Source: Mycobacterium sp. MS1601 (GTDB taxonomy: Bacteria; Actinomycetota; Actinomycetes; Mycobacteriales; Mycobacteriaceae). From it: a stretch of 64,000 bases of DNA. Each line of letters opens with the position of its first letter. Position 1 is the stretch's first letter. Below the pieces are notes generated by a model that made no database searches, had not been told where the DNA came from, and worked only from the letters and a program-made list of their open reading frames with translations. The DNA is taken from contig NZ_CP019420.1 in NCBI RefSeq assembly GCF_001984215.1, positions 1,674,001 to 1,738,000 on the forward strand. Reading direction: 5' to 3'. Below, piece by piece: positions 1 to 64,000 of the stretch. The translations under genes were made by a program, and so were the position numbers.

Positions 1-10
1 ATTGTTGCTC

Positions 11-760
11 TCAGTCGCGTCCCACGCCGCCCAGCCGGGCAAGAAACTGCCTGGTACGGGCTTCCTTCGGTGCGTCAAGCACCTGCTGCGGCGGACCGGA
101 TTCCAGGATGCGCCCACCGTCGAGGAAACACACCACGTCGGCGACTCGTCGCGCGAAACCCATCTCGTGGGTCGCCATCACGATGGTGCGACCCGAGGCG
201 GCCAGTTCCGAGAGGAGCTCGAGTACCTCGGCCACCAGTTCAGGGTCCAGGGCACTGGTGACCTCGTCGAGCAACAGGACCCGCGGGTCATAGGCCAGCG
301 CCCGCGCAATCGCCACCCGCTGCTGCTGTCCGCCGGAGAGCCGGTCGGGGTAGGCGTCGGCGCGGTCGGCCAGCCCGACACGCGCCAGCAGCTCACGGCC
401 CCGCTGCTCGGCGTCCCGGCGGTTGCGCCCGTGCACCACCCGCGGCGCCAGGGTGATGTTGTCCAGCACCGTCATGTGCGGAAACAAGTTGAACGACTGG
501 AACACCATGGCCATGGACCGGCGTACCTCGTCGGCGTTGATGCGCGGGTCACTGATGTCGCGGCCGTCGAGGAAGATCTGCCCGTCGTCGATCTCGTCGA
601 GCAGGTCGATGCACCGCAGCAGAGTCGACTTTCCCGAGCCCGATGCACCGATGAGCACCACCACCTGATGCTCGGCGACGTCCAGGTCGATCCCGTCGAG
701 CACGGCGCGGTCGCCGTAACTCTTGGCGACACCGCGCAGGCTCAGCACCGGGTCGCTCAC
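11..760 (-). CDS. Polar amino-acid ABC transporter, ATP-binding subunit
   Basis: This 249-residue cytoplasmic ATPase powers import of an amino acid through the permease encoded just upstream. Visible motifs in order are Walker A GASGSGKS (about 38-45), the Q-loop FQ (87-88), the signature LSGGQQQR (141-148), Walker B VLLLDE (161-166) and the switch His at about 198. This full set and the length fit the GlnQ/HisP family. I chose the GTG at 760 because it overlaps the permease stop as GTGA; the open frame upstream of it is only antisense-like sequence inside the permease gene. It is the last gene of a three-gene operon (binding protein, permease, ATPase). The substrate cannot be told from the sequence. 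Confidence 0.95.
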   Translation of the reverse strand: MSDPVLSLRGVAKSYGDRAVLDGIDLDVAEHQVVVLIGASGSGKSTLLRCIDLLDEIDDGQIFLDGRDISDPRINADEVRRSMAMVFQSFNLFPHMTVLDNITLAPRVVHGRNRRDAEQRGRELLARVGLADRADAYPDRLSGGQQQRVAIARALAYDPRVLLLDEVTSALDPELVAEVLELLSELAASGRTIVMATHEMGFARRVADVVCFLDGGRILESGPPQQVLDAPKEARTRQFLARLGGVGRD

Positions 761-1584
761 AGAGCCCCCTGCCGCAGCGCGGCCCGCCTGGTCGCCCAGT
801 CCGCCAACCGCGCCGACGGCACCGCCAGCGCGACGAACAGCAGACCCGCCACCACATACGGCGTGAAGTTGTACGACGTGGCCACCTGGATCTGTGCGGC
901 GCGCACCGCGTCGACAGCCCCGAGTACAGAGATCAGGCCGCAGTCCTTCTGCAGTGCGACGAAGTCGTTCAGCAGTGCCGGGGTGACCCGCCTGGCAGCC
1001 TGCGGTAGCACCACCAGTCGCATGGTCCGGCGGTAATTCAGGCCCAGCGAGCGGGCCGCGGCCAGCTGCGACGGGTGTACCGAGTCGATGCCCGCCCGAA
1101 AGACCTCGGCCACCAGCGCGGAGTAGACGAGCACCAGAGCAAGGCCACCGAGCAGCACGGGGTTGTTCGGGATGCCCTCCAGCCGCAACCCGGGCAGGCC
1201 GAAGCCGATCAGGTAGAGCACGATCAGCAATGGCAGACCGCGGAACAGGTCGATGTAGCCGATGACGGCTGCGCGAACGGGGAACCACACCGGCCCGTGC
1301 AGAGTGCGCAGTACCGCCAACAGCAGACCGAACGCCAGGATCAGGATCTCGCAGACCACCAGAACCCGGACGTTGAGCCAGAGCCCGTCCAGCACTGCGG
1401 GCAGGCTGTCCCAGCCGATCCGCAGGTCGAAGAACGAGTCGCGGACCCGGGGCCATCCGGGCGAGGCCGTCACGCCCACGGCGACGACGGCGGCGAAAAC
1501 CAGCGTCGAGGCCAGTGCCATCAGCGTCGAGCGCCGCGCCCTCGACCGGTGGTACGCGCGGCGCTGTTCGGCCAGCGCGGTCAC
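757..1584 (-). CDS. Polar amino-acid ABC transporter, permease subunit
   Basis: This 275-residue integral membrane protein forms the translocation pore of the amino-acid importer. Hydrophobic segments are visible near residues 20-40, 70-95, 110-130, 140-160 and 240-260. An EAA-type cytoplasmic loop lies around residues 165-198, with the pattern RAG..SV..SQ..AA.SLG..YR and a following VVLPQA, which docks onto the ATPase. This is the HisM/GlnP family. The GTG start overlaps the stop of the binding-protein gene (GTGA), and its own stop overlaps the ATPase start, so the three genes are translationally coupled. The polypeptide seems complete. Confidence 0.94.
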   Translation of the reverse strand: MTALAEQRRAYHRSRARRSTLMALASTLVFAAVVAVGVTASPGWPRVRDSFFDLRIGWDSLPAVLDGLWLNVRVLVVCEILILAFGLLLAVLRTLHGPVWFPVRAAVIGYIDLFRGLPLLIVLYLIGFGLPGLRLEGIPNNPVLLGGLALVLVYSALVAEVFRAGIDSVHPSQLAAARSLGLNYRRTMRLVVLPQAARRVTPALLNDFVALQKDCGLISVLGAVDAVRAAQIQVATSYNFTPYVVAGLLFVALAVPSARLADWATRRAALRQGAL

Positions 1585-2423
1585 GTCAGTACGGGAGCAT
1601 TACCGGCTTCGTCGAGCCACGTCTGCTGCAACTCGGCGAGGGTACCGTCCGAACGCAGTTCGTCGACGGCTGACGAGACACACGCCGTCAGCGGGCTGCC
1701 CTTGTCCAGGACTATGCCGAACTGTTCCGGGGTGTCTGTCTCGGTGGGCAGCTGGCCGACGATGACACCGCCGTCGAGTTCGGCCTGGACCGCAAAGGCC
1801 GTCGGTAGATCCAGGACCACCGCGTCGATCTGGCCGCTGGTCAGTGCGGCTTTGGCGTCCTCGTTGTTGTTGTAGACGCTGATCGGCTGGGCGGGCGCCA
1901 GCGCCTCTGCGGCGGTGTAGCTGGTGGTGCCCACCTGGGCGCCGAGTTTGAGCGCCTTGAGTGCGTTGAGGTCCTTGACCGCGGCCGCCGGTGACGACGC
2001 CACCGTGACGACGGCCTGCGTGACGTCGTAGTAGGGCGTCGAGAAGTCGACGGCCTGCTTTCGCTCCTCGGTGATGGAGAATTCCGACAGATTGGCGTCG
2101 AAGGTCTTGGCGCCCGGCGCGATCGCCGCGTTGAAGGGCACCCGGACCCAGGTCACCTCCTCGGGGGTGAAGCCGAGTTTGTCGGCGACGGCGTAGGCCA
2201 CCGCGGACTCGAACCCCTTACCGCTGGCCGGGTCGTCGTCGACGAACCAGGGTGGGTAGGCGGGCTGGTCGGTACCGAAGGTCAGGGTCCCGGCGCTGAG
2301 CGTCTGCAGGGAATCCTTGGCGCAGCTGTCGCCTCCGGTACTGGTGGTGGGTGCTGCTGCTTCCTCGGCCGGCGCGCAGCCGGCCAGGATCGTCACGACC
2401 ACCGGCAGCCAGGTTTTTCGCAT
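1581..2423 (-). CDS. Amino-acid ABC transporter substrate-binding lipoprotein (SBP family 3)
   Basis: This 280-residue extracytoplasmic receptor captures the substrate for the downstream permease and ATPase. A short basic N-terminus, a hydrophobic stretch and the lipobox LAGC put the lipidated cysteine at residue 16. After a Ser/Thr/Ala-rich linker, the mature part contains family-3 patterns: the GKGFESAVA region, ITEERKQAVDFSTPYY, LGAQVGTTSY and the late FGIVLDKGSPL. I chose the ATG at 2423 rather than 2471 because it places the signal sequence at the very N-terminus. It is the first gene of the operon and has a long structured leader upstream (2424-2731). A glutamate/glutamine-type or cystine-type ligand is possible but not shown. 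Confidence 0.92.
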   Translation of the reverse strand: MRKTWLPVVVTILAGCAPAEEAAAPTTSTGGDSCAKDSLQTLSAGTLTFGTDQPAYPPWFVDDDPASGKGFESAVAYAVADKLGFTPEEVTWVRVPFNAAIAPGAKTFDANLSEFSITEERKQAVDFSTPYYDVTQAVVTVASSPAAAVKDLNALKALKLGAQVGTTSYTAAEALAPAQPISVYNNNEDAKAALTSGQIDAVVLDLPTAFAVQAELDGGVIVGQLPTETDTPEQFGIVLDKGSPLTACVSSAVDELRSDGTLAELQQTWLDEAGNAPVLT

Positions 2424-2503
2424 CGCCGCATCATCGCTCACCGTGCTTCGGTGCGCCACCAATCCGCGCACCGGTGATCGATATTCAGGGGCCGAGGCGG
2501 GAG

Positions 2504-2563
2504 AAAAAAATGGGCGGCCCCGAGCCGTGGATCCTGGTTGGACAAACCAAGGGCTCGGGGCCG
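2504..2563 (-). terminator. Intrinsic (Rho-independent) terminator in the leader of the amino-acid ABC operon
   Basis: Reading the minus strand, a perfect 12-bp inverted repeat (CGGCCCCGAGCC, 2552-2563, with 2515-2526) encloses a loop that itself folds through GGTT/AACC. Four bases after the stem comes a run of seven T (2504-2510). This is a textbook intrinsic terminator and unusually strong for a mycobacterium, where U-tracts are rare. It lies downstream of the pabC-like gene (stop at 2732) but also 80 bp upstream of the binding-protein start. It may therefore end the upstream transcript, act as an attenuator for the transporter, or mark the end of a small RNA. Confidence 0.7.
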
Positions 2564-2633
2564 GGTGGCTGCTCGGAATTCGCCAGCGCTCGCAGGTGAA
2601 TCCTCAGCCTGGTGCTGCTAGCTAGCAGCCACC
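2564..2633 (-). promoter_or_regulatory. Structured leader with alternative hairpins (candidate attenuator or riboswitch-like element)
   Basis: The gene-free stretch 2424-2731 (308 bp) holds this element and the terminator beside it. On the minus strand GGTGGCTGCT (2624-2633) can pair perfectly with AGCAGCCACC (2564-2573). The same bases are also part of the 16-bp palindrome GCTGCTAGCTAGCAGC (2614-2629), so the two pairings exclude each other. The long-range pairing encloses a further bulged GGATTC/GAATTCC hairpin and abuts the terminator stem. This layout resembles an expression platform, but I recognise no known riboswitch class. The rest of the 308 bp shows no gene I can support. Confidence 0.4.
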
Positions 2634-2656
2634 TCACATGTCCATAAGTCACTCAA
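2618..2656 (-). CDS. Possible 12-codon leader ORF upstream of the amino-acid ABC operon
   Basis: A TTG-initiated reading frame of 12 codons (MSDLWTCEVAAS) ends in TAG inside the palindrome of the leader. A GGGAGG Shine-Dalgarno-like sequence lies about 13 bases upstream of the TTG, or about 9 bases upstream of an in-frame ATT. Translation through this frame would cover the arm that chooses between the two leader hairpins, as in attenuation. A second frame, starting at a GTG in the same stretch and running across the terminator, has an Arg-rich segment RLRIHLRAL somewhat like actinobacterial leader peptides. Both are speculative; neither has comparative support here. Confidence 0.2.
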   Translation of the reverse strand: MSDLWTCEVAAS

Positions 2657-2731
2657 AATCTCGGACCACCTCCCTTCTTGTGTACCGACGAACGTACTCG
2701 CGTATTCAAGGACCGACAACCGATTTAGCGG

Positions 2732-3607
2732 TCAGCGATCGCAGACGATCGCCGAGTCCACCAAGCCGGCCACGTCGGCCTCGGGCGACGGCGGCGCCAA
2801 CTGCCGGCCGTCGAGGGTGTGCACCCTGGCCGCTAGCGTGATCGCCGAGATGAGCCAAACACCTTGGGCAGCAAAGAGATCCGCTGGTCGCAGCGCTCGG
2901 TAGTCGCAGTCGTAGCCCTTGGCCCGGGCCACCTCGAACAGCGCCTGCTGTGTGGTGCCACGCAGGATCGGATACCACGGCGGCGGCGTCAGCAGACAGG
3001 TCCGCCCGTCGGCGCCGTCGACACTGTCGGTGGCGATCACCACTGTCGAGCGTGGGCCTTCGAGGATGAAGCCGTCAGAGCTGACGAACACCACGTCGTC
3101 GGCGCCGGAGTCGGCGGCGTGGCGCAGGGCCGCCATGTTCAGCGCGTACGACAGCGTCTTCGCTCCGGCCAACAGCCATGGCATCGAGTCCGCCGCCGAC
3201 GGCAGCCCCCGGTCCAGACACAACGCCGACACCCCGTCACGACGGGCTGTGGCGATACGAGCCGGCAGCGGGTTCACGCTCACGTAGGCCGTCGGCGGCG
3301 AGCCACCTTCCCGGCCCCGGCTGTAGACCAGCCGCAGCGCCGCCTCGTCATCACTGTCGGCCGCCCAGCACCCGGCCGCCGCGTCGATGGCAGCCCGCCA
3401 CGCCGCCAGATCCGGTTTCGGCAGCTGTAGGGATTTCGCCGAGGCCTCCAACCGACGGAGATGCGACTCGACCAGACAGGCGCGGCCGTCGCGGACCAGC
3501 AGCGTCTCGAACACACCGTCGCCGCGGACTGCCGCCAGGTCGTCGGCGTACAGCAGCGGAGCCTGCGGGTCGCACACCGTTCCGTCAAGAGTCACCAGCA
3601 CAGCCAT
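2732..3607 (-). CDS. Aminotransferase class IV / aminodeoxychorismate lyase-like protein
   Basis: This 291-residue PLP enzyme is of fold-type IV. The schiff-base lysine is K150 in AGAKTLSYALN. ILEG (about 181-184) and the phosphate-binding RGTT (216-219) follow in the usual spacing. Such proteins are either 4-amino-4-deoxychorismate lyases (folate pathway, releasing p-aminobenzoate) or branched-chain/D-amino-acid aminotransferases. The best match in memory is M. tuberculosis Rv0812, annotated as an aminotransferase or PabC-like protein. I chose the ATG at 3607; the frame continues upstream but only antisense to the divergent ygfZ-like gene. The 66-bp gap to that gene must hold both promoters. 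The exact reaction is not provable from motifs alone. Confidence 0.85.
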   Translation of the reverse strand: MAVLVTLDGTVCDPQAPLLYADDLAAVRGDGVFETLLVRDGRACLVESHLRRLEASAKSLQLPKPDLAAWRAAIDAAAGCWAADSDDEAALRLVYSRGREGGSPPTAYVSVNPLPARIATARRDGVSALCLDRGLPSAADSMPWLLAGAKTLSYALNMAALRHAADSGADDVVFVSSDGFILEGPRSTVVIATDSVDGADGRTCLLTPPPWYPILRGTTQQALFEVARAKGYDCDYRALRPADLFAAQGVWLISAITLAARVHTLDGRQLAPPSPEADVAGLVDSAIVCDR

Positions 3608-3673
3608 GGGGCCCAAGCCTAATCCGGGTGGGAACCGGGAATAACCGGCGTCGATGCACCGTAGAGTTGAAAT

Positions 3674-4726
3674 GTGTCTGCCGTGCCCGCTCCCGAAACC
3701 GGTCCCGACGCCGGAGCCGTCTGGCATTTCGGCGACCCCTTGGGTGAGCAGCGCGCCGGCGCCGCGGTGGTCGACCGCTCGCACCGCGCGGTCCTGACGC
3801 TGGCCGGCGGCGAGAGGTTGACGTGGCTGCACAGCATTTCCAGCCAGCACGTCAGCGCCCTGGCCGACGGTGCCACCGTCGAGAACCTGAGCCTCGACGG
3901 CCAGGGCCGGGTGGAGGACCACTGGATTCAGACCGATCTCGGCGGCGTCACGTACCTCGACACCGAGCCGTGGCGCGGCCAGCCGCTGCTGGACTTCCTG
4001 CGCAAGATGATCTTCTGGGCCGACGTGAAGGTCGAACCGGCAGACCTGGCGGTGCTGACGGTTTTCGGTCCGGATGTGACGGCCGCCACCCTTGGGATCG
4101 ATGCGCTGCCAGGGCCGACGGCGCTGCCCCTCTCCGATGGCGGCCTGGTGCGCCGGAGGGGTGCCGACGAGTTCGACCTGCTGGTGCCCCGTACGCAACT
4201 GAGTTCACGGCTCGAGGCCCTGGAGCGGGCAGGTGTGCGACAGGTTGGTGTCTGGGCCTACGAGGCGCGCCGGGTGGTGGCGCTGCGGCCCCGTCTCGGC
4301 GTGGACACCGACGAGCGCACCATTCCGCACGAGGTCCGCTGGATCGGCGGCCCCGGCGAGGGCGCGGTACACCTCGACAAGGGCTGCTATCGCGGTCAGG
4401 AGACGGTCGCTCGGGTGCACAACCTGGGCAAGCCACCGCGGATGCTGGTGCTGTTGCACCTCGACGGCTCCGCCGACCGGCCCGCCACCGGGGATCCGGT
4501 GCTGGCCGGTGGCCGCGCGGTCGGTCGTTTGGGCACGGTGGTGGACCACGTAGATCTCGGCCCGGTGGCGCTCGCGCTGGTCAAGCGCGGGCTGCCGGTG
4601 GACACCGAACTGATCACGGGTGGCGATGTGCAGGTGGCCGCCGTGATCGACCTCGACTCACTGCCTCCCGCCGATGTCGTCGGGGCTGGCCGGGCAGCCA
4701 TCGATCGGCTGCGTGGCCTGGCGTGA
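3674..4726 (+). CDS. ygfZ: YgfZ/GcvT-like folate-binding protein
   Basis: This 350-residue protein carries the diagnostic YgfZ signature KGCYRGQE at about 236-243, followed by the C-terminal beta-barrel typical of GcvT-like folds. YgfZ (IBA57 in eukaryotes) binds folate and helps assemble or repair certain Fe-S enzymes. The conserved cysteine of the signature is present, so the protein should be functional. The GTG at 3674 is the first plausible start after the divergent promoter region. The next gene downstream is a DUF3073 gene 140 bp away. The M. tuberculosis counterpart is Rv0811c. Confidence 0.9.
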   Translation: MSAVPAPETGPDAGAVWHFGDPLGEQRAGAAVVDRSHRAVLTLAGGERLTWLHSISSQHVSALADGATVENLSLDGQGRVEDHWIQTDLGGVTYLDTEPWRGQPLLDFLRKMIFWADVKVEPADLAVLTVFGPDVTAATLGIDALPGPTALPLSDGGLVRRRGADEFDLLVPRTQLSSRLEALERAGVRQVGVWAYEARRVVALRPRLGVDTDERTIPHEVRWIGGPGEGAVHLDKGCYRGQETVARVHNLGKPPRMLVLLHLDGSADRPATGDPVLAGGRAVGRLGTVVDHVDLGPVALALVKRGLPVDTELITGGDVQVAAVIDLDSLPPADVVGAGRAAIDRLRGLA

Positions 4727-4813
4727 CGTCCCTCGACACTCACCGCCGACGGGCCTGCCAGCGCAGCCGGTCGGGGCACGGTAAAGTGAACGCAGGACAA
4801 TAAACACACAGAT

Positions 4814-4866
4814 CGGAGCCGCTCACATTGTTGGGCCGCTCCGTTATTGCGCGAGGGGGTTCCCCC
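4814..4866 (+). promoter_or_regulatory. 5' leader of the DUF3073 gene with a hairpin and a potentially masked ribosome-binding site
   Basis: A 6-bp stem CGGAGC/GCTCCG (4814-4819 with 4838-4843) is followed immediately before the ATG by GGGGGTTCCCCC (4855-4866). The G-run is the only Shine-Dalgarno candidate and can fold onto the C-run that touches the start codon (4-bp stem, 4-base loop). This could make translation depend on RNA structure. Seen directly in sequence; function is inference. Confidence 0.3.
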
Positions 4867-5052
4867 ATGGGCCGCGGCCGGGCAAAGGCAAAGCAGACCA
4901 AGGTTGCTCGAGAGTTGAAGTACAGCTCTCCGCAGACCGACTTCGAAAGGCTCCGCAAGGAGCTGTCGGGGCCGGAGGCGGACGACGCCAACGACGTCGA
5001 TGACGGCGTACTGGATGACCGCTGGAGTGACGAAGACGCCTGGCGGCGCTGA
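4867..5052 (+). CDS. DUF3073 small conserved protein
   Basis: This 61-residue protein starts with a strongly basic segment (MGRGRAKAKQTKVAR) and ends acidic (DDANDVDDG...WSDEDAWRR). It matches the actinobacterial DUF3073 family and M. tuberculosis Rv0810c, which is 60 residues long. A slightly longer frame exists from 4828, but the ATG at 4867 gives the conserved N-terminus. The charge layout suggests nucleic-acid or ribosome association, but no function is known. It converges with purM, whose stop is 34 bp away. Confidence 0.88.
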   Translation: MGRGRAKAKQTKVARELKYSSPQTDFERLRKELSGPEADDANDVDDGVLDDRWSDEDAWRR

Positions 5053-5076
5053 GTTCCCCCTCGGCAAGGTGTGAGC

Positions 5077-5099
5077 CCCGCGCCCCTCAGAAGCGCGGG
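5077..5099. terminator. GC-rich hairpin between convergent DUF3073 and purM genes
   Basis: CCCGCGC (5077-5083) and GCGCGGG (5093-5099) form a perfect 7-bp stem with a 9-base loop, overlapping the last codons of purM. There is no T-run, but U-less GC hairpins between convergent genes are common terminator candidates in mycobacteria. Confidence 0.35.
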
Positions 5100-6160
5100 T
5101 GCTGCCCACTCAGAGTGGCGCGAGGTCCATCCTTCGCACCTTTGCCGATGGTCCCCAACGTCCAGCAGTTCAGATGCCTTGCGGTCAAGATGGCCAACGC
5201 GCGATCGGTGTCCTCCGGCGCGACCACGGCCACCATACCGACGCCCATGTTGAACGTCTTTTCCATCTCCACACGCTCGATCCGCCCACGCTGGGCGATC
5301 AGGCCGAAGATGGGTGCAGGTGTCCACGTGCCGCGGTCGAGTTCGGCGACCAGTCCGTGCGGGATCACCCGCTCCAGGTTGCCGGCCAAACCGCCACCGG
5401 TGACGTGACAGAACGTCCGTACCTGCGTCTCGGCCGCGAGCGCGAGGCAGTCCTTGGCGTAGATCTGGGTAGGTTCCAGCAGCTCTTCGCCGAGCGTCCG
5501 GCCGAACTCCTCGACGTGGCCTGACAGGCTCATCCGGTCGATCTCCAGCAGCACCTTGCGGGCCAGTGAGTATCCGTTGGAATGCAGACCTGAGGAACCC
5601 ATCGCGATCACCACGTCGCCCGGGCGCACCCGGTCGGGGCCCAGCACGTTGTCGGCTTCCACCACGCCGACACCCGTGGCCGACAGGTCGTAGTGGTCGG
5701 GGGCCATCAGGCCGGGGTGCTCAGCGGTCTCACCGCCCAGCAGCGCACAGCCGGCCTGGACACAGCCTTCGGCGATGCCGGCCACGATGGACTGCACCTT
5801 TTCGGGGTCCACCTGGCCGATGGCGATGTAGTCCTGCAGGAACAGCGGCTCGGCGCCGCACACCACCAGGTCGTCGACCACCATGGCCACGAGGTCGAGG
5901 CCCACGGTGTCGTGCTTGTCCATGGCTTGGGCGACGGCGAGCTTGGTGCCCACACCATCGGTCGAAGCCGCCAGCAGCGGTTCCCGGTAATCGCCGCGGA
6001 GGGCGAAGAGTCCGGCGAAGCCGCCGAGGCCACCACGTACCTCGGGCCGAGTCGCCTTCTTCGCCCAGGGCTTGAAGAGTTCGACGGCCCGGTCCCCGGC
6101 CTCGATATCGACTCCGGCCGATGCGTAAGAGATACCTTGTTCTTCAGCGCGATCGGTCAT
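5087..6160 (-). CDS. purM: Phosphoribosylformylglycinamidine cyclo-ligase (AIR synthetase)
   Basis: PurM closes FGAM to AIR using ATP, the fifth step of de novo purine synthesis. The 357-residue length is normal. Family features include the N-terminal SYASAGVDIEAG, a GDVVIAMGSSGLHSNGYSLAR segment and the ATP-binding GTWTPAPIF / FNMGVGMVAVV region near the C-terminus. It lies on the minus strand downstream of purF, but the two are separated by a divergent epimerase-like gene on the other strand, so it has its own promoter. No pathway-specific operator is evident upstream of its start at 6160. Confidence 0.97.
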   Translation of the reverse strand: MTDRAEEQGISYASAGVDIEAGDRAVELFKPWAKKATRPEVRGGLGGFAGLFALRGDYREPLLAASTDGVGTKLAVAQAMDKHDTVGLDLVAMVVDDLVVCGAEPLFLQDYIAIGQVDPEKVQSIVAGIAEGCVQAGCALLGGETAEHPGLMAPDHYDLSATGVGVVEADNVLGPDRVRPGDVVIAMGSSGLHSNGYSLARKVLLEIDRMSLSGHVEEFGRTLGEELLEPTQIYAKDCLALAAETQVRTFCHVTGGGLAGNLERVIPHGLVAELDRGTWTPAPIFGLIAQRGRIERVEMEKTFNMGVGMVAVVAPEDTDRALAILTARHLNCWTLGTIGKGAKDGPRATLSGQHPRF

Positions 6161-6253
6161 CGTGCCTCAATCTACCGGTCCCGGGCCCAAGCCGGTATCG
6201 GCCGGGGGTCTCGGCGCTTGTTTCATCAGCGGTGTTCGCGGCTACGCACAGGA

Positions 6254-7561
6254 GTGGATTCAGCTCAGGTGCAGTGTCTGGTAACAGGTTCCACCGGCTA
6301 TATCGGTGGTCGGTTGATCCCAGATCTGCTGGCCCGCGGCCACAAGGTCCGCGCCATGGCCCGCACCACGAAGAAGCTCGACAACGTACCGTGGCGTTCC
6401 GACGTCGAGGTGGTCACCGGTGACCTCACCGACCCCGACTCGTTGAAAAGCGCGTTCACCGCTGTCGACGTGGTGTTCTACCTGGCGCATTCGATGGGCA
6501 CCTCCGACGATTTTGTCGAGGAGGAGCGCCGCGCGGCCACCAACGTGGTCGAGGCGGCCCGGGCGGCGGGGGTCCGACGGCTGGTCTACCTCAGTGGGTT
6601 GCACCCCGGTGATACCGAGCTGTCCCGCCACCTCCAGTCCCGCACCGCGGTGGGTGACATTCTGCTGGAATCCGGTATCGAAACCGTCGTACTGCAGGCC
6701 GGGGTGGTCATCGGTTCGGGCTCGGCCTCGTTCGAGATGATCCGTCACCTGACCGAGCTGTTGCCGGTGATGACCACACCGAAGTGGGTGCACAACCGGA
6801 TCCAGCCGATCGCGGTGCGTGATGTGCTGCACTACCTGGCCGAGGCGGCGACGGCCCCGGTGCCGCGATCGCGAACCTGGGACATCGGCGGTCCGGATGT
6901 GCTCGAGTATGGGGAGATGATGCAGGTCTACGCCGACGTGGCGGGCCTGCGCCGTCGCGGCATCGTCGTTCTGCCCTTCCTGACGCCGACGATCGCAAGT
7001 TGGTGGGTGGGTCTGGTGACGCCGATTCCGCCCGGTCTGGCGCAGCCGCTGGTGGAGTCTCTGCATTGTGACGCGGTGGCCGACGAGCACGACATCGATG
7101 CCGTCATCGCGGCCCCGGGCGACGGGCTACTGCCCTATCGGGAATCGGTGCAGCGTGCCCTCGAGTACAGCGAGCAACGCGGCTGCGAGCCGTCCTGGTC
7201 GCCGGACAGTCCGGCGGCACCGCGGCCCAGTGATCCGGACTGGGCGGGCGACCTGGTGCTGCGCGACAGCGTGTCGGGAACGACGGGTCGCAGTCCCGAC
7301 GCCACCTGGCGGGCTCTGACCCATCGCGGACACCGCTGGCAGGCGCAGTCACAGGTTCAGGGCGCATCCGCCCGGTTGGTGGACCGCGGGCGGCTGCCCG
7401 GGGTGCTCACCCTCACCGTGGAGGTCAGCCCGCGCACCGACGGCCAGACCGATTTCACCCAGACGGCGACGTTCGCCCCACGGGGTCTTCCGGGACGGCT
7501 CTACGCCGTCACCGTGTGGCAATTACGCCGGAAGCTGTTGCGTCGCAACCTCGACAGCTGA
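6254..7561 (+). CDS. NAD(P)-binding epimerase-like protein (atypical SDR with C-terminal DUF2867-like region)
   Basis: This protein of about 435 residues opens with a Rossmann motif TGSTGYIGG and the pattern LARGHKVRAMAR, typical of atypical short-chain dehydrogenases (NmrA/complex I 39-kDa-like). The C-terminal 150 residues, with repeated aromatic and basic residues and VTVWQLRRKLLRRNL at the end, resemble DUF2867. The GTG at 6254 (VDSAQVQCLV) and the GTG at 6269 are both possible. The long frame further upstream is antisense to purM. It occupies the purM-purF gap on the opposite strand and converges with purF (7 bp between stops). Substrate unknown. Confidence 0.82.
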   Translation: MDSAQVQCLVTGSTGYIGGRLIPDLLARGHKVRAMARTTKKLDNVPWRSDVEVVTGDLTDPDSLKSAFTAVDVVFYLAHSMGTSDDFVEEERRAATNVVEAARAAGVRRLVYLSGLHPGDTELSRHLQSRTAVGDILLESGIETVVLQAGVVIGSGSASFEMIRHLTELLPVMTTPKWVHNRIQPIAVRDVLHYLAEAATAPVPRSRTWDIGGPDVLEYGEMMQVYADVAGLRRRGIVVLPFLTPTIASWWVGLVTPIPPGLAQPLVESLHCDAVADEHDIDAVIAAPGDGLLPYRESVQRALEYSEQRGCEPSWSPDSPAAPRPSDPDWAGDLVLRDSVSGTTGRSPDATWRALTHRGHRWQAQSQVQGASARLVDRGRLPGVLTLTVEVSPRTDGQTDFTQTATFAPRGLPGRLYAVTVWQLRRKLLRRNLDS

Positions 7562-7568
7562 GGCCGGG

Positions 7569-9098
7569 TCAGGGGCGACGCAGCGCGGAGGCGTTGTCGT
7601 TGTCCTGCTGCACCACTCCGGCGCGGGCAGCGTTCGACAGCATGTGCTCGATGACGTTCTTGCCGAGTGCGGTCTCGCTGGGCAGCTCGATCGGGTAGTT
7701 GCCGTCGAAGCAGGCCGCGCACAACCGGGACGCGGGCTGCTCGGTGGCGCTGATCATGCCGTCGATGGAGATGTAACCCAGGGTGTCCGCACCGATCGCG
7801 TGCCGGACGGCTTCGAGCATCTCACCGCCGCCGTCGTTGGCAGCGTTGGCGATCAGTTCTGCCGGGGAGGCGAAGTCGATGCCGTAGAAGCAGGGCCATT
7901 TGACCGGCGGTGAGGCGATCCGGACATGTACCTCGACGGCGCCGGCCTCGCGCAGCATCCGGATCAGCGCGCGCTGGGTGTTGCCGCGCACGATCGAGTC
8001 GTCCACAACCACCAGCCGCTTGCCGCGGATCATGTCCCGCAGCGGATTCAGCTTGAGCCGGATGCCCTGCTGGCGGATGGTCTGCGACGGCTGGATGAAC
8101 GTGCGACCCACGTAGGCGTTCTTCATCAGGCCCTGGCCGAACGGGATACCCGACTCTTGGGCGTACCCGACGGCCGCCGGCGTGCCGGACTCCGGCACTC
8201 CGATTACGAGGTCGCCGTCGACGGGCTGTTCACGAGCCAACCGGCGGCCGATGTCGACCCGGGTGGAGTGCACCGACCGGCCACCGATGGTGCTGTCGGG
8301 ACGAGCCAGGTAGACGTACTCGAACACACACCCTTTGGGGGTGGGGTTGGCGAAGCGGGTGGACCGAACCCCGTCGGCGTCGATGGCCAGCAGCTCACCG
8401 GGTTCGATGTCGCGGACGAAGGAGGCGCCCACGATGTCGAGCGCGGCGGTCTCGGAGGCCACCACCCAGCCGCGGTCCAGCCGACCCAGTGACAGGGGGC
8501 GCACCCCGTGCGGATCACGGGCGGCATAGAGCGTGTTCTCGTCCATGAAGGTCAGACAGAAGGCGCCGCGGACGGTGGGCAGCAGCTCCAGGGCGGCCTG
8601 CTCCAGGCTGGAGTCGGCGGCGCCGTGCGCGAGCAGCGCTCCCAGGATGTCGGAGTCGGTGGTGGCGGCAGTTTCGCCGCGGTTGCTCATCAGGCCTTCG
8701 TCGCGGGCACGAGCGGCCAGCTCAGCGGTGTTGACCAGGTTGCCGTTGTGGCCAAGCGCCACCCCGGTACCCGCGGCGGTGTTGCGGAACACCGGTTGGG
8801 CGTTTTCCCAGGTGGTGGACCCGGTTGTGGAGTAGCGGCAGTGCCCGACGGCGACGTGGCCGGGCATCGCGGCCAGGGTCTGCTCGTCGAAGACCTGGCT
8901 GACCAGCCCGAGATCTTTGAACACCAACACCTGCGAGCCGTCGGCGACGGCGATACCGGCAGCTTCCTGACCGCGGTGCTGCAGGGCGTACAGGCCGTAG
9001 TAGGTGAGCTTGGCGACTTCTTCGCCAGGAGCCCAGACGCCGAATACGCCGCATTCTTCGGCGGGTGCGTTCTCGAGTTCGATCGGTTCAGCGGTCAC
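7569..9098 (-). CDS. purF: Amidophosphoribosyltransferase
   Basis: PurF makes phosphoribosylamine from PRPP and glutamine, the committed step of purine synthesis. The 509-residue protein has a short N-terminal propeptide ending AEE before CGVFG, so Cys16 becomes the N-terminal nucleophile after cleavage, as in the Bacillus-type enzyme. The PRPP-binding motif VVVDDSIVRGNT is near residues 361-372. Cysteines in the C-terminal LCAACF segment fit the Fe-S form. The start is GTG at 9098 with AGGAG about 10 bases upstream. It follows the SCP-like gene on the same strand with a 183-bp gap that probably carries its promoter. Confidence 0.97.
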   Translation of the reverse strand: MTAEPIELENAPAEECGVFGVWAPGEEVAKLTYYGLYALQHRGQEAAGIAVADGSQVLVFKDLGLVSQVFDEQTLAAMPGHVAVGHCRYSTTGSTTWENAQPVFRNTAAGTGVALGHNGNLVNTAELAARARDEGLMSNRGETAATTDSDILGALLAHGAADSSLEQAALELLPTVRGAFCLTFMDENTLYAARDPHGVRPLSLGRLDRGWVVASETAALDIVGASFVRDIEPGELLAIDADGVRSTRFANPTPKGCVFEYVYLARPDSTIGGRSVHSTRVDIGRRLAREQPVDGDLVIGVPESGTPAAVGYAQESGIPFGQGLMKNAYVGRTFIQPSQTIRQQGIRLKLNPLRDMIRGKRLVVVDDSIVRGNTQRALIRMLREAGAVEVHVRIASPPVKWPCFYGIDFASPAELIANAANDGGGEMLEAVRHAIGADTLGYISIDGMISATEQPASRLCAACFDGNYPIELPSETALGKNVIEHMLSNAARAGVVQQDNDNASALRRP

Positions 9099-9281
9099 GT
9101 GGGGGCTGCTCCTGGGAAGCGTTCGGGTGACGCGCCCAGTCTACGGTCTGATGCCGACGCATTCATACCGGTGACGAGGCGGTTAGCGTGTCGTCCAACG
9201 CCGCGCCGTGTTCGGCCATTCCGCGGTGACCAGCAACGTGCAGCAAAACAGCCGATTTCGGGCTGATGGTCGTGATCTCCG

Positions 9282-9677
9282 TCACTCGGCGCCCAGGGGT
9301 ACCACCGGCAACCAGAGGTTGATCTCACCGGCCCGCGATCCCGACATCTGCACCCTTCCCCGGGCCACCGCGTCGGACAGAGTGAGCAGCCCGCAGGCCA
9401 GCAGCAGCCAGGTGCGGGGGTCGGTCTCCACCACGTTGGGTGGGGTGCCGCGGGTGTGACGGGGACCTTCGACGCACTGCACCGCGACGAACGGCGGTAC
9501 CCGCACCTCCACCGAGGCGCCGGGCGCCGAGGCGGCCAGACTGCGCGCGGTGAGCCGCACCGCGTCGGCGAGAACCGAGCGTTCCGGCGCCGGGGCCGAG
9601 TCGTCTCGCAGCCAGGCTTCGGTGGCCAGGACGGCGGCGCGCGTCTTGGTGGGGTCGGCGGTGTTGCGAGCGGGCAT
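9282..9677 (-). CDS. Small sterol-carrier-like family protein (Rv0807-type)
   Basis: This 131-residue protein of unknown biochemical role belongs to the actinobacterial 'sterol carrier family protein' group. Visible features are an N-terminal helix-rich half, a VEVRVPPFVAVQCVEG strand, and a conserved RGTPPNVVETDPRTWLLL segment followed by a short GEINLWLPV end. It precedes purF on the minus strand, as in M. tuberculosis (Rv0807 next to Rv0808). It is divergent from the PPOX gene with 47 bp between starts. Name is by family resemblance only; sterol binding is not shown. Confidence 0.8.
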   Translation of the reverse strand: MPARNTADPTKTRAAVLATEAWLRDDSAPAPERSVLADAVRLTARSLAASAPGASVEVRVPPFVAVQCVEGPRHTRGTPPNVVETDPRTWLLLACGLLTLSDAVARGRVQMSGSRAGEINLWLPVVPLGAE

Positions 9678-9724
9678 GGCTCCAGTATTGACCTCAACTG
9701 TTGTTGAAGTCCTAGCGTGGGGTC

Positions 9725-10165
9725 ATGGCCTTCAAACCGCACGAGATCGAGTACCTGAAGTCGGCCGACCTGGGCCGGCTCGCCACCATCCAGCCCGACG
9801 GCACTCTGCAGAACAGCCCCGTCGGGTTCACCTACAACGAGGAGCTCGAGACCATCGACGTCTCCGGTTACCGGATGTCACGCAGCCAGAAGTTCCGCAA
9901 TCTGGCGACCAATGCCGTCGTGGCGTTCGTGGTGGACGACATCGCGTCACGTAACCCGTGGCGGGTCCGTTGCCTGGAGATACGCGGCACCGCTCAGCAA
10001 GCCGAAACTCAGAACACCGCAACAGAATCCAACGGTGATGGGCTGGACTCGGCGATCATCAGGATCACACCGCGCCGGATCATCAGCTTCGGCATCGACG
10101 ACACCGAGACCGAGCCGCACCTGCTGACCACCGACAGCAGGGACGTCCCCACCACCGCGGACTAG
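9725..10165 (+). CDS. PPOX-class F420-dependent oxidoreductase/biliverdin reductase-like protein
   Basis: This 146-residue split-beta-barrel protein has the family pattern LGRLATIQPDGTLQNSPVGF near the N-terminus, KFRNLATN and VAFVVDDI in the middle, and RITPRRIISFGID near the end. Related mycobacterial proteins use the deazaflavin cofactor F420 to reduce small molecules. The segment between residues 90 and 110 (QQAETQNTATESNG) looks like a flexible loop. The ATG at 9725 is preceded by a weak GGGG. Its stop overlaps the stop of the convergent CPBP protease gene by 4 bp. Cofactor choice between FMN and F420 is inference. Confidence 0.85.
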   Translation: MAFKPHEIEYLKSADLGRLATIQPDGTLQNSPVGFTYNEELETIDVSGYRMSRSQKFRNLATNAVVAFVVDDIASRNPWRVRCLEIRGTAQQAETQNTATESNGDGLDSAIIRITPRRIISFGIDDTETEPHLLTTDSRDVPTTAD

Positions 10166-10779
10166 CCAAGACGGCCGTCGTGGGCCTGCACCAGCAGAGC
10201 CGCGAGGGCCCCGGCCTCGTTGACGGCCAGGTGCGCCAGCGCCGGTGCCAGCAGGCTCCCGCTGCGCTCAGCCAGCATGGCGAACACCCAACCCGCCAGC
10301 CCGGTCACCAGCACCGTGCCCACCACCGGCTCCCCCGCCGCCCGCGCATCCGCAATGTGACTGAGCCCGAAAGCCATGGCCTGCAACAGTTTGCCCCGTC
10401 GCGTCCCGAAGCCTCGGGCTGCCAGGACGCCGAGCACCCCGCGGTAGGCCGCTTCCTCGGACCACACCGTGCCCAACGGAATCTCGACGGCCAGCCACCA
10501 CCACGCCGGGGTGGGCAACTCACGCTCTCGCATCGCTTTTCGCACTTGCGGCAAAGCTGTGGTCGCCGCCACTCCCGCAGCCACCACAGCCGCTGCGGCC
10601 ACACCGTGCGCCACCCCGGAGCGTGGCCGCGGTCTGGCCCCGGCCGCCAGGGCCAGACCCGTTCCCAGGCCGGCCTGGATCAGCGGGTGCCTGCGGCCGG
10701 GGATCTGCAGGCCGGCGGTCAAACTCCAACCCACGAGACCGGCCGCGAACGCAAGGGCGCGTCGTTGGTCACGGTTCAT
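10162..10779 (-). CDS. CPBP-family intramembrane metalloprotease
   Basis: This 205-residue membrane protein contains the CPBP (CAAX protease, bacteriocin processing) motifs in order: EEAAYR (EE at 108-109, R113), FGLSH (H141) and HLAVN (about 183-187). Several hydrophobic helices flank them. Members are glutamate-type intramembrane peptidases related to Rce1; bacterial substrates are mostly unknown. The start overlaps the stop of the preceding hydrolase gene by 11 bp, so it belongs to the purL-side transcription unit. All catalytic motif residues are present. Confidence 0.87.
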   Translation of the reverse strand: MNRDQRRALAFAAGLVGWSLTAGLQIPGRRHPLIQAGLGTGLALAAGARPRPRSGVAHGVAAAAVVAAGVAATTALPQVRKAMRERELPTPAWWWLAVEIPLGTVWSEEAAYRGVLGVLAARGFGTRRGKLLQAMAFGLSHIADARAAGEPVVGTVLVTGLAGWVFAMLAERSGSLLAPALAHLAVNEAGALAALLVQAHDGRLG

Positions 10780-12478
10780 CGGCGCCGGCCGTCTCGTCCA
10801 AATCGGCGCGGATCCGCTCGGTGTCGGCCGGCGTCCACCCCGGCGGCGGAGCCACTGCCACCCAACCGTCGAGTACGGATTCGCCGTAGTTGTGGCCGTG
10901 CCCGCCGGGTACCGAGGAGGCGTTGGTCATGTCGGCGCTCACCTGCCAGAAGGTCACGATGGGATACCACCGCATGGATTCGGTTCGATCGCGGACCGGA
11001 GCTTCCCGGAGCCAATCCGGCCGGGAGAACAGCAGATCCGGCGACCACCACACGATCGGGTCGGAGGGATGTTGCAGGAACAGCACCCTGGTGCCCTCCC
11101 ACGGCGCGGCGGTGTCGGCGACTATCTGGGCCGGATCATTGGCCGGTGAGAACCGGACCGTCCGTCCGTCGTCGTAGCGCGGATGCACTTCGGGGGTACC
11201 GGGATCGCGGCGCACCACCAGCGCCTTCCACAGCGGGCTGGCGTTGGGCGGACCCACCCACAGCACCGAATCGAATCCCATCCGGGAGATGTCCGGCAGG
11301 AAGCCGAACGCCGCCTGCCCGGCCATCGAACCGAGGCTCTCGCCGTAGAGCACCAGTTTCGGCCGCTGTTCCGCAGGCAGCCGCACCCAACGCTGGTGCA
11401 CGGCGTCGATGAGCATGCGACCCGAGTCCATCGACGTTTCGCGGTCGCCCAGGAACGAGATCCAGCTGGGCAGATAGGAATATTGCAGCGCCACCATGGC
11501 GGTGTCGCCGTTGTACATCAGCTCCAGTGCCCTGGCGGCCACCGGATTCACCCAGCCGGTGCCGGTGGTCGGAACGATGACCAGCAGTTCACGCTCGAAG
11601 GCGCCGGTGCGTTCCAGTTCCGAGAGCAGTACCGCCATCCGCTGCTCGGCGGTCTCGGCGGTCTGCAGCCCCGCGTACACACGCACCGGTTCCAGCGCCG
11701 GCCGGCCGTTCACCCGTTCCAGTTCGGCGGCGTCGGGTCCACCGGCCACGAAGTTGCGGCCCTGGTAACCGAGGGTGTCCCACGCCGCGAAAGAGTCTGG
11801 GCTGCCGGATCTCTGGGGCGCCAGTGGCTGTTCCACACCGTCGCGGGTGGTGTAGTCCTGCGGCTGGAACACCCGGTTGGCGCCGGCCAGGAAACCCCGC
11901 AGCAGCACACCGTTGACCAAGGTGATCACCACCACCGCCACCACCGCGGTGCCGATGAACAGTGCCACCTCGTCGTTGACCCGCCAGCGTCGAATCAGAA
12001 AACGGGCCATCACCTTCACCGCGTCCAGCAGGATGCGTGCGACACCTACCAGGACGCCGCAGACCACCGCAGCCAACAGCACCGTCCGGTAGTAACCCGC
12101 CGTGGCCGGCCCCTCGATGCCCATCAGCGCGGAGACCTGGCGCTGCCAGGCCGCGGCGGGCACCACGATCAACAGGCAGGCGGCCACCGACCCGACCACC
12201 GTCGCGGCTTTCAACGCATACAGCACCCGCCTGGGCGGTGGCCACCACGTCCTGCGGCGAAGCACCAAGCGCCGAAACAGTTTTCCGACAAGCACACCCA
12301 GCCCGTAACCGATCGCGGCGTTGATGCCACCGATCAGTCCGGCGAACAGCCAGTCCCGCGGCAACAGCGACGGGGTGAGCGACAGGCAGAAGAACAGCGC
12401 ACCCACCGCGGCACCGAAGAAATCCAGTCGCACCAGTCCCCAGGCCCACTCGAGCAGGGGATGGCGCTCCGGGATCAT
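10769..12478 (-). CDS. Membrane-anchored alpha/beta-hydrolase (Abhydrolase_9 type)
   Basis: This 569-residue protein has an N-terminal half with about four transmembrane helices (starting LDFFGAAVGALFFCLSL) and a C-terminal alpha/beta-hydrolase domain. The nucleophile motif GESLGSMAG lies near 377-385 and a late HNYGESVLDGW segment supplies the probable histidine. This arrangement is characteristic of the actinobacterial DUF2319/Abhydrolase_9 family. Lipid or ester substrates are likely but not established. It starts 24 bp after purL and overlaps the CPBP gene. Confidence 0.85.
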   Translation of the reverse strand: MIPERHPLLEWAWGLVRLDFFGAAVGALFFCLSLTPSLLPRDWLFAGLIGGINAAIGYGLGVLVGKLFRRLVLRRRTWWPPPRRVLYALKAATVVGSVAACLLIVVPAAAWQRQVSALMGIEGPATAGYYRTVLLAAVVCGVLVGVARILLDAVKVMARFLIRRWRVNDEVALFIGTAVVAVVVITLVNGVLLRGFLAGANRVFQPQDYTTRDGVEQPLAPQRSGSPDSFAAWDTLGYQGRNFVAGGPDAAELERVNGRPALEPVRVYAGLQTAETAEQRMAVLLSELERTGAFERELLVIVPTTGTGWVNPVAARALELMYNGDTAMVALQYSYLPSWISFLGDRETSMDSGRMLIDAVHQRWVRLPAEQRPKLVLYGESLGSMAGQAAFGFLPDISRMGFDSVLWVGPPNASPLWKALVVRRDPGTPEVHPRYDDGRTVRFSPANDPAQIVADTAAPWEGTRVLFLQHPSDPIVWWSPDLLFSRPDWLREAPVRDRTESMRWYPIVTFWQVSADMTNASSVPGGHGHNYGESVLDGWVAVAPPPGWTPADTERIRADLDETAGADEP

Positions 12479-12502
12479 CGGGTCGCCGTCATCACAACGG
12501 CG

Positions 12503-14796
<2,294 letters not shown>

Positions 14797-14805
14797 CGGA
14801 ACAGC

Positions 14806-16008
14806 TTATTCGCTCCGCGCACGGGCGAACGCCCGCGCCGCCGCCGGGGCGCCGAATCCGTGCAACAACACGCTCCCCAGCACCACGACCACCAGGATCA
14901 ACAGGATGGTGTTCTCGTCGCCGCCCTCGATCACATTGAAGGCCAGCAGCCCGAACACGATCGACGAGGCCCCTCGCGGTCCCAGCCAGCCCAGCAGCAA
15001 TCGCTGCGACCAGGGGAAACCGGATCGCAGCATCGCCAGCTCGACCGGGAGCATGCGGATGAGGGTCAGGGCCAGCAGGCAAAACACCACAATGCCCACC
15101 GTCAGGTCGGCCCGCCAGTATGCGATCAACGCCACACCGCCCAGGACGAACCACATCGCCGACGTCAGCAGAAAGCCGATGTCGTCGAGCAGTTCCAGCT
15201 CGTGCTCGGGATCGGCCGAGTGCCGGAAGACGTGATAACCGATGCCGCACAGGAAGGCCGCCACGAAGCCGTTGGCGCCAACAGCGAGGCTCAGCGTGTA
15301 GGCCAGCGCCGGTGCCACGACGACGATGACGCGCCCCGATTGCCGGGTGGTGAGGCCGGCCCGGTCCGCGGCGTTGGCGGCCACGGCCAGCCCGGCTCCG
15401 ACGCCCAGCCCGACGACGATGGCCAGCACCGCGTGCGGCACCGCACTGCTGACCTGTTCCCAGAGGGTGTCCGCGCCGTCCTGATGGTCGGCCATCGCCA
15501 GTGCGAAGACGAAGACCGGCGAGATGATGCCGTCGTTGTACCCGGCCTCCACGTTGAGCAGTTTCCTGACGCGGGAGGGCACCTGCACGTCGCGGATGGT
15601 GTTCGGGGACGGGGCGAAGTCGATGGGCACCACAATGCAGGCGATGATCAACACGATGGGCCACGACAGCCCCGGCAGCAGCCACAGTCCCAGTGCCACA
15701 GCCAGTGCGAGACTCAGCGGCAGCGCGAGGAACAGTAGCCGCGTCGCTGACCGCGGGTAGGCCCCCAGCAGCCCGGATCGGATGGTGTTGGCGTCGACGA
15801 AGAGCAGCACCGCGAGGATGATCTGCGCAGCGTGCTCAGCGGTCTCCGAGTTCAGCGTGTCCGCGAGGGTTCCGTGCGTGGTGTACTCCACCACCGCCCC
15901 CGCGAGCACCAGCAGCAACGGCGAGGAGATGCGCAGGCGTTCCAGACGCGCCGCGGCCAGCCCCCACGCTGCCAACACGATCGAGATGACGACGATCGAC
16001 AGCAGCAC
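14806..16008 (-). CDS. Cation:proton antiporter (CPA1-like)
   Basis: This protein of about 400 residues has some twelve hydrophobic helices. Typical monovalent cation/proton exchanger segments include VPIDFAPSPNTIRDV, the N/D-containing GYNDGIISPVFVFAL and the late WLGPRGASSIVFGLLA. Such proteins regulate cytoplasmic pH and Na+ or K+. I chose the GTG at 16008, which places the first membrane helix at the N-terminus; the longer frame overlaps the VOC gene. It lies between the VOC gene (26 bp upstream) and purL (9 bp downstream), suggesting one transcript. Ion specificity is unknown. Confidence 0.87.
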   Translation of the reverse strand: MLLSIVVISIVLAAWGLAAARLERLRISSPLLLVLAGAVVEYTTHGTLADTLNSETAEHAAQIILAVLLFVDANTIRSGLLGAYPRSATRLLFLALPLSLALAVALGLWLLPGLSWPIVLIIACIVVPIDFAPSPNTIRDVQVPSRVRKLLNVEAGYNDGIISPVFVFALAMADHQDGADTLWEQVSSAVPHAVLAIVVGLGVGAGLAVAANAADRAGLTTRQSGRVIVVVAPALAYTLSLAVGANGFVAAFLCGIGYHVFRHSADPEHELELLDDIGFLLTSAMWFVLGGVALIAYWRADLTVGIVVFCLLALTLIRMLPVELAMLRSGFPWSQRLLLGWLGPRGASSIVFGLLAFNVIEGGDENTILLILVVVVLGSVLLHGFGAPAAARAFARARSE

Positions 16009-16034
16009 GCAGCAATCTAACCAGCGGCGACTGA

Positions 16035-16397
16035 TCAGTCGCTGGGCGCCGCCACGCAGAAGGCGTTGCCGTCCGGGTCCGCGAACACCACCCAACTGAA
16101 CTCGGGCCCGAAATCATGCCTGCCCGTTTCGACGGCCCCCAGCGACACCAGGCGCTGCACTTCCTGTTCGAGGTCTCGCGCCGAGAAGTCCAGGTGCACC
16201 CTGTTCTTCCCCGGCGTCGGATCCTCGACGCGCTGGAAACCCAGCCTTGGGCCCGACTCCTGTACCACCATCACGAACTCGCCCGGGGCCACCGCATTGA
16301 CGGTGCCCGCCACGGCCTCGGCCCACCACTGCGCCAGACGGTCAGGGTCGGTGCAGTCGAACGTGATCATCTCCACGGCCAAGCTCATTGACGTCAT
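16035..16397 (-). CDS. VOC-family (glyoxalase/bleomycin resistance-like) protein
   Basis: This 120-residue protein forms two beta-alpha-beta-beta-beta modules. Visible patterns are FDCTDPDRLAQWWAEA at the N-terminus, GKNRVHLDFSARD in the middle and FADPDGNAFCV at the C-terminus. The family includes dioxygenases, glyoxalases and drug-binding proteins; most genomic members lack an assigned substrate. The counterpart appears to be M. tuberculosis Rv0801, next to pepC (Rv0800) as here. It is 15 bp downstream of the aminopeptidase gene. Confidence 0.85.
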   Translation of the reverse strand: MTSMSLAVEMITFDCTDPDRLAQWWAEAVAGTVNAVAPGEFVMVVQESGPRLGFQRVEDPTPGKNRVHLDFSARDLEQEVQRLVSLGAVETGRHDFGPEFSWVVFADPDGNAFCVAAPSD

Positions 16398-16412
16398 GTC
16401 CGCCAGGCTAGG

Positions 16413-17675
16413 TCAGCCCGGTGACAGAAAAGCCCGGAGTGCCGCGGCGTAGGTGACCACATCGTGTGCCCCCATCAGCTCACGCGCCGAGTGCATGGCC
16501 AGCTGCGGGGCGCCGACGTCGACGGTGGGGATACCGGTGCGCGCCGACGTCATGGGCCCGATGGTGGAACCGCACGGCAGGTCCGCGCGGTGCTCGTAGC
16601 GCTGCAGCGGCACCCCGGCCTGGCGGCAGGCCAGCTCGAATGCCGCGGCGGTGCGCCCGTCGGTGGCGTAACGCAGGTTGGGCTGCACCTTGAGTACGGG
16701 TCCGCCGTTGACCTCGATCAGGTGACCCGGTTCGTGGCGATCCGGGTAGTTGGGGTGGGTGGCGTGGGCCATGTCGCCGGAGGCCACCAGGGAACCGGTG
16801 AGCACCCGCAGGAAGTCCTCCCGCTGTCCCCCGGCAGCGAGCACGATCCGCTCCAGCGTCGTGATCAGCAGATCGGACTGCGCGCCGTGATCCGATGTCG
16901 ACCCGACCTCTTCGTGGTCGAACAGGGCAAGCACCGGGATGTGCGCTCCGGGTGCTGCGGACAGGAACGCTTCCAGCCCGGCATAGCAGGTGCCCTGGTT
17001 GTCCAGCCGGGGCGCGCTGATGAATTCTGCGTGGGTGCCCCAGACCACCGATGGTGTGAGGTCGTGGGTCATCAGGTCGAAAGCGAGCACGTCGGTGGGG
17101 TCGATGCCCGATTCGCGGGCCACGTGATCGACGAACGCCCCGGGACCGCCCGTCGCCCACACGGCGTTGACGTGCCGCTGCGGATCCGGTGACACCCCCT
17201 TGCGGTCATCGGAGAGGTGGATCGCCAGTTGCGGCACCCGCAGCAACGGCGCGTCGATCCGCACCAGGTGGTGGGAGATGCCCACACCGTCGCGAACCGA
17301 CAGCCGCCCGCTGATCCCGAGGTCACGATCCAGCCAGGAGTTCAGCCATGCTCCGCCGTAGGGCTGCAGCGCCACCAACGTCCACCCCGCCACCGCCCGA
17401 TCGGGGTGCTGTTTGACCCGTAGGTTGGGGCTGTCGGTGTGCCCGCCCACCACTCGGAACGGCCTGCCGGTGTCGCCTTCGCTGTTCCAGGCCACCAGCG
17501 ATCCGGCGCGCAGTACGAAGTACTGACCGTTGCCCGGCCACAGCTGCGACTCCGACAGTTCGGTGTAGCCGGCGGCACGCAGCCGCGCCGCCACGGTCTC
17601 ACACACGTGGTACGGCGACGGTGATGCGTCGATGAACTCACACAGGTTCTGGGGGCTAGCAGGCATATTCACCAT
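16413..17675 (-). CDS. pepC: M18-family aminopeptidase
   Basis: This 420-residue cytoplasmic zinc aminopeptidase removes N-terminal residues, usually acidic ones, from peptides. Metal and catalytic motifs are in place: GGHTDSPNL (H79), APRLDNQGT (D225), FDHEEVGS (253-259) and AMHSARE with a late His. Length and motif order match the M18 family. The ATG at 17675 has GGAG eight bases upstream; an ATG at 17666 is the alternative. The gene is divergent from the DyP peroxidase with 42 bp between starts. It leads the pepC-VOC-antiporter-purL unit. Confidence 0.93.
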
Positions 17676-17717
17676 CTTTGTCGCTCCGAACGCAGCCGTT
17701 GCCGTTAGGGTCACATC

Positions 17718-18734
17718 GTGCCTGACGGACAGCCCCAACCGATCCTGGCGCCGTTGACCCCTGCGGCCATCTTCATGGTGGCCACCATCGCCGACGGCGG
17801 CGAGGAGACGGTGCACGACGCGCTCGCCGACCTGTCGGGCCTGGTGCGCGCGGTTGGGTTCCGCGACCCTTCCAAGCACCTGTCGATGATCACCTCGATC
17901 GGCTCCGACGCCTGGGACCGGTTGTTCACCGGACCACGCCCGGCGCAGCTGCACCCGTTCGTCGAGATCACCGGTCCGCGCCATCATGCGCCGTCGACGC
18001 CGGGAGACCTGCTGTTTCACCTGCGCGCCGAAACCCTGGACTTCTGTTTCGAACTCGCCGGCCACGTGATCCGGTCCATGGCGGGCGCGGTGTCGGTGGT
18101 CGACGAGGTGCACGGATTCCGGTTCTTCGACAACCGGGACCTGATGGGTTTCGTCGACGGCACCGAGAACCCCGACGGCCCGGTGGCCGTCAACGCCACC
18201 GCCATCGGCGCCGAGGATCCTGATTTCGCCGGCGGGTGTTACGTCCACGTACAGAAGTACGTGCACGACATGAGCGGCTGGAACGCGCTCAGTGTCACCG
18301 AGCAGGAGCACGTCATCGGACGTAGCAAGCTCGAGGACATCGAACTCGATGACGCCACCAAACCCGCGAACTCCCATGTGGCGCTGAACGTCATCTCCGA
18401 CGCCGACGGCAACGAACTCAAGATCGTCCGGCACAACATGCCGTTCGGCGAGATCGGCAAGGGCGAGTTCGGCACCTACTACATCGGGTACTCGCGTACG
18501 CCCGCGGTCACCGAACGCATGCTCAACAACATGTTCCTGGGTGATCCGCCGGGCAACACCGACCGCATCCTGGATTTCTCCACCGCACTCACCGGCTGCC
18601 TGTTCTTCAGTCCGCCGGCCGATTTCCTGGACGACCCACCGCCCCTTCCCGAAGCGGGGCAGGCGCAGGAAGCCATCGAAACACCCTCGTACCGCGGCTC
18701 ATTGGCGATCGGCAGCTTGAAAGGAAGACAATGA
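17718..18734 (+). CDS. DyP-type dye-decolorizing heme peroxidase, encapsulin cargo
   Basis: This 338-residue heme peroxidase carries the family motif GFVDGTENP (about 144-152) with the catalytic Asp. The proximal heme His is probably the one in VRHNMPFGE near residue 239. The C-terminal tail ends in [11 protein letters not shown], which matches the encapsulin cargo-loading peptide found on M. tuberculosis DyP (Rv0799c). The next gene encodes the shell protein and overlaps by ATGA, so cargo and shell are translationally coupled. Likely role is peroxide-dependent oxidation inside a protein nanocompartment. Start is GTG. Confidence 0.95.
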
Positions 18735-19531
18735 ACAACCTCTACCGCGAGCTGGCTCCTGTCACCACCGCGGCCTGGGCGGAGATCGAGCTCGAGGCCA
18801 CGCGAACCTTCAAGCGCCACATCGCCGGTCGCCGGGTGGTGGATGTCAGCGAGCCGGGCGGTCCGGTCACCGCGGCCGTGAGCACCGGGCATCTGCTCGA
18901 TGCACCGTCACCCAGCGACGGCGTGGTCGCCCACCTGCGGGAAAGCCGTCCGCTGGTGCGGCTGCGGGTGCCGTTCACGGTCAACCGCACCGACATCGAC
19001 GACGTCGAACGCGGGTCGCAGGACTCTGACTGGGACCCGGTGAAGGAGGCCGCCCGCAAGCTCGCGTTCGCCGAGGACCGGGCCATCTTCGAGGGCTACG
19101 AGGCGGCGGGCATCGGCGGCATCCGCAAGTGCAGTTCCAACCCCGCACTCGCATTGCCCGAGGACCCGCGAGAAATCCCGGACGTCATCGCCCAGGCCCT
19201 GTCGGAACTGCGACTGGCCGGTGTCGACGGCCCGTACGCGGTGTTGCTCTCGGCGGACGTCTACACCCAGGTCGCCGAGACCACCGCCCACGGGTATCCG
19301 ATCCTCGAGCACATCAACCGACTGGTCGACGGGGACATCATCTGGGCCCCGGCCATCGACGGTGCGTTCGTATTGTCCACGCGCGGTGGCGATTTTGATC
19401 TGCAGCTCGGTACGGACGTGGCAATCGGATACCTGTCGCACGATGCCGAGACCGTGCAGCTGTACCTAGACGAGACGCTGACGTTCCTGTGCTACACCGC
19501 CGAGGCGTCGGTGTCGCTCAGCCGCCCGTAG
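18731..19531 (+). CDS. Encapsulin nanocompartment shell protein (Cfp29-type, family 1)
   Basis: This 266-residue protein has an HK97 phage capsid-like fold and self-assembles into a hollow shell that packages proteins bearing the C-terminal targeting peptide. It aligns along its full length with M. tuberculosis Cfp29/Rv0798c, with the N-terminal [10 protein letters not shown], the KRHIAGRRVVDV segment, FEGYEAAGIGGI and the C-terminal LDETLTFLCYTAEAS. No part is missing. It follows the DyP gene with an ATGA overlap. The 80 bp downstream hold a direct repeat belonging to the next operon. Confidence 0.97.
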   Translation: MNNLYRELAPVTTAAWAEIELEATRTFKRHIAGRRVVDVSEPGGPVTAAVSTGHLLDAPSPSDGVVAHLRESRPLVRLRVPFTVNRTDIDDVERGSQDSDWDPVKEAARKLAFAEDRAIFEGYEAAGIGGIRKCSSNPALALPEDPREIPDVIAQALSELRLAGVDGPYAVLLSADVYTQVAETTAHGYPILEHINRLVDGDIIWAPAIDGAFVLSTRGGDFDLQLGTDVAIGYLSHDAETVQLYLDETLTFLCYTAEASVSLSRP

Positions 19532-19545
19532 CCCGCCCGACTGTG

Positions 19546-19565
19546 AAGATCTGCTCAAGATCTGC
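19546..19565 (+). promoter_or_regulatory. Direct repeat, candidate response-regulator box upstream of the two-component operon
   Basis: AAGATCTGC occurs at 19546-19554 and again at 19557-19565, an exact 9-base repeat with an 11-base period. OmpR-family regulators bind tandem direct repeats spaced one helical turn apart. The pair sits 47 bp upstream of the regulator start, a good place for autoregulation. Binding is inferred. Confidence 0.4.
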
Positions 19566-19611
19566 GCAGGATTGTCCGTCGCGCATCGGCTAGCCGGTGG
19601 CACGGGGCACC

Positions 19612-20346
19612 ATGAGTCTCATGGAACACCCATCCGAGCAGGCGAAGGGCTATCGCGCGCTGGTGGTCGACGACGAGATGCCGCTGGCCGACGTGGTGGC
19701 CAGCTACCTGGAACGTGAGCATTTCGAAGCCGTGGTGGCCGGCGACGGGCTGGAGGCCGTCGCCGTGGCCCGTGAACTGGACCCCGACGTCGTCGTCTTG
19801 GACATCGGCCTGCCGGGGATCGACGGCCTCGAGGTGTGCAGGCAGCTGCGCACGTTCTCCGACGCCTACGTGGTGATGCTGACCGCTCGGGACACCGAGA
19901 TCGACACTCTCCTCGGCCTCACCGTCGGGGCCGACGACTACATCACCAAACCCTTCAGCCCGCGCGAACTCGTTGCACGCATCCGGGCCATGCTGAGGCG
20001 GCCTCGGGTGCTGCGGTCCCCCGCCGAGCCTGCGAGCACACCCCCGCGCCGATTCGGTGCCTTGAGCATCGACCTCGACGCCAGGGAAGTCCGTGTCGAC
20101 GACGAGCCGATCCTGTTGACCCGCACCGAATTCGACATCCTGGAGGCGCTCTCGAGCCGACCGGGCAAGGTGATGGGGCGGCGACAGTTGCTCGAGATCG
20201 TGCGCGACGGCCCCTGGGTCGGCAACGAGCACCTGGTGGACGTCCACATCGGGCACCTGCGGCGAAAGCTCGGCGACGACGCCAGCCGGCCACGCTTCAT
20301 CACCACCGTGCGCGGCGTGGGATACCGGATGGGCACCGCGACATGA
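19612..20346 (+). CDS. OmpR-family two-component response regulator
   Basis: This 244-residue regulator has a receiver domain with acidic pocket DDE (20-22), phospho-acceptor D64 in VVVLDIGLPG, T91 and K113. It is followed by a winged-helix DNA-binding domain ending HIGHLRRKLGDD...TTVRGVGYRM. The ATG at 19612 with GGGG five bases before it is the best start; 19621 is possible. The stop overlaps the kinase start (ATGA). An 11-bp-period direct repeat upstream suggests autoregulation. The kinase loop and the adjacent DUF305 gene hint at metal or envelope sensing. Confidence 0.93.
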   Translation: MSLMEHPSEQAKGYRALVVDDEMPLADVVASYLEREHFEAVVAGDGLEAVAVARELDPDVVVLDIGLPGIDGLEVCRQLRTFSDAYVVMLTARDTEIDTLLGLTVGADDYITKPFSPRELVARIRAMLRRPRVLRSPAEPASTPPRRFGALSIDLDAREVRVDDEPILLTRTEFDILEALSSRPGKVMGRRQLLEIVRDGPWVGNEHLVDVHIGHLRRKLGDDASRPRFITTVRGVGYRMGTAT

Positions 20347-21431
20347 CCGGCTTCGGGCCCCGGCTACTGGCCGCGCAGGCTATCGTCGTGCTCACCGGCG
20401 CAGCCACCACCTGGGCCGTTGCCGCGGTGGTGGGCCCGCCCCTGTTCCGTGAGCATCTGCACAGGGCCGGGGTGTCGATGCATTCCCTGGAACAGCTCCA
20501 CGCCGAGGAGGCCTATCGGTACGCCACCATGCTGTCCATCGGCGGGGCACTCGCGGTGTCGGCACTGGCCGCGCTCGCAGTCAGTTGGTATGTCAGCAGG
20601 CGGCTGCAGAGGTCCATCACCGAGGTTGCGGCGGCGGCGTCCTCGGTGTCCGAGGGAGACTACGACATCCGGGTGTCACCCCCACGGCTCGGGGAGGACT
20701 TCGACGCGCTGGCGGGCGCCTTCAACCGGATGGCCACCCGTCTGCAGGCAGTCGACTCCACTCGGCGGCAGTTGTTCGGCGACCTGGCACATGAGATCCG
20801 CACTCCTGTCGCGGTTCTGGAGGCCTATGTGGAGGCGCTCGAGGACGGCGTGCGCACCCTGACCCCGCAGACGGCGACCATGTTGCGCGACCAGACCCGG
20901 CGTCTGGTCCGGTTCTCCGACGATGTGGCCGCCCTGGCTCAGGCCGAAGAGAGCGCGGTCGCGATGACCTACGGGTCCATCGACGTGGGGCGGCTGGCAC
21001 GCCGATGCCTGGCCGCCGTGCAGGAACGGTACGGCGGCAAAGGTGTGGAGTTGCGCCTGCGCGTCGACGACGACGTGCCGTCCCTGTGGGGCGACGAGCA
21101 GCGGCTGTCCCAGGTGCTGGCGAATCTGCTGGACAATGCGTTGCGCCACAGCCAATCCGGAGGCGCGGTCGAACTCGGCTGTACCCGCGACGGACACCAT
21201 GTGCTCATCACTGTCGCCGACACCGGTGACGGTGTGGCCGCCGAGCACCTACCCCGCTTGTTCGAGCGGTTCTACCGTGCCGATGCCGCCAGGGACCGCG
21301 AACACGGCGGCGCCGGCATCGGTCTGGCCATCGCCAAGGCTCTCGTCGAGGCGCACGGCGGCACCATATCGGCCACCAGTGCGGGTCAGGGAGCGGGCGC
21401 GACGTTCACCGTCCGGTTGCCCATTTCCTAA
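20343..21431 (+). CDS. Sensor histidine kinase
   Basis: This 362-residue membrane kinase has TM1 (about 8-30), a short extracytoplasmic loop (31-61), TM2 (62-84), a HAMP domain, the H-box FGDLAHEIRTP with phospho-His150, the N-box NLLDNALRHS (N265), DTGDG and GAGIGLAI. The loop contains REHLHRAGVSMHSLEQLH, with four His and one Met in about 18 residues, which could bind a metal ion. It is coupled to the response regulator by an ATGA overlap and converges with a DUF305 lipoprotein gene (4-bp stop overlap). The signal is not known; copper-type sensing is a reasonable guess only. Confidence 0.92.
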   Translation: MTGFGPRLLAAQAIVVLTGAATTWAVAAVVGPPLFREHLHRAGVSMHSLEQLHAEEAYRYATMLSIGGALAVSALAALAVSWYVSRRLQRSITEVAAAASSVSEGDYDIRVSPPRLGEDFDALAGAFNRMATRLQAVDSTRRQLFGDLAHEIRTPVAVLEAYVEALEDGVRTLTPQTATMLRDQTRRLVRFSDDVAALAQAEESAVAMTYGSIDVGRLARRCLAAVQERYGGKGVELRLRVDDDVPSLWGDEQRLSQVLANLLDNALRHSQSGGAVELGCTRDGHHVLITVADTGDGVAAEHLPRLFERFYRADAARDREHGGAGIGLAIAKALVEAHGGTISATSAGQGAGATFTVRLPIS

Positions 21432-22045
21432 CGGCTACCCAGGATCTCACGCATCGTGGTGATCTCGGCTTGCTGCGAGGACACGATGTTGGTCGCCATC
21501 TCGATGGCCGCCGGGTACCCACCGTTGTCGATCTCGCTCTGGGCCATGGTGATCGCGCCCTCGTGGTGTTGGATCATCTGCTCGAGGAACAGTCGGGTGG
21601 CATCGGCGCCCTGCGCACCTGCCAGAGCGGACATATCGTCGTCGGACATCATCCCGTGGCCGCTGCCCGACATCCCCGGCATGCCCATGTCGTGGCTCGG
21701 CATGGACATCGAGCCCCATTCCCGCAGCCAGGCCTGCATGGTGTCGATCTCCGGGCCCTGAGCATCCTTGATCTGCTGGGCCAACGACGTCACCCGCGGA
21801 TCGATGCCCTGCTTGCCCAGCAGCAGGTCACTCATCTCGATGGCCTGCTGATGATGCGGGATCATCATCATGGCGAACATCATGTCGGCTTGATTGTGCG
21901 CGACAGCGCCACTGGACACAGATGTCGACGGTGGCGGCGGAGCCGATGCCGCCTGGGTGTCGGTCGCCGTGTTCGAACATGCGCTGACGACAAGAGCCGC
22001 GGCCGTCAGCGCTGCCAGGCTGAAGCCATATCGGTTGGGCTGCAT
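21428..22045 (-). CDS. DUF305 ferritin-like lipoprotein
   Basis: This 205-residue exported protein has a lipobox VSAC with lipidated Cys23. Two repeats of the DUF305 core follow: MMIPHHQQAIEM (HH at 64-65) and MIQHHEGAITMA (HH at 160-161). They are separated by a Met/His-rich segment MPSHDMGMPGMSGSGHGMM (about 115-133). DUF305 proteins are four-helix bundles often found beside copper resistance genes; metal binding is likely but unproven. The stop overlaps the kinase stop. A tandem direct repeat about 80 bp upstream of its start may be an operator. Confidence 0.9.
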   Translation of the reverse strand: MQPNRYGFSLAALTAAALVVSACSNTATDTQAASAPPPPSTSVSSGAVAHNQADMMFAMMMIPHHQQAIEMSDLLLGKQGIDPRVTSLAQQIKDAQGPEIDTMQAWLREWGSMSMPSHDMGMPGMSGSGHGMMSDDDMSALAGAQGADATRLFLEQMIQHHEGAITMAQSEIDNGGYPAAIEMATNIVSSQQAEITTMREILGSR

Positions 22046-22123
22046 CGTGATCCTCCCTCGAACGTGCCCGAGTTGCCGGGTGATTCCAGCTTCGGGCGCG
22101 CGAGTATGGGTCGATTCGCCTTC

Positions 22124-22142
22124 CGATGAAGGTTCGATGAAG
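22124..22142 (-). promoter_or_regulatory. Tandem direct repeat upstream of the DUF305 gene
   Basis: CGATGAAG occurs at 22124-22131 and 22135-22142, again with an 11-base period; on the transcribed strand this reads CTTCATCG twice. It lies about 80 bp upstream of the DUF305 start in the purQ-DUF305 gap. The spacing suits an OmpR-family regulator, but the half-site differs from the repeat in front of the neighbouring regulator gene. Confidence 0.35.
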
Positions 22143-22151
22143 ACGGGACCG

Positions 22152-22826
22152 TCAGGCGGTCAGCACCGCGTCCAGTGCGGAGTAGAAGATGCCAAGGCCG
22201 TCATCCGACGGCCCGGTGAGCGCCTCGGTGGCGTGCTCGGGATGGGGCATCAGGCCGACGACGCGGCCGTTGGCGGAGCTGATGCCTGCGATGTCGCGCT
22301 GCGAGCCGTTCGGGTTCTCGGCGTAGCGGAACACCACCCGGCCTTCGCCTTCGAGCTCGTCGAGCACGGACTCGGGCGCCACGTAGCGTCCCTCACCCGA
22401 CTTCAGCGGCACCAGGATCTCGGCGCCGGGGTCGTAGCGCGACGACCACGCCGTGGTGGTGTTCTCCACTTTGAGCCAGATGTCGCGGCAGACGAAGTGC
22501 AGGCCGGAATTGCGGGCCAGTGCGCCGGGCAGCAGACCGGACTCGCACAGCACCTGGAAGCCGTTGCAGATGCCGAGCACAGGCATGCCGCCTTGGGCGG
22601 CTTTGATCACCTCACCCATCACGGGGGCAAACCGGGCAATGGCTCCGCAGCGCAGGTAGTCGCCGTAGGAGAAACCGCCGGGCACGATCACCGCGTCGAC
22701 ACCCTTGAGGTCGGCGTCGGCGTGCCAGAGGTTCACCGACTCCGCGCCCGCCAGCCTGGCAGCGCGGGCGGCGTCGACGTCGTCGAGTGTGCCGGGGAAG
22801 GTGATGACGCCGACGCGGGCGCTCAC
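22152..22826 (-). CDS. purQ: Phosphoribosylformylglycinamidine synthase, glutaminase subunit
   Basis: PurQ releases ammonia from glutamine for the PurL-catalysed step. The 224-residue class I amidotransferase has the nucleophile elbow GICNGFQVL (C87) and the His-Glu pair in [10 protein letters not shown] (H195, E197), so the triad is complete. The N-terminal [13 protein letters not shown] is typical. The start overlaps the purS stop (ATGA), making a coupled purS-purQ pair that is physically separated from purL by about 7 kb. Confidence 0.97.
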
Positions 22827-23062
22827 GCCGGTTCCCTGGTGACGGTGAAGTCCTCGATCACAGTATTGGCCAGCAGCGATTCGGCGATCTCGGCGAGCGT
22901 GTCGTCACTGACACTGTCGTCGACCTCGAGCTCAAACCGCTTGCCCTGCCGCACATCTGAGATCCCGCCGTGTCCGAGACGACCGAGGGCACCGACGATT
23001 GCCTGGCCCTGCGGATCGAGAATCACGGCCTTGGGCATCACATGGACTACTACCCGGGCCAC
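22823..23062 (-). CDS. purS: Phosphoribosylformylglycinamidine synthase subunit PurS
   Basis: PurS is the small subunit that bridges PurQ and PurL and helps channel ammonia. The 79-residue protein shows the family pattern [34 protein letters not shown] and the C-terminal [12 protein letters not shown]. It starts the purS-purQ unit; the 53 bp upstream to the next gene's stop must hold its promoter. Confidence 0.95.
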
Positions 23063-23115
23063 GTGGGCTCCTTACTGGTCTTCTTTGCGATACGTCTTGC
23101 GCGACGGACTCGATT

Positions 23116-23784
23116 CTATCCACACGACGACAGGTAGGCCTCGCACAGTGGTGCGGTGATCGCGTCGAGCACGCGTCCGTCGGCAACCGGGGCCCACGGC
23201 ACCGCCTGCTCCGCGCTGGACGGCACGGTCCGCCACACCACCAGTTCGGTGATCGAACTGCTCTGCGGATGGGCCACCAGGTACTGGTGGGCGATGGTGG
23301 GTCCGGAGATCACCGCGGCCATCCGCACGTCATCGACGGTGGTGATGGACGGTGACAGCCCGGGTACCGCGCAGGCTCGCAATGCCGCCACCGCGAAGTC
23401 GAACACCGACATGGCCATCTCCCCACCACGCCAGGTTTCACCCCGCCAGTGCAGTACCTGGGCCCGCATCTGCCACTGCCCCGGCGGCGCCGTCACCTCC
23501 GCTCTGGCGGCCACCACAAAACTGCGGGGGTCGTCGGTGGGCAGCGGCGTCGCACAGAGCTCTTCGGAGTAGAAGCGGGGTTGGCGCACCGGCACCGCCA
23601 GGTCAGCGAGGTCCGGCCAGTGCAGATCGTCGGCCAGGGGCAGCGTGTGCACTGCGGGCCAGGCAGTTGCGGGGATCGTGTCGCAGGTGGGTGGGCAGGT
23701 CTCCGACCGTGGCAACGCACGCGCAGTCGGCGTCACCACCAGCACCCATCCCACCAGCACACCGGTCAGGATCAGTCGGACCAT
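23116..23784 (-). CDS. Secreted protein of unknown function
   Basis: This 222-residue protein starts with a clear signal peptide (MVRLILTGVLVGWVLVV then an AxA-like TARA site near 24). The mature part holds two closely spaced cysteines (ETCPPTC) plus LCATPL, LRACAVPG and the C-terminal CEAYLSSC, so several disulfides are likely. I see no enzyme motif and do not recognise the family. The ATG at 23784 has GAGGGGG just upstream. It is divergent from the metallo-beta-lactamase gene with 36 bp between starts and lies upstream of purS on the same strand. Confidence 0.75.
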   Translation of the reverse strand: MVRLILTGVLVGWVLVVTPTARALPRSETCPPTCDTIPATAWPAVHTLPLADDLHWPDLADLAVPVRQPRFYSEELCATPLPTDDPRSFVVAARAEVTAPPGQWQMRAQVLHWRGETWRGGEMAMSVFDFAVAALRACAVPGLSPSITTVDDVRMAAVISGPTIAHQYLVAHPQSSSITELVVWRTVPSSAEQAVPWAPVADGRVLDAITAPLCEAYLSSCG

Positions 23785-23820
23785 CGCACCCCCTCGACTC
23801 CCCGGAGCACAATCGTAGGC

Positions 23821-24459
23821 ATGGAACTGACGCATTTCGGGCATTCGTGCCTTCTGGCGAGCTTTCCGGACACCACGATCCTGTTCGACCCCGGGACGTT
23901 CTCGCACGGCTTCGAAGGCATCACCGGCCTTTCTGCCATCCTGATCACCCATCAACATCCCGACCACGCGGACCCCGAGCGACTGCCCGCGCTCGTCGCG
24001 GCCAACCCGCAGGCCAAGCTCTATGCCGACCCGCAGACCACACAACAGCTCGGCGGCGCGTGGCAGGCCGTCCATGTCGGTGATCAGCTCAGCGTCGGCG
24101 GGTTGACGGTGCGCGGTGTGGGCGGCAGGCATGCCGTCATCCACCCGGAAATCCCTGTCATCGACAACATTTCATACCTCGTCGGCGACGGCGAGCATCC
24201 TGCCCGGCTCATGCATCCCGGTGATGCGCTGTTTGTGCCCGACGAGCCCGTCGACGTGCTGGCCACCCCGGCCGCGGCGCCGTGGATGAAGATCTCCGAA
24301 GCCGTCGATTATCTGCGGGCCGTCGCACCCACCCATGCTGTGCCGATCCACCACGGTGTCGTGGCCCCCGAGGCGCGGGGCGTCTACTTCGGCAGGCTCA
24401 CCGAGATGACCGACACGGACTTCCGGGTGCTGAAGGAAGAGACCGCGACAGCACTGTGA
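23821..24459 (+). CDS. Metallo-beta-lactamase-fold hydrolase
   Basis: This 212-residue protein has the MBL metal motif THQHPDHAD (43-51), a GGRHAVIHPEIP segment, a LMHPGDALFVP metal-ligand region and a late HHG. This resembles UlaG/YcbL-like hydrolases of the beta-lactamase_3 type. M. tuberculosis Rv0786c is the likely counterpart. The next gene starts with a GTGA overlap. Substrate is unknown; zinc hydrolase activity follows from the motifs. Confidence 0.88.
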   Translation: MELTHFGHSCLLASFPDTTILFDPGTFSHGFEGITGLSAILITHQHPDHADPERLPALVAANPQAKLYADPQTTQQLGGAWQAVHVGDQLSVGGLTVRGVGGRHAVIHPEIPVIDNISYLVGDGEHPARLMHPGDALFVPDEPVDVLATPAAAPWMKISEAVDYLRAVAPTHAVPIHHGVVAPEARGVYFGRLTEMTDTDFRVLKEETATAL

Positions 24460-25055
24460 CCCGGTTGGTGTTCACCGGTCACATCGCCGGCTTCGGCACC
24501 CTGGCCGGTGTCCGGGTGGTGGTCGGGATGTGGCGTCAGTCGCCGTTCGGCAGTTTCTCCGACGTCATGGTGCAGACTCCTGACGGCGTGCGGACACTGC
24601 TCGCCCCCACTGCCGAGGTGGCCGAGTTCGTTTCCACCACATACTCATTCGACGACGTTGTGATCGCCGCGGTGGAGACGGTGATGGCGGCCGGGCGGGT
24701 GGATGTCGCCGGTGCCGGCCTGCGGGCCACCTTGACGGTGGGCGGACCCGCACCGCTGGACCGGCTGCTGCGCCTGGTGCCGGGATCGGTGGCGACGGCC
24801 CCGTGGTGGCTACGGGCCGTCGACCCGCTTGCCAGTCGGCTGGTGCCCGGCGTGCATACCGCGGGCACGGCGGGCAACGGCCGCCGCGAGTTCTACGGCG
24901 TCCGACGAACCCGTCGCATCACCGCGGTCTCCGGGCGCTTCGGGGTGCTGGCGCTGGGCGGCCTGGCCGATCTGTTCCCACCGGTCGAGTTCGGCTTTTC
25001 CTCGGCTCCCCCGCTGCCGCAACTGGTGTCCGTCACCACCACCATCGAGCTGTGA
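24456..25055 (+). CDS. Conserved hypothetical protein
   Basis: This 199-residue protein starts at a GTG that overlaps the preceding stop (GTGA). It is rich in beta-strand-like stretches (LVFTGHIAGFGTLAGVRVVVGMW near the start, with VTTTIEL at the end). No catalytic motif, signal peptide or transmembrane helix stands out. Conserved-looking parts are QSPFGSFSDVMVQTPDG and the REFYGVRRTRRITAVSG segment. Its tight coupling to the MBL hydrolase suggests a joint role. I do not recognise the family. Confidence 0.75.
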   Translation: MTRLVFTGHIAGFGTLAGVRVVVGMWRQSPFGSFSDVMVQTPDGVRTLLAPTAEVAEFVSTTYSFDDVVIAAVETVMAAGRVDVAGAGLRATLTVGGPAPLDRLLRLVPGSVATAPWWLRAVDPLASRLVPGVHTAGTAGNGRREFYGVRRTRRITAVSGRFGVLALGGLADLFPPVEFGFSSAPPLPQLVSVTTTIEL

Positions 25056-25118
25056 CTCACGGTGGATCCGAGAACCCGCGCATCACGTCGTTCAGCGGCG
25101 GGACCCGCCAGTTTGTAC

Positions 25119-25148
25119 CGTATACGCAACAGCGGTGGTCGTATAACG
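25119..25148 (+). promoter_or_regulatory. Two candidate GntR operator half-sites with a -10-like TATAAC
   Basis: CGTATACG (25119-25126, perfect palindrome preceded by TTGTAC) and CGTATAACG (25140-25148) lie 21 bases apart just before the gntR start. Bacillus GntR binds a TTGTATACAA-centred palindrome, so a GTATAC core fits this regulator family. TATAAC (25142-25147) may serve as -10. Autoregulation is inferred. Confidence 0.4.
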
Positions 25149-25162
25149 GAAAGGGATGCACG

Positions 25163-25801
25163 GTGACCTCTGGGGGGCAATCCAAGCGTGTGCTCGACGA
25201 GTTGCGCAGCCAGGTCGTGACCGGCGCCATCGCGCCCGGGGTGACCATGTCGCAGACCGAACTGGCCGCGCGGTTCGGGGTCAGCCGCATTCCGCTGCGC
25301 GAGATCTTGCCGCCACTGGCCAGTGAGGGCCTGATCCGCATCGGAGATGGCGGCGCGGTCACCACCACGCCGCTCAGCGTCGCCGAACTGCAGGAGATCT
25401 ACGAGATCCGCGAGAACGTCGAACCGCTGCTCACCAAGATCGCGGTACCCAATGTGGGTCGCGCGGAAGTGCTTCGCATGCGGACCGTCCTGGCCCGTAT
25501 GCAGGAGACTTCCGATACCTGGGAGTGGCTGACCCTCAACGCCCAGTTCCACGGAATTCCGTATCAATGCGCCCACCGCCCCCGGTTGCTGGGGCTGGTC
25601 AATCAGTACCGTGCGCTGGCAGATCGCTACATCTATGTGTTGGTCGAGGTGCTCGGCAACGCCAAGGAGATCGACCGCCAGCACGCCGGGATCCTGGAGG
25701 CCGTCGCAGCGGGCGACGCCAAGGCCGCTGCGGAACTGACCCGTCAGCACCTCGCCGACAGCCACGCCTTTGTGCTCAGCTACCTGCTCGAGAAGGACTG
25801 A
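25163..25801 (+). CDS. GntR-family transcriptional regulator with FCD domain
   Basis: This 212-residue regulator has an N-terminal winged helix (RVLDELRSQVVTG, then TELAARFGVSRIPLREILPPLASEGLI) and a C-terminal all-helical FCD ligand domain (IYEIRENVEPLLTKIA, then a DRQHAGILEAVAAGD segment with metal-site His). FCD regulators usually repress catabolic genes and respond to carboxylates. GTG 25163 is preceded by AAGGGA at good spacing. A GTATAC-type palindrome lies just upstream. The convergent neighbour is an FAD-dependent dehydrogenase, a possible target. Confidence 0.9.
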   Translation: MTSGGQSKRVLDELRSQVVTGAIAPGVTMSQTELAARFGVSRIPLREILPPLASEGLIRIGDGGAVTTTPLSVAELQEIYEIRENVEPLLTKIAVPNVGRAEVLRMRTVLARMQETSDTWEWLTLNAQFHGIPYQCAHRPRLLGLVNQYRALADRYIYVLVEVLGNAKEIDRQHAGILEAVAAGDAKAAAELTRQHLADSHAFVLSYLLEKD

Positions 25802-25819
25802 GCCAGCATCCGTTCCAGG

Positions 25820-25868
25820 GATTTCGGCGTGTTTCCGGTCGCTCAGCGGTCGGAATCACGCCCAAATC
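25820..25868. repeat. Palindromic repeat copy 1 (REP-like, about 49 bp)
   Basis: An imperfect palindrome with arms GATTTCGGCGTG... and ...CACGCCCAAATC around a GTCGCTCAGCGGTC core. It lies between the convergent gntR and FAD-dehydrogenase genes, and its right edge supplies the TGA stop of the latter. Two further copies occur at 33052 and 33990. Confidence 0.75.
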
Positions 25869-27507
25869 ACGAGATATCCCGGGCGGCACCACGGCCCGCC
25901 GCCCGGCCGGAGAAGATGCAGCCGCCCAGGAAGGTGCCCTCGAGCGCACGGTAGCCGTGCACACCGCCGCCGCCGAAACCGGCCACCTCCCCCGCGGCGT
26001 ACAGGCCGGGGATGGCCGCACCACCGTCGCCGAGCACCCGGGAATCCAGATCGGTCTCCAACCCGCCCAACGTCTTTCGCGTCAGGATGTGCAACTTGAC
26101 CGCGATCAGCGGCCCCGCCTTCGGATCGGTGAGCCGGTGCGGGGCGACCACGCGGGTGATCCGGTCGGCCAGGTAGGCCCGCGCCCCGCGGATCGCGGTG
26201 ATCTGGCCGTCCTTGCTGAACCTGTTGGTCACCTCGCGGTCGCGGGCGGTCACCTCGGCTTCCACCTTGGCGAAGTCGAGAGGTTCGACATCAGGTAGCG
26301 CGTTCATCTTCGCGACCAACTCACTCAGGGTGGCTGCACTGACAAAGTCGACGCCACGGTCGACGAATGCCTGGACCGGTGGTGGCGCACCGGGCTTGAC
26401 CCGTTGCAACACCTTGCGGATGTCACGACCGGTGAGATCGGGGTTCTGCTCCTGCCCGGACAGGCTGAATTCCTTCTCGATGATGCGCGCGTTCAACACA
26501 AACCACGTGTAATCGTGACCGGAAGCCACAATGTGTTCGAGCGTGCCCAGAGTGTCGAACCCGGGGTACAGCGGGCCGGGCAGCCGCGTGCCGGTGGCGT
26601 CGAGCCAGAGCGACGACGGGCCGGGCAGGATCCGGATGCCGTGGTTGGGCCAGATCGGATGGTAGTTGGTGATGCCCTCGGTGTAGTGCCACATCCGGTC
26701 CCGGTTGATGACGCGGGCTCCGATGGATTCGGTGATGCCGATCATCCGTCCATCGACGTGCGCGGGCACCCCTGCGAGCAGCTGATCGGGCACCCGGCCC
26801 ATCCGGGTCGGCCAGTTCTTCCGGATCAGATCCAGGTTGTGGCCGATTCCACCGCTGGTGACCACTACCGCCGACGACCGGAACTCGAACTCGCCCACTG
26901 CTTTTCGTGACGATGCCACACCTCGCGCCGCCGTTGACGGTTCCAGCACCGTGCCACGTACACCGGTCACCGCCCCGGCATCGACCAACAGTTCGTCGAC
27001 CTGATGGCGGTGCGCGAAACGCACCCGAGAGTTCCCCAGCAGTCGGCGGGCGAACACGTCGACCAGCCCCGGTCCGGTGCCCCAGGTGATGTGGAATCGC
27101 GGCACCGAATTGCCATGTCCCAGAGCGTCGTACCCACCGCGTTCGGCCCAGCCGACCAGAGGGAAGATCTGGTGCCCGCGCTCATGCAGCCAACTGCGTT
27201 TCTCACCCGCCGCGAAGTCGACGTAGGCGTGTGCCCACTGCCGCGGCCAGTAGTCCTCGGGACGGTCGAAACCCGCGGTGCCCAGCCAGTCCTGCAGTGC
27301 CAGCTCGTGGCTGTCTTTGATGCCGAGGCGACGCTGTTCGGGGCTGTCGACGAAAAACAGGCCGCCGAACGACCAGAATGCCTGGCCCCCGAGGTTGGCT
27401 TCGTTCTCCTGGTCCACCAGCAGCACAGTCTTGCCGCGTTCGGCCAGCTCACAGGCGGCCACCAACCCGGCGATGCCCGCTCCGACCACGATGACGTCAG
27501 CGTCCAT
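25867..27507 (-). CDS. FAD-binding dehydrogenase (3-ketosteroid dehydrogenase/fumarate reductase-like)
   Basis: This 546-residue flavoprotein starts with a dinucleotide-binding VIVVGAGIAGLVAACELAERG and an acidic VDQE end of the second strand. It ends with the conserved GLYAAGEVAGFGGGGVHGYRALEG, TFLGGCIFSGRAAG. The family includes KstD-like and fumarate-reductase-like enzymes and predicted FAD oxidoreductases such as M. tuberculosis Rv0785. The substrate is unknown. The stop codon is formed by the edge of a palindromic repeat. The divergent or upstream DUF2334 gene is 60 bp away on the same strand. Confidence 0.9.
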   Translation of the reverse strand: MDADVIVVGAGIAGLVAACELAERGKTVLLVDQENEANLGGQAFWSFGGLFFVDSPEQRRLGIKDSHELALQDWLGTAGFDRPEDYWPRQWAHAYVDFAAGEKRSWLHERGHQIFPLVGWAERGGYDALGHGNSVPRFHITWGTGPGLVDVFARRLLGNSRVRFAHRHQVDELLVDAGAVTGVRGTVLEPSTAARGVASSRKAVGEFEFRSSAVVVTSGGIGHNLDLIRKNWPTRMGRVPDQLLAGVPAHVDGRMIGITESIGARVINRDRMWHYTEGITNYHPIWPNHGIRILPGPSSLWLDATGTRLPGPLYPGFDTLGTLEHIVASGHDYTWFVLNARIIEKEFSLSGQEQNPDLTGRDIRKVLQRVKPGAPPPVQAFVDRGVDFVSAATLSELVAKMNALPDVEPLDFAKVEAEVTARDREVTNRFSKDGQITAIRGARAYLADRITRVVAPHRLTDPKAGPLIAVKLHILTRKTLGGLETDLDSRVLGDGGAAIPGLYAAGEVAGFGGGGVHGYRALEGTFLGGCIFSGRAAGRGAARDIS

Positions 27508-27567
27508 GACGCCAACCGTACTGACTCGGCGGTGGTCCGGGCCTGTTTCCCGGCTCCTTGCGCTCCG

Positions 27568-28272
27568 TCAGGCAGCGTCCAGTAACGCAGGACGGGGTGA
27601 CCACTGGTAGACGGTCGGGGTGCTGCCGTGCAATAACGCCAGATCCACGGCGTCGAGGACCGCCTGCCGCGGGCCCGGCTTGCGCAGCTGACGCGCCGAG
27701 ACGGCCAACCGCACGATGCCGCCGCGGCGGGCGGTGCGCTCCGCGGAGAGCACCAACGTGCGGCACCACCACGGCTCTGTCAGGAAGCCCGCCCCGATGC
27801 CGAGCACCCTGGTGCGCACCGTGGTCCCACGCACCAGGTCGGTGATGCCCGACAATCCGGCCAGCAGGCGAAACCCGTTGCGCGGCAACACTGTGATCAC
27901 TCCGGGCGACACCGACCAGCCCGGAGCCGCGAACAGCCGGGTGCGCAGCCCCACGTGGTCGAGAATCCGGTCGGCGGCCATCAGCCGTAGATTGGCCTCG
28001 TGCGCCTGCAGCACGGCGAACTCGCTACGGCGCAGCTTCGTGGCAGCCTCGTCATAACCATGCAGCACCAGCGCATCCCCGGCGTTGCGGCGCTCGGTCA
28101 GCCACTGCACGGTCGGGGCGTCGGTGTCCAGCCGGTAGCCGCCTTTGAGCCGCGGCGCGATGAACAGCGACAGCGGCACCGACCTCTCGGCCAATTGCTC
28201 GCGTAGCGCCACCACATCGCCCAGCACGCGGTTGTCGATCCCGGACACCGAGACGATCAGTTGCCCACCCAT
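27568..28272 (-). CDS. DUF2334 polysaccharide-deacetylase-like protein
   Basis: This 234-residue protein resembles carbohydrate-esterase-4-like DUF2334 proteins. It has an opening VSVSGIDNRV (where typical deacetylases have a DD), PLSLFIAPRLKGGY, LHGYDEA with the probable metal His, and FAAPGWSVSP. The initial Asp motif is partly altered (GIDN), so activity is uncertain. M. tuberculosis Rv0784 appears to be the counterpart. It may be co-transcribed with the FAD dehydrogenase downstream. Confidence 0.82.
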   Translation of the reverse strand: MGGQLIVSVSGIDNRVLGDVVALREQLAERSVPLSLFIAPRLKGGYRLDTDAPTVQWLTERRNAGDALVLHGYDEAATKLRRSEFAVLQAHEANLRLMAADRILDHVGLRTRLFAAPGWSVSPGVITVLPRNGFRLLAGLSGITDLVRGTTVRTRVLGIGAGFLTEPWWCRTLVLSAERTARRGGIVRLAVSARQLRKPGPRQAVLDAVDLALLHGSTPTVYQWSPRPALLDAA

Positions 28273-28331
28273 GCCCGAAGTGTGACAACCGCAGGTGTCC
28301 AGTCGGTGTCAGACACGTGTGCACCAGCCGT

Positions 28332-28820
28332 CTAGTTCGGCAGCACTGCCTCGATGGCGCTGATCACCTCGGGGGCATCGGGGACAGTCTGGGGGCGAAA
28401 CCGGTTCACCACCGTCGCACCGGGCGCCAGCAGGAACTTCTCGAAGTTCCACTGCACGTCGCCCGCGGCGCCGTCGGCGTCGGCGGTCTTGGTGAGCTCG
28501 GCGTACAGCGGATGCTGCTGCGCACCCTTGACGTCGGTCTTGGCCAGCAGCGGGAACGTCACTCCGTAGGTGGTGGAGCAGAACGTCTGGATCTCCTCGG
28601 CGCTGCCGGGCTCTTGCCCCATGAACTGGTTGCACGGTACGCCGAGCACGGTCAGGCCGCGGTCGGCGTAGTCGCGGGCCAGCTGTTCGAGGGCGCTGTA
28701 CTGCGGGGTCAGTCCGCATTTGGAGGCGACGTTGACCAGCAGGACAGCGCGGTCGGCGTACTCGGCCAGCGAGGTGGGCTCGCCGCCCAGAGTGGTCAAC
28801 GGGATGTCGGTGAGGCTCAT
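28332..28820 (-). CDS. Glutathione peroxidase family (thiol peroxidase, BtuE-like)
   Basis: This 162-residue thioredoxin-fold peroxidase has the peroxidatic Cys35 in NVASKCGLTPQY, PCNQF (about 62-66) and the active-site Trp in WNFEKFL (W124). Cys81 in FCSTTYGVTFP could act as resolving cysteine. As mycobacteria lack glutathione, the reductant is probably thioredoxin. It reduces hydrogen peroxide and lipid peroxides in the cytoplasm. It lies 14 bp downstream of a TetR gene on the same strand. Confidence 0.94.
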   Translation of the reverse strand: MSLTDIPLTTLGGEPTSLAEYADRAVLLVNVASKCGLTPQYSALEQLARDYADRGLTVLGVPCNQFMGQEPGSAEEIQTFCSTTYGVTFPLLAKTDVKGAQQHPLYAELTKTADADGAAGDVQWNFEKFLLAPGATVVNRFRPQTVPDAPEVISAIEAVLPN

Positions 28821-28834
28821 GCTCTGACGCTAGC

Positions 28835-29392
28835 TCAACCCCGGAACAACATCTCGGTCAGTCTGCGTGCGGTCGCCACCGGGTCGTCGGCGGGCACCGC
28901 TTGGTTGAGCCACAGCATGGCGTAGCCGTGCACCATCGACCACGCGGCCAGCGCCGCACCTTCGGGATCGGCGGCGGCATGCGGGTCGGTCAGGGTGGCC
29001 ACGCCCCGGCCGAGTTCATTGCGGGCGGCGATCTGCGCCGCCACCAGTTCCGGATCCTGGTCGTTCACCAGCGATTTGGCGAACATCACCGCAAACGGGC
29101 CCGGGTTCTCGACGGCGAACTGGACATAGGCCAACGCCGCTGCGGAGAAATCGGGCCGGCTGTCGGCCAAAGCCGTTGCCAGCTTCTGGAAGCCCTGTGT
29201 TGCCAGGGCGGTGAAAAGCCCTCGCCGGTCGGTGAAGTGGTGGGCGGGGGCGGCATGCGACACCCCGGCCTCGCGGGCCAACTCCCGCAACGACAGCTGC
29301 TCGGCGCCGCGTTCTGCGATCAGGCGCGCGGCCTCGGCGAGGATGACCGCGCGCAGGTCACCGTGGTGATACGTCGCCCGGCTCACTGCCAT
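28835..29392 (-). CDS. TetR-family transcriptional regulator
   Basis: This 185-residue regulator has an N-terminal helix-turn-helix region ([38 protein letters not shown] then HHFTDRRGLFTALA) and a C-terminal WHG-type ligand domain containing AAWSMVHGYAMLWL. The start overlaps the 3' end of ptrB by 35 bp, so the two are probably on one transcript. The adjacent glutathione-peroxidase gene is a possible target. The ligand is unknown. Confidence 0.9.
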   Translation of the reverse strand: MAVSRATYHHGDLRAVILAEAARLIAERGAEQLSLRELAREAGVSHAAPAHHFTDRRGLFTALATQGFQKLATALADSRPDFSAAALAYVQFAVENPGPFAVMFAKSLVNDQDPELVAAQIAARNELGRGVATLTDPHAAADPEGAALAAWSMVHGYAMLWLNQAVPADDPVATARRLTEMLFRG

Positions 29393-31487
29393 CCACCCCT
29401 GCTGTGGTCAGCAACCAAGCGTACTGGAATGCCACTTCCTTCCACCGCTCATACCGTCCGCTGATACCACCATGACCTGCGCTCATCTGTGTCTTCAGTA
29501 GCACCGGGTTGGCATCGGTCTTGGTATGCCGCAGTGCGGCAACCCATTTCGCCGGTTCCACGTAGTACACCCTGGTGTCATTGAGTGACGTCATCGCCAG
29601 GATGGCCGGGTATTCCTTGGCCCCGACGTTTTCGTACGGCGTGTAGGACTTCATGTACGCGTAGACCTCGGGGTCTTCGATGGGGTTACCCCACTCGTCC
29701 CACTCGGTGACCGTCAGGGGCAGCGACGGATCCAGAATCGTGGTCAGTGCGTCGACGAACGGCACCTGCGCCAGGATCCCGGCGAAGGCCTGCGGGGCCA
29801 GATTGGCCACCGCACCCATGAGCAGACCTCCCGCACTGCCCCCGAGTGCCACCAGATTCTGCGGCCGGGTGACGCCGGTGTTCGCCAGATGTTCTGCCGC
29901 GGCGATGAAGTCGGTGAAGGTGTTGCGCTTTTCCAGCAGCTTGCCGTGCTCGTACCACAGCCGGCCCATCTCACCGCCGCCACGGACATGGGCGATGGCG
30001 AACACCATGCCCCGGTCCAGCAGGGACAGCCTCGCGATGGAGAATCGGGGGTCCTCACACGACTCGTACGCGCCGTAGCCGTAGATCAGGGCAGGGGCCG
30101 GCAATGCGACGCCCACTCGGCTGATCACCGAGATCGGCACCCGGGCCCCGTCGGGGGCCACCGCCCAGTCCCGACGTTCGGTGTAGTCCTGCGGCCGGTA
30201 GTCCCCGAGCACGGGCTGCTCGCGCAGCAGGGTGCGTTCTCCGGTGATCAGGTCATGGTCGTACACCCGTACGGGGATCACGAACGAGGTGGCCGCGATG
30301 CGCAGCCGCGGCGCATCCCAGTTCGGGTTGCCGCCCAGCCCCGACGACATCAGTTCGGATTCGAACTCGAGCTCTTCGGGCTTGCCGTAGTTCCCGTTGA
30401 TGATGGGCCACAACTGGATTCGCGGCAGCGCTTCGCGGCGGTAGCTCACCACCAAGTGCCCGGCGAAGGCGTCCACGCCCTCGAGGCGGACGTCGTCGCG
30501 GTGCGGGATCAGGGTCCGCATACTGGTGGGGTCGGCCACCGGCGCCTCGGCGAGGGTGAAGTTGACCGCGCCGTCGTTGTGCAGGATGAGAAAGCGATCC
30601 TCACCACCGACCACCGCGTGATCGATCGAGTACTCGACGCCAACCCGGCGCGGCAGGATGCTGGTGAACTCGGCGGTCGGGTCGGCGGCGTCGGCGTAGA
30701 ACACCTCGGAGGTGATGGCCGAGCCCACGGCGATCAGCAGGTATTTGTTGCTGCGGGTGCGGCCCATGCCCACCCAGAACTTCTCGTCCGGTTCGTGGAA
30801 CACCTTCTGCGCGGGCAGGCCGCTGCCCAGCCGGTGCCGCCAGACGGTGTCGGGGCGCCAGGCGTCGTCCACCGTGGTGTAGTACAGGGTCTCGCTGTCG
30901 GCAGACCAGGTGACACCGGCGGCGATCCCCACGATTTCGTCGGCGTACATCTCACCGGTGCGTAAGTCCTTGAACCGCAGCGTGTATCGCTCGTCACCGC
31001 GGACATCCACCGAGTACGCCAGGATGTTGCCGTCCAGGCTCACACTTGCAGCACCCAGGGAGAAGAACTCGTGCCCCTCGGCTTCGACATTCTCGTCGAG
31101 CAGCACCAACTCGCCGGGCACCTCGGTGTTCTCGTCGAGTTCAGGCGGGGTCCAGTCGTCGGGGTGACGGACTGGGCAGCGGCAGTGCACGCCGTACTGC
31201 TTGCCCGCAAAGCTGCGACCGTAGTACCAGTAGTCGCCGCGCCGAGTCGGCACCGACAGGTCGGTTTCCTTGGTCCTGGCTTTGATCTCGTCGAAGATCT
31301 TCTGCCGCAACGGTTCTTGGTCTGCGGTGATGCTGTCTGCGTAGGAGTTCTCCGCTTCGAGGTGACCGATCACCTCGGGGTCTTCCTTGGCGCGCATCCA
31401 CTCGTAAGGGTCCAGGAACACGTCGCCGTGGAACTCGCGGCGCTTGTCGATACGCTTTGCTTTGGGGGGCTGCGGGTGACCGTTCAC
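29358..31487 (-). CDS. ptrB: Oligopeptidase B (prolyl-oligopeptidase family S9A)
   Basis: This 709-residue serine peptidase has an N-terminal beta-propeller and a C-terminal alpha/beta-hydrolase domain. It cleaves peptides after basic residues in the cytoplasm. The catalytic triad is visible: Ser in GGSAGG (about 550), Asp in SLNDTRVYY (about 636) and His in AGHGG (about 672). DPYEWMR and [14 protein letters not shown] are propeller landmarks. The GTG start overlaps the purC stop (GTGA), so it is coupled to purC. In M. tuberculosis the corresponding gene is annotated as two pieces (ptrBa/ptrBb); here it is one intact frame. Confidence 0.95.
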
Positions 31488-32377
31488 GAATTGGGTCCGA
31501 TCCAGTCGGCGAAGCTCAGGCCTGAAATGCGTTCGTAGGCTTCGATATAACGGCTGCGGGTAGCTTCGACGATATCGTCCGGCAAGGGCGGTGGCGCGGC
31601 CGCTCCCAAGCGGTCCCAGCCGGAATCCGGTCCGGTGAGCCAGTTGCGGACGAACTGCTTGTCGAAGCTGGGTTGCACCACGCCCTGCTGGTAGGTGTCG
31701 GCGGGCCAGTACCGCGAGGAGTCGGGGGTGAACACCTCGTCGGCCAGGCACATGTCGCCGTTCGTGTCGACACCGAACTCGAACTTGGTGTCGGCGATGA
31801 TGATCCCCTTGGCCAGGGCATGATCGGCGGCTTGGGTGTAGATCTGCAAGGTCTTGTCCCGCAGCTGGTTGGCCCGCACCTCGCCCACCTTGTCGATCAC
31901 TTGGTCGAAGGTGATGTTCTCGTCGTGGTCACCCAGTTCGGCCTTGCTGGCCGGGGTGAAGATCGGTTCGGCGAACCGGCTGGCCTCACCGAGCCCCGGC
32001 GGCAGCGCGATCCCGCACACCGAACCCGTCGCCTGGTAGTCCAGCAGGCCAGAGCCGGTCAGGTAGCCGCGTGCCACACATTCGATCGGCATCATCTCCA
32101 GCTGCCGCACCACAAGTGCGCGGCCCAGCACCTCCTGCGGGATCCGGGGATCGTCTTGTCTGCCCGCAAGGTGATTGGGCGTGTCGATCAGGTCGAAGAA
32201 GAACACGCTCATCGCCGTGAGGATCCGGCCTTTGTCGGGGATCTCGCTGGCCAGGATGTAGTCGAACGCCGAGATGCGGTCCGAGGCGACGAACAGCAGG
32301 TGCTCGTCGTCGATGCGGTACAGCTCGCGGACCTTGCCGCTGGCAATGTGCTGGTAGTCGGACAGAGCAGGACGCAT
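31484..32377 (-). CDS. purC: Phosphoribosylaminoimidazole-succinocarboxamide synthase (SAICAR synthetase)
   Basis: PurC joins CAIR with aspartate using ATP, step eight of IMP synthesis. The 297-residue protein has [11 protein letters not shown], the SDRISAFDY motif, the signature [21 protein letters not shown] and [13 protein letters not shown], all typical of the family. The divergent membrane-protein gene starts 52 bp away. The ptrB start overlaps its stop. Confidence 0.97.
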
Positions 32378-32429
32378 CGGGCCAGCCTAACGGCCGCGCG
32401 TCGGGCGGCGACGTGCTGGGATCAACCTC

Positions 32430-33053
32430 ATGACCTCACGCACCCGGTTTCTGCCGTACGCCACGACACCGCGCCGGCTACTGCTTCAACTGGTCAGCGA
32501 CGCGGTGATCCTGACCTGGACGGTGATCTGGGTGACGGTGGGTGTCGCCGTGCATTCCGCGATCGCCACCATCGCCGCGGTCGGCAGACAGGTGCAGAGC
32601 GGGGCCAACGGCATCGCCGACAATCTCGAGTCCGCGGGCAACAGCGTCAGTGGTGTGCCGTGGATCGGCGATGACCTGCGAGGTCCGCTGATGTCCGCGG
32701 GTGAGGCGGCCCTGGATCTGGCCGGTGCAGGAGGGGAACTGGATCAGACCGCGAGTTGGTTGGCCTGGGTGCTGGCGCTGGCGGTGGCGTCGCCGCCCAT
32801 CCTGGCCCTGGCGATGCCGTGGCTGGTGCTGCGTATCCGGTTCTTCCGGCGCAAGTGGACGGCGCTGACGCTGGCGTCGACGCCGGCCGGTGAGCAGTTG
32901 TTGGCGATGCGTGCGCTGGCCAACCGTCCGTTGCGGAAGCTGACGTCGGTGAGCATGGATCCGGTGGGTGCGTGGCGCCGCGAGGACGCCGTCACCATCC
33001 GTGGCCTGGCCGCCCTCGAGCTCCGCGCCGCCGGCATCCGCATCAAAGAGTGA
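32430..33053 (+). CDS. Conserved membrane protein (Rv0779c-like)
   Basis: This 207-residue protein has an N-terminal transmembrane segment (LVSDAVILTWTVIWVTVGVAV), an amphipathic Ala/Gly-rich middle and a second segment (SWLAWVLALAVASPPILALAMPWLVLRI) followed by a basic cytoplasmic tail. No enzyme motif is seen. It sits between purC and cyp126 as does M. tuberculosis Rv0779c. Its stop codon lies at the edge of palindromic repeat copy 2. Confidence 0.8.
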   Translation: MTSRTRFLPYATTPRRLLLQLVSDAVILTWTVIWVTVGVAVHSAIATIAAVGRQVQSGANGIADNLESAGNSVSGVPWIGDDLRGPLMSAGEAALDLAGAGGELDQTASWLAWVLALAVASPPILALAMPWLVLRIRFFRRKWTALTLASTPAGEQLLAMRALANRPLRKLTSVSMDPVGAWRREDAVTIRGLAALELRAAGIRIKE

Positions 33054-33100
33054 TTTCGGCGTGATTCATGTCGCTACGCGACCGAATTCACGCCGAAACC
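33052..33100. repeat. Palindromic repeat copy 2 (REP-like, about 49 bp)
   Basis: GATTTCGGCGTGATTC... and ...GAATTCACGCCGAAACC surround a GTCGCTACGCGAC core. Almost the whole unit can fold as a hairpin. It begins within the TGA stop of the membrane-protein gene and lies 45 bp before the DUF559 gene. Confidence 0.75.
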
Positions 33101-33144
33101 GCTGACACGGGAACCGTTCGTCTCGATTCGTCGACCAACCAAGC

Positions 33145-34002
33145 ATGATCGACGAACATCTACGCTGCCATGACGGCGTGATAACCCTCGCCCAAGCCAT
33201 GGCTTGCGGCCTCAGCCCCAGCGCGGTGGCGCGGCGCGTCCGCTCCGGACACTGGAAGCGGTGCGGCCCGTCCGTGTTCTTCGCCGACGACCGGCCGTTC
33301 ACCACTGCGGCGCGCATTCGGTCTCAGGTCTGGTCATACGGCCCTCGTGCCGTCGCTTTCGGGCTCACTGCGGCGTGGTGGCACGAGCTGACCGTGAGGC
33401 CGCCAGAACTCGTCGAGGTGACGGTTCCGCGGGGCAGCAATGGTAGGCGTCGGTCGGGCACCCGGCTGCGGCGACGCGACCTGAAACCCACCGACGTCGT
33501 CGAGCGCAACGGACTGCTGGTCACCTCGTTGGACCTGACCGCTCTCGAAGCGGCCGTCAGCCGCGGAGGGGGTCCGGTTGTGATGGACACTGCGCTGCAG
33601 CGCCACACCGAACTGCCGCAGTTGTGGGTCGCGCACCTGCGCAACAAGGGTCGCCACGGCTCGCCCCGCGCTCGGATCTACCTGCAGGCAGCCGGCGACA
33701 ACACCCGGTCGAAGGCCGAGCGCCTCTTCGTCCGTCTGCTCACACAGCACCACATCGCCGGGTGGGTGGCCAATCACCCCGCCGGCGGTTACGTCATCGA
33801 CTTCGCATTCATCACAAGCAAGGTCGCCGTCGAGATCGACGGGCTGGCTCATCACAGCGACGCCGTGACATTCGGCAAGGACCGCAAGCGGCAGAACGAG
33901 TTGATCCTGATGGGCTGGCGAGTGCTCCGCTTCACCTGGTGGGACCTGACCGAACGCCCTGACACCGTCCTCTCCCAGCTCAAAGCCGCGATTTCGGCGT
34001 GA
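33145..34002 (+). CDS. DUF559/Vsr-like endonuclease-fold protein with AbiEi-like N-terminal helix-turn-helix
   Basis: This 285-residue protein begins with a short winged-helix-like segment (GVITLAQAMACGLSPSAVARRVRSGHWKR), as in AbiEi-type antitoxin families. It ends with a very-short-patch-repair/DUF559-like nuclease core: VIDFAFITSKVAVEIDG, then RKRQNELILMGWRVLRFTWWDL. The D..E.DG arrangement fits a PD-(D/E)XK active site. Such genes are frequent and variably present in mycobacteria; function is unproven. The gene is flanked by repeat copies 2 and 3, and its last codons (ISA-stop) come from copy 3, suggesting an inserted gene. Confidence 0.8.
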   Translation: MIDEHLRCHDGVITLAQAMACGLSPSAVARRVRSGHWKRCGPSVFFADDRPFTTAARIRSQVWSYGPRAVAFGLTAAWWHELTVRPPELVEVTVPRGSNGRRRSGTRLRRRDLKPTDVVERNGLLVTSLDLTALEAAVSRGGGPVVMDTALQRHTELPQLWVAHLRNKGRHGSPRARIYLQAAGDNTRSKAERLFVRLLTQHHIAGWVANHPAGGYVIDFAFITSKVAVEIDGLAHHSDAVTFGKDRKRQNELILMGWRVLRFTWWDLTERPDTVLSQLKAAISA

Positions 34003-34038
34003 TTTCAGTCGGTCAGCGACCGGATTCACGCCCAAATC
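33990..34038. repeat. Palindromic repeat copy 3 (REP-like, about 49 bp)
   Basis: GATTTCGGCGTGATTTC... and ...GATTCACGCCCAAATC enclose a GTCGGTCAGCGAC core. The unit encodes the last residues and TGA of the DUF559 gene on one strand and the C-terminal FGRESGR tail and stop of the P450 on the other. Confidence 0.75.
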
Positions 34039-35221
34039 GCAGAAAAAGGTGACGGAGGCCTGTGTGACGGTTGCTGCGGGTCCACTCGACGGAGTCCACC
34101 GCCACCGAGGAAAAGCGCGCCAACAGCTCCTCGAACAACACCCGCAGCTCCAGCCGCGCCAGGTTGGCGCCCAAGCAGTAGTGCACACCGTGGCCAAAGC
34201 CCAGGTGCGGGTTGGGCTTTCGTGTCACGTCGAACACGTCGGGTTCGACGAAGACCGACGGGTCCCGGTTGGCCGACCCCTCCCACACCACCACCTTGTC
34301 CCCCGGCGACAGCTCGCAACCACCCAGGACCGTCGGCGCGGTGACGGTGCGCCGCTTCGACGGAGACGGCGACGTCCAGCGCACCATCTCCTCGATCGCG
34401 GTGGGCAACAGCGCCGGGTCGGCACGCAGCAAGGCCCACTGCGACGGGTACGTCGCCAACGCCAACAGCCCGCCGGCGACGGCATTGCGGGTGGTCTCGG
34501 CGCCGGCAGAGAACAGCAGACTGAAGAACAGGTAGAGCTCGAGATCGGAGAGCACCCCGGAGGCGGCCACCACCGACAGCATGTCATCGGCGGGCTCGGC
34601 GCGCTTCAGCGCGATCAGCTCCATCCCGTAGGTGTACATCCGCGACGCCGCATCCTCCGACGACAGCTGGCCGATGGCAGCCGACCGGGAACCGCCGAAA
34701 TCGAACTGCGGCTCGATGGCCTGGAACAACCAATGTCGTTCGGTATCAGGAATTCCCAGCAGAATGCAGATCATCTGCATGGGCAGTTCCGCGGCCACCG
34801 ACACCAGGAGGTCGACAGGAGAATCGACAGGGACGGCGTCCAGCAGCGCGGCGGCACGCACACGCAGATCGTCCTCGACGCGGCGGATCATTCGCGGGGT
34901 CAACCCCGAGCTGACCAGGCGGCGGATCTGAGCGTGCCGGGGATCGTCCATCATGTTGAGCACCTGCCCGGAGATCGACAGATCCTGCAACAGGGTGCCA
35001 CCATAGGCGCGCGAGCCGCCGGTCACCGAGGAGAACAGCACCGGATCACGCAGTACGGCATGGGTTTCCGCGTGGGTGGCCACCGACCAGAATCCCTCGC
35101 CGTCGGGGGTGTGCTCGGTGGGCTCGTGCCAGAACACCGGCGCCTCGCGGCGATGGGCCGCGAAGATCTCATGCGGGAACCCCGACGCGAAGTTGTCCAG
35201 GTCAGTCAGGTCCGCCCGCAT
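34013..35221 (-). CDS. cyp126: Cytochrome P450 (CYP126 family)
   Basis: This 402-residue heme monooxygenase has the I-helix oxygen-activation motif AGAETT (about 238), the K-helix EEMVRW (ExxR) and the heme-ligand loop [15 protein letters not shown] with Cys near 349. Genomic position directly after purB matches M. tuberculosis cyp126 (Rv0778). The substrate is unknown. The last seven residues come from a palindromic repeat overlapping the gene end, an addition unlikely to affect the core. It starts 5 bp after purB and is probably co-transcribed with it. Confidence 0.94.
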
Positions 35222-35226
35222 GGTGT

Positions 35227-36645
35227 CTACAAGATCGCGCCGGGCGTGTACTCGGCAGCGTCGGGGTACTGCGCAACCAATTCCGACACAGCCGAAACCA
35301 CTTGGTCCACTTGGTCTCCCGCGGCGCCGATAAACGCCCCCTTGTCGGCCAGCGCCGCATCCAACGCAGCACGGTCCAGCGGCAGCCGAGGATCGGCCGC
35401 CAACCGATCCAAAAGATCAGGCTCGGAACCCTTTTCCCGCATCGCCAGGGCAACGGCCACGGCGTGTTCCTTGATCACCTCGTGCGCGGTTTCGCGGCCC
35501 ACCCCGGCACGCACCGCGGCTATCAGAATCCGGGTGGTCGCCAGGAACGGCAGGTAGCGGTCCAGTTCCCGCTGGATCACCGCGGGGTAGGCACCGAACT
35601 CGTCGAGCACCGTCAGGAACGTCTCGGTCTGCCCGTCCAGCGCATAGAACGCATCCGGCAGCGCGACGCGACGCACCACCGAGCAGAAGACGTCGCCCTC
35701 GTTCCATTGCGCCCCAGCTAATTCCGCTGCCATCGAAGCGTAACCACGCAGGATCACCTGCAAGCCGTTGACGCGTTCACACGAGCGGGTGTTCATCTTG
35801 TGCGGCATGGCCGACGACCCGACCTGTCCGGGTGCGAATCCCTCGGTGACCAGTTCGTGCCCGGCCATCAGCCGCACGGTGTGCGCGAACGACGACGGGC
35901 CAGCGCCGAGTTGCACCAGCGCCGAGACCACATCGTGGTCCAGTGAGCGCGGGTACACCTGCCCGACACTGCGAAACACCGACGAGAATCCGAGGAACGA
36001 AGCCACTCGAGACTCCAGCAAGGCAAGGCGAGAGGCGTCACCGTCGAACAGGTCCAGCATGTCCTGCGCGGTGCCCATCGGGCCCTTGATGCCACGCAGC
36101 GGATACCGGTCGATCAGCTCCCGCACCCGGGTCAACGCCACCAAGACTTCCTCGGCGGCCGAGGCGAACCGCTTCCCCAACGTGGTGGCCTGCGCGGCGA
36201 CATTGTGCGACCGCCCGGCCATCACCAGGTCGCGATACTCGACGGCACGGGCCGCCAAGCGAGAAGCCACCGCCACCCCGTGGGCGAACACCAACTCCAG
36301 CGACTGCCGGATCTGCAGCTGCTCGACGTTCTCGGTGAGGTCGCGGCTGGTCATGCCCTTGTGCACGTGCTCGTGGCCGGCCAGGGCGTTGAATTCCTCG
36401 ATACGTGCCTTCACGTCGTGGCGGGTGACCCGCTCACGGGCGGCGATCGATGCCAGATCGACGTCCTCGATCACCCGCTCGTAGTCCTCGACCACCCCGG
36501 AAGGAACCGGCACCCCGAGCTCGATCTGGGCGCGCAGCACAGCCAACCAGAGTCGCCGTTCGGCGACGATCTTGGCCTCCGGCGACCAGATGGCCGTCAT
36601 CTGCGCGCTTGCATACCTCGAGGCCAGGACGTTCGGAATACTCAC
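35227..36645 (-). CDS. purB: Adenylosuccinate lyase
   Basis: PurB cleaves SAICAR to AICAR and adenylosuccinate to AMP, serving both IMP and AMP synthesis. The 472-residue protein has the fumarase/aspartase superfamily signature [11 protein letters not shown] (about 274-286) with the catalytic Ser. It also has [24 protein letters not shown] and [15 protein letters not shown]. The GTG at 36645 gives exactly the 472 residues known for M. tuberculosis PurB; the frame upstream is antisense to the next gene. cyp126 follows 5 bp downstream. Confidence 0.97.
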
Positions 36646-36685
36646 GAACACACAGCTTACGGCTCTCATGCAGCACACTGAGCGC

Positions 36686-38383
36686 ATGTACTTCGTGGGC
36701 CTCGACCTCGCATGGGGGCAACGCAAGCCCAGCGGTGTGGCCGTCCTCGACGACGCCGGCAAACTGGTGCACGTCGGCGCAGCCACCGACGACGCCAGCA
36801 TCCGGGCGGCACTGCAGCCGTACGTCCAGGACGAGTGTCTGGTCGCCTTCGATGCGCCTCTGGTGGTGGAGAACGACACCGGCCAGCGGCCGTGCGAGAA
36901 GGCGCTCAACGCCGACTTCGGCCGTTTCCAGGCGGGCGCGCACCCCGCGAACAAAGGCAAACCCGAGTTCGCCGGCACTCCGCGCGCCAGGAAACTGGCC
37001 GACGACCTTGACCTCGACATCGATCCGGCGTCCACCGCAAGCAGGCGCGCCATCGAGGTGTATCCGCACCCGGCGACAGTGGCGCTGTTCCGGCTGGGCC
37101 GCACGTTGAAGTACAAGGCCAAGCCTGGCCGCACCGTCGCCCAGCTGCGCTCGGAACTGCTGCGGTTGATGGATCACATCGAGGGGCTGCCGCTCATCAC
37201 CACCGACTGCCCGGCCTGGCACGACCTGCGTGACTCGGTGGAGCAGGCCACCCGCAAAAGCGAGCTTCGCAAGGCCGAGGATCCCGTCGACGCCGTGGTG
37301 TGCGCCTACGTCGCCCGATTGGTCCATGAGTCGCCGTCCGAGGTCACCGTCTACGGCGACCTCGAGACCGGTTTCATCGTCACCCCGACGCTGCCCGCCG
37401 ACCTGGAGCCTGCCGCCCCGGAAGCCACCCCCGGGGCGGTGCATGACGCCATCACCGAGTATGCCCGGCGTAGACCCGCTCTCAAGGTCAGCACCGCGCA
37501 CTACCTCGACCTGGTGACCGCGCTGCTGGACGACGCCGGCATCAACTATCTCAGTGTCACGGCGCGCACCAAGACCATCGCGTCCTTTGCCGCCAAAGCC
37601 GACCGCACCGTCGACGGCCGGCGGCTCTACACCGATCCACTCGCCGAGATCACCGATCAGATCGGACTGCGGGTCATCACCTACGTCCGCGACGACGTCG
37701 CGACGGTCGCGACGCTGCTGGCCGACGGGATGCGGCTGCTCGACGACCGCGACATGGGGGTGGAAACCGCCAGCGCGGGCCGGTGGGGATACGCCAGCAG
37801 GCACTTGCTGGTGGCCGTCGAAGGTGAGCAGCAGCCGGCCTCGATCCAGGTCCGCACGGTGCTGCAGCACGCGTGGGCGGAATTCGAACACGACATCCGC
37901 TACAAGGGCTCGGTCCCCGAGGACGACGCGCCCGATCTGGATCGCCGCTTCACCCTGGCCGCCGGGCTGCTCGAGCTCGCCGACCGCGAGTTCTCCGCCA
38001 TCCGGGAGCGGCTGCGCTCCACCACCCCGGCACCGGCGGAGGAGCCGACGCAGGATCCGCGCATCGCCACGCCGGTCCTGGCCACCTATCTGGGTAACCG
38101 GTTCCGCGACGCCGGCTGGTCGCGCACCGACCACTACGCCTGGATCTCCGGTCTGCTGCTCGAACTCGGTATCGACTCGCTCGACCGGCTGGACGAGGTG
38201 CTCGACGGCATCGACACCGAGGCGGTGAACGCCGCGATGGACTACCGCTTCCCGCCGGGGGCGGTACGCCGCCTGGACGACGCCCTGCTCCGCGCGTTCG
38301 GGCGGCGCTACATCGAACTGCAGGGCAATGCTCACCGGGTGGAGCAACTGGAGGCCCGGGCCACCAAATTCGGTGACTTCTAG
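36686..38383 (+). CDS. Fusion of DUF429/RNase H-like domain and RelA/SpoT (p)ppGpp synthetase domain
   Basis: This 565-residue protein has two domains. Residues 1 to about 235 form a DUF429 RNase H-like domain (FVGLDLAWG, AFDAPLVVEN, EVYPHPATVALF, DAVVCAYVARL). Residues from about 260 to 430 form a RelA/SpoT synthetase domain, with RTKTIASFAAK (294-304), DQIGLRVITYV, WGYASRHLLV (about 365) and IQVRTVLQHAWAEFEHDI (about 387). There is no HD hydrolase domain. This matches M. smegmatis MS_RHII-RSD (MSMEG_5849), reported as a dual RNase HII and (p)ppGpp synthetase. M. tuberculosis Rv0776c seems to retain only the first domain. The ATG at 36686 is preferred; 36668 is possible. Confidence 0.92.
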   Translation: MYFVGLDLAWGQRKPSGVAVLDDAGKLVHVGAATDDASIRAALQPYVQDECLVAFDAPLVVENDTGQRPCEKALNADFGRFQAGAHPANKGKPEFAGTPRARKLADDLDLDIDPASTASRRAIEVYPHPATVALFRLGRTLKYKAKPGRTVAQLRSELLRLMDHIEGLPLITTDCPAWHDLRDSVEQATRKSELRKAEDPVDAVVCAYVARLVHESPSEVTVYGDLETGFIVTPTLPADLEPAAPEATPGAVHDAITEYARRRPALKVSTAHYLDLVTALLDDAGINYLSVTARTKTIASFAAKADRTVDGRRLYTDPLAEITDQIGLRVITYVRDDVATVATLLADGMRLLDDRDMGVETASAGRWGYASRHLLVAVEGEQQPASIQVRTVLQHAWAEFEHDIRYKGSVPEDDAPDLDRRFTLAAGLLELADREFSAIRERLRSTTPAPAEEPTQDPRIATPVLATYLGNRFRDAGWSRTDHYAWISGLLLELGIDSLDRLDEVLDGIDTEAVNAAMDYRFPPGAVRRLDDALLRAFGRRYIELQGNAHRVEQLEARATKFGDF

Positions 38384-39801
38384 TCCGGCGCGTCAGCCAG
38401 ATGACTCGGATCGGTGATCTGGCCCTTCAACCCCATCTGTTTGTTGATCAGCGTGGTGATGAAGAACAACACGATGCCGATCACGATGAGGATGCCCGCC
38501 ACCAGGTACTGCTGCGGGTCGCGCCCGGACAGCGGCGTCACCAGGTACAGCGACACGATGAAACCGACGATGGGCAGCACGGTCGGCGTCTTGAAGTGCT
38601 CACCGTTGTTCTGGACGTCTTTGCGCAGCACCAACACCGCGACGTTGACCACCGCGAACACCATCAACAGCAGCAGTGACGTGGTGCCACCCAGAATCGA
38701 GATGGCATTGGCACTGGCGAATCCGGAAACGTAGAAGATCAGCCCGAACGCGATGGCCGTGGTGAACATGATGGCCACCCACGGGGTATGGCGCTTGGGA
38801 TGCACCGCACCCAGCACAGGCGGCAGCACGTGCTGGCGCGCCATGCCGTAGATCAGCCGGCTGGCCATCAGCATGTTGATCAACGCGGTGTTGGACACGG
38901 CGAACATGGTGATGAACGGGAAGATCTCGTCGATGGGCAGCCCCGGCGCGGCGGCGCGCACCACGTCGACCAGCGGGGTGTCGCTCTCGGTCAGGTCGCC
39001 GATCGGGACCAGCGCCACCGCGATGATGGACACCAGGATGTAGACGATGCCGGCAATCGACAGACCGGTCAGCAGCACCTTGGGGAAAATCCGTACCGGG
39101 TCCTTGGTTTCCTCGGCCATGTTCACCGAGTCCTCGAAACCCACCATCGCGAAGAACGCCAGCGAGGTGGCCGCTGTCACCGCCACGAAAGCGCTTCGCT
39201 CGTCTTCACTTTCGAACATGACGACGCGGGAGAAGTCGATGTTGTCGCCACCCTGGGTGAAAGCCCACAGGCCGACCAGGATGACGGTCAGCAGACCGGT
39301 GATCTCGACGATGGTCAATCCGACGTTGAGTTTGACGCTCTCACTGACGCCGCGCAGGTTGATGGCGGCCAGTGCCGCCATGAAGACCAGGGCAATGGCT
39401 CCGACGCCGACCTTGCCCCAGTCCAGGCCGAATCCTTCGACCGCGTTCGACGCGAACGCCCGTGACGCGGTGGACGCCGATGTGATGCCCGAGCACATCA
39501 CGATGAAGGTGATCAGGAACGTCACGAAGTGGATGCCGAAGGCCTTGTGCGCGTACAGCGCAGCGCCGGCGGCCTGCGGGTATTTGGTGACGAGCTCCAG
39601 ATAGGAGAACGCGGTGATGGTGGCGATCAGGAAGGCCACCAGGAACGGCAGCCAGGCCGCTCCGCCCACCTCTCCGGCGACCTGTCCCGTCAGCGCGTAG
39701 ACACCGGTGCCCAGGATGTCGCCGACCACGAACAGCAGCAGCAGTCCCGGGCCCATCACCCGTTTGAGCTTCGGCTGTTCCTCGACGTCCGACTGCGCCA
39801 T
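38380..39801 (-). CDS. APC-superfamily amino-acid permease
   Basis: This 473-residue transporter has about 12 to 14 hydrophobic helices and the APC N-terminal pattern GPGLLLLFVVGDILGTGVYALTG. The later FFAMVGFEDSVNMAEETKDP and a TPWVAI segment are typical of basic or cationic amino-acid transporters. It imports an amino acid or polyamine by cation coupling. The ATG at 39801 has a strong AGGAGG six bases upstream; longer frames are less likely. Its stop overlaps the convergent synthetase gene by 4 bp. Confidence 0.93.
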   Translation of the reverse strand: MAQSDVEEQPKLKRVMGPGLLLLFVVGDILGTGVYALTGQVAGEVGGAAWLPFLVAFLIATITAFSYLELVTKYPQAAGAALYAHKAFGIHFVTFLITFIVMCSGITSASTASRAFASNAVEGFGLDWGKVGVGAIALVFMAALAAINLRGVSESVKLNVGLTIVEITGLLTVILVGLWAFTQGGDNIDFSRVVMFESEDERSAFVAVTAATSLAFFAMVGFEDSVNMAEETKDPVRIFPKVLLTGLSIAGIVYILVSIIAVALVPIGDLTESDTPLVDVVRAAAPGLPIDEIFPFITMFAVSNTALINMLMASRLIYGMARQHVLPPVLGAVHPKRHTPWVAIMFTTAIAFGLIFYVSGFASANAISILGGTTSLLLLMVFAVVNVAVLVLRKDVQNNGEHFKTPTVLPIVGFIVSLYLVTPLSGRDPQQYLVAGILIVIGIVLFFITTLINKQMGLKGQITDPSHLADAPD

Positions 39802-39866
39802 ATCTCCTCCTAGCGGGGGGTGGGATGCGCCTTTCATCATCGGTCAGCGCAGAGGGGTGAAACTGC

Positions 39867-40844
39867 TCAATCGGGCAAACCGGTCCAATCGGTGGACGTT
39901 TCGGTCAGTGTGGCGACCTGTTCGAGGAAATGGGCTACCTTTGCCGGGTTCTCGGCACGTTGCCAGCCGAAGGTGGTGGGACGCTGGGCCCGGTCATGCC
40001 AGAAGTGTCCTGCCGCCGACTCCGGCCGGGTGGCCACCAGCCAGACCGCGGTGTCGGCGCCGTCGGCGGCATCACGCAACAGCGGCTTGGTCAGCTTGTC
40101 GAACAGGGGCAGGTACTCCGTGACACCCGGGGTGCTCGCCCAGCCGGGGTGCATGCTCTCCACCCGGACGTCGGTGCCCGCCAGCCGCCGCGCCCAGGCG
40201 TCGGCCAGTACCACCTGCATGCGTTTGGTTCTGGCATATGCCTTGGCGCCGGTGTAGCCGGCGCGGAACTCCAGGTCGTCATCGACCAGCGGTGCGGTGT
40301 ACATCCCGCCCGAGGACATCCACACCACCGACGCGCCGGCGGCGGCACGCAGCAGCGGCAGCAGTTCCTCGGTCATCAGGTGCGGGCCCAGGACATGGGA
40401 GGCCAGTTGGACCTCGTGGCCCTGCTTGCTCTCCACGCGCTCGGGTGGCATCGAGCCCGCGTTGTGCACCAGGCCGCGCAGCGCGGGGATGCGGGCAGCC
40501 AGATCGGCGGTCCAGGCCCGGACGGCATCCAGGTCGGAGACGTCGCAGATCTCCTCGATCACCTGCGCGCCCGGAACGGCGCCGCGGATCTTGCCCGCCG
40601 ACGCCGTCACCTTGGCTTCGCTGCGACCGACCAGGTGCACGATGGCATCCAGTTCGGCAAACGACCGGGCCATGGCCTCACCGATGCCCGAGGTGGCTCC
40701 GGTGACCACCACCCGCTGGCCGGCGAGGTCTTGGCGGGTGGGGTCAGCCGGCCACCAGTGGCGACGCAGCTGTGAGCCCACCTTGGTGTAACCCAGGACC
40801 ACTGACCGGTCCAGCGCCGTGTCCACCACAGCGGTGAAATTCAT
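39867..40844 (-). CDS. Short-chain dehydrogenase/reductase (dehydrogenase/reductase SDR12-like)
   Basis: This 325-residue SDR has a 40-residue N-terminal extension with basic residues before the TGATSGIG cofactor motif. NAG (VHNAGSMPP), a catalytic SSG segment and YARTKRMQ (the YxxxK position, with Y-A-R-T-K) follow. It oxidises or reduces an unknown alcohol/ketone with NAD(P)H. It is downstream of a TetR gene on the same strand, 30 bp apart, so the TetR protein may control it. Confidence 0.87.
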   Translation of the reverse strand: MNFTAVVDTALDRSVVLGYTKVGSQLRRHWWPADPTRQDLAGQRVVVTGATSGIGEAMARSFAELDAIVHLVGRSEAKVTASAGKIRGAVPGAQVIEEICDVSDLDAVRAWTADLAARIPALRGLVHNAGSMPPERVESKQGHEVQLASHVLGPHLMTEELLPLLRAAAGASVVWMSSGGMYTAPLVDDDLEFRAGYTGAKAYARTKRMQVVLADAWARRLAGTDVRVESMHPGWASTPGVTEYLPLFDKLTKPLLRDAADGADTAVWLVATRPESAAGHFWHDRAQRPTTFGWQRAENPAKVAHFLEQVATLTETSTDWTGLPD

Positions 40845-40874
40845 GACGGGTTAGGTAACCACCCGCGTCGATCG

Positions 40875-41495
40875 TCAAACCCGGGCGGCCCGCTTGTCGT
40901 ATGGCGCGAACACGTCGATGACGTCGATCAAGGTGGCTCGTGCGGTCTCGCGCGGCGTTCCGGCGTTGTCCACCAGGGCGGAGACCACGGCGCCGTCGAC
41001 GGCACAGACCAGCGCCGACAGCGTTTCGCCTCGCACGCACCGGCCTGATCGTTCGAGCACTTCGCTCACGGCCTCGGTGCGTTGCTGCAGGATTCTGCGC
41101 TGAACTGCACGCAAGGCCGGCTGGCGGGCGCACGCGATGTACCGCTCGTAGCGCGAGATCAGCTGATCATCGGCCACGTTGTCGTCGACCAACAGGTCCA
41201 CCAGGACATCGACGGTGGCTTCGGGGCCCCGCCTGCGCCGGGACAGCCCCTCGATGTGGCCGCGCATCTTGGCGGCCTCCACGAGGCCGATGTGTTCGAC
41301 CGCGGCGACCACCAGGTCATCCAGCGACGCGAAGTAGTAGGTGGTGGACGCCAACGGCAGACCTGCGCGACTGGCAACCGCGCGGTGTCGCACCGCTTCG
41401 AAGCCTCCCTCACACAGCAGCTCAGCGGCGGCGCGCACGAGTGCGTACCGCCGACGTTCTCCTTTCGGAGTCACTGCTGCCGTCACGGTTAGCAT
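40875..41495 (-). CDS. TetR-family transcriptional regulator
   Basis: This protein of about 206 residues has the helix-turn-helix region LVRAAAELLCEGGFEAVRHRAVASRAGLPLASTTYYFASLDDL and a C-terminal ligand domain. The position next to an exported esterase fits M. tuberculosis Rv0775. The ATG at 41495 gives a length close to it; a GTG nearby is possible. It is divergent from the Tat-exported esterase gene, with about 90 bp between starts. Ligand unknown. Confidence 0.87.
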   Translation of the reverse strand: MLTVTAAVTPKGERRRYALVRAAAELLCEGGFEAVRHRAVASRAGLPLASTTYYFASLDDLVVAAVEHIGLVEAAKMRGHIEGLSRRRRGPEATVDVLVDLLVDDNVADDQLISRYERYIACARQPALRAVQRRILQQRTEAVSEVLERSGRCVRGETLSALVCAVDGAVVSALVDNAGTPRETARATLIDVIDVFAPYDKRAARV

Positions 41496-41585
41496 GCTGC
41501 CAGCCACCCCGGTCACGCTGGGCGTTTTCGCTCAAACCAGCCTCTGGACCCAGCTTGTTCACCCGGCGATGGCAAGATTGCCGCC

Positions 41586-42398
41586 ATGCCAGAGCTCAGC
41601 CGGCGCGCCGTCTTGCGTCTTGGAGCCGGGGTGGCGGCGGCTTCGGCGGCCAGTGCCCTGGCACCCGCCATCGCCATGGCGACGCCCGCGCCCACGATGG
41701 TCACCGGATCGTTTGTGTCCGCGGCCCGCGGCGGGGTCGCCACCAACTGGGCGATCGCGCGGCCACCGGGGCAGACGGAGCAACTGCGGCCGTTGATCGC
41801 GTTGCACGGCAAAGGCAGCGACGCGGCCACGGTGATGGCCGGCGGTGTGGAGCAGGGGCTGGCCCAGGCGGTGGCCGCGGGCTTGCCTCCGTTCGCGGTG
41901 GTGGCCGTCGACGGTGGTGGAAGTTATTGGCACAAGCGCACATCCGGTGAGGATTCGGGCGCCATGGTGCTTGACGAACTCATTCCCATGCTGGGCTCGC
42001 AGGGACTGGACACCTCGAGGGTGGGGTTCATCGGCTGGTCGATGGGCGGGTACGGGGCGCTGCTGCTGGGTGCCCGGCTCGGAGCACCGCGCACTGCGGC
42101 CATCTGTGCTGTCAGCCCGGCGCTGTGGCTGTCGTCGGGAGCGACGGCCCCTGGCGCGTTCGACGGGGCCGACGACTACGCGGCCAACTCGGTCTGGGGG
42201 CTACCGGAACTGGCCTCCATCCCCGTTCGCATCGACTGCGGCACCAGCGATCCGTTCTACTCAGCGACGCAGGAATACATTGCGCAGTTGCCCACCCCGC
42301 CTGCGGGCGGGTTCTCCCCCGGCGGTCACGACGGGTCGTTCTGGAGTTCGCAGCTGCCGGCCGAACTGACTTGGATCGCACCACTTCTGACCGCCTGA
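41586..42398 (+). CDS. Tat-exported alpha/beta-hydrolase (esterase)
   Basis: This 270-residue protein begins with a twin-arginine signal peptide (SRRAVLRLGAG, then a long Ala-rich hydrophobic stretch ending AMA). The mature part is an alpha/beta-hydrolase with GWSMGGYGAL (nucleophile Ser152), an Asp in CGTSDPFY and the late His in GGHDGSFW. It resembles M. tuberculosis Rv0774c, studied as an exported esterase. The TetR gene is divergent. Substrate is unknown. Confidence 0.9.
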   Translation: MPELSRRAVLRLGAGVAAASAASALAPAIAMATPAPTMVTGSFVSAARGGVATNWAIARPPGQTEQLRPLIALHGKGSDAATVMAGGVEQGLAQAVAAGLPPFAVVAVDGGGSYWHKRTSGEDSGAMVLDELIPMLGSQGLDTSRVGFIGWSMGGYGALLLGARLGAPRTAAICAVSPALWLSSGATAPGAFDGADDYAANSVWGLPELASIPVRIDCGTSDPFYSATQEYIAQLPTPPAGGFSPGGHDGSFWSSQLPAELTWIAPLLTA

Positions 42399-42438
42399 GC
42401 CCTATCGTGCCAATTATCGGCGCGAAACAGAAACTCCG

Positions 42439-42456
42439 TTGAATGTAACGTTTCAA
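42439..42456. promoter_or_regulatory. Inverted repeat TTGAA-N8-TTCAA upstream of an SDR gene
   Basis: An 18-bp interrupted inverted repeat lies about 70 bp upstream of the SDR start in a comparatively AT-rich 128-bp gap. It could be an operator or overlap a promoter. No factor can be assigned. Confidence 0.2.
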
Positions 42457-42526
42457 TCCTGTCCGGACACCCGCGTGACCCGCTATGGTCGGTCCATACC
42501 GCAGGCCAGACGGGAAGGCACGAACC

Positions 42527-43309
42527 GTGCACTGGGATCAGATGACGACATCATCGAACCCGATATCCGACAGGTTGGCCGGAAAAGTCATCGTCGTCGC
42601 AGGCGCCGGCGGCATCGGTGATGCGCTGGCGCGCCGCTACGCAGCCGAGGGCGCACAGGTGGTCCTCGGCGACCTCGACGCCGACCGGGCCGCGGCGGTG
42701 GCCGCCGAGATCGGCGCCGTCAGCGCCCACCTCGACGGAGCCGACGACGATTCCGTGGCCGCGCTGGTGGGGTTGGCGATGTCGAAGTACGGTCGGCTCA
42801 ACGGATTTCACGCCAACTACGCGAACTTCGCCGACGGACTGTCCCCCGCCGGGGTTGATCTGCCGTTGCCGGATTTCGACGCGGTGATGAACACCAACGC
42901 CCGCGGGTATTTCCTGTGCTCGCGGCACGCGGTCCCCGCCCTGGTGGACTCGGGTGGCGGATCGATGGTTTACACCTCCTCCGCACAGGCCAGCACCGGC
43001 AGCCCGGTGCGTGTGGCCTACGGCATGAGCAAGGCCGCCGTGCACGCACTGATGCGCACCGTGGCCGCACGGTACGGGTCGAAGAAGGTCCGTGCCAACG
43101 CCATCACCCCCGGCCTGATCCTGCACGAGAATCTCCCGGAACTACCAGAGGCCGTCGCCGCCTCGGCGAAGGCAATGGCCGCCATCAAACACCGTTTCGG
43201 TCAGCCTGAGGACATCGCCGCCATGGGCGCGTTCCTGATGTCGGAGGACTCCAGCTTCGTCACCGGTCAGGTGCTCGCGGTCGACGGTGGGGTCACGATG
43301 CGACCGTAG
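42527..43309 (+). CDS. Short-chain dehydrogenase/reductase
   Basis: This SDR of about 260 residues has VVAGAGGIGDALARRYAAEGA (cofactor motif), a catalytic Ser in MVYTSSAQAS, YGMSKAA (Tyr and Lys) and a C-terminal GQVLAVDGGVTM. The NAG motif is replaced by NYANF, which is unusual. I chose the GTG at 42527 because GGAAGG lies eight bases upstream; the ATG at 42542 is a close alternative. A Dabb-domain gene follows 9 bp later and is probably coupled. Substrate unknown. Confidence 0.88.
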   Translation: MHWDQMTTSSNPISDRLAGKVIVVAGAGGIGDALARRYAAEGAQVVLGDLDADRAAAVAAEIGAVSAHLDGADDDSVAALVGLAMSKYGRLNGFHANYANFADGLSPAGVDLPLPDFDAVMNTNARGYFLCSRHAVPALVDSGGGSMVYTSSAQASTGSPVRVAYGMSKAAVHALMRTVAARYGSKKVRANAITPGLILHENLPELPEAVAASAKAMAAIKHRFGQPEDIAAMGAFLMSEDSSFVTGQVLAVDGGVTMRP

Positions 43310-43318
43310 GATGACCGG

Positions 43319-43609
43319 ATGCCGTTCACACACATCGTGATGTTCAAGTGGAAAGACGAATCCTTCGCCGGCCAGCCGGTGGCCGACGCACTGCAGGCGG
43401 TGGTCGCCACGGTCGACGGTGTGCAGAGCTACGTCTGCGGGCCCGACATCAACTTCTCACCCGGTAGTGTCGACTTCGCCGTGGTCGGCACCTTCGATGA
43501 CCGCGACAGCTTCGTCGCCTACCGCGATCATCCCGAACACCAACGCATCATCAACGAGATGATCGTCCCCAACCTCGACACCAGGACCGTGGCGCAGCTC
43601 GAGAGCTGA
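43319..43609 (+). CDS. Dabb-family (stress-responsive A/B barrel) protein
   Basis: This 96-residue protein shows the Dabb pattern FTHIVMFKWKDE at the start, YVCGPDINFSPGSVDFAVVGTFDDRDSF in the middle and YRDHPEHQRIINEMIVP at the end. Members form dimeric ferredoxin-like barrels and may bind hydrophobic molecules or catalyse cyclisation in some plants and bacteria. Here it follows an SDR gene, and the two together may act on a common substrate. The function is not known. Confidence 0.9.
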   Translation: MPFTHIVMFKWKDESFAGQPVADALQAVVATVDGVQSYVCGPDINFSPGSVDFAVVGTFDDRDSFVAYRDHPEHQRIINEMIVPNLDTRTVAQLES

Positions 43610-43610
43610 C

Positions 43611-44651
43611 TCACCTCGCCCGGTACTCCGCCACAATCGGCGCCAACTCGTCCGGGGTGCCACCGTGCATGATCACCGCGTCGGCGCCGTAGTCGAATTC
43701 CTTGCGCACCCGGTCCACACACTGACGCGCCGACCCGGTGGCCGACGGCTCCAACCATTCCTCAGGGATCAGGGCGGCGATGTGCTCGATCTGCCCGGCA
43801 CTGGCCTTGTGGTCGATACCGCCGGCAATGGACTGCACCACGGCGTCATCGCGGAAGCGTTGCAGCACAGCGGGATCCCAATTATTGGTACTGACAAGCA
43901 GATCGCCATAACCCTGCAGGTAGGTGGCCAGCCTAGCCACGGTCTTCTTCAGCCGCAGTTCCTCGGGTAGATGGTCGCCGACGGTGGCCAAGCAGGACCA
44001 CACCCGGACCGCGTCGGGGTCGCGGCCGGCCTGCTCGGCGGCCTCCTTCACCGTCTTGACGCTGCGTGCCAAGGTTTCCGGCGTGAAGTAGGTGTGCAGG
44101 ATGACGTCGTCGAAGGCACGGCCGCCCAGCGCCAGGGTCTGCGGCCCAAAGGCTACGACGGCCAAGCGGATGTCCTCGCGGAAGTCGGCATCGAGGAACA
44201 GCACCGGGTACTCGCCGATGGGTCCGTCGTGGTTGAAGATCAGCTCACCGCGCCACAGCCGCCGCATCACGGCGGCGAAGTCCTCCATCTGGGCTGTGGT
44301 CACCGCGGGCACCCCGAAGGCGTTGTACATTGCCGCGATGCCACGGCCGATGCCGAGGGTGAACCGACCGCTGGACAGCCGGTGCATGGTGGTGGCCCAG
44401 GACGCGGTGATCAGCGGGTGGCGGGTGTTGTGATTGGTTGCGGCCGTGGCGATCTGCATGCGGCTGGTCACCGCGCAGGCCGCGCCCACCAACGACGAGG
44501 CCTCTTTGACGTTCCAGCGCTCAGAGATGAAGGCGCTGCCGAACCCCAGCTGCTCACCCCGTCGCGCCTCGTCCATGAGAGACGCGGGCCCTTCGCCCCC
44601 TGCACCGGCAAGTAGGTAGTACCCCAGCTCATCGAGCACCCGATCGGTCAC
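43611..44651 (-). CDS. LLM-class (luciferase-like) F420- or flavin-dependent oxidoreductase
   Basis: This 346-residue TIM-barrel protein has LGFGSAFISERWN, the LGIGRG loop near the cofactor site and VWSCLATVGDH. It resembles the mycobacterial F420-dependent LLM group that includes TIGR03857-type proteins. The GTG at 44651 has AAGGAG seven bases upstream. It is the last gene of the large catabolic cluster but is separated from the DUF993 gene by 138 bp, so it might have its own promoter. It converges with the Dabb gene at a 1-bp gap. Confidence 0.88.
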   Translation of the reverse strand: MTDRVLDELGYYLLAGAGGEGPASLMDEARRGEQLGFGSAFISERWNVKEASSLVGAACAVTSRMQIATAATNHNTRHPLITASWATTMHRLSSGRFTLGIGRGIAAMYNAFGVPAVTTAQMEDFAAVMRRLWRGELIFNHDGPIGEYPVLFLDADFREDIRLAVVAFGPQTLALGGRAFDDVILHTYFTPETLARSVKTVKEAAEQAGRDPDAVRVWSCLATVGDHLPEELRLKKTVARLATYLQGYGDLLVSTNNWDPAVLQRFRDDAVVQSIAGGIDHKASAGQIEHIAALIPEEWLEPSATGSARQCVDRVRKEFDYGADAVIMHGGTPDELAPIVAEYRAR

Positions 44652-44789
44652 ATCCAGACTCCTTGCTTGCAGCCGCAGTTGCAGAGACCTCGCAGTTCCG
44701 CGGTGTGACCACCACTTGACGGCGATGAGTTCCGTTACCTCACGTGCCCGGTCCCCGCCGACAGCGATCACGCCGCGCAGTGAGCATCA

Positions 44790-45950
44790 CTACCCGATCC
44801 CCTGCACAGCAAAATAGGCAGATGCCCGCCGAGCGGCCAGATCGGGGTCGGCGAACAGGCCGATCGACCCAGCGACGCGCACCAGTTCAGCCAGGTGGAG
44901 CAGGCTGCGACCGGTCTCGAAACCACGCAGCATCCGGAAGTGGTCCTGCCCGCCGTCCAGGTAGGTCAGCCACGCGACACCTACCTTGTAGTACTGGGTG
45001 GGCGCGCTGAACACCAGCCGACTCAGTGGCAACGTCGGCTCCAGGATGTCGCGGAACCCGTCGACATCACCGACATCCAGCCGCGCGAAAGCCGCCGACG
45101 CGAACCGCGGCACGGCGGCGAACGCACCCAGTAGGGCATCGCTGTGCCGCGTTCCGTCACCGGCGACCAGGTCGACGTAGTTGAAGTCGTCGCCGGTGAA
45201 CACCCGCGCCGGTGCCGGGATCATCTCGCGCAGCAGCGTTTCCAGCGCCGCGTCCAGGAGTGACACCTTGATGCCGGACACCTTGTCGACATGGGCGCCG
45301 ATGATGTCGACCACGCCGGCCATGGCGGCTTTGGGTTCGTCGTGTCCCCAGTAGCCGGCCAGCGCCGGGTCGAACATGGACCCGAGCCAGTGCAGGATCA
45401 CCGGGCGGGTGGCGTGCTCCAGTACCTCGCCGTACACCCTGGCGTAGTCGTCGGGGCTGCGAGCCACCCGTGCGAGGTGCCGGCTGGCCATCATGACGAC
45501 GGAGCCGCCCGCACCTTCGATATCGCTGATCTGTTCCAGGTAGGCATCACGGATCTCATCCAGACCCGGGCTATCGCTGGATATCTGGTCGGTGGCTACA
45601 CCGACCACCACCTGCCCGCCGCGATCGCGGGCATCTGCCAGCGTACGCAGCGCCAGCTCCCGGGCACCCGCCCAGTCCAGCCCCATTCCGCGCTGTGCGG
45701 TGTCCATGGACTCTGCCACGCCCAATCCCAGCGACCAGAGCCTGCGGCGCAGTTCAACCGTGGCGTCCCAGTCGATCTGGTCCACCCCCGCCACCGCGTC
45801 GCAGGCCCGCAACGGGTCGGCCACCACATGCGCGGCGGCATACACGATCCGACTGCTCGGCGGTGTCGAGGCAACGACCAGGGCAGCAGGCGCGGCCAGC
45901 TGTACCGCAGACAGTGTGCCGTCGGCATCCGGCAGGATCAGTGGTGCCAT
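44790..45950 (-). CDS. DUF993 dihydrodipicolinate-synthase-like aldolase
   Basis: This 386-residue protein matches the DUF993 family, distant relatives of class I aldolases of the DHDPS type. Landmarks are QIDWDATVELRRRLWSLGLG, VVGVATDQIS, WLGSMFDPALAGYWG, the probable Schiff-base segment DKVSGIKVSLLD (Lys) and FTGDDFNYVDL. It probably catalyses a retro-aldol or dehydratase step on the pathway intermediate, cleaving off a short fragment. The start codon shares one base with the preceding SDR stop (TGATG), so it belongs to the operon. Confidence 0.85.
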   Translation of the reverse strand: MAPLILPDADGTLSAVQLAAPAALVVASTPPSSRIVYAAAHVVADPLRACDAVAGVDQIDWDATVELRRRLWSLGLGVAESMDTAQRGMGLDWAGARELALRTLADARDRGGQVVVGVATDQISSDSPGLDEIRDAYLEQISDIEGAGGSVVMMASRHLARVARSPDDYARVYGEVLEHATRPVILHWLGSMFDPALAGYWGHDEPKAAMAGVVDIIGAHVDKVSGIKVSLLDAALETLLREMIPAPARVFTGDDFNYVDLVAGDGTRHSDALLGAFAAVPRFASAAFARLDVGDVDGFRDILEPTLPLSRLVFSAPTQYYKVGVAWLTYLDGGQDHFRMLRGFETGRSLLHLAELVRVAGSIGLFADPDLAARRASAYFAVQGIG

Positions 45951-46672
45951 CAGCGGGCATCCAATCCGCCGTCGGCGAGCACCGTCTGGCCGGTGATGAA
46001 ACTGGCGCCGTCGCTCACCAGGAAGCACAGCAGTGCGGCGATCTCCTGCGGCTGGGCAGCGCGACCCAGCAGGTTGGTGGCCACCTCCTTGCGCACCTCG
46101 TCCGACCACGACTCGGACATGTCGGTCAACACGAACCCGGGGGCCACGGAGTTGACGGTGATGGACGGAGCCAGGGCCTTGGCGAAGGACACGGTGACGT
46201 TCTCCAACGCGGCCTTGGCCGCGGAGTACCCCGTGACCTCCGGGCTGGCCAGGTTGTCCCGGCCCCGGATCGACGACACAGTGACAATGCGGCCGCCACC
46301 GTTGGCCTGCATGGACGGAGCCAACGCCCTGATGAAGTTCACCGGGCCCAGCACGTTGGAGCGGTACTCCGCGATCCAGTCCTCGGTGGAACCAGTCAGC
46401 GCATCGGTAGCCAGGACGCTGCCCAGCGTGCAGATCAGGGCGTCGATGGGCCCCACCTCGGCCAGCGCGGTGTCGACCATCTGCTGCACCGCGGCGGCGT
46501 CCTGCCCGTCGCAGTGATAGGCGGGAGCGTCAAGCTCTGCCGACAGTTGCTTCAAGGCAACGGAATCACTGCGACCATGCAGGATCACCCGCGAGCCACG
46601 GGCCACTTCCTGGCGCGCTGCGGCTGCGCCGATACCGCGGGAGGACCCGGCGATGAGCACTGTTCTTGTCAT
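45950..46672 (-). CDS. Short-chain dehydrogenase/reductase
   Basis: This 240-residue SDR has the variant cofactor motif IAGSSRGIGAA, a catalytic Ser in IVTVSSIRG, GYSAAKAAL (Tyr and Lys) and the C-terminal GQTVLADGG. In this operon context (enoyl-CoA hydratase on one side, aldolase-like DUF993 on the other) it could oxidise the 3-hydroxyacyl intermediate to the 3-keto form. It overlaps the hydratase gene by ATGA. Confidence 0.9.
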   Translation of the reverse strand: MTRTVLIAGSSRGIGAAAARQEVARGSRVILHGRSDSVALKQLSAELDAPAYHCDGQDAAAVQQMVDTALAEVGPIDALICTLGSVLATDALTGSTEDWIAEYRSNVLGPVNFIRALAPSMQANGGGRIVTVSSIRGRDNLASPEVTGYSAAKAALENVTVSFAKALAPSITVNSVAPGFVLTDMSESWSDEVRKEVATNLLGRAAQPQEIAALLCFLVSDGASFITGQTVLADGGLDAR

Positions 46673-47403
46673 GATGTCGTCCTCCCGGAACGGGTCTGAC
46701 CGGTGGCCATGAGGTAGGCGCCGGCAAGGGAATCGATGAGGTTGGTTGAGTCGGCGGGCCCGGAGGCGGCCAGCACTCGCTTGAGAATCGACTGGGCGCC
46801 GGGCGTGGTGAGCAGCAGGCTCTGCACCAACGCGTCAGCCGCCCGCTCCGCATCGGCGTCCACGATGTCAACGATGCCGAGCCGGAACGCCTCGGCGGCC
46901 TCAATCGGTTGGCCCGTCAGGGCCAGTCGCCTGGCCGCGGAGGTACCGGCGATCTCGCTGATGCGGGCCAACCCGGCCCACCCCGGGGTGGTTCCCAGCG
47001 TCGCTTCCGGAAGGCCCAGCTTCGCATCGTCGGCGGCCACCCGGAAATCACAGTGCATCGCCAGTTCCAGGCCCCCGCCGTAGGCGCCGCCGGCCAGCAC
47101 CGCAATGGTGGTTTGCGGTAGCTCGGACAGCGCGCGAAAAACCTGCTGCCCCAGTCGCGTCCAGCGCCGAAGAACCAGTTCAGCTGTCACGCCGGAAAAT
47201 TCGGTGGTATCCGCGCCGGCGCAGAACACCGGACCTGCGCCGGCGAGCAGCACCACCCGGGCCTCTGAGACGGCGACCTCGTCCAGGCGGCCGCGCAGCT
47301 CGGTGATCAAATGTGTGCTCAGCGCATTGCGTTTGCGCGGACGGTCCAGCTCCACTCGCGCCACGAGGCCCGAAAACTCCAGCCGCACAACCCCGTCGGT
47401 CAC
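46669..47403 (-). CDS. Enoyl-CoA hydratase/isomerase family protein
   Basis: This crotonase of about 244 residues has CAGADTTEF (oxyanion region), GGAYGGGLELAMHCDFRVA and LGLPEATLGTTPG with a catalytic-position Glu at about 133. The other Glu position is E113 in GGLELA. Both active-site glutamates therefore appear present. I chose GTG 47403 since it overlaps the aldehyde dehydrogenase stop (GTGA), the usual junction here; ATG 47430 would overlap by 31 bp. It should hydrate an enoyl-CoA intermediate of the pathway. Confidence 0.9.
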   Translation of the reverse strand: MTDGVVRLEFSGLVARVELDRPRKRNALSTHLITELRGRLDEVAVSEARVVLLAGAGPVFCAGADTTEFSGVTAELVLRRWTRLGQQVFRALSELPQTTIAVLAGGAYGGGLELAMHCDFRVAADDAKLGLPEATLGTTPGWAGLARISEIAGTSAARRLALTGQPIEAAEAFRLGIVDIVDADAERAADALVQSLLLTTPGAQSILKRVLAASGPADSTNLIDSLAGAYLMATGQTRSGRTTS

Positions 47404-48842
47404 AACAGGTTCCGCTGCAGGCTCGTCCATCGACGCTCGGTCAGTAGATCGATATTGGCCCGGCCGCCCAGATCGTCGCCCAGGCCCGAGGCTGCAGTGC
47501 CTCCGAACGGCACCTGCGACTCATGCATGGCGGTGCCGTCGTTGACGTGCACCATACCGGAGCGCACCTGGTCGGCCACGCTCCACGCCTTGTCGAGATC
47601 GCGGCTGAACACCGACGTGGACAGTCCGAAGCGGGTGCCGTTGACGATCTTGAGAGCTTCGTCCACGGAGTCCACCACCGTCACCGGAGCGATGGGCGCG
47701 AACACCTCCTCGTCGTGCAAGACCATGCCGGGCCGCACCTGGTCCACCACGGTTGGGCGCAGGAACACCCCGTCGGCGGTGCCACCCTCGACCACCCTGG
47801 CCCCGAGGTCGACGCTGCTGGTCACCATGGCCAGTGCCTTGTCCACTTGGTGCTGCGACACCATGGGACCCAGGTCCACCTCAGCGGTGTACGGATCGCC
47901 GACGGTCAGCCGGGCTGCCTCGGCCGACAGCGCCGCAACGTAATCCGCGGCGACATCGGCGAGCACGACATGCCGGCCGGTGGCAATGCACACCTGCCCC
48001 TGATGCCCGAATGACGACCCGGCACCGCACCGCGCGGCCAGTTCCACGTCGGCATCTGCGAGCACGATGCTGGCATTGTTGCCGCCGAGTTCGAGCGCCA
48101 CCCGCTTGAGCAGTGGCGCGGCGGCCACGTTGATACGACGGCCGGTGTCCTCGGACCCGGTGAAGTGGATCATGTCGACCTGAGGATGGTTCACCAAGCC
48201 GGCTCCGGCCGGTCCGCCGGTGAGCACCTGGACCACTCCTGCGGGCAGCCCGGCTTCGGCGAGTACCTCGGCCAACATCAGTCCGCCGGTGAACGGGGTC
48301 TCCGGGGCGGGCTTGAGCACTACCGTATTGCCCAGCGCGATCGCCGGCGCCAGCACCCGCATGGCGATGTGCACCGGGGCGTTCCACGCCGTGATGAGCC
48401 CGACCACGCCGACGGGACGGCGCTCGACGATGTTGACCCGGCCGCGCTGACCGGACGGAATGATCTCACCCAGCGGAGTCGTGGCCAGTTCTGCGGCCTG
48501 GAAGAACTCGATGACACTGGCGCCGATCTCCCCTTCTGCCTTGGGGCCGACGGCGCCGCCCTCGCGGATCAGGACGTCTTTGAAGCGGCCCGCTTCGCGC
48601 TCCAGGATCGCCCCGCCGCGGCGAAGGACCGCCGCCCTTTCGGTGGCCGGGGTGGCGTACCACTCCCGTTGGGCAGCAACAGCTCCCGATACCGCACGGT
48701 TGACGTCGGCGTCGGTGGCGATGACGGACTCGCCGATCACTGCGCCGCTGGCCTTGTCGGTGACGGGCAGGACGTCGCCATCGGAACCGACGAACTCGCC
48801 ATCGATGAACAGGGTCCGCCGGAGGGCGTCGTTGAGTGTCAT
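47400..48842 (-). CDS. NAD(P)-dependent aldehyde dehydrogenase
   Basis: This 480-residue enzyme has all ALDH residues: N154 in TAWNAP, K177 in LKPAPETP, E251 in ALELGGNN and nucleophile C285 in GQVCIATGR. The pattern is closest to benzaldehyde/vanillin-type dehydrogenases. It would oxidise the aldehyde produced by the operon's alcohol dehydrogenase to an acid. AGGAG lies seven bases before the ATG. It is 15 bp downstream of the acyl-CoA dehydrogenase gene. Confidence 0.95.
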   Translation of the reverse strand: MTLNDALRRTLFIDGEFVGSDGDVLPVTDKASGAVIGESVIATDADVNRAVSGAVAAQREWYATPATERAAVLRRGGAILEREAGRFKDVLIREGGAVGPKAEGEIGASVIEFFQAAELATTPLGEIIPSGQRGRVNIVERRPVGVVGLITAWNAPVHIAMRVLAPAIALGNTVVLKPAPETPFTGGLMLAEVLAEAGLPAGVVQVLTGGPAGAGLVNHPQVDMIHFTGSEDTGRRINVAAAPLLKRVALELGGNNASIVLADADVELAARCGAGSSFGHQGQVCIATGRHVVLADVAADYVAALSAEAARLTVGDPYTAEVDLGPMVSQHQVDKALAMVTSSVDLGARVVEGGTADGVFLRPTVVDQVRPGMVLHDEEVFAPIAPVTVVDSVDEALKIVNGTRFGLSTSVFSRDLDKAWSVADQVRSGMVHVNDGTAMHESQVPFGGTAASGLGDDLGGRANIDLLTERRWTSLQRNLL

Positions 48843-48857
48843 GGGTTCTCCTAGGGG

Positions 48858-50030
48858 TCAGGACCAGTCGGCGCGCACGGCGGCCCGGCCGAGCATCAGG
48901 GCATGGATCTCGCTGGTGCCGTCGATGATCTGGGTGATCTTCGCGTCGCGCATCAATCGTTGCACCGGGTAATGCAGATGCACTCCGTAACCCCCGAGCA
49001 GTTGCACGGCCTCGACGGTGTGACGCATGGCGGCGTCGGTGGCGAACATCTTGGCTGCCGAGATCAGGTGGGAGTCGCCACCGCCGCCGGAGGCATAGCT
49101 GGTGACGCCGTCGCGCAGTAGCCCACGGGCGGCCAGGTAGTCAGCGTGCAACCTGCCCAGCTTCTCCTGCACGATCTGCAGATCGGCCAGCGACTTGCCG
49201 AAGGCCTGCCGGTCTCGCACGTATGTTCCGCATTCCCGCAGTGCTGCCCGCATGAAGCCCACTGCGTAACAGCCGGCGTCGAGGCGCGCCAGATTGAGCC
49301 CTTCGAGCATGCCGCGGAAGCCGTCGGTCTGTAGCCGCCAGTCCGACGGCACCCGACAGTTGTCGAAATGAACGTTGGCCATGGGCATTCCGCGAAACCC
49401 GGACATCGGCTCGTCTTTGCCGACGGTGACCCCGGGGGTGTCCAGCGGCACCACGAACGCGGCGGTGGGGGCCTCTCGGTCCGCTGAGCCCAGTTTGGTC
49501 AGCACGATGCAGAAATGTGCGGCCGGGCTCTGGGTGATCCACGCCTTTTCCCCCGTGATGCTGATCGTTCCGTCGCTGTGTTCGACAGCCACGGTGCGTC
49601 CGGCCCGGATGTCGGTGCCGGAGTGTGGTTCGCTGAGTGCGAAGCTGCCGCGCAGGGAACCGTCGATCAGACCGGGCAGCCAGCGGTCTCGGATATCGGC
49701 CGGGGCATAGGCGGCCAGTAGGTAACCGTGCAGCCGGGCGATCGAGATGCCCAAGGCCACCGCGCCGGAGTACGACGCCACCAGTTCGGTGGTCTCGTGT
49801 GCCAGGGCGAACATCATCGGGTCGATGCTGCCGTCGTCACCGAAGATCAGGCCCTGCAATCCGAGATCGGCGGCATCGGCCAGCAGTTCCGGGAAGAACT
49901 TACCGGACAGATCGATGTCTTGGGCGCGCGGACCCACCCGCGTGGCGCAGAAGTCCTGCACCACGCCGAGGAACTGCTCAGCGTCGGCGTCCAGGGAGTA
50001 AGGCCCCCCTCGTGAGATCAAAGAGGTCAC
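48858..50030 (-). CDS. Acyl-CoA dehydrogenase
   Basis: This 390-residue flavoenzyme has the FAD/substrate loops FALSEPHSGTDI and ITGEKAWITQ, RQAFGKSLADLQIVQEKL, GGYGVHLHYPVQRLMRD and the C-terminal IIDGTSEIHALMLGR. It is most like short/medium-chain acyl-CoA dehydrogenases that make the alpha,beta double bond. It starts at a GTG overlapping the stop of the alcohol dehydrogenase gene (GTGA). Chain length or substrate cannot be read from the sequence. Confidence 0.93.
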   Translation of the reverse strand: MTSLISRGGPYSLDADAEQFLGVVQDFCATRVGPRAQDIDLSGKFFPELLADAADLGLQGLIFGDDGSIDPMMFALAHETTELVASYSGAVALGISIARLHGYLLAAYAPADIRDRWLPGLIDGSLRGSFALSEPHSGTDIRAGRTVAVEHSDGTISITGEKAWITQSPAAHFCIVLTKLGSADREAPTAAFVVPLDTPGVTVGKDEPMSGFRGMPMANVHFDNCRVPSDWRLQTDGFRGMLEGLNLARLDAGCYAVGFMRAALRECGTYVRDRQAFGKSLADLQIVQEKLGRLHADYLAARGLLRDGVTSYASGGGGDSHLISAAKMFATDAAMRHTVEAVQLLGGYGVHLHYPVQRLMRDAKITQIIDGTSEIHALMLGRAAVRADWS

Positions 50031-51160
50031 GACGGGACTCCGTTGTCGGCCCACTCGTAGCGGATCACACCGCGCAGATTCTTGCCGGCCAGCAGGTCGT
50101 CATAAGCGTCGTTGATCTGTTCGATGCGGTACTCCTTGGTGACCAGGCCGTCGAGATTGATCTGTCCGGAATCCCACAGCTTCAACATCTTCGGGATGTC
50201 GTTGCGGGGGTTGCAGCCGCCGTTGAGAGAGCCGGTGAGCGTCTTCTGCCACAAGACGAAGTCCGACGGATTGATCGGGATGCTCGGCTGGTCGTGCCGC
50301 GTCAGGCCGACGACGGCGACGGTGCCGCTCTTACGGACCGACCGCACGGCTTGTCCGATGGTCTCGGCGGTTGCGATGGCCTCGAAGGCCTTGTCGACGC
50401 CGACTCCCCAGGTGAGTTCGGTAGCGAACTCCACCGGATCGGTGACGTTCGGGTTGACGGTGTGGGTGGCGCCGAACAGTTTGGCCTGCTCCAGTTTCCA
50501 GTCGTTGGTGTCGCAGGCGATGATGCGCTTGGCGCCGGCGATCTTGGCGCCCTGCACGATGTTCATCCCGATGCCGCCAACGCCGAAGACCATCACGTCG
50601 TCGCCGAACTCGACACCTCCGCGGTAGATCGCGGTGCCGACACCGGTGGTGACGCCGCAGGCCACCAGGCAGGCCCGCTCGAGGCGATAGTGTTTGTCCA
50701 CCTTCACCACGGACTGGCCGGGCACCACGGTCCACTCACTGAACGTGGACACCAGGCAGAACTGTCCTAGTTCAACTCCGGCGTCGTCACGAAACCGGAA
50801 GGTCCCGTCGATCTGCGGCCCCTGCACCGTATAGGCGCCCAGATCGCACAGGTTGGTCTGGCCGTCGGTGCACCAGCGGCAGGTACCGCAGGACGGCAGG
50901 TAGGACATCACGACGTGATCGCCGGGTACGACGTGGGTGACGTTGGCACCCACCTGTTCCACCACACCCGCGCCCTCGTGGCCGAAGATCATGGGCAGCG
51001 CGGCGATCTGGTCACCCGTGACGTGGTGCATGTCGGAATGACAGACCCCGGAGGCCACCAGGTGCACCAACACCTCATTTGCGCCGGGCTCGTCGAGTTC
51101 GACTTCTTTGACGTCGAAGCGAGTGTTCAATCCATAGGTGACTGCGGCTCGGGTACGCAT
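50027..51160 (-). CDS. NDMA-dependent (mycofactocin-associated) zinc alcohol dehydrogenase
   Basis: This 377-residue medium-chain dehydrogenase has catalytic zinc ligands (C40 in SGVCHSDMH, H61-E62 in GHEGAG), a structural zinc set (C91, C94, C97, C105) and the Rossmann motif GVGGIGMN. Full-length similarity is to the TIGR03989 group, where NAD(P) is held permanently and mycofactocin acts as electron acceptor (NDMA in vitro). It would oxidise an alcohol to an aldehyde at the top of the pathway. AGGAG precedes the ATG; the CoA-transferase gene ends 1 bp upstream. Confidence 0.93.
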   Translation of the reverse strand: MRTRAAVTYGLNTRFDVKEVELDEPGANEVLVHLVASGVCHSDMHHVTGDQIAALPMIFGHEGAGVVEQVGANVTHVVPGDHVVMSYLPSCGTCRWCTDGQTNLCDLGAYTVQGPQIDGTFRFRDDAGVELGQFCLVSTFSEWTVVPGQSVVKVDKHYRLERACLVACGVTTGVGTAIYRGGVEFGDDVMVFGVGGIGMNIVQGAKIAGAKRIIACDTNDWKLEQAKLFGATHTVNPNVTDPVEFATELTWGVGVDKAFEAIATAETIGQAVRSVRKSGTVAVVGLTRHDQPSIPINPSDFVLWQKTLTGSLNGGCNPRNDIPKMLKLWDSGQINLDGLVTKEYRIEQINDAYDDLLAGKNLRGVIRYEWADNGVPS

Positions 51161-51161
51161 G

Positions 51162-52742
51162 TCAATTCTCCTCTTGGGTCAGGGTTTCGGGGGTTCGACG
51201 GCGGGACATGAAGAGCGACGCCGACATGGTCGTGATGTCGTCGGCGAGCTTGGGCCGGAAGTCCATCAGAGCGATCACCTGCTCGGCGGTCCAGCCGGGC
51301 GCCACCTCTGTCAGGACGGGGCCGTCGTCGCCGAGGGCGAACACCGCGCGTTCGGTGACGTAGATGACCTCCTGGCCACGTTCCCGGGCGAGATGGGCGT
51401 TGAACGTGACCTGGCGTACCTTGTCGATGAACTTGCGATGCCTGCCTTCCGCGGTCACCTTCGGGTGTCCCTCGGTGAGGTCGATGCGCAGTCCGCCCGC
51501 GGTGAGCGTCCCGCAGAACACCACCTTCTTGGCCGCCTGCGAGATGTTGATGAATCCGCCCGCACCGAAGATACGACCGTCGACCAGAGATGAGTTCACG
51601 TTGCCCTCTTTGTCGACCTCGGCGAAGCCCAGACATGCCACATCCAGGCCGCCGCCGTCATAGAAGTCGAACTGCGAGGCGTGTTCGATGACGGCTTCTG
51701 GGTTCCAAGAGACCCCGAAGATGACTCCCCGTTCGGGGACGCCGCCCACCATGCCCTGTTCGACGGTCAGAGTGATCTCTTTGAGCCGATCCTCTTCCAG
51801 TGCGGCAGTGGCCACCCCGTCGGCCATCCCGACCCCGAGGTTCACCACCGAGGCCGGCTTGATCTCGTCGAGTGCCCTGCGCGCCACCACTTTCCGTTCC
51901 GACAGCGGCATCGCAGGCGATCGCCCGAACGGCACGTACACCTCGCCGGAGAAGGCGGGGTTGTATTCGTTGATCGCGGTCTGCCACTGGTCTTCCTGCA
52001 CCACCACGATATCGACCAGATGACCTGGCACCACCACACTCTTGGGATTCAGCGTGTGTACGGCAGCGACGCGCTTCACCTGGGCGATCACCAGTCCGCC
52101 ACTGTTGCGTGCCGCAGTGGCCGCAGCCAACACGCCCAGCTTGGCTGTCTCATGTTCCAGCGTCAGGTTGCCGTGCTCGTCGGCAGTGGTCCCGCGGATG
52201 AACGCGACGTCGAAGGAGGGGCTGGGATAGAACAGGTACTCCTCGCCTTTGATATCCATAACCTCGACGAGCTCGGTGGTGGTGGCGCTGTTGAGCCGGC
52301 CGCCGCCCTGGCGGGGGTCACAGAACGTGCCCAGCCCCACCTTCGTCACCAGGCCTGGTCGCTTGGCGGCACTTTCGCGCAGCAGCTGCGCCAGCACACC
52401 CTGTGGCAAGTTGTAGGCCTCGATGTCCCCGTCATGGGCCATCTTCGACAGCGTGGGAGTCATGGCCCAGTGCCCGGCGATGGCACTGCGCAACAACCCC
52501 GGCAATGCCAGCACGTCCATACCGGAACCGTTGCGGTCGCCCACGCCGCTGCAGAAGTACGCGGCCAACTCGATCGGCCCGCCGGTGCGGCGGTACCGGT
52601 CAGCCAGGGCGTTGAGCAGACCCGATGGCTCGATGACGCCACCACCGGAAGCCTCGACGAGCAGCCGTGCCCGGTCCGGAATCCGTTCCACGGCATCCTG
52701 TGCCGACAGGAACTCGGGTGCAGTCAGTTGACTGATCCTCAT
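51162..52742 (-). CDS. Family I CoA-transferase (fused alpha-beta, acetate CoA-transferase YdiF-like)
   Basis: This 526-residue protein contains both halves of a 3-oxoacid CoA-transferase in one chain. VEASGGGVIEPSGLL and YFCSGVGDRNGSG belong to the first half, and the catalytic-Glu motif LTVEQGMVGG (about 327) to the second. It would activate a carboxylic acid by CoA transfer from acetyl-, succinyl- or a related CoA. The start overlaps the stop of the upstream SDR gene (ATGA). Confidence 0.93.
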   Translation of the reverse strand: MRISQLTAPEFLSAQDAVERIPDRARLLVEASGGGVIEPSGLLNALADRYRRTGGPIELAAYFCSGVGDRNGSGMDVLALPGLLRSAIAGHWAMTPTLSKMAHDGDIEAYNLPQGVLAQLLRESAAKRPGLVTKVGLGTFCDPRQGGGRLNSATTTELVEVMDIKGEEYLFYPSPSFDVAFIRGTTADEHGNLTLEHETAKLGVLAAATAARNSGGLVIAQVKRVAAVHTLNPKSVVVPGHLVDIVVVQEDQWQTAINEYNPAFSGEVYVPFGRSPAMPLSERKVVARRALDEIKPASVVNLGVGMADGVATAALEEDRLKEITLTVEQGMVGGVPERGVIFGVSWNPEAVIEHASQFDFYDGGGLDVACLGFAEVDKEGNVNSSLVDGRIFGAGGFINISQAAKKVVFCGTLTAGGLRIDLTEGHPKVTAEGRHRKFIDKVRQVTFNAHLARERGQEVIYVTERAVFALGDDGPVLTEVAPGWTAEQVIALMDFRPKLADDITTMSASLFMSRRRTPETLTQEEN

Positions 52743-53449
52743 GGCATCGCTCCTCCCCCATTGACATTGATGGTCTGGCCGGTGACAAAGCTGGCTTCCC
52801 CGCCCACCAGCCAGGCCACCGCGGTGGCCACTTCGTCCGGTGTGCCGAACCGGCCCATCACCAACGCCCTGGTCTTCTGATCCACCCATTCCGGGGTGGC
52901 GTGCACCGCGGTCATCGGCGTCTCGATCGGGCCGGGCGCCACACAGTTCACCCGAACCGCCGGCCCCAGCTCCCTGGCCAGAGCGCGGGTCAGCCCGCCC
53001 ACCCCCGCTTTGGAGGCGGTGTAGGCGGCACAGTTGATGCCACCGACGTATCCGATCTGGCTGCCGATGGTGACGACGGCGCCACCGGTCTTCGCCAACT
53101 CCTCGGCGGCCGCTTTGACACAGAGGAAGGTGCCGGTGAGGTTGACGGCGATGGTCTGGTTCCAGGTGGCCAGATCCAACTCGGGAAGGAACGTCTGTTC
53201 CATCACCCCGGCCAGGGTGACCAGCGCGTCGATCCGGCCGAACTCCTGCACCGCCGCTGACATCAGCTGAGCGACATCAGTTTCGGAGGTGACATCGGCA
53301 GGCACCGTCAACGCCTCGGCAACATCAGGTGCCGCACTGCCCGGGTGATACCCCAGCACCAGCGAGAAGCCGTCCTTGGCCAGCCGCTGGGCCACGGCGC
53401 GACCCAGGCCACCGTCAGCGCCGGTGAGCACCGCGACTCTGTCAGTCAT
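52739..53449 (-). CDS. Short-chain dehydrogenase/reductase
   Basis: This 236-residue SDR has LTGADGGLGRAVAQRL (cofactor), a catalytic Ser in VVTIGSQIG, AYTASKAGVGG (Tyr and Lys) and GQTINVNGGG at the end. It could act on a hydroxy intermediate or the imported compound. It overlaps the ATPase gene by 8 bp and the CoA-transferase gene by ATGA, so it is inside the operon between transport and catabolic modules. Confidence 0.9.
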   Translation of the reverse strand: MTDRVAVLTGADGGLGRAVAQRLAKDGFSLVLGYHPGSAAPDVAEALTVPADVTSETDVAQLMSAAVQEFGRIDALVTLAGVMEQTFLPELDLATWNQTIAVNLTGTFLCVKAAAEELAKTGGAVVTIGSQIGYVGGINCAAYTASKAGVGGLTRALARELGPAVRVNCVAPGPIETPMTAVHATPEWVDQKTRALVMGRFGTPDEVATAVAWLVGGEASFVTGQTINVNGGGAMP

Positions 53450-54962
53450 CGGCCACCGCCCCTTGGAACGCCAGCTTCATGACGGCTTCTTCGGAAGCCT
53501 CGGCACGGCTGAGTTCGCCGACGGTGCGGCGGGCCCGCATCACCACGATACGGTCGGAGGCGCCGAGGAGTTCCGGCAGCACCGACGACACCATGATGAT
53601 GGCCATGCCCTCGTCGGCCAGGCTCCGGATCAGCCGGTGCACTTCAGCTTTGGCGCCCACGTCGATCCCGCGGGTGGGCTCGTCGAGCAGCAGCACCTGC
53701 GGTCTGGTGGCCAGCACCTTGGCAAGTGCCACCTTCTGCTGGTTGCCGCCGGACAGCGCCCCCACGGGCATGGCGGGGCTGGCGGCTTTGATGCGCAGTT
53801 CCTTGAAGAACCGGTCGACGATCTTGGCGCCCTTGCGCCGGCGCAGCCATGGCCCGGTGCTCATGGCGGCCAGGCTGGCCAGTTCGATGTTGGTGCTGAT
53901 GGGCAGGCCCAGGTGCAGGCCCTGGTTCTTGCGATCCTCGGGCACCAGTGCGATACCGGTGTCCAAGGCCGCGCCGGGATGACTCGGGCGGTGCGGTTTG
54001 CCATGAAACGACATGGTGCCGGCCGTAATTCGGGTGGCCCCGTAGATCGCGGCCAGCACCTCGGTGCGGCCACTGCCCACCAGGCCCCCGATACCGAGGA
54101 TCTCGCCGGGGCTGACCTTGAGTGACGCCGACACCACCCCGGGCGCGCTGATACGGTCCACGGACAACACCGGCGCTTGGCGATCGGCCGTCTCCTCGTG
54201 CCCGTGGTACACGGATTCGAGATTGCGTCCGATCATGTGCCTGATCAGCGAGTCCTCGGTGAACTCGGCAGCCGGGGCGGTGATGATGTGTCTACCGTCC
54301 CGCAGCACGCTCACAGTGTCGGCGTACTCCAGCACTTCCGGCAGGTCGTGGCTGATCAGCACCACCGTGGCGCCGTCGTCCCGCAGCTCCCGCAGCAGAC
54401 CCAGCAGCCGCACCGAATCATCGTGCGGCAGTGACGATGTGGGCTCGTCGAAGAACACCACCTTCACGTCCTGGGCCAGGATGCGGGCGATCTCGATGAG
54501 CTGTTGCTCAGCTATCGACAACTCGCCGGCCTGGCGGCGCGGGTCGATATCCAACCCCACCCGCTTGAGGTGTTCACGGGTCTGCTGGGCCAGGGCGCGC
54601 CGATCGATCACACCCCAGCGCGACGGCTCGGCATTGACCAGGACGTTCTCCGCGACGGAGATGGATCCGATCACCGACAGCTCCTGGTGCACGATGCCGA
54701 TGCCAAGCGCGGAGGCCTGGGTGGGGTTCTTCGGGTTGATCGGCTGCCCGTCGAGGGTGATGGTGCCGGAGTCAGCCGTCTCGAACCCTGAAAGAATCTT
54801 CGACAACGTGGACTTGCCGGCGCCGTTCTCGCCGACCAGCGCGTGGATCTTGCCCGGCTCCAACGTCACCGAGACGTCTTCGAGCGCAGCGATCCCCGAG
54901 TAGTGCTTGGAGATCCCGTTTGCCCGCACCAGACCTGTGCGGGCGGGGGCGGCCACACTCAT
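53442..54962 (-). CDS. Sugar-type (RbsA-like) ABC transporter ATPase
   Basis: This 506-residue ATPase has two nucleotide-binding domains in tandem. NBD1 has Walker A GENGAGKST (44-52), signature LSIAEQQLIE and Walker B VVFFDEPTS. NBD2 has the degenerate Walker A GLVGSGRTE typical of RbsA proteins, signature LSGGNQQK and VLLLDEPTRG. It energises the carbohydrate-uptake-transporter-2 type importer with the adjacent permease and lipoprotein. It overlaps the permease gene by ATGA. Confidence 0.95.
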   Translation of the reverse strand: MSVAAPARTGLVRANGISKHYSGIAALEDVSVTLEPGKIHALVGENGAGKSTLSKILSGFETADSGTITLDGQPINPKNPTQASALGIGIVHQELSVIGSISVAENVLVNAEPSRWGVIDRRALAQQTREHLKRVGLDIDPRRQAGELSIAEQQLIEIARILAQDVKVVFFDEPTSSLPHDDSVRLLGLLRELRDDGATVVLISHDLPEVLEYADTVSVLRDGRHIITAPAAEFTEDSLIRHMIGRNLESVYHGHEETADRQAPVLSVDRISAPGVVSASLKVSPGEILGIGGLVGSGRTEVLAAIYGATRITAGTMSFHGKPHRPSHPGAALDTGIALVPEDRKNQGLHLGLPISTNIELASLAAMSTGPWLRRRKGAKIVDRFFKELRIKAASPAMPVGALSGGNQQKVALAKVLATRPQVLLLDEPTRGIDVGAKAEVHRLIRSLADEGMAIIMVSSVLPELLGASDRIVVMRARRTVGELSRAEASEEAVMKLAFQGAVADD

Positions 54963-55978
54963 TCGCCCGGCTCCCCTCGGGTGACGCGGTCGAGCACCAC
55001 CGCGGCCACCACCACGGCACCGGTGACGATCTGCTGCCAGTAGAACGGCACGTTCATCAGTGTCAGCCCGTTACCCAGCACGGCGATCACCAACGCGCCC
55101 AGGAATGTGCCGGCCAGCCTGCCGCGCCCGCCGAACAGGCTGGTACCGCCCACCACCACGGCGGCGATGACGTCCAGCTCGAATCCCACCGCACCGGCGG
55201 GCTGGCCCGAGGACAGTTTGGCGGTCAGGATCACCGACGCGATCCCCGCGCACAGACCGGCAAAGGTGAAGGCGAACAACAACACCCGGTTCACCCGGAT
55301 GCCGGACAGACGCGCCGCTTCGCGGTTGCCGCCCACCGCGTAGATACGGCGCCCGATCTTGAGCCGGTGCAGGATCACGTAACCCACGGCGAATGTCACT
55401 GCCATGATGATCACGGGGATGGGCACCGGCCCCACCTTGCCGACACCGATCTGGTTGAAAGTGCTGTTGCCGATGGAGATCGGGTAGCTGTCGGTGACCA
55501 GCAGGGCGATACCGCGCAGGGCCGTGAGTGTCGCCAGCGTCGCGATGAACGCAGGCACCCGGCACAACGTGATCAGCACCCCGTTGAGGAACCCGCACGC
55601 GGTGCCGACCACCAGGCTGAGCAACACCGCCACCACCGCCGACGCTCCCGTCGAGAGGATCGCGTGCTGCAGGTACAGCGCCGCGATACTGCCGGTGAGA
55701 GCCACCACGGAGCCGACCGATAGATCGATGCCCGCCACCAGGATCACCACGGTGGCGCCTACTGCGGCGATCGCCGTGATCGACACCTGCTGAAGTACGT
55801 TGGTGAGGTTGGCACCGCTGGTGAAGTTGGGCGCGCTGACCGCGAACACCGCGGCCAGTAAGACCAGCGCAACAACCGGACCCAACTGAGCGAGCTTGCG
55901 GAGGTTGGGTGCGCCCATCCCTTTACCCTTGGGCTCCAAGGCATCCGGTGGACGAGGTGGTGCCGAGGTTGTGGTCAT
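54959..55978 (-). CDS. Sugar-type (RbsC-like) ABC transporter permease
   Basis: This 339-residue membrane protein has about eight to ten transmembrane helices, with VILVAGIDLSVGSVVALTGSIAA, a GLLNG-like segment (CGFLNGVLIT) and AVYVGG-like VGGNREAARLSGIRV, all typical of the BPD_transp_2 family. GGAGC is found just before the ATG. It forms the pore of a ribose-type importer whose substrate is not known; the rest of the operon suggests an alcohol or acid rather than a simple sugar. Confidence 0.95.
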   Translation of the reverse strand: MTTTSAPPRPPDALEPKGKGMGAPNLRKLAQLGPVVALVLLAAVFAVSAPNFTSGANLTNVLQQVSITAIAAVGATVVILVAGIDLSVGSVVALTGSIAALYLQHAILSTGASAVVAVLLSLVVGTACGFLNGVLITLCRVPAFIATLATLTALRGIALLVTDSYPISIGNSTFNQIGVGKVGPVPIPVIIMAVTFAVGYVILHRLKIGRRIYAVGGNREAARLSGIRVNRVLLFAFTFAGLCAGIASVILTAKLSSGQPAGAVGFELDVIAAVVVGGTSLFGGRGRLAGTFLGALVIAVLGNGLTLMNVPFYWQQIVTGAVVVAAVVLDRVTRGEPGE

Positions 55979-56005
55979 CAGAGCTCCGTCGTTTAAAGAG
56001 ATCGG

Positions 56006-57124
56006 TCAGAAGGCCGGCTGAGCGCCGGAGGCGATGGTTTCCTTGGTCACCAGGTCCTCGTCGAGAACGCGGTACTCCGGCACCGGCTTGCCGCGCAGAT
56101 AGTCGACGATCTCCTCGACGACAATCCCGGCGGTGGGCTTGTGGATCACGGTGGCCAATGCGTCACCGGCCTGGATGGCGGCAAACATGTCGGTCTGACC
56201 GTCCAGACCCACCACGTCGACACCCTCGCGTCCGCTGGAGTTCAGTGCGGCGATACCACCAAGGGCGGCTTCGTCATTGGCGCCGAACAGCAGGTCGATG
56301 TCGGTGTTGGCGGCCAGCATGTTCTGTGCGGCCTTCTCGGAGTCGCCGCGGCGGTACTGGCCCGGCTGATTGGCCACGATGTTGAAGTTGCAAGAGCGCA
56401 GCAGTGGCAACATGAACGAGTTCACCCGGGCATCGCTGGATTGATCACCCGGGATGCCGGAGATGATCGCGACGTTGATGTCTTCCTGCCCCTTGTAGTG
56501 CTCCACCACCCACTCACCGAGCTGCTGGCCCTCGTTGGAGTAGGGCGCAAGCACCTGGGACACCGGGTCGACGCCCAGCATGCCCTTCTGGGAGAAGAAG
56601 TACGGAATCTGCGCTGCCTCCGCCTGTTTGAGCACTGCGTCGAGTCCCTGGGTGGTTGCGGGCATCATCATCAGCGCATCGGTGCCCACGGCGATGGCGG
56701 TCTGGATGTCGTTGAACTGCTGATTCACATCGTCGTTGGCGCTGACGACGTTGATCTCGGCGCCGAGCTTGGCGGCGGTTTCCTCCGCGAGCTGCTTCTG
56801 CTTGACCAGGAACGGATGACTCAAGCCCTCCACCGAGAAGGTGATCTTGATGGGGTCGCCTTCGGGGATCGGGTTGGGGTTGGTGCGCTCACCCTTGCCC
56901 GATTCCGCCGCGGCGATACCGTACAGGTTCTTGCCGAGATCGGCTTGCAGCTGGGCGATTTGGTCGCGGTTCTCGGCGCAGCCGCCGTCGTCGATCTCGA
57001 CGTTCGAGGCCGGCGCCGCCGTGTCGGACGGGTCGGCGTTGTTGTTCACACTCGAACTACATGCCGTCATTGCCAGCGCGGTCGTGAGGCAGACGGCGGC
57101 AGGCAGGATGGTGCGGATCTTCAT
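56006..57124 (-). CDS. Sugar-type ABC transporter substrate-binding lipoprotein (RbsB/Peripla_BP_4)
   Basis: This 372-residue lipoprotein has the lipobox MTAC with Cys22. The core resembles ribose-binding proteins: KITFSVEGLSHPFLVKQKQLAEE, the DDVNQQFNDIQTAIAVGTDALMM ligand hinge and LLFGANDEAALGGIAAL. Cysteines in GGCAENRD and RSCNFN may form a disulfide, and an extra segment precedes the fold. It would capture the pathway substrate outside the membrane. The start overlaps the MaoC gene stop (ATGA), and the permease is 27 bp downstream. Confidence 0.93.
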   Translation of the reverse strand: MKIRTILPAAVCLTTALAMTACSSSVNNNADPSDTAAPASNVEIDDGGCAENRDQIAQLQADLGKNLYGIAAAESGKGERTNPNPIPEGDPIKITFSVEGLSHPFLVKQKQLAEETAAKLGAEINVVSANDDVNQQFNDIQTAIAVGTDALMMMPATTQGLDAVLKQAEAAQIPYFFSQKGMLGVDPVSQVLAPYSNEGQQLGEWVVEHYKGQEDINVAIISGIPGDQSSDARVNSFMLPLLRSCNFNIVANQPGQYRRGDSEKAAQNMLAANTDIDLLFGANDEAALGGIAALNSSGREGVDVVGLDGQTDMFAAIQAGDALATVIHKPTAGIVVEEIVDYLRGKPVPEYRVLDEDLVTKETIASGAQPAF

Positions 57125-57555
57125 TTCTCTCCTTTGGGAAACGCGACGACTGCGGACCCGCTGATCAACTGCTTCCGAGTGGTGTCGTCGACGACTGTGA
57201 TGGCGAACATGGCCCGGTGGGCCACCGGATCGAGCTGCGCGCACACGGCGTGCGCGGTGATGGCGGCACCTTCGAAGGCCGGTGCCAGGAGGTCGAATTG
57301 GTAACTCGTGGACACGCCGCCGGGGGCGACGAGCTTGGTCAGGGCGGTCTGGACGTAGCCGGCGACGAGCATGCCGTGGGCGACCGGGTGGCCGAAACGC
57401 GTGTTGGCCGCGTACTCGGCGTCTTCGTGGATGGGGTTGTGGTCCCCGGACAGCTGGGCGTAGGCGGTGATGATGTCGGCAGAGACGACAGCGGAGTGCT
57501 CGGCGCTGATACCGATCTCCATATCGTGGAAGGCTTTGATGGTCTCCGGTGTCAC
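57121..57555 (-). CDS. MaoC-like (R)-specific hydratase
   Basis: This 144-residue hotdog-fold protein has the hydratase motif YAQLSGDHNPIHEDAEYA (D38, H43) followed by FGHPVAHGML. It should hydrate an enoyl-CoA to the (R)-3-hydroxyacyl-CoA or catalyse a related step. The GTG start overlaps the iclR stop (GTGA); its stop overlaps the lipoprotein start (ATGA). Its place between regulator and transporter, with a second hydratase further down, suggests a branched or two-stage pathway. Confidence 0.9.
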   Translation of the reverse strand: MTPETIKAFHDMEIGISAEHSAVVSADIITAYAQLSGDHNPIHEDAEYAANTRFGHPVAHGMLVAGYVQTALTKLVAPGGVSTSYQFDLLAPAFEGAAITAHAVCAQLDPVAHRAMFAITVVDDTTRKQLISGSAVVAFPKGEK

Positions 57556-58361
57556 TGGGCAGACCGCTCTGCAGCTGCCCGGGGGTCTTCGTCTACCGGC
57601 TTGAAGCGGCGCAGCAGCTCGGCGCTGATAGCTTCGGCGGTCTCGCAGACCAGGTCGGCGAACTTGCCCCGCAGGTCCTCTTCGGAGAATCGGAAGATCG
57701 GCCCGCCGACACACACCGAGGCCACCACATTGCCCGAGGAATCGAGTACCGGCGCCGCGATGGAGCGCACGCCGAGCTCACGTTCCTCGAGGTTGAGCGC
57801 GTAGCCGTCGCGCCGGATGTGGGACATGGCTTCGTGCAGTTCGGCCGCGGAGGTGATGGTGGACGGGGTGTAGCGGGGCAGCTCCAGCTGGTCGATGATC
57901 CGCTCGCCGACACCGGGCGGCAGGAACGCCAGGATGACCTTGCCCTGGCTGGTGGCATGCAGGGGAATCTGCTGTCCGACCTCGCCATACATCTGCACGG
58001 AGTGCGAGGACGTCATGACCACCAGGTAGGTCAGCTGCAGCCCTTCGCGGACCGCCAGGAAGACGGTTTCGGTGGAGCGGTCTCGCAACTGCGCGAGCAG
58101 CGGCCGGCCGATCTCCTCGAGGGTGGCGTGGTCCACGCGGTCGCCCACCAGCACCCGCATCTGCGGGCCGGGGACATACTTGCCCTCTTCGTTCTGGACG
58201 GCGAACCCCCGGTCGCACAGCACGCGCAGCAGCCGGTGAGCCGTCGGGGCTGTCAGGTTTGTTGCTTTTGCAACTTCGCCCGCGGTCGAGCCCGGGTTGA
58301 GCGAGACTTCCGTGAGGATGTCGAGGACCCGGTACGCGCTCTGCGCTCCCGCGATCTCCAT
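57552..58361 (-). CDS. IclR-family transcriptional regulator
   Basis: This 269-residue regulator has an N-terminal winged helix (YRVLDILTEVSLNPGSTAGEVAKATNLTAPTAHRLLRVL) and a C-terminal GAF-like ligand domain with LHATSQGKVILAFLPPG, GYALNLEERELGVRSIAAPV and VCVGGPIFRF. It is the first gene of the operon and probably controls it. Three copies of a TCCAYAATGTGGA-like palindrome lie at and upstream of its start, one of them overlapping the ATG, as expected for autoregulation. The ligand is likely a pathway intermediate. Confidence 0.94.
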   Translation of the reverse strand: MEIAGAQSAYRVLDILTEVSLNPGSTAGEVAKATNLTAPTAHRLLRVLCDRGFAVQNEEGKYVPGPQMRVLVGDRVDHATLEEIGRPLLAQLRDRSTETVFLAVREGLQLTYLVVMTSSHSVQMYGEVGQQIPLHATSQGKVILAFLPPGVGERIIDQLELPRYTPSTITSAAELHEAMSHIRRDGYALNLEERELGVRSIAAPVLDSSGNVVASVCVGGPIFRFSEEDLRGKFADLVCETAEAISAELLRRFKPVDEDPRAAAERSAQ

Positions 58362-58369
58362 AATGTGGT
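58357..58369. promoter_or_regulatory. Candidate IclR operator 1 (overlaps iclR start)
   Basis: TCCATAATGTGGT, a near-perfect palindrome whose CAT is the iclR start codon on the opposite strand. It shares the core CCAYAATGTGG with operators 2 and 3. The 273-bp gap between iclR and the next gene (58362-58634) holds only this set of sites as recognisable content. Confidence 0.55.
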
Positions 58370-58376
58370 CTCCATA

Positions 58377-58389
58377 TCCATATTGTGGA
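58377..58389. promoter_or_regulatory. Candidate IclR operator 2
   Basis: TCCATATTGTGGA, 20 bases (about two helical turns) from operator 1. Both arms match TCCA/TGGA. Confidence 0.55.
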
Positions 58390-58432
58390 TGTGAGCTAGA
58401 CCATAGGCGTATGCCCGTGCGGCGTCAAGCAC

Positions 58433-58445
58433 TCCACAATGTGGA
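58433..58445. promoter_or_regulatory. Candidate IclR operator 3
   Basis: TCCACAATGTGGA, the best palindrome of the three, 56 bases beyond operator 2. Upstream copies of this kind often let a regulator dimer pair loop or cooperate. Confidence 0.55.
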
Positions 58446-58634
58446 GAAGCGGCAGCGGCGGGTGCGCAGGTCTAAGCCGAGGATTGGCCGGAGTCACCGC
58501 ACACATGTGCACTGCATGCGAAAGACGTTCGCGGCCAATGCGACTGTCTGCGAACGATCCTCACCCGGTCGGGAGCGAGCCTTACGGCTGCGCTGTTGAC
58601 CGGCGATGACGGCGGGGTTTGCCGACGAGGCTTC

Positions 58635-59828
58635 TCAGATCCGATAGTCGTCGAGCAGGCGCTTGCTGATGATGTTCTTCTGGATCTCGCTGGTGCCTTC
58701 GCCGATCAACAGGAACGGGGCGTCGCGCATCAGCCGCTCGATCTCGTACTCCTTGGAGTAGCCGTAACCACCGTGGATGCGGAAACTCTGTTGGGTTACC
58801 TCCGAGCAGAACTCGCTGGCCAGATACTTGGCCATACCTGCCGCCACGTCGTTGCGCTCACCGGAATCCTTGAGCCTGGCTGCGTTGACCATCATCAGAT
58901 GCGCCGCTTCGACTTTGGTGGCCATCTCGGCCAGCTGGAAGGCGATGGCCTGGTGCTCGGCGATCGGCTTGCCGAACGTCTGGCGCTGCTGGGCATACCG
59001 CACCGCCAGCTCGAAAGCGCGGATGCCGACGCCACAGGCTCTGGCCGAGACGTTGACGCGACCCACCTCCACGCCGTCCATCATCTGGAGAAAACCCTGC
59101 CCCGGCTTCTCACCCAGCACATCGGAGGCGGCAGCGGTGTAGCCGTCGAAGATCAGCTCGGTGGTGTCGATGCCTTTGTAGCCGAGCTTGTCGAGCTTGC
59201 CGGGAATCACCAGGCCGGACAGGACCTCACCGAAACCGGAGGGCTTTTCGACCAGGAACGCCGTGAGGTTGCGGTGCGGTTTGTCCGCTCCTTCGTCAGT
59301 GCGCACCAACGCCGCCACCAAGGTCGAACTGCCGCCGTTGGTCAGCCACATCTTCTGGCCGGTGATGGTGTAGGTACCGTCATCGTTCTTTGTACCGCGG
59401 GTCCGGATCGCCGCCACGTCCGAGCCCAGTTCGGGTTCGGACATCGAGAAAGCACCCCGGGTCTCACCGGTGGCCATTCGCGGCAGATAGTGCTGCTTCT
59501 GCGCCTCGGTGCCGTGCTGGCGGATCATGTAGGCGACGATGAAGTGGGTGTTGATCACGCCGGACACGCTCATCCAGCCGCGCGCCAGTTCCTCCACACA
59601 CAGCGCGTAGGTCAACAACGACTCCCCAAGGCCCCCATACTCTTCGGGGATCATCAACCCGAAGAGGCCCATTTCCTTCATCGCGTCGACGATGGCCTGG
59701 GGATAGGTGTCGGTGTGCTCCAACTCGGTGGCGTTGGGTATCACCTCTTTGTCGACGAACTGCCGCACCGTGGTGATGATCTCGGTCTGGAACTCCGAAA
59801 GCCCCAGTGTCTGAGCGAGCTTGGTCAT
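58635..59828 (-). CDS. Acyl-CoA dehydrogenase
   Basis: This 397-residue flavoenzyme has MIPEEYGGLGESLL, FSMSEPELGSDVA, ITGQKMWLTNGG, RQTFGKPIAEHQAIAFQLAE and the C-terminal GGYGYSKEYEIERLMRDA / IGEGTSEIQKNI with the usual catalytic-Glu region. It most resembles short-chain or isovaleryl/glutaryl-type dehydrogenases. The ATG at 59828 is the most natural start. It follows an SDR gene 79 bp away on the same strand; the two may share a transcript. Confidence 0.93.
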   Translation of the reverse strand: MTKLAQTLGLSEFQTEIITTVRQFVDKEVIPNATELEHTDTYPQAIVDAMKEMGLFGLMIPEEYGGLGESLLTYALCVEELARGWMSVSGVINTHFIVAYMIRQHGTEAQKQHYLPRMATGETRGAFSMSEPELGSDVAAIRTRGTKNDDGTYTITGQKMWLTNGGSSTLVAALVRTDEGADKPHRNLTAFLVEKPSGFGEVLSGLVIPGKLDKLGYKGIDTTELIFDGYTAAASDVLGEKPGQGFLQMMDGVEVGRVNVSARACGVGIRAFELAVRYAQQRQTFGKPIAEHQAIAFQLAEMATKVEAAHLMMVNAARLKDSGERNDVAAGMAKYLASEFCSEVTQQSFRIHGGYGYSKEYEIERLMRDAPFLLIGEGTSEIQKNIISKRLLDDYRI

Positions 59829-59907
59829 GGCCTCGTACGAACCGACATCCGAGACCACGAGTGCGAGGACGACGTTGCGACGATACGTCGGCTTCGGCGC
59901 GACGCGT

Positions 59908-60642
59908 TCACAGGTGCCGCCCGCCCGTCACTTCGAGCACCGTGCCGGTCATGTACGACGACAGGTCCGATGCCAGGAACAACGCCACGTTGGCCACTTC
60001 GGCGGGCTCACCCGCCCGTCCCATCGGCACCTCGGCAACCTTGCTGTCCCAGATCCGTTGCGGCATGGCCTCCGTCATGGCGGAGCGGATCAGACCCGGT
60101 TGTATCGCATTGACCCGCACACCCAGGTGGGCGAGCTCCTTGGAGGCCGCCTTGGTCATGCCGACGATGCCGGCCTTGGCCGCCGAGTAATTGGTCTGCC
60201 CCACCATGCCGACCTTGCCCGAGATCGAGGACATGTTGACGATGGCCCCTGACCTGGCTTCCCGCATGACGGCCGCCGCATGCCGGATTCCGTTCCAGGT
60301 TCCCTTGAGGTGCACCGAAATCACTTGATCGAACTGGTCTTCGGTCATCTTGCGCATGGTGGCGTCGCGGGTGATACCCGCATTGTTGATCATGATGTCG
60401 AGGCTGCCGAACGTCGTCACCGCGGCGTCCACCAGTGCGGCGACCTCGTCGGAGGACGTGACGTCGCAACGCACCGCTACGGCGTCACCCTCGAGCCGGT
60501 CGGCCGCGGCCTTGGTGGAGTCCAGGTCGATATCGCCGAGGACCACCCGCGCGCCCTCAGCGACGAAACGCTGGGCGATCGCATACCCGAGTCCCTGTGC
60601 GCCGCCGGTGATCACCGCGGTGCGGCCGGTCAACAGTGCCAT
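59908..60642 (-). CDS. 3-oxoacyl-ACP reductase-like short-chain dehydrogenase
   Basis: This 244-residue SDR of the FabG type has [39 protein letters not shown] and [11 protein letters not shown], with a late VTGGRHL instead of DGG. The ATG at 60642 shares a base with the preceding acyl-CoA dehydrogenase stop (TGATG), so the pair is coupled. Substrate unknown, probably a 3-hydroxyacyl-CoA. Confidence 0.92.
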
Positions 60643-61826
60643 CACTTCCCTTTCTGGGCAGCCTTGACCAGGCCGCCGCCGATGATCAGGCGCTGAATCT
60701 CGCTGGTGCCCTCGTAGAGACGCAACAACCGCACCTCACGGTAGATCCGTTCGACGGGCACACCACGCATGTAGCCAGTGCCCCCGTGGATCTGGACTCC
60801 GAGATCGGCCACCTGCCCGGCCATCTCGGTGCAGAACAGCTTGGCCGCCGACGGTGCGATACGGCGATCCTCTCCGGTGACCCATTTGCGCGCCGACTCC
60901 CGCACCAGCGCCTGCCCCGCCATCACGCCGGTCTGCTGATCGGCGATCATGGCCTGGACCAACTGGAAACTCCCGATCGCCGCGCCGCCCTGAGTGGCGG
61001 TGGCGGCGTAGGCCACCGACTCGTCGAGCACCCGCTGCGCCGAGCCGACGGCCAGGGCGGCGATGTGCACACGCCCTCGAGCCAGCGACGTCATCGCGGC
61101 CCGGTAGCCGTGGTCTTCACTGCCACCGACCAGTGCCGCCTCCGGCACACGCACGTCGTTGAAGGCGACATCGGACGTCCACGCCCCCTCCTGGCCCATC
61201 TTGGCGTCCTTGGCCCCGACCTCGACGCCGGGCGTGTCGGCGGGGACCAGGAACACCGCGATCCCCGCGCCGTCGGTGTCGGCGGGTCTGGTGCGGGCGA
61301 AGACGACGAAGAGATCGGCGGTGGGGGCATTGGTGATGAAACGTTTCTCACCGGTGATCACCCACCGCGCGTTCTCCCCGTGGCCGTGGCGCACCGCCTT
61401 GGTGCGCAGCCCTGAGGGGTTGGAACCGGCACCGGGCTCGGTCAGTGCGAAGGAGGCCACCACGTCACCACTGGCGATGCCTTCCAGCCAGGTGGATTTC
61501 TGTTCCTCGGTGCCGAAGCCGACCAGCACCTGGCCGGCGATGCCGTTGTTGGTGCCGAACATCGACCGCAGGGCCAGCGAGGTGTAGCCGAGTTCCATGG
61601 CCAACTCGACGTCCTGCATGAGGTCGAGGCCGAGTCCGCCCCACTGTTGGGGAATGGCGTAGCCGAACAGCCCCATCTTCCTGGCCTGCTCACGCAGGTC
61701 GTCGGGCACCCGGTCGTCGGCGAGGATCTCCGGCTCCCGCGGCACCACCGCGGTCCGGACGAAGTGTCGGGTCTGCGCCAGAATCTCTCGAAAGTCGTCG
61801 TCGGCGACTTCGGATGAATCAGCCAT
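60642..61826 (-). CDS. Acyl-CoA dehydrogenase
   Basis: This 394-residue acyl-CoA dehydrogenase has [73 protein letters not shown]. The middle part has [18 protein letters not shown] instead of the common RQFG pattern. The ATG at 61826 was chosen over a longer frame. It starts a three-gene cluster of dehydrogenase, SDR, dehydrogenase. The gap to purD (202 bp) has a 14-bp inverted repeat that may be an operator. Confidence 0.93.
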
Positions 61827-61940
61827 CGTCGGCACGCTCCTCGGTTTCGAGCCGGTCAACGGCCCACATTGCACATCATCACCGAAACGTCACGCTCGGC
61901 ATGTCCATGCTCCGCCGCCCACATGGCACGGGCTCTACAT

Positions 61941-61954
61941 TCGACAGATGTCGA
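61941..61954. promoter_or_regulatory. Inverted repeat TCGACAGATGTCGA upstream of the acyl-CoA dehydrogenase cluster
   Basis: TCGAC and GTCGA arms flank four bases (AGAT). It lies 115 bp before the acyl-CoA dehydrogenase start, in the purD-dehydrogenase gap. It is shorter than the mycobacterial LexA box, so a TetR-type operator is more likely. Confidence 0.25.
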
Positions 61955-62028
61955 CAGGCCTACCGGCAGCCTAGCCGCCGCCAGGATCGGCGGACCCGGG
62001 CGCCACGGTGTTCTGATTTGCGGGCGAC

Positions 62029-63297
62029 TCAGAGGTGAATACGGTCCTCGGCGGCAGCCAGGCCGATATCGGTGCGGAAATGGCTGCCGGGCAACCGAAC
62101 CGAGCCGATGACGTCATAGGCCTCGGCCCGTGCCGCGGCCAGGTCGGACCCGGTACCCACCACCGACAGCACCCGCCCTCCTGCGGAGACGACGGCGCCG
62201 TCGGCGCGCCGCTCGGTGCCCGCGTGCAGTACCCCGGGCGTCTCGGACCCGGTGATGACATCGCCGATGCGCGGACGCCCCGGGTAGTTCTCGGCGGCGA
62301 TCACCACGGTGACCGCCGAGCCGTCCTGCCACTGCAACGGATCGAACTCTCCCAGAGTCCCGGTGGCTGCGGCGTTGAGCAGCTGTCCCAGCGGGGACTC
62401 CAGCAGCGCCAACACCGCCTGGGTTTCCGGATCACCGAAGCGGCAGTTGAATTCGACCACCGCGGGGCCCTTGGAGGTGATGGCCAGCCCGGCGTACAGC
62501 AGACCCGAAAATGCGCTGCCCCGCCGAACCATTTCAGCAGCAACCGGTTCGACGATCTCGGTGACGATCTGCGACAACACGGCATCAGGCAGCCACGGCA
62601 ACGGCGTGTAGGCCCCCATGCCGCCGGTATTGGGACCGGAGTCGCCGTCGCCCACTCGCTTGAAATCCTGGGCGGGCAACAACGGCACCACTGTCTCGCC
62701 GTCCACCACACAGAACAGCGAGACCTCGGGGCCGTCCAGGAAGGATTCGAGCAGCACCGGATGACCGCCGTCGAGCAGTCCGGCAGCATGCGCGCGGGCG
62801 ACGTCACGATCAGACGTCACCACCACACCCTTGCCCGCGGCCAGGCCGTCGTCCTTGACCACCCAGGCCTGCTGACCGGCAGACGGCCCGAACCGGTCCA
62901 GGGCGGCATCGAGGTGACCGGGGTTGTCGACGATCTCGCTGAACGCGGTGCGCACACCCGCCGCCGACATGACGTCCTTGGCGAACGCCTTGGAACCTTC
63001 GATGCGGGCCGCGTCCTTGGACGGGCCGAAGCAGGCGATGCCTGCCGCGCGGACGGCGTCGGCGACCCCGAGCACCAGCGGCACCTCGGGACCGATGACC
63101 ACGAGGTCGGCACCGAACTCGCGGGCCAACTTCACCACGGCGTCACCGGAGGTGACGTCCACGTCGTGTTGCTCGGCAATGATGCCGGTGCCGGCGTTAC
63201 CCGGCGCCACCGCCAGGGCGTCGACCTGTGGATCCCTGCTCAACGCGAGGAGCAGGGCATGTTCACGGGCACCAGATCCGATAACGAGGACACGCAC
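62029..63297 (-). CDS. purD: Phosphoribosylamine-glycine ligase (GAR synthetase)
   Basis: PurD joins phosphoribosylamine with glycine using ATP, the second purine step. The 422-residue ATP-grasp protein starts [19 protein letters not shown]. It contains [54 protein letters not shown] and the [29 protein letters not shown] segments, all diagnostic. No defect is seen. It is alone on its transcript or follows the carboxymuconolactone decarboxylase-like gene 32 bp upstream. Confidence 0.97.
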
Positions 63298-63329
63298 GGG
63301 GCCATAGCCTATCGTTTCGCGTCTCGATG

Positions 63330-63773
63330 TCAGTCCTCGCCCAGACTCTTTCCAGAGTGCATCCTCACCGCGGCATCGACGTTCGCCAACTTGTCCTCCC
63401 CTCCGCCCTTCTCCGCGGCCTTCTTACGACTCCGCACCACCTTGCTGACCGCACCGTCGAGCTTGGAGCCCAACGGAAACCCGAGGTAGTGGGTGAGGAA
63501 AACCGCGATCTCCTTGAGCTCCTCGGCCGTGATCTCGCCGTTGTGCAGTGCCGCGTTCACCTGGATCTCCGCGAGGTCCGAGTTGCCTACCGCGGTAACT
63601 GCGGCGAGTGTCAACAGGCGCTTGTCACGCATCGAGAGTCCGGGTCGGGTCCAGATGGCGCCGAAGAGGTGCTCGACAGTGAGGTCGAAGTACGGGTCAC
63701 CCTGGATGTCGGGCATCTCCCAGCCATACACCTCGTTCATCTTCTCGAGGCCCTTGCGGCGAATCTCGTCCAT
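63330..63773 (-). CDS. Carboxymuconolactone decarboxylase family protein
   Basis: This 147-residue protein has the CMD pattern with [43 protein letters not shown], but the CxxC motif of AhpD-type peroxidase relatives is missing, so a decarboxylase-like or unknown role is more likely. GGAGG lies seven bases before the ATG at 63773; the upstream ATG 63779 overlaps the dehydrogenase stop. Its C-terminal tail is basic and Lys-rich ([12 protein letters not shown]). It appears as in M. tuberculosis Rv0771. Confidence 0.88.
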
Positions 63774-63775
63774 GG

Positions 63776-64000
63776 TCATTCCTCCGTGTGCGGGACGCCG
63801 AGCCCGGCGGCCAGATTCTGCAGGGCGATTTCGGCCAGCGGCAGGTCCACGCCTGTCGCCTTGCCCAGGCCCAGCGCAAGCTTCAGGTCCTTCTCCCCCA
63901 GTCCCCTGGTGTGCACGAACATGTCGTACAGGAAGTGGTCGGGCTGCAGTGGTGTGGTGTCATCGCGGGCCATGATCGCGCCGGGCCCGCCGCTGAGCGC
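63776..64000 (-). CDS. 3-hydroxyisobutyrate dehydrogenase-like NAD(P)-dependent oxidoreductase, C-terminal part (5' end off window)
   Basis: Only the last 74 residues are present; the frame is open to the window edge. ALSGGPGAIMARDD, FLYDMFVHTRGLGEKDLKLALGLGKATGVDLPLAEIALQNLA and a short end match the C-terminal domain of the beta-hydroxyacid dehydrogenase family, with the conserved KD..LA pattern (catalytic Lys lies further upstream). M. tuberculosis Rv0770 is the likely counterpart. The stop overlaps the start region of the next gene by ATGA, so they are coupled. Confidence 0.82.
   Translation of the reverse strand, partial: ALSGGPGAIMARDDTTPLQPDHFLYDMFVHTRGLGEKDLKLALGLGKATGVDLPLAEIALQNLAAGLGVPHTEE

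Follow-up and report, generated by a model that had tools for sequence, protein, structure and literature searches.

The closest described systems to the locus treated here are the oxidative pathways for deoxyribonate in Pseudomonas simiae and Klebsiella michiganensis. In the accessible part of that account (PMC6365646), an acid is converted to a 3-oxo acid or a 3-oxoacyl-CoA, which is then cut. There, the Klebsiella route is proposed to involve CoA activation, dehydrogenation and thiolysis, with a CoA-transferase and a glycerate kinase. No published description of our gene set was found, and this account is the nearest lead; the accessible part of a paper on mycofactocin (PMC7176365) does not mention the cluster. 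The sequence-only reading of this DNA knew of no named pathway with the exact set, and indeed no paper assigning the set to a compound was found.

The locus lies in a window of 64,000 nucleotides from Mycobacterium sp. MS1601 (NZ_CP019420.1, positions 1,674,001 to 1,738,000). An ORF check of this window gives 14 minus-strand ORFs at about 43611..58361. Thirteen of these, from the IclR gene to the DUF993 gene (44790-58361, minus strand), form a conserved unit. The features, in the direction of reading, are these:

58433..58445, minus strand: predicted IclR-type palindrome upstream of the -35, TCCACATTGTGGA (motif scan)
58400..58428, minus strand: promoter-like sequence, TTGACG (58423-58428), 17 bp, TATGGT (58400-58405)
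58377..58389, minus strand: predicted IclR-type palindrome TCCACAATATGGA, between the -10 and the start codon
58357..58369, minus strand: second IclR-type palindrome, one mismatch, 20 bp from TCCACAATATGGA, overlapping the IclR start codon
57552..58361, minus strand: IclR-family regulator (PF01614, PF09339)
57121..57555, minus strand: MaoC, like (R)-specific enoyl-CoA hydratases, SGDHNPIH motif (PF01575)
56006..57124, minus strand: CUT2-type substrate-binding protein (PF13407; RbsB model E 2.3e-32)
54959..55978, minus strand: CUT2 permease (NCBIfam ribose permease model E 5.7e-86, below cut-off)
53442..54962, minus strand: CUT2 double ATPase, GENGAGKST and LSGGNQQ kept (NCBIfam)
52739..53449, minus strand: SDR oxidoreductase 1, YTASK (NCBIfam, motif reading)
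51162..52742, minus strand: fused family I CoA-transferase of YdiF/FadX type, VEQGMVGG (PF01144; YdiF 2ahu E 2.1e-143)
50027..51160, minus strand: NDMA-dependent (mycofactocin-type) alcohol dehydrogenase (TIGR03989, 473.8 bits against a cut-off of 440)
48858..50030, minus strand: acyl-CoA dehydrogenase, IDGTSEI (PF00441, PF02770, PF02771)
47400..48842, minus strand: aldehyde dehydrogenase, Glu and Cys motifs present (NCBIfam, motif reading)
46669..47403, minus strand: enoyl-CoA hydratase (crotonase), both Glu motifs present (NCBIfam, motif reading)
45950..46672, minus strand: SDR oxidoreductase 2, YSAAK (NCBIfam, motif reading)
44790..45950, minus strand: DUF993 protein, class I aldolase-type fold, last gene of the operon (PF06187 E 3.3e-164)
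43611..44651, minus strand: LLM F420-dependent oxidoreductase, a neighbour and not part of the unit (TIGR03857, 489.5 bits against a cut-off of 218.4)

The families named earlier for the 14 proteins agree with the profile matches (NCBIfam for all 14, Pfam for 7). The 12 junctions from IclR to DUF993 measure -4, -4, +27, -4, -8, -4, +1, -4, +15, -4, -4 and -1 bp. Comparison with other genomes, which had been proposed as a check, shows that the gene order recurs; the full 13-gene order is common to seven genomes. Across the 13 genes, dN/dS against one relative (G083), computed on the best-matching stretch of each gene only, is 0.03-0.25, which indicates purifying selection; the crotonase and MaoC genes are the fastest evolving. 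Catalytic and other key residues of the cluster proteins are kept in the orthologs that were read. Because the order recurs in other genomes and dN/dS is so low, the cluster is not a chance assembly.

The LLM gene had been counted as a fourteenth member, and here the earlier claim does not stand, while its ORF count and the tight junctions from IclR to DUF993 do. A pathway that includes this F420 enzyme is very improbable indeed. It is true that the LLM gene adjoins the cluster in G000, and in G083 lies one gene away, which makes 2 of 10 genomes examined with the two side by side. Against this, a gap of +138 bp separates DUF993 from LLM in the window, and of the remaining 8 genomes, 6 carry the ortholog at another place (G911 among them, which lacks a cluster of this type), while a search at E 1e-120 found none in 2. 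Among the seven cluster-bearing genomes with an LLM ortholog, five keep it elsewhere. Further, G041 has most of the genes that flank the cluster in the window, an ACAD and LLM included, in window order with the cluster missing. As the LLM ortholog is mostly unlinked to the cluster in relatives, the cluster is taken to be 13 genes.

Two signs of mobility were considered and set aside. The cluster (66.4% G+C) resembles both flanks (67.4 and 65.7%) in composition, which therefore says nothing about recent transfer. Carriage on plasmids was likewise rejected; the binding protein has no plasmid match at 1e-40, and the CoA-transferase matches on plasmids are all below 60% identity (237 of 237 records). 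Four of these CoA-transferase neighbourhoods were opened; one is unannotated, and PHA genes adjoin two of the remaining three.

Upstream of the IclR gene, the promoter-like sequence is the single match in 58200-58700 (mean 0.0 in shuffles), and 6 of the 8 regions scanned upstream of orthologs have a similar -35/-10 pair. The tandem pair of palindromes downstream of it occurs, as a degenerate pattern, in all 8; the exact TCCACAATATGGA motif is found at 3 places in the organism's own genome of 6.8 Mb. The palindrome upstream of the -35 is present in G083 also, and imperfect in G1088. From these sequences, the IclR protein may be expected to act on the tandem palindromes upstream of its own operon.

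The importer has the same CUT2 subunit types as E. coli RbsABC, and the set is complete (binding protein, permease and fused double ATPase). It differs, however, in the pocket. The binding protein scores 112.5 bits against the RbsB model, not reaching the cut-off of 337. Among eleven RbsB positions that we take to be ribose contacts, the alignment shows seven changed (S9E, N13H, F16L, D89Q, R90K, F164Y and Q235H) and F15, R141, N190 and D215 kept; R141 pairs with R233 of the binding protein and F16 with L106. Eleven positions tested in 10 copies of the binding protein are invariant, L106 lying outside the tested set. Because these pocket positions are changed, ribose import is disfavoured, and the importer is probably not for ribose. 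Nor was a ribokinase recognised among the 13 genes. The importer is nonetheless sugar-like, yet no sugar kinase or sugar isomerase was recognised in the cluster (NCBIfam; Pfam for 7 of the 14 proteins), which speaks against the pathway proposed below.

For the enzymes, the genome encodes MftC (658.5 bits, above cut-off; the single mft gene searched). The VEQGMVGG sequence, which we take to be the catalytic glutamate motif of family I CoA-transferases, is conserved in 9 orthologs, 4 of which have I for V. Two of the three solved chains matched by the MaoC protein are (R)-specific enoyl-CoA hydratases. A standard beta-oxidation cluster has a thiolase; the cluster here does not. Using tblastn with one query at E 1e-5, no thiolase was found in 25 of the 26 loci checked (the whole window and 24 of 25 other loci); the locus of the query itself served as positive control, and one query could miss remote members of the superfamily. 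Family matches of the 14 proteins (NCBIfam; Pfam for 7) include no thiolase, glycerate kinase or beta-keto acid cleavage enzyme. In large genomes, of course, thiolases may come from elsewhere, a point that also counts against the pathway proposed below.

The DUF993 family has a solved structure and at least 8000 relatives. No paper giving a function was found for DUF993, PF06187, 4DNH or the S. meliloti locus tags. The sequence-only reading called the protein aldolase-like, and as to fold the model agrees: at pLDDT 91.5, it is a (beta/alpha)8 barrel that matches the dihydrodipicolinate synthase (DHDPS) fold, with K228 in strand 224-230, which is barrel strand 6, and H187 on strand 5. K228 is invariant in both DUF993 alignments. 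In the superfamily of DHDPS and N-acetylneuraminate lyase (NAL), the catalytic tyrosine is on strand 5, and a GxxGE motif binds carboxylate. In hhalign, K228 pairs with the lysine of four DHDPS-family proteins from the same genome and H187 aligns with the tyrosine position, with weak scores (4% probability) and the GxxGE region outside the alignment; taken alone, so weak a link tells against the proposed pathway. Thus, by position, K228 would correspond to the Schiff-base lysine of DHDPS/NAL aldolases. DUF993 differs from these in having 11-16% identity, extra segments, and histidine at the tyrosine position.

Within the family, 21 of the 23 rows in the clade of the window copy show a linked CoA-transferase; among the 34 rows outside this clade, 2 do. 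This clade-specific linkage is new here. Most of the neighbourhoods read outside the clade lack a CoA-transferase and carry instead a set of Gfo/Idh, DUF993 and sugar isomerase; the DUF993 reaction, therefore, need not involve a CoA route. The sampling was as follows. Neighbourhoods were read for 11 of 13 places with 49-54% identity, for 20 of 26 other matching genomes, and for all 12 other genomes of a further match set (11 and G140, the same as G309). G304-G309 and G1137, G041, G1097, G1037, G1042 and G140 are, judging from identical coordinates, the same genomes pairwise. On plasmids, 5 of 146 matching DUF993 records were opened. In one survey, genes were labelled by their best match in a small reference set.

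The reading that we prefer, tentatively and as somewhat short of probable, is an IclR-controlled operon of 13 genes for the catabolism of an imported alcohol. Here, the CUT2 importer would bring in a small compound, a primary alcohol or polyol-like and hydroxylated at least in part, which the mycofactocin-type alcohol dehydrogenase and the aldehyde dehydrogenase would oxidize to a carboxylic acid. The YdiF-type CoA-transferase would make the CoA ester, and the acyl-CoA dehydrogenase, the crotonase and/or MaoC hydratase, and an SDR would carry this to a 3-oxo compound. Because the cluster has no thiolase, the CoA-transferase would then probably take CoA off the 3-oxoacyl-CoA and pass it to the next molecule of substrate; DUF993, with its lysine in the catalytic position, would cut the freed 3-oxo acid. 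This reading is preferred because of the order shared by seven genomes, the purifying selection, the kept residues and the upstream palindromes, and because of the TIGR03989 match above cut-off together with MftC, the linkage of DUF993 to the CoA-transferase, the missing thiolase, and the fold with its lysine. The pathway drawn earlier thus survives in part: the LLM enzyme drops out, and the direction, the substrate class, the binding of IclR, the recycling of CoA and the DUF993 reaction are what we infer.

Two Rhodococcus clusters lack DUF993 in place, and Rhodococcus crotonase copies match in pieces only; both facts weigh against the preferred pathway. The missing DUF993 might be read to mean that this is an ordinary operon for a short-chain diol or alcohol, doing plain beta-oxidation with a thiolase from elsewhere and with DUF993 as a side enzyme for a by-product. 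The alcohol and aldehyde dehydrogenases, CoA-transferase, acyl-CoA dehydrogenase, hydratase and SDR would suffice for this. We think it unlikely, as every mycobacterial-type copy read that far (7 of 7, counting the window) has DUF993 directly after SDR2, as DUF993 is under purifying selection, and as the CoA-transferase linkage recurs across the clade. A sugar-type importer would also be unusual for a simple diol.

Glycerate kinase genes bear on two further readings. They lie beside DUF993 and a CoA-transferase in several relatives, and the Klebsiella route is proposed to combine the same kinase with a CoA-transferase. A sharper form of the preferred reading, close to deoxyribonate catabolism, would have a 2-deoxy- or 2,3-dideoxy-pentitol- or pentonate-like substrate yield a C2 unit and a glycerate- or lactate-like acid. 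This is rather doubtful; the 13-gene cluster has no glycerate kinase, and a 3-hydroxy acid such as deoxyribonate needs no acyl-CoA dehydrogenase. In some loci, glycerate kinase joins the canonical DUF993 neighbours, a Gfo/Idh dehydrogenase and a TIM-barrel isomerase. These, with the DHDPS-like fold, would suit a pyruvate- or hydroxypyruvate-forming aldolase acting on a sugar acid, the CoA enzymes processing the other half of a composite substrate. This is quite improbable, since the cluster shows no recognisable sugar-acid dehydrogenase, isomerase or glycerate kinase.

Returning to the preferred reading, the linkage of the clade to CoA-transferase clusters without thiolase gives DUF993 a concrete, testable reaction class: it may perform the C-C cut usually left to thiolases. 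More broadly, and this is possible but distinctly speculative, one DUF993 clade might stand in for thiolase: as a TIM-barrel lyase or hydrolase dependent on a lysine, it would cleave the 3-oxo acids freed by its partner CoA-transferase. Activation and C-C cleavage would be coupled via CoA recycling, without free CoA or ATP, and the operon here would be a mycofactocin-linked version for polyol-like alcohols. If true, short-acid catabolism would gain a new way of cutting C-C bonds, and mycofactocin-dependent dehydrogenases a new class of substrate.

Compared with the deoxyribonate pathways, as far as the accessible part of PMC6365646 describes them, the cluster here has DUF993 instead of a thiolase and adds alcohol dehydrogenase and acyl-CoA dehydrogenase steps; the glycerate kinase found there, as in several relatives of the DUF993 clade, is missing. 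A DUF993 cluster on Sinorhizobium meliloti pSymA shares the CoA-transferase, crotonase, acyl-CoA dehydrogenase, SDR and DUF993, the last about 50% identical and outside the CoA-transferase clade; it differs in having glycerate kinase, aldo/keto reductases and ETF nearby. A plasmid of Rhodococcus sp. USK13 carries a sugar ABC importer, a TIGR03989 alcohol dehydrogenase above cut-off and an aldehyde dehydrogenase and, like its near-copy in R. wratislaviensis (L084), a CoA-transferase, an acyl-CoA dehydrogenase, an SDR and a DUF993 about 70% identical to that of the window. The USK13 cluster has Gfo/Idh, isomerase, LacI and glycerate kinase as extras, and its matched proteins other than DUF993 are about 26-44% identical to those in the window. 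This cluster repeats the design, and for that reason also the 13-gene alcohol operon is the reading that we prefer.

The fourteen reading frames that the sequence-only reading had grouped as one catabolic cluster with its own importer and regulator are all present on the minus strand of the window. Taken from their most plausible starts, they run in the order IclR, MaoC, binding protein, permease, ATPase, SDR1, CoA-transferase, alcohol dehydrogenase, acyl-CoA dehydrogenase, aldehyde dehydrogenase, crotonase, SDR2, DUF993 and then LLM. Junctions among the first 13 (IclR to DUF993) range from -8 to +27 bp; the DUF993-LLM spacing is 138 bp. The cluster is real, is conserved and has its own regulator. 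It is, however, one gene smaller than was claimed, as LLM lies outside it.

LLM was ruled out as a member by its location in relatives (10 genomes examined). It adjoins the cluster in the window, is separated from it by one gene in G083, and lies away from it in six others (G1097, G1088, G1037, G1042, G041 and G911), where G911 is without a cluster of the window's type. At E 1e-120, it was not found in G1137 and G140. The gene intervening in G083 (L033:15115-17109, between DUF993 and LLM) encodes 664 amino acids and appears by eye to be malQ-like. The gene flanking the cluster on its other side is:

window 58635-59858, ACAD, outside the cluster

G041 carries ACAD, LLM, esterase, TetR, SDR and permease in the window's order with the cluster absent; two regulator-like genes separate ACAD and LLM, and the gene after LLM differs from the window's. 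G083 retains ACAD upstream of its cluster. Thus, gene order in these relatives argues that the cluster was most likely inserted between ACAD and LLM.

The synteny comparison that had been proposed found the 13-gene order in seven genomes, window counted. A binding-protein query over named genomes returned eight loci. Five (L055-L059) hold the IclR-to-SDR2 run in the window's order; two, from R. wratislaviensis (L060) and a Rhodococcus MAG (L061), hold it with MaoC shifted ahead of IclR; the eighth (L062) is truncated. Four of these five (L055, L057, L058, L059) have DUF993 immediately downstream of SDR2. In L056 the contig ends past SDR2, and a 72% identical DUF993 opens a separate 3.4-kb contig of the same genome. 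The same 13 genes are also present in G083 (L033) and G1088 (L168/L169). In G1088, matches to SDR2 (L168:11157-11875) are split over two frames, by frameshift or assembly error. Crotonase in both Rhodococcus copies, and SDR1 in R. wratislaviensis, match in pieces or different frames, as broken genes or assembly errors would:

L060:13718-14184, piecewise match, R. wratislaviensis
L060:19510-19758, piecewise match, R. wratislaviensis
L061:19646-20357, piecewise match, Rhodococcus MAG

The distribution is narrow. Of 396 genomes of the genus, 9 carry a DUF993 at E 1e-150 or better, among them G911, which has the other architecture. Comparison of the window with G083 gives dN/dS values of 0.03-0.25 for the 13 genes, with crotonase and MaoC evolving fastest; in none of the four genomes compared does a stop interrupt the matched stretches of these genes. 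The key residues are retained in 9 orthologs (for DUF993, in the 3 extending that far), with MaoC varying next to its Asp and His (e.g., SDDRNPIH in L060).

Upstream of IclR lies a promoter-like TTGACG-17-TATGGT, followed by the palindromes TCCACAATATGGA and ACCACATTATGGA at a spacing of 20 bp. The second of them overlaps the IclR start codon, and a further palindrome precedes the -35. With a degenerate pattern, the tandem palindromes recur in all eight ortholog upstream regions scanned. Six of these regions space them by 20 bp and have the promoter pair as well; the two from Rhodococcus space them by 19 bp and lack that pair. Allowing one mismatch, TCCACANTRTGGA matches 4 places in the window and accounts for 6 rows (0.25 rows expected; 6 attained in 1 of 100 shuffles); three of the places are in the IclR upstream region and one is within MaoC. 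The cluster's IclR would, we infer, bind these palindromes. The MaoC-internal copy (window 57518-57530), close to the gene start, is either chance or an internal operator. Exact TCCACAWTRTGGA occurs at 3 places in the 6.8-Mb genome, two of them upstream of the cluster's IclR. The other (L183) is at the 5' end of what looks by eye like another IclR-family regulator gene, and paralogue cross-talk through it is possible.

Families were called with NCBIfam on all 14 proteins and Pfam on 7. Among the matches listed, two proteins pass curated NCBIfam cut-offs: the alcohol dehydrogenase (TIGR03989, 473.8 bits, cut-off 440) and LLM (TIGR03857, 489.5 bits, cut-off 218.4). The same genome encodes the mycofactocin maturase MftC (658.5 bits). 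Among solved chains, the binding protein comes closest to sugar- and ribose-binding proteins (2ioy, E 5.6e-34). Of eleven ribose-contacting positions of RbsB, four are retained and seven changed (S9E, N13H, F16L, D89Q, R90K, F164Y, Q235H); ten of the eleven (F16L left out) were compared across copies and are identical in 10 of 10. A ligand distinct from ribose is likely.

DUF993 matches occur in 27 of 396 genomes of the phylum. The common neighbourhood among those read is LacI, Gfo/Idh, DUF993 and a TIM-barrel isomerase, some with glycerate kinase. The window's genome has a second DUF993 of this canonical type (G000:C1:2392917-2394056, L037; 48-49% identity), with LacI, Gfo/Idh and isomerase, adjoining genes that by eye resemble an ABC importer. 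The window's protein groups with Rhodococcus, members of further genera of the family and L046 in a distinct clade of 23 rows with support 100/99. Of these rows, 21 have a CoA-transferase nearby, the exceptions being one 3.4-kb contig and L153; outside the clade 2 of 34 rows do, those of S. meliloti and Rhizobium daejeonense. Placing this link on the tree takes 4-5 changes (bootstrap range), suggesting more than one origin for it. Among 26 loci checked, a thiolase occurs only in R. daejeonense, where it adjoins other 3-oxoacid CoA-transferase genes. This clade-wide link without a nearby thiolase is more interesting than the cluster itself.

The pathway could run as follows. An alcohol would be oxidized to aldehyde and acid, and the acid converted to its CoA ester by CoA transfer. 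Dehydrogenation, hydration and oxidation would give a 3-oxoacyl-CoA, whose CoA would pass to the next acid; DUF993 would then cut the freed 3-oxo acid. The window's cluster is without glycerate kinase, and its product therefore differs or is processed elsewhere. Alternatively, DUF993 may be a plain 2-oxo-acid aldolase. No description of its function or of this gene set was found in the literature searched, mostly without subscription papers, so this is no proof of novelty.

Similar clusters exist elsewhere. That of S. meliloti pSymA (L135) has CoA-transferase, crotonase, glycerate kinase, aldo/keto reductases, acyl-CoA dehydrogenase, SDR, DUF993 and ETF genes; no assignment was found for it in this well-studied laboratory organism. 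In Rhodococcus USK13, the neighbours of a clade DUF993 include a sugar ABC importer, an alcohol dehydrogenase above the TIGR03989 cut-off (504.6 bits), an aldehyde dehydrogenase, a GMC oxidoreductase, a CoA-transferase, an SDR, a glycerate kinase and an acyl-CoA dehydrogenase that shares its best NCBIfam model with the window's. The design is that of the window's cluster, although the parts other than DUF993 are only 26-44% identical.
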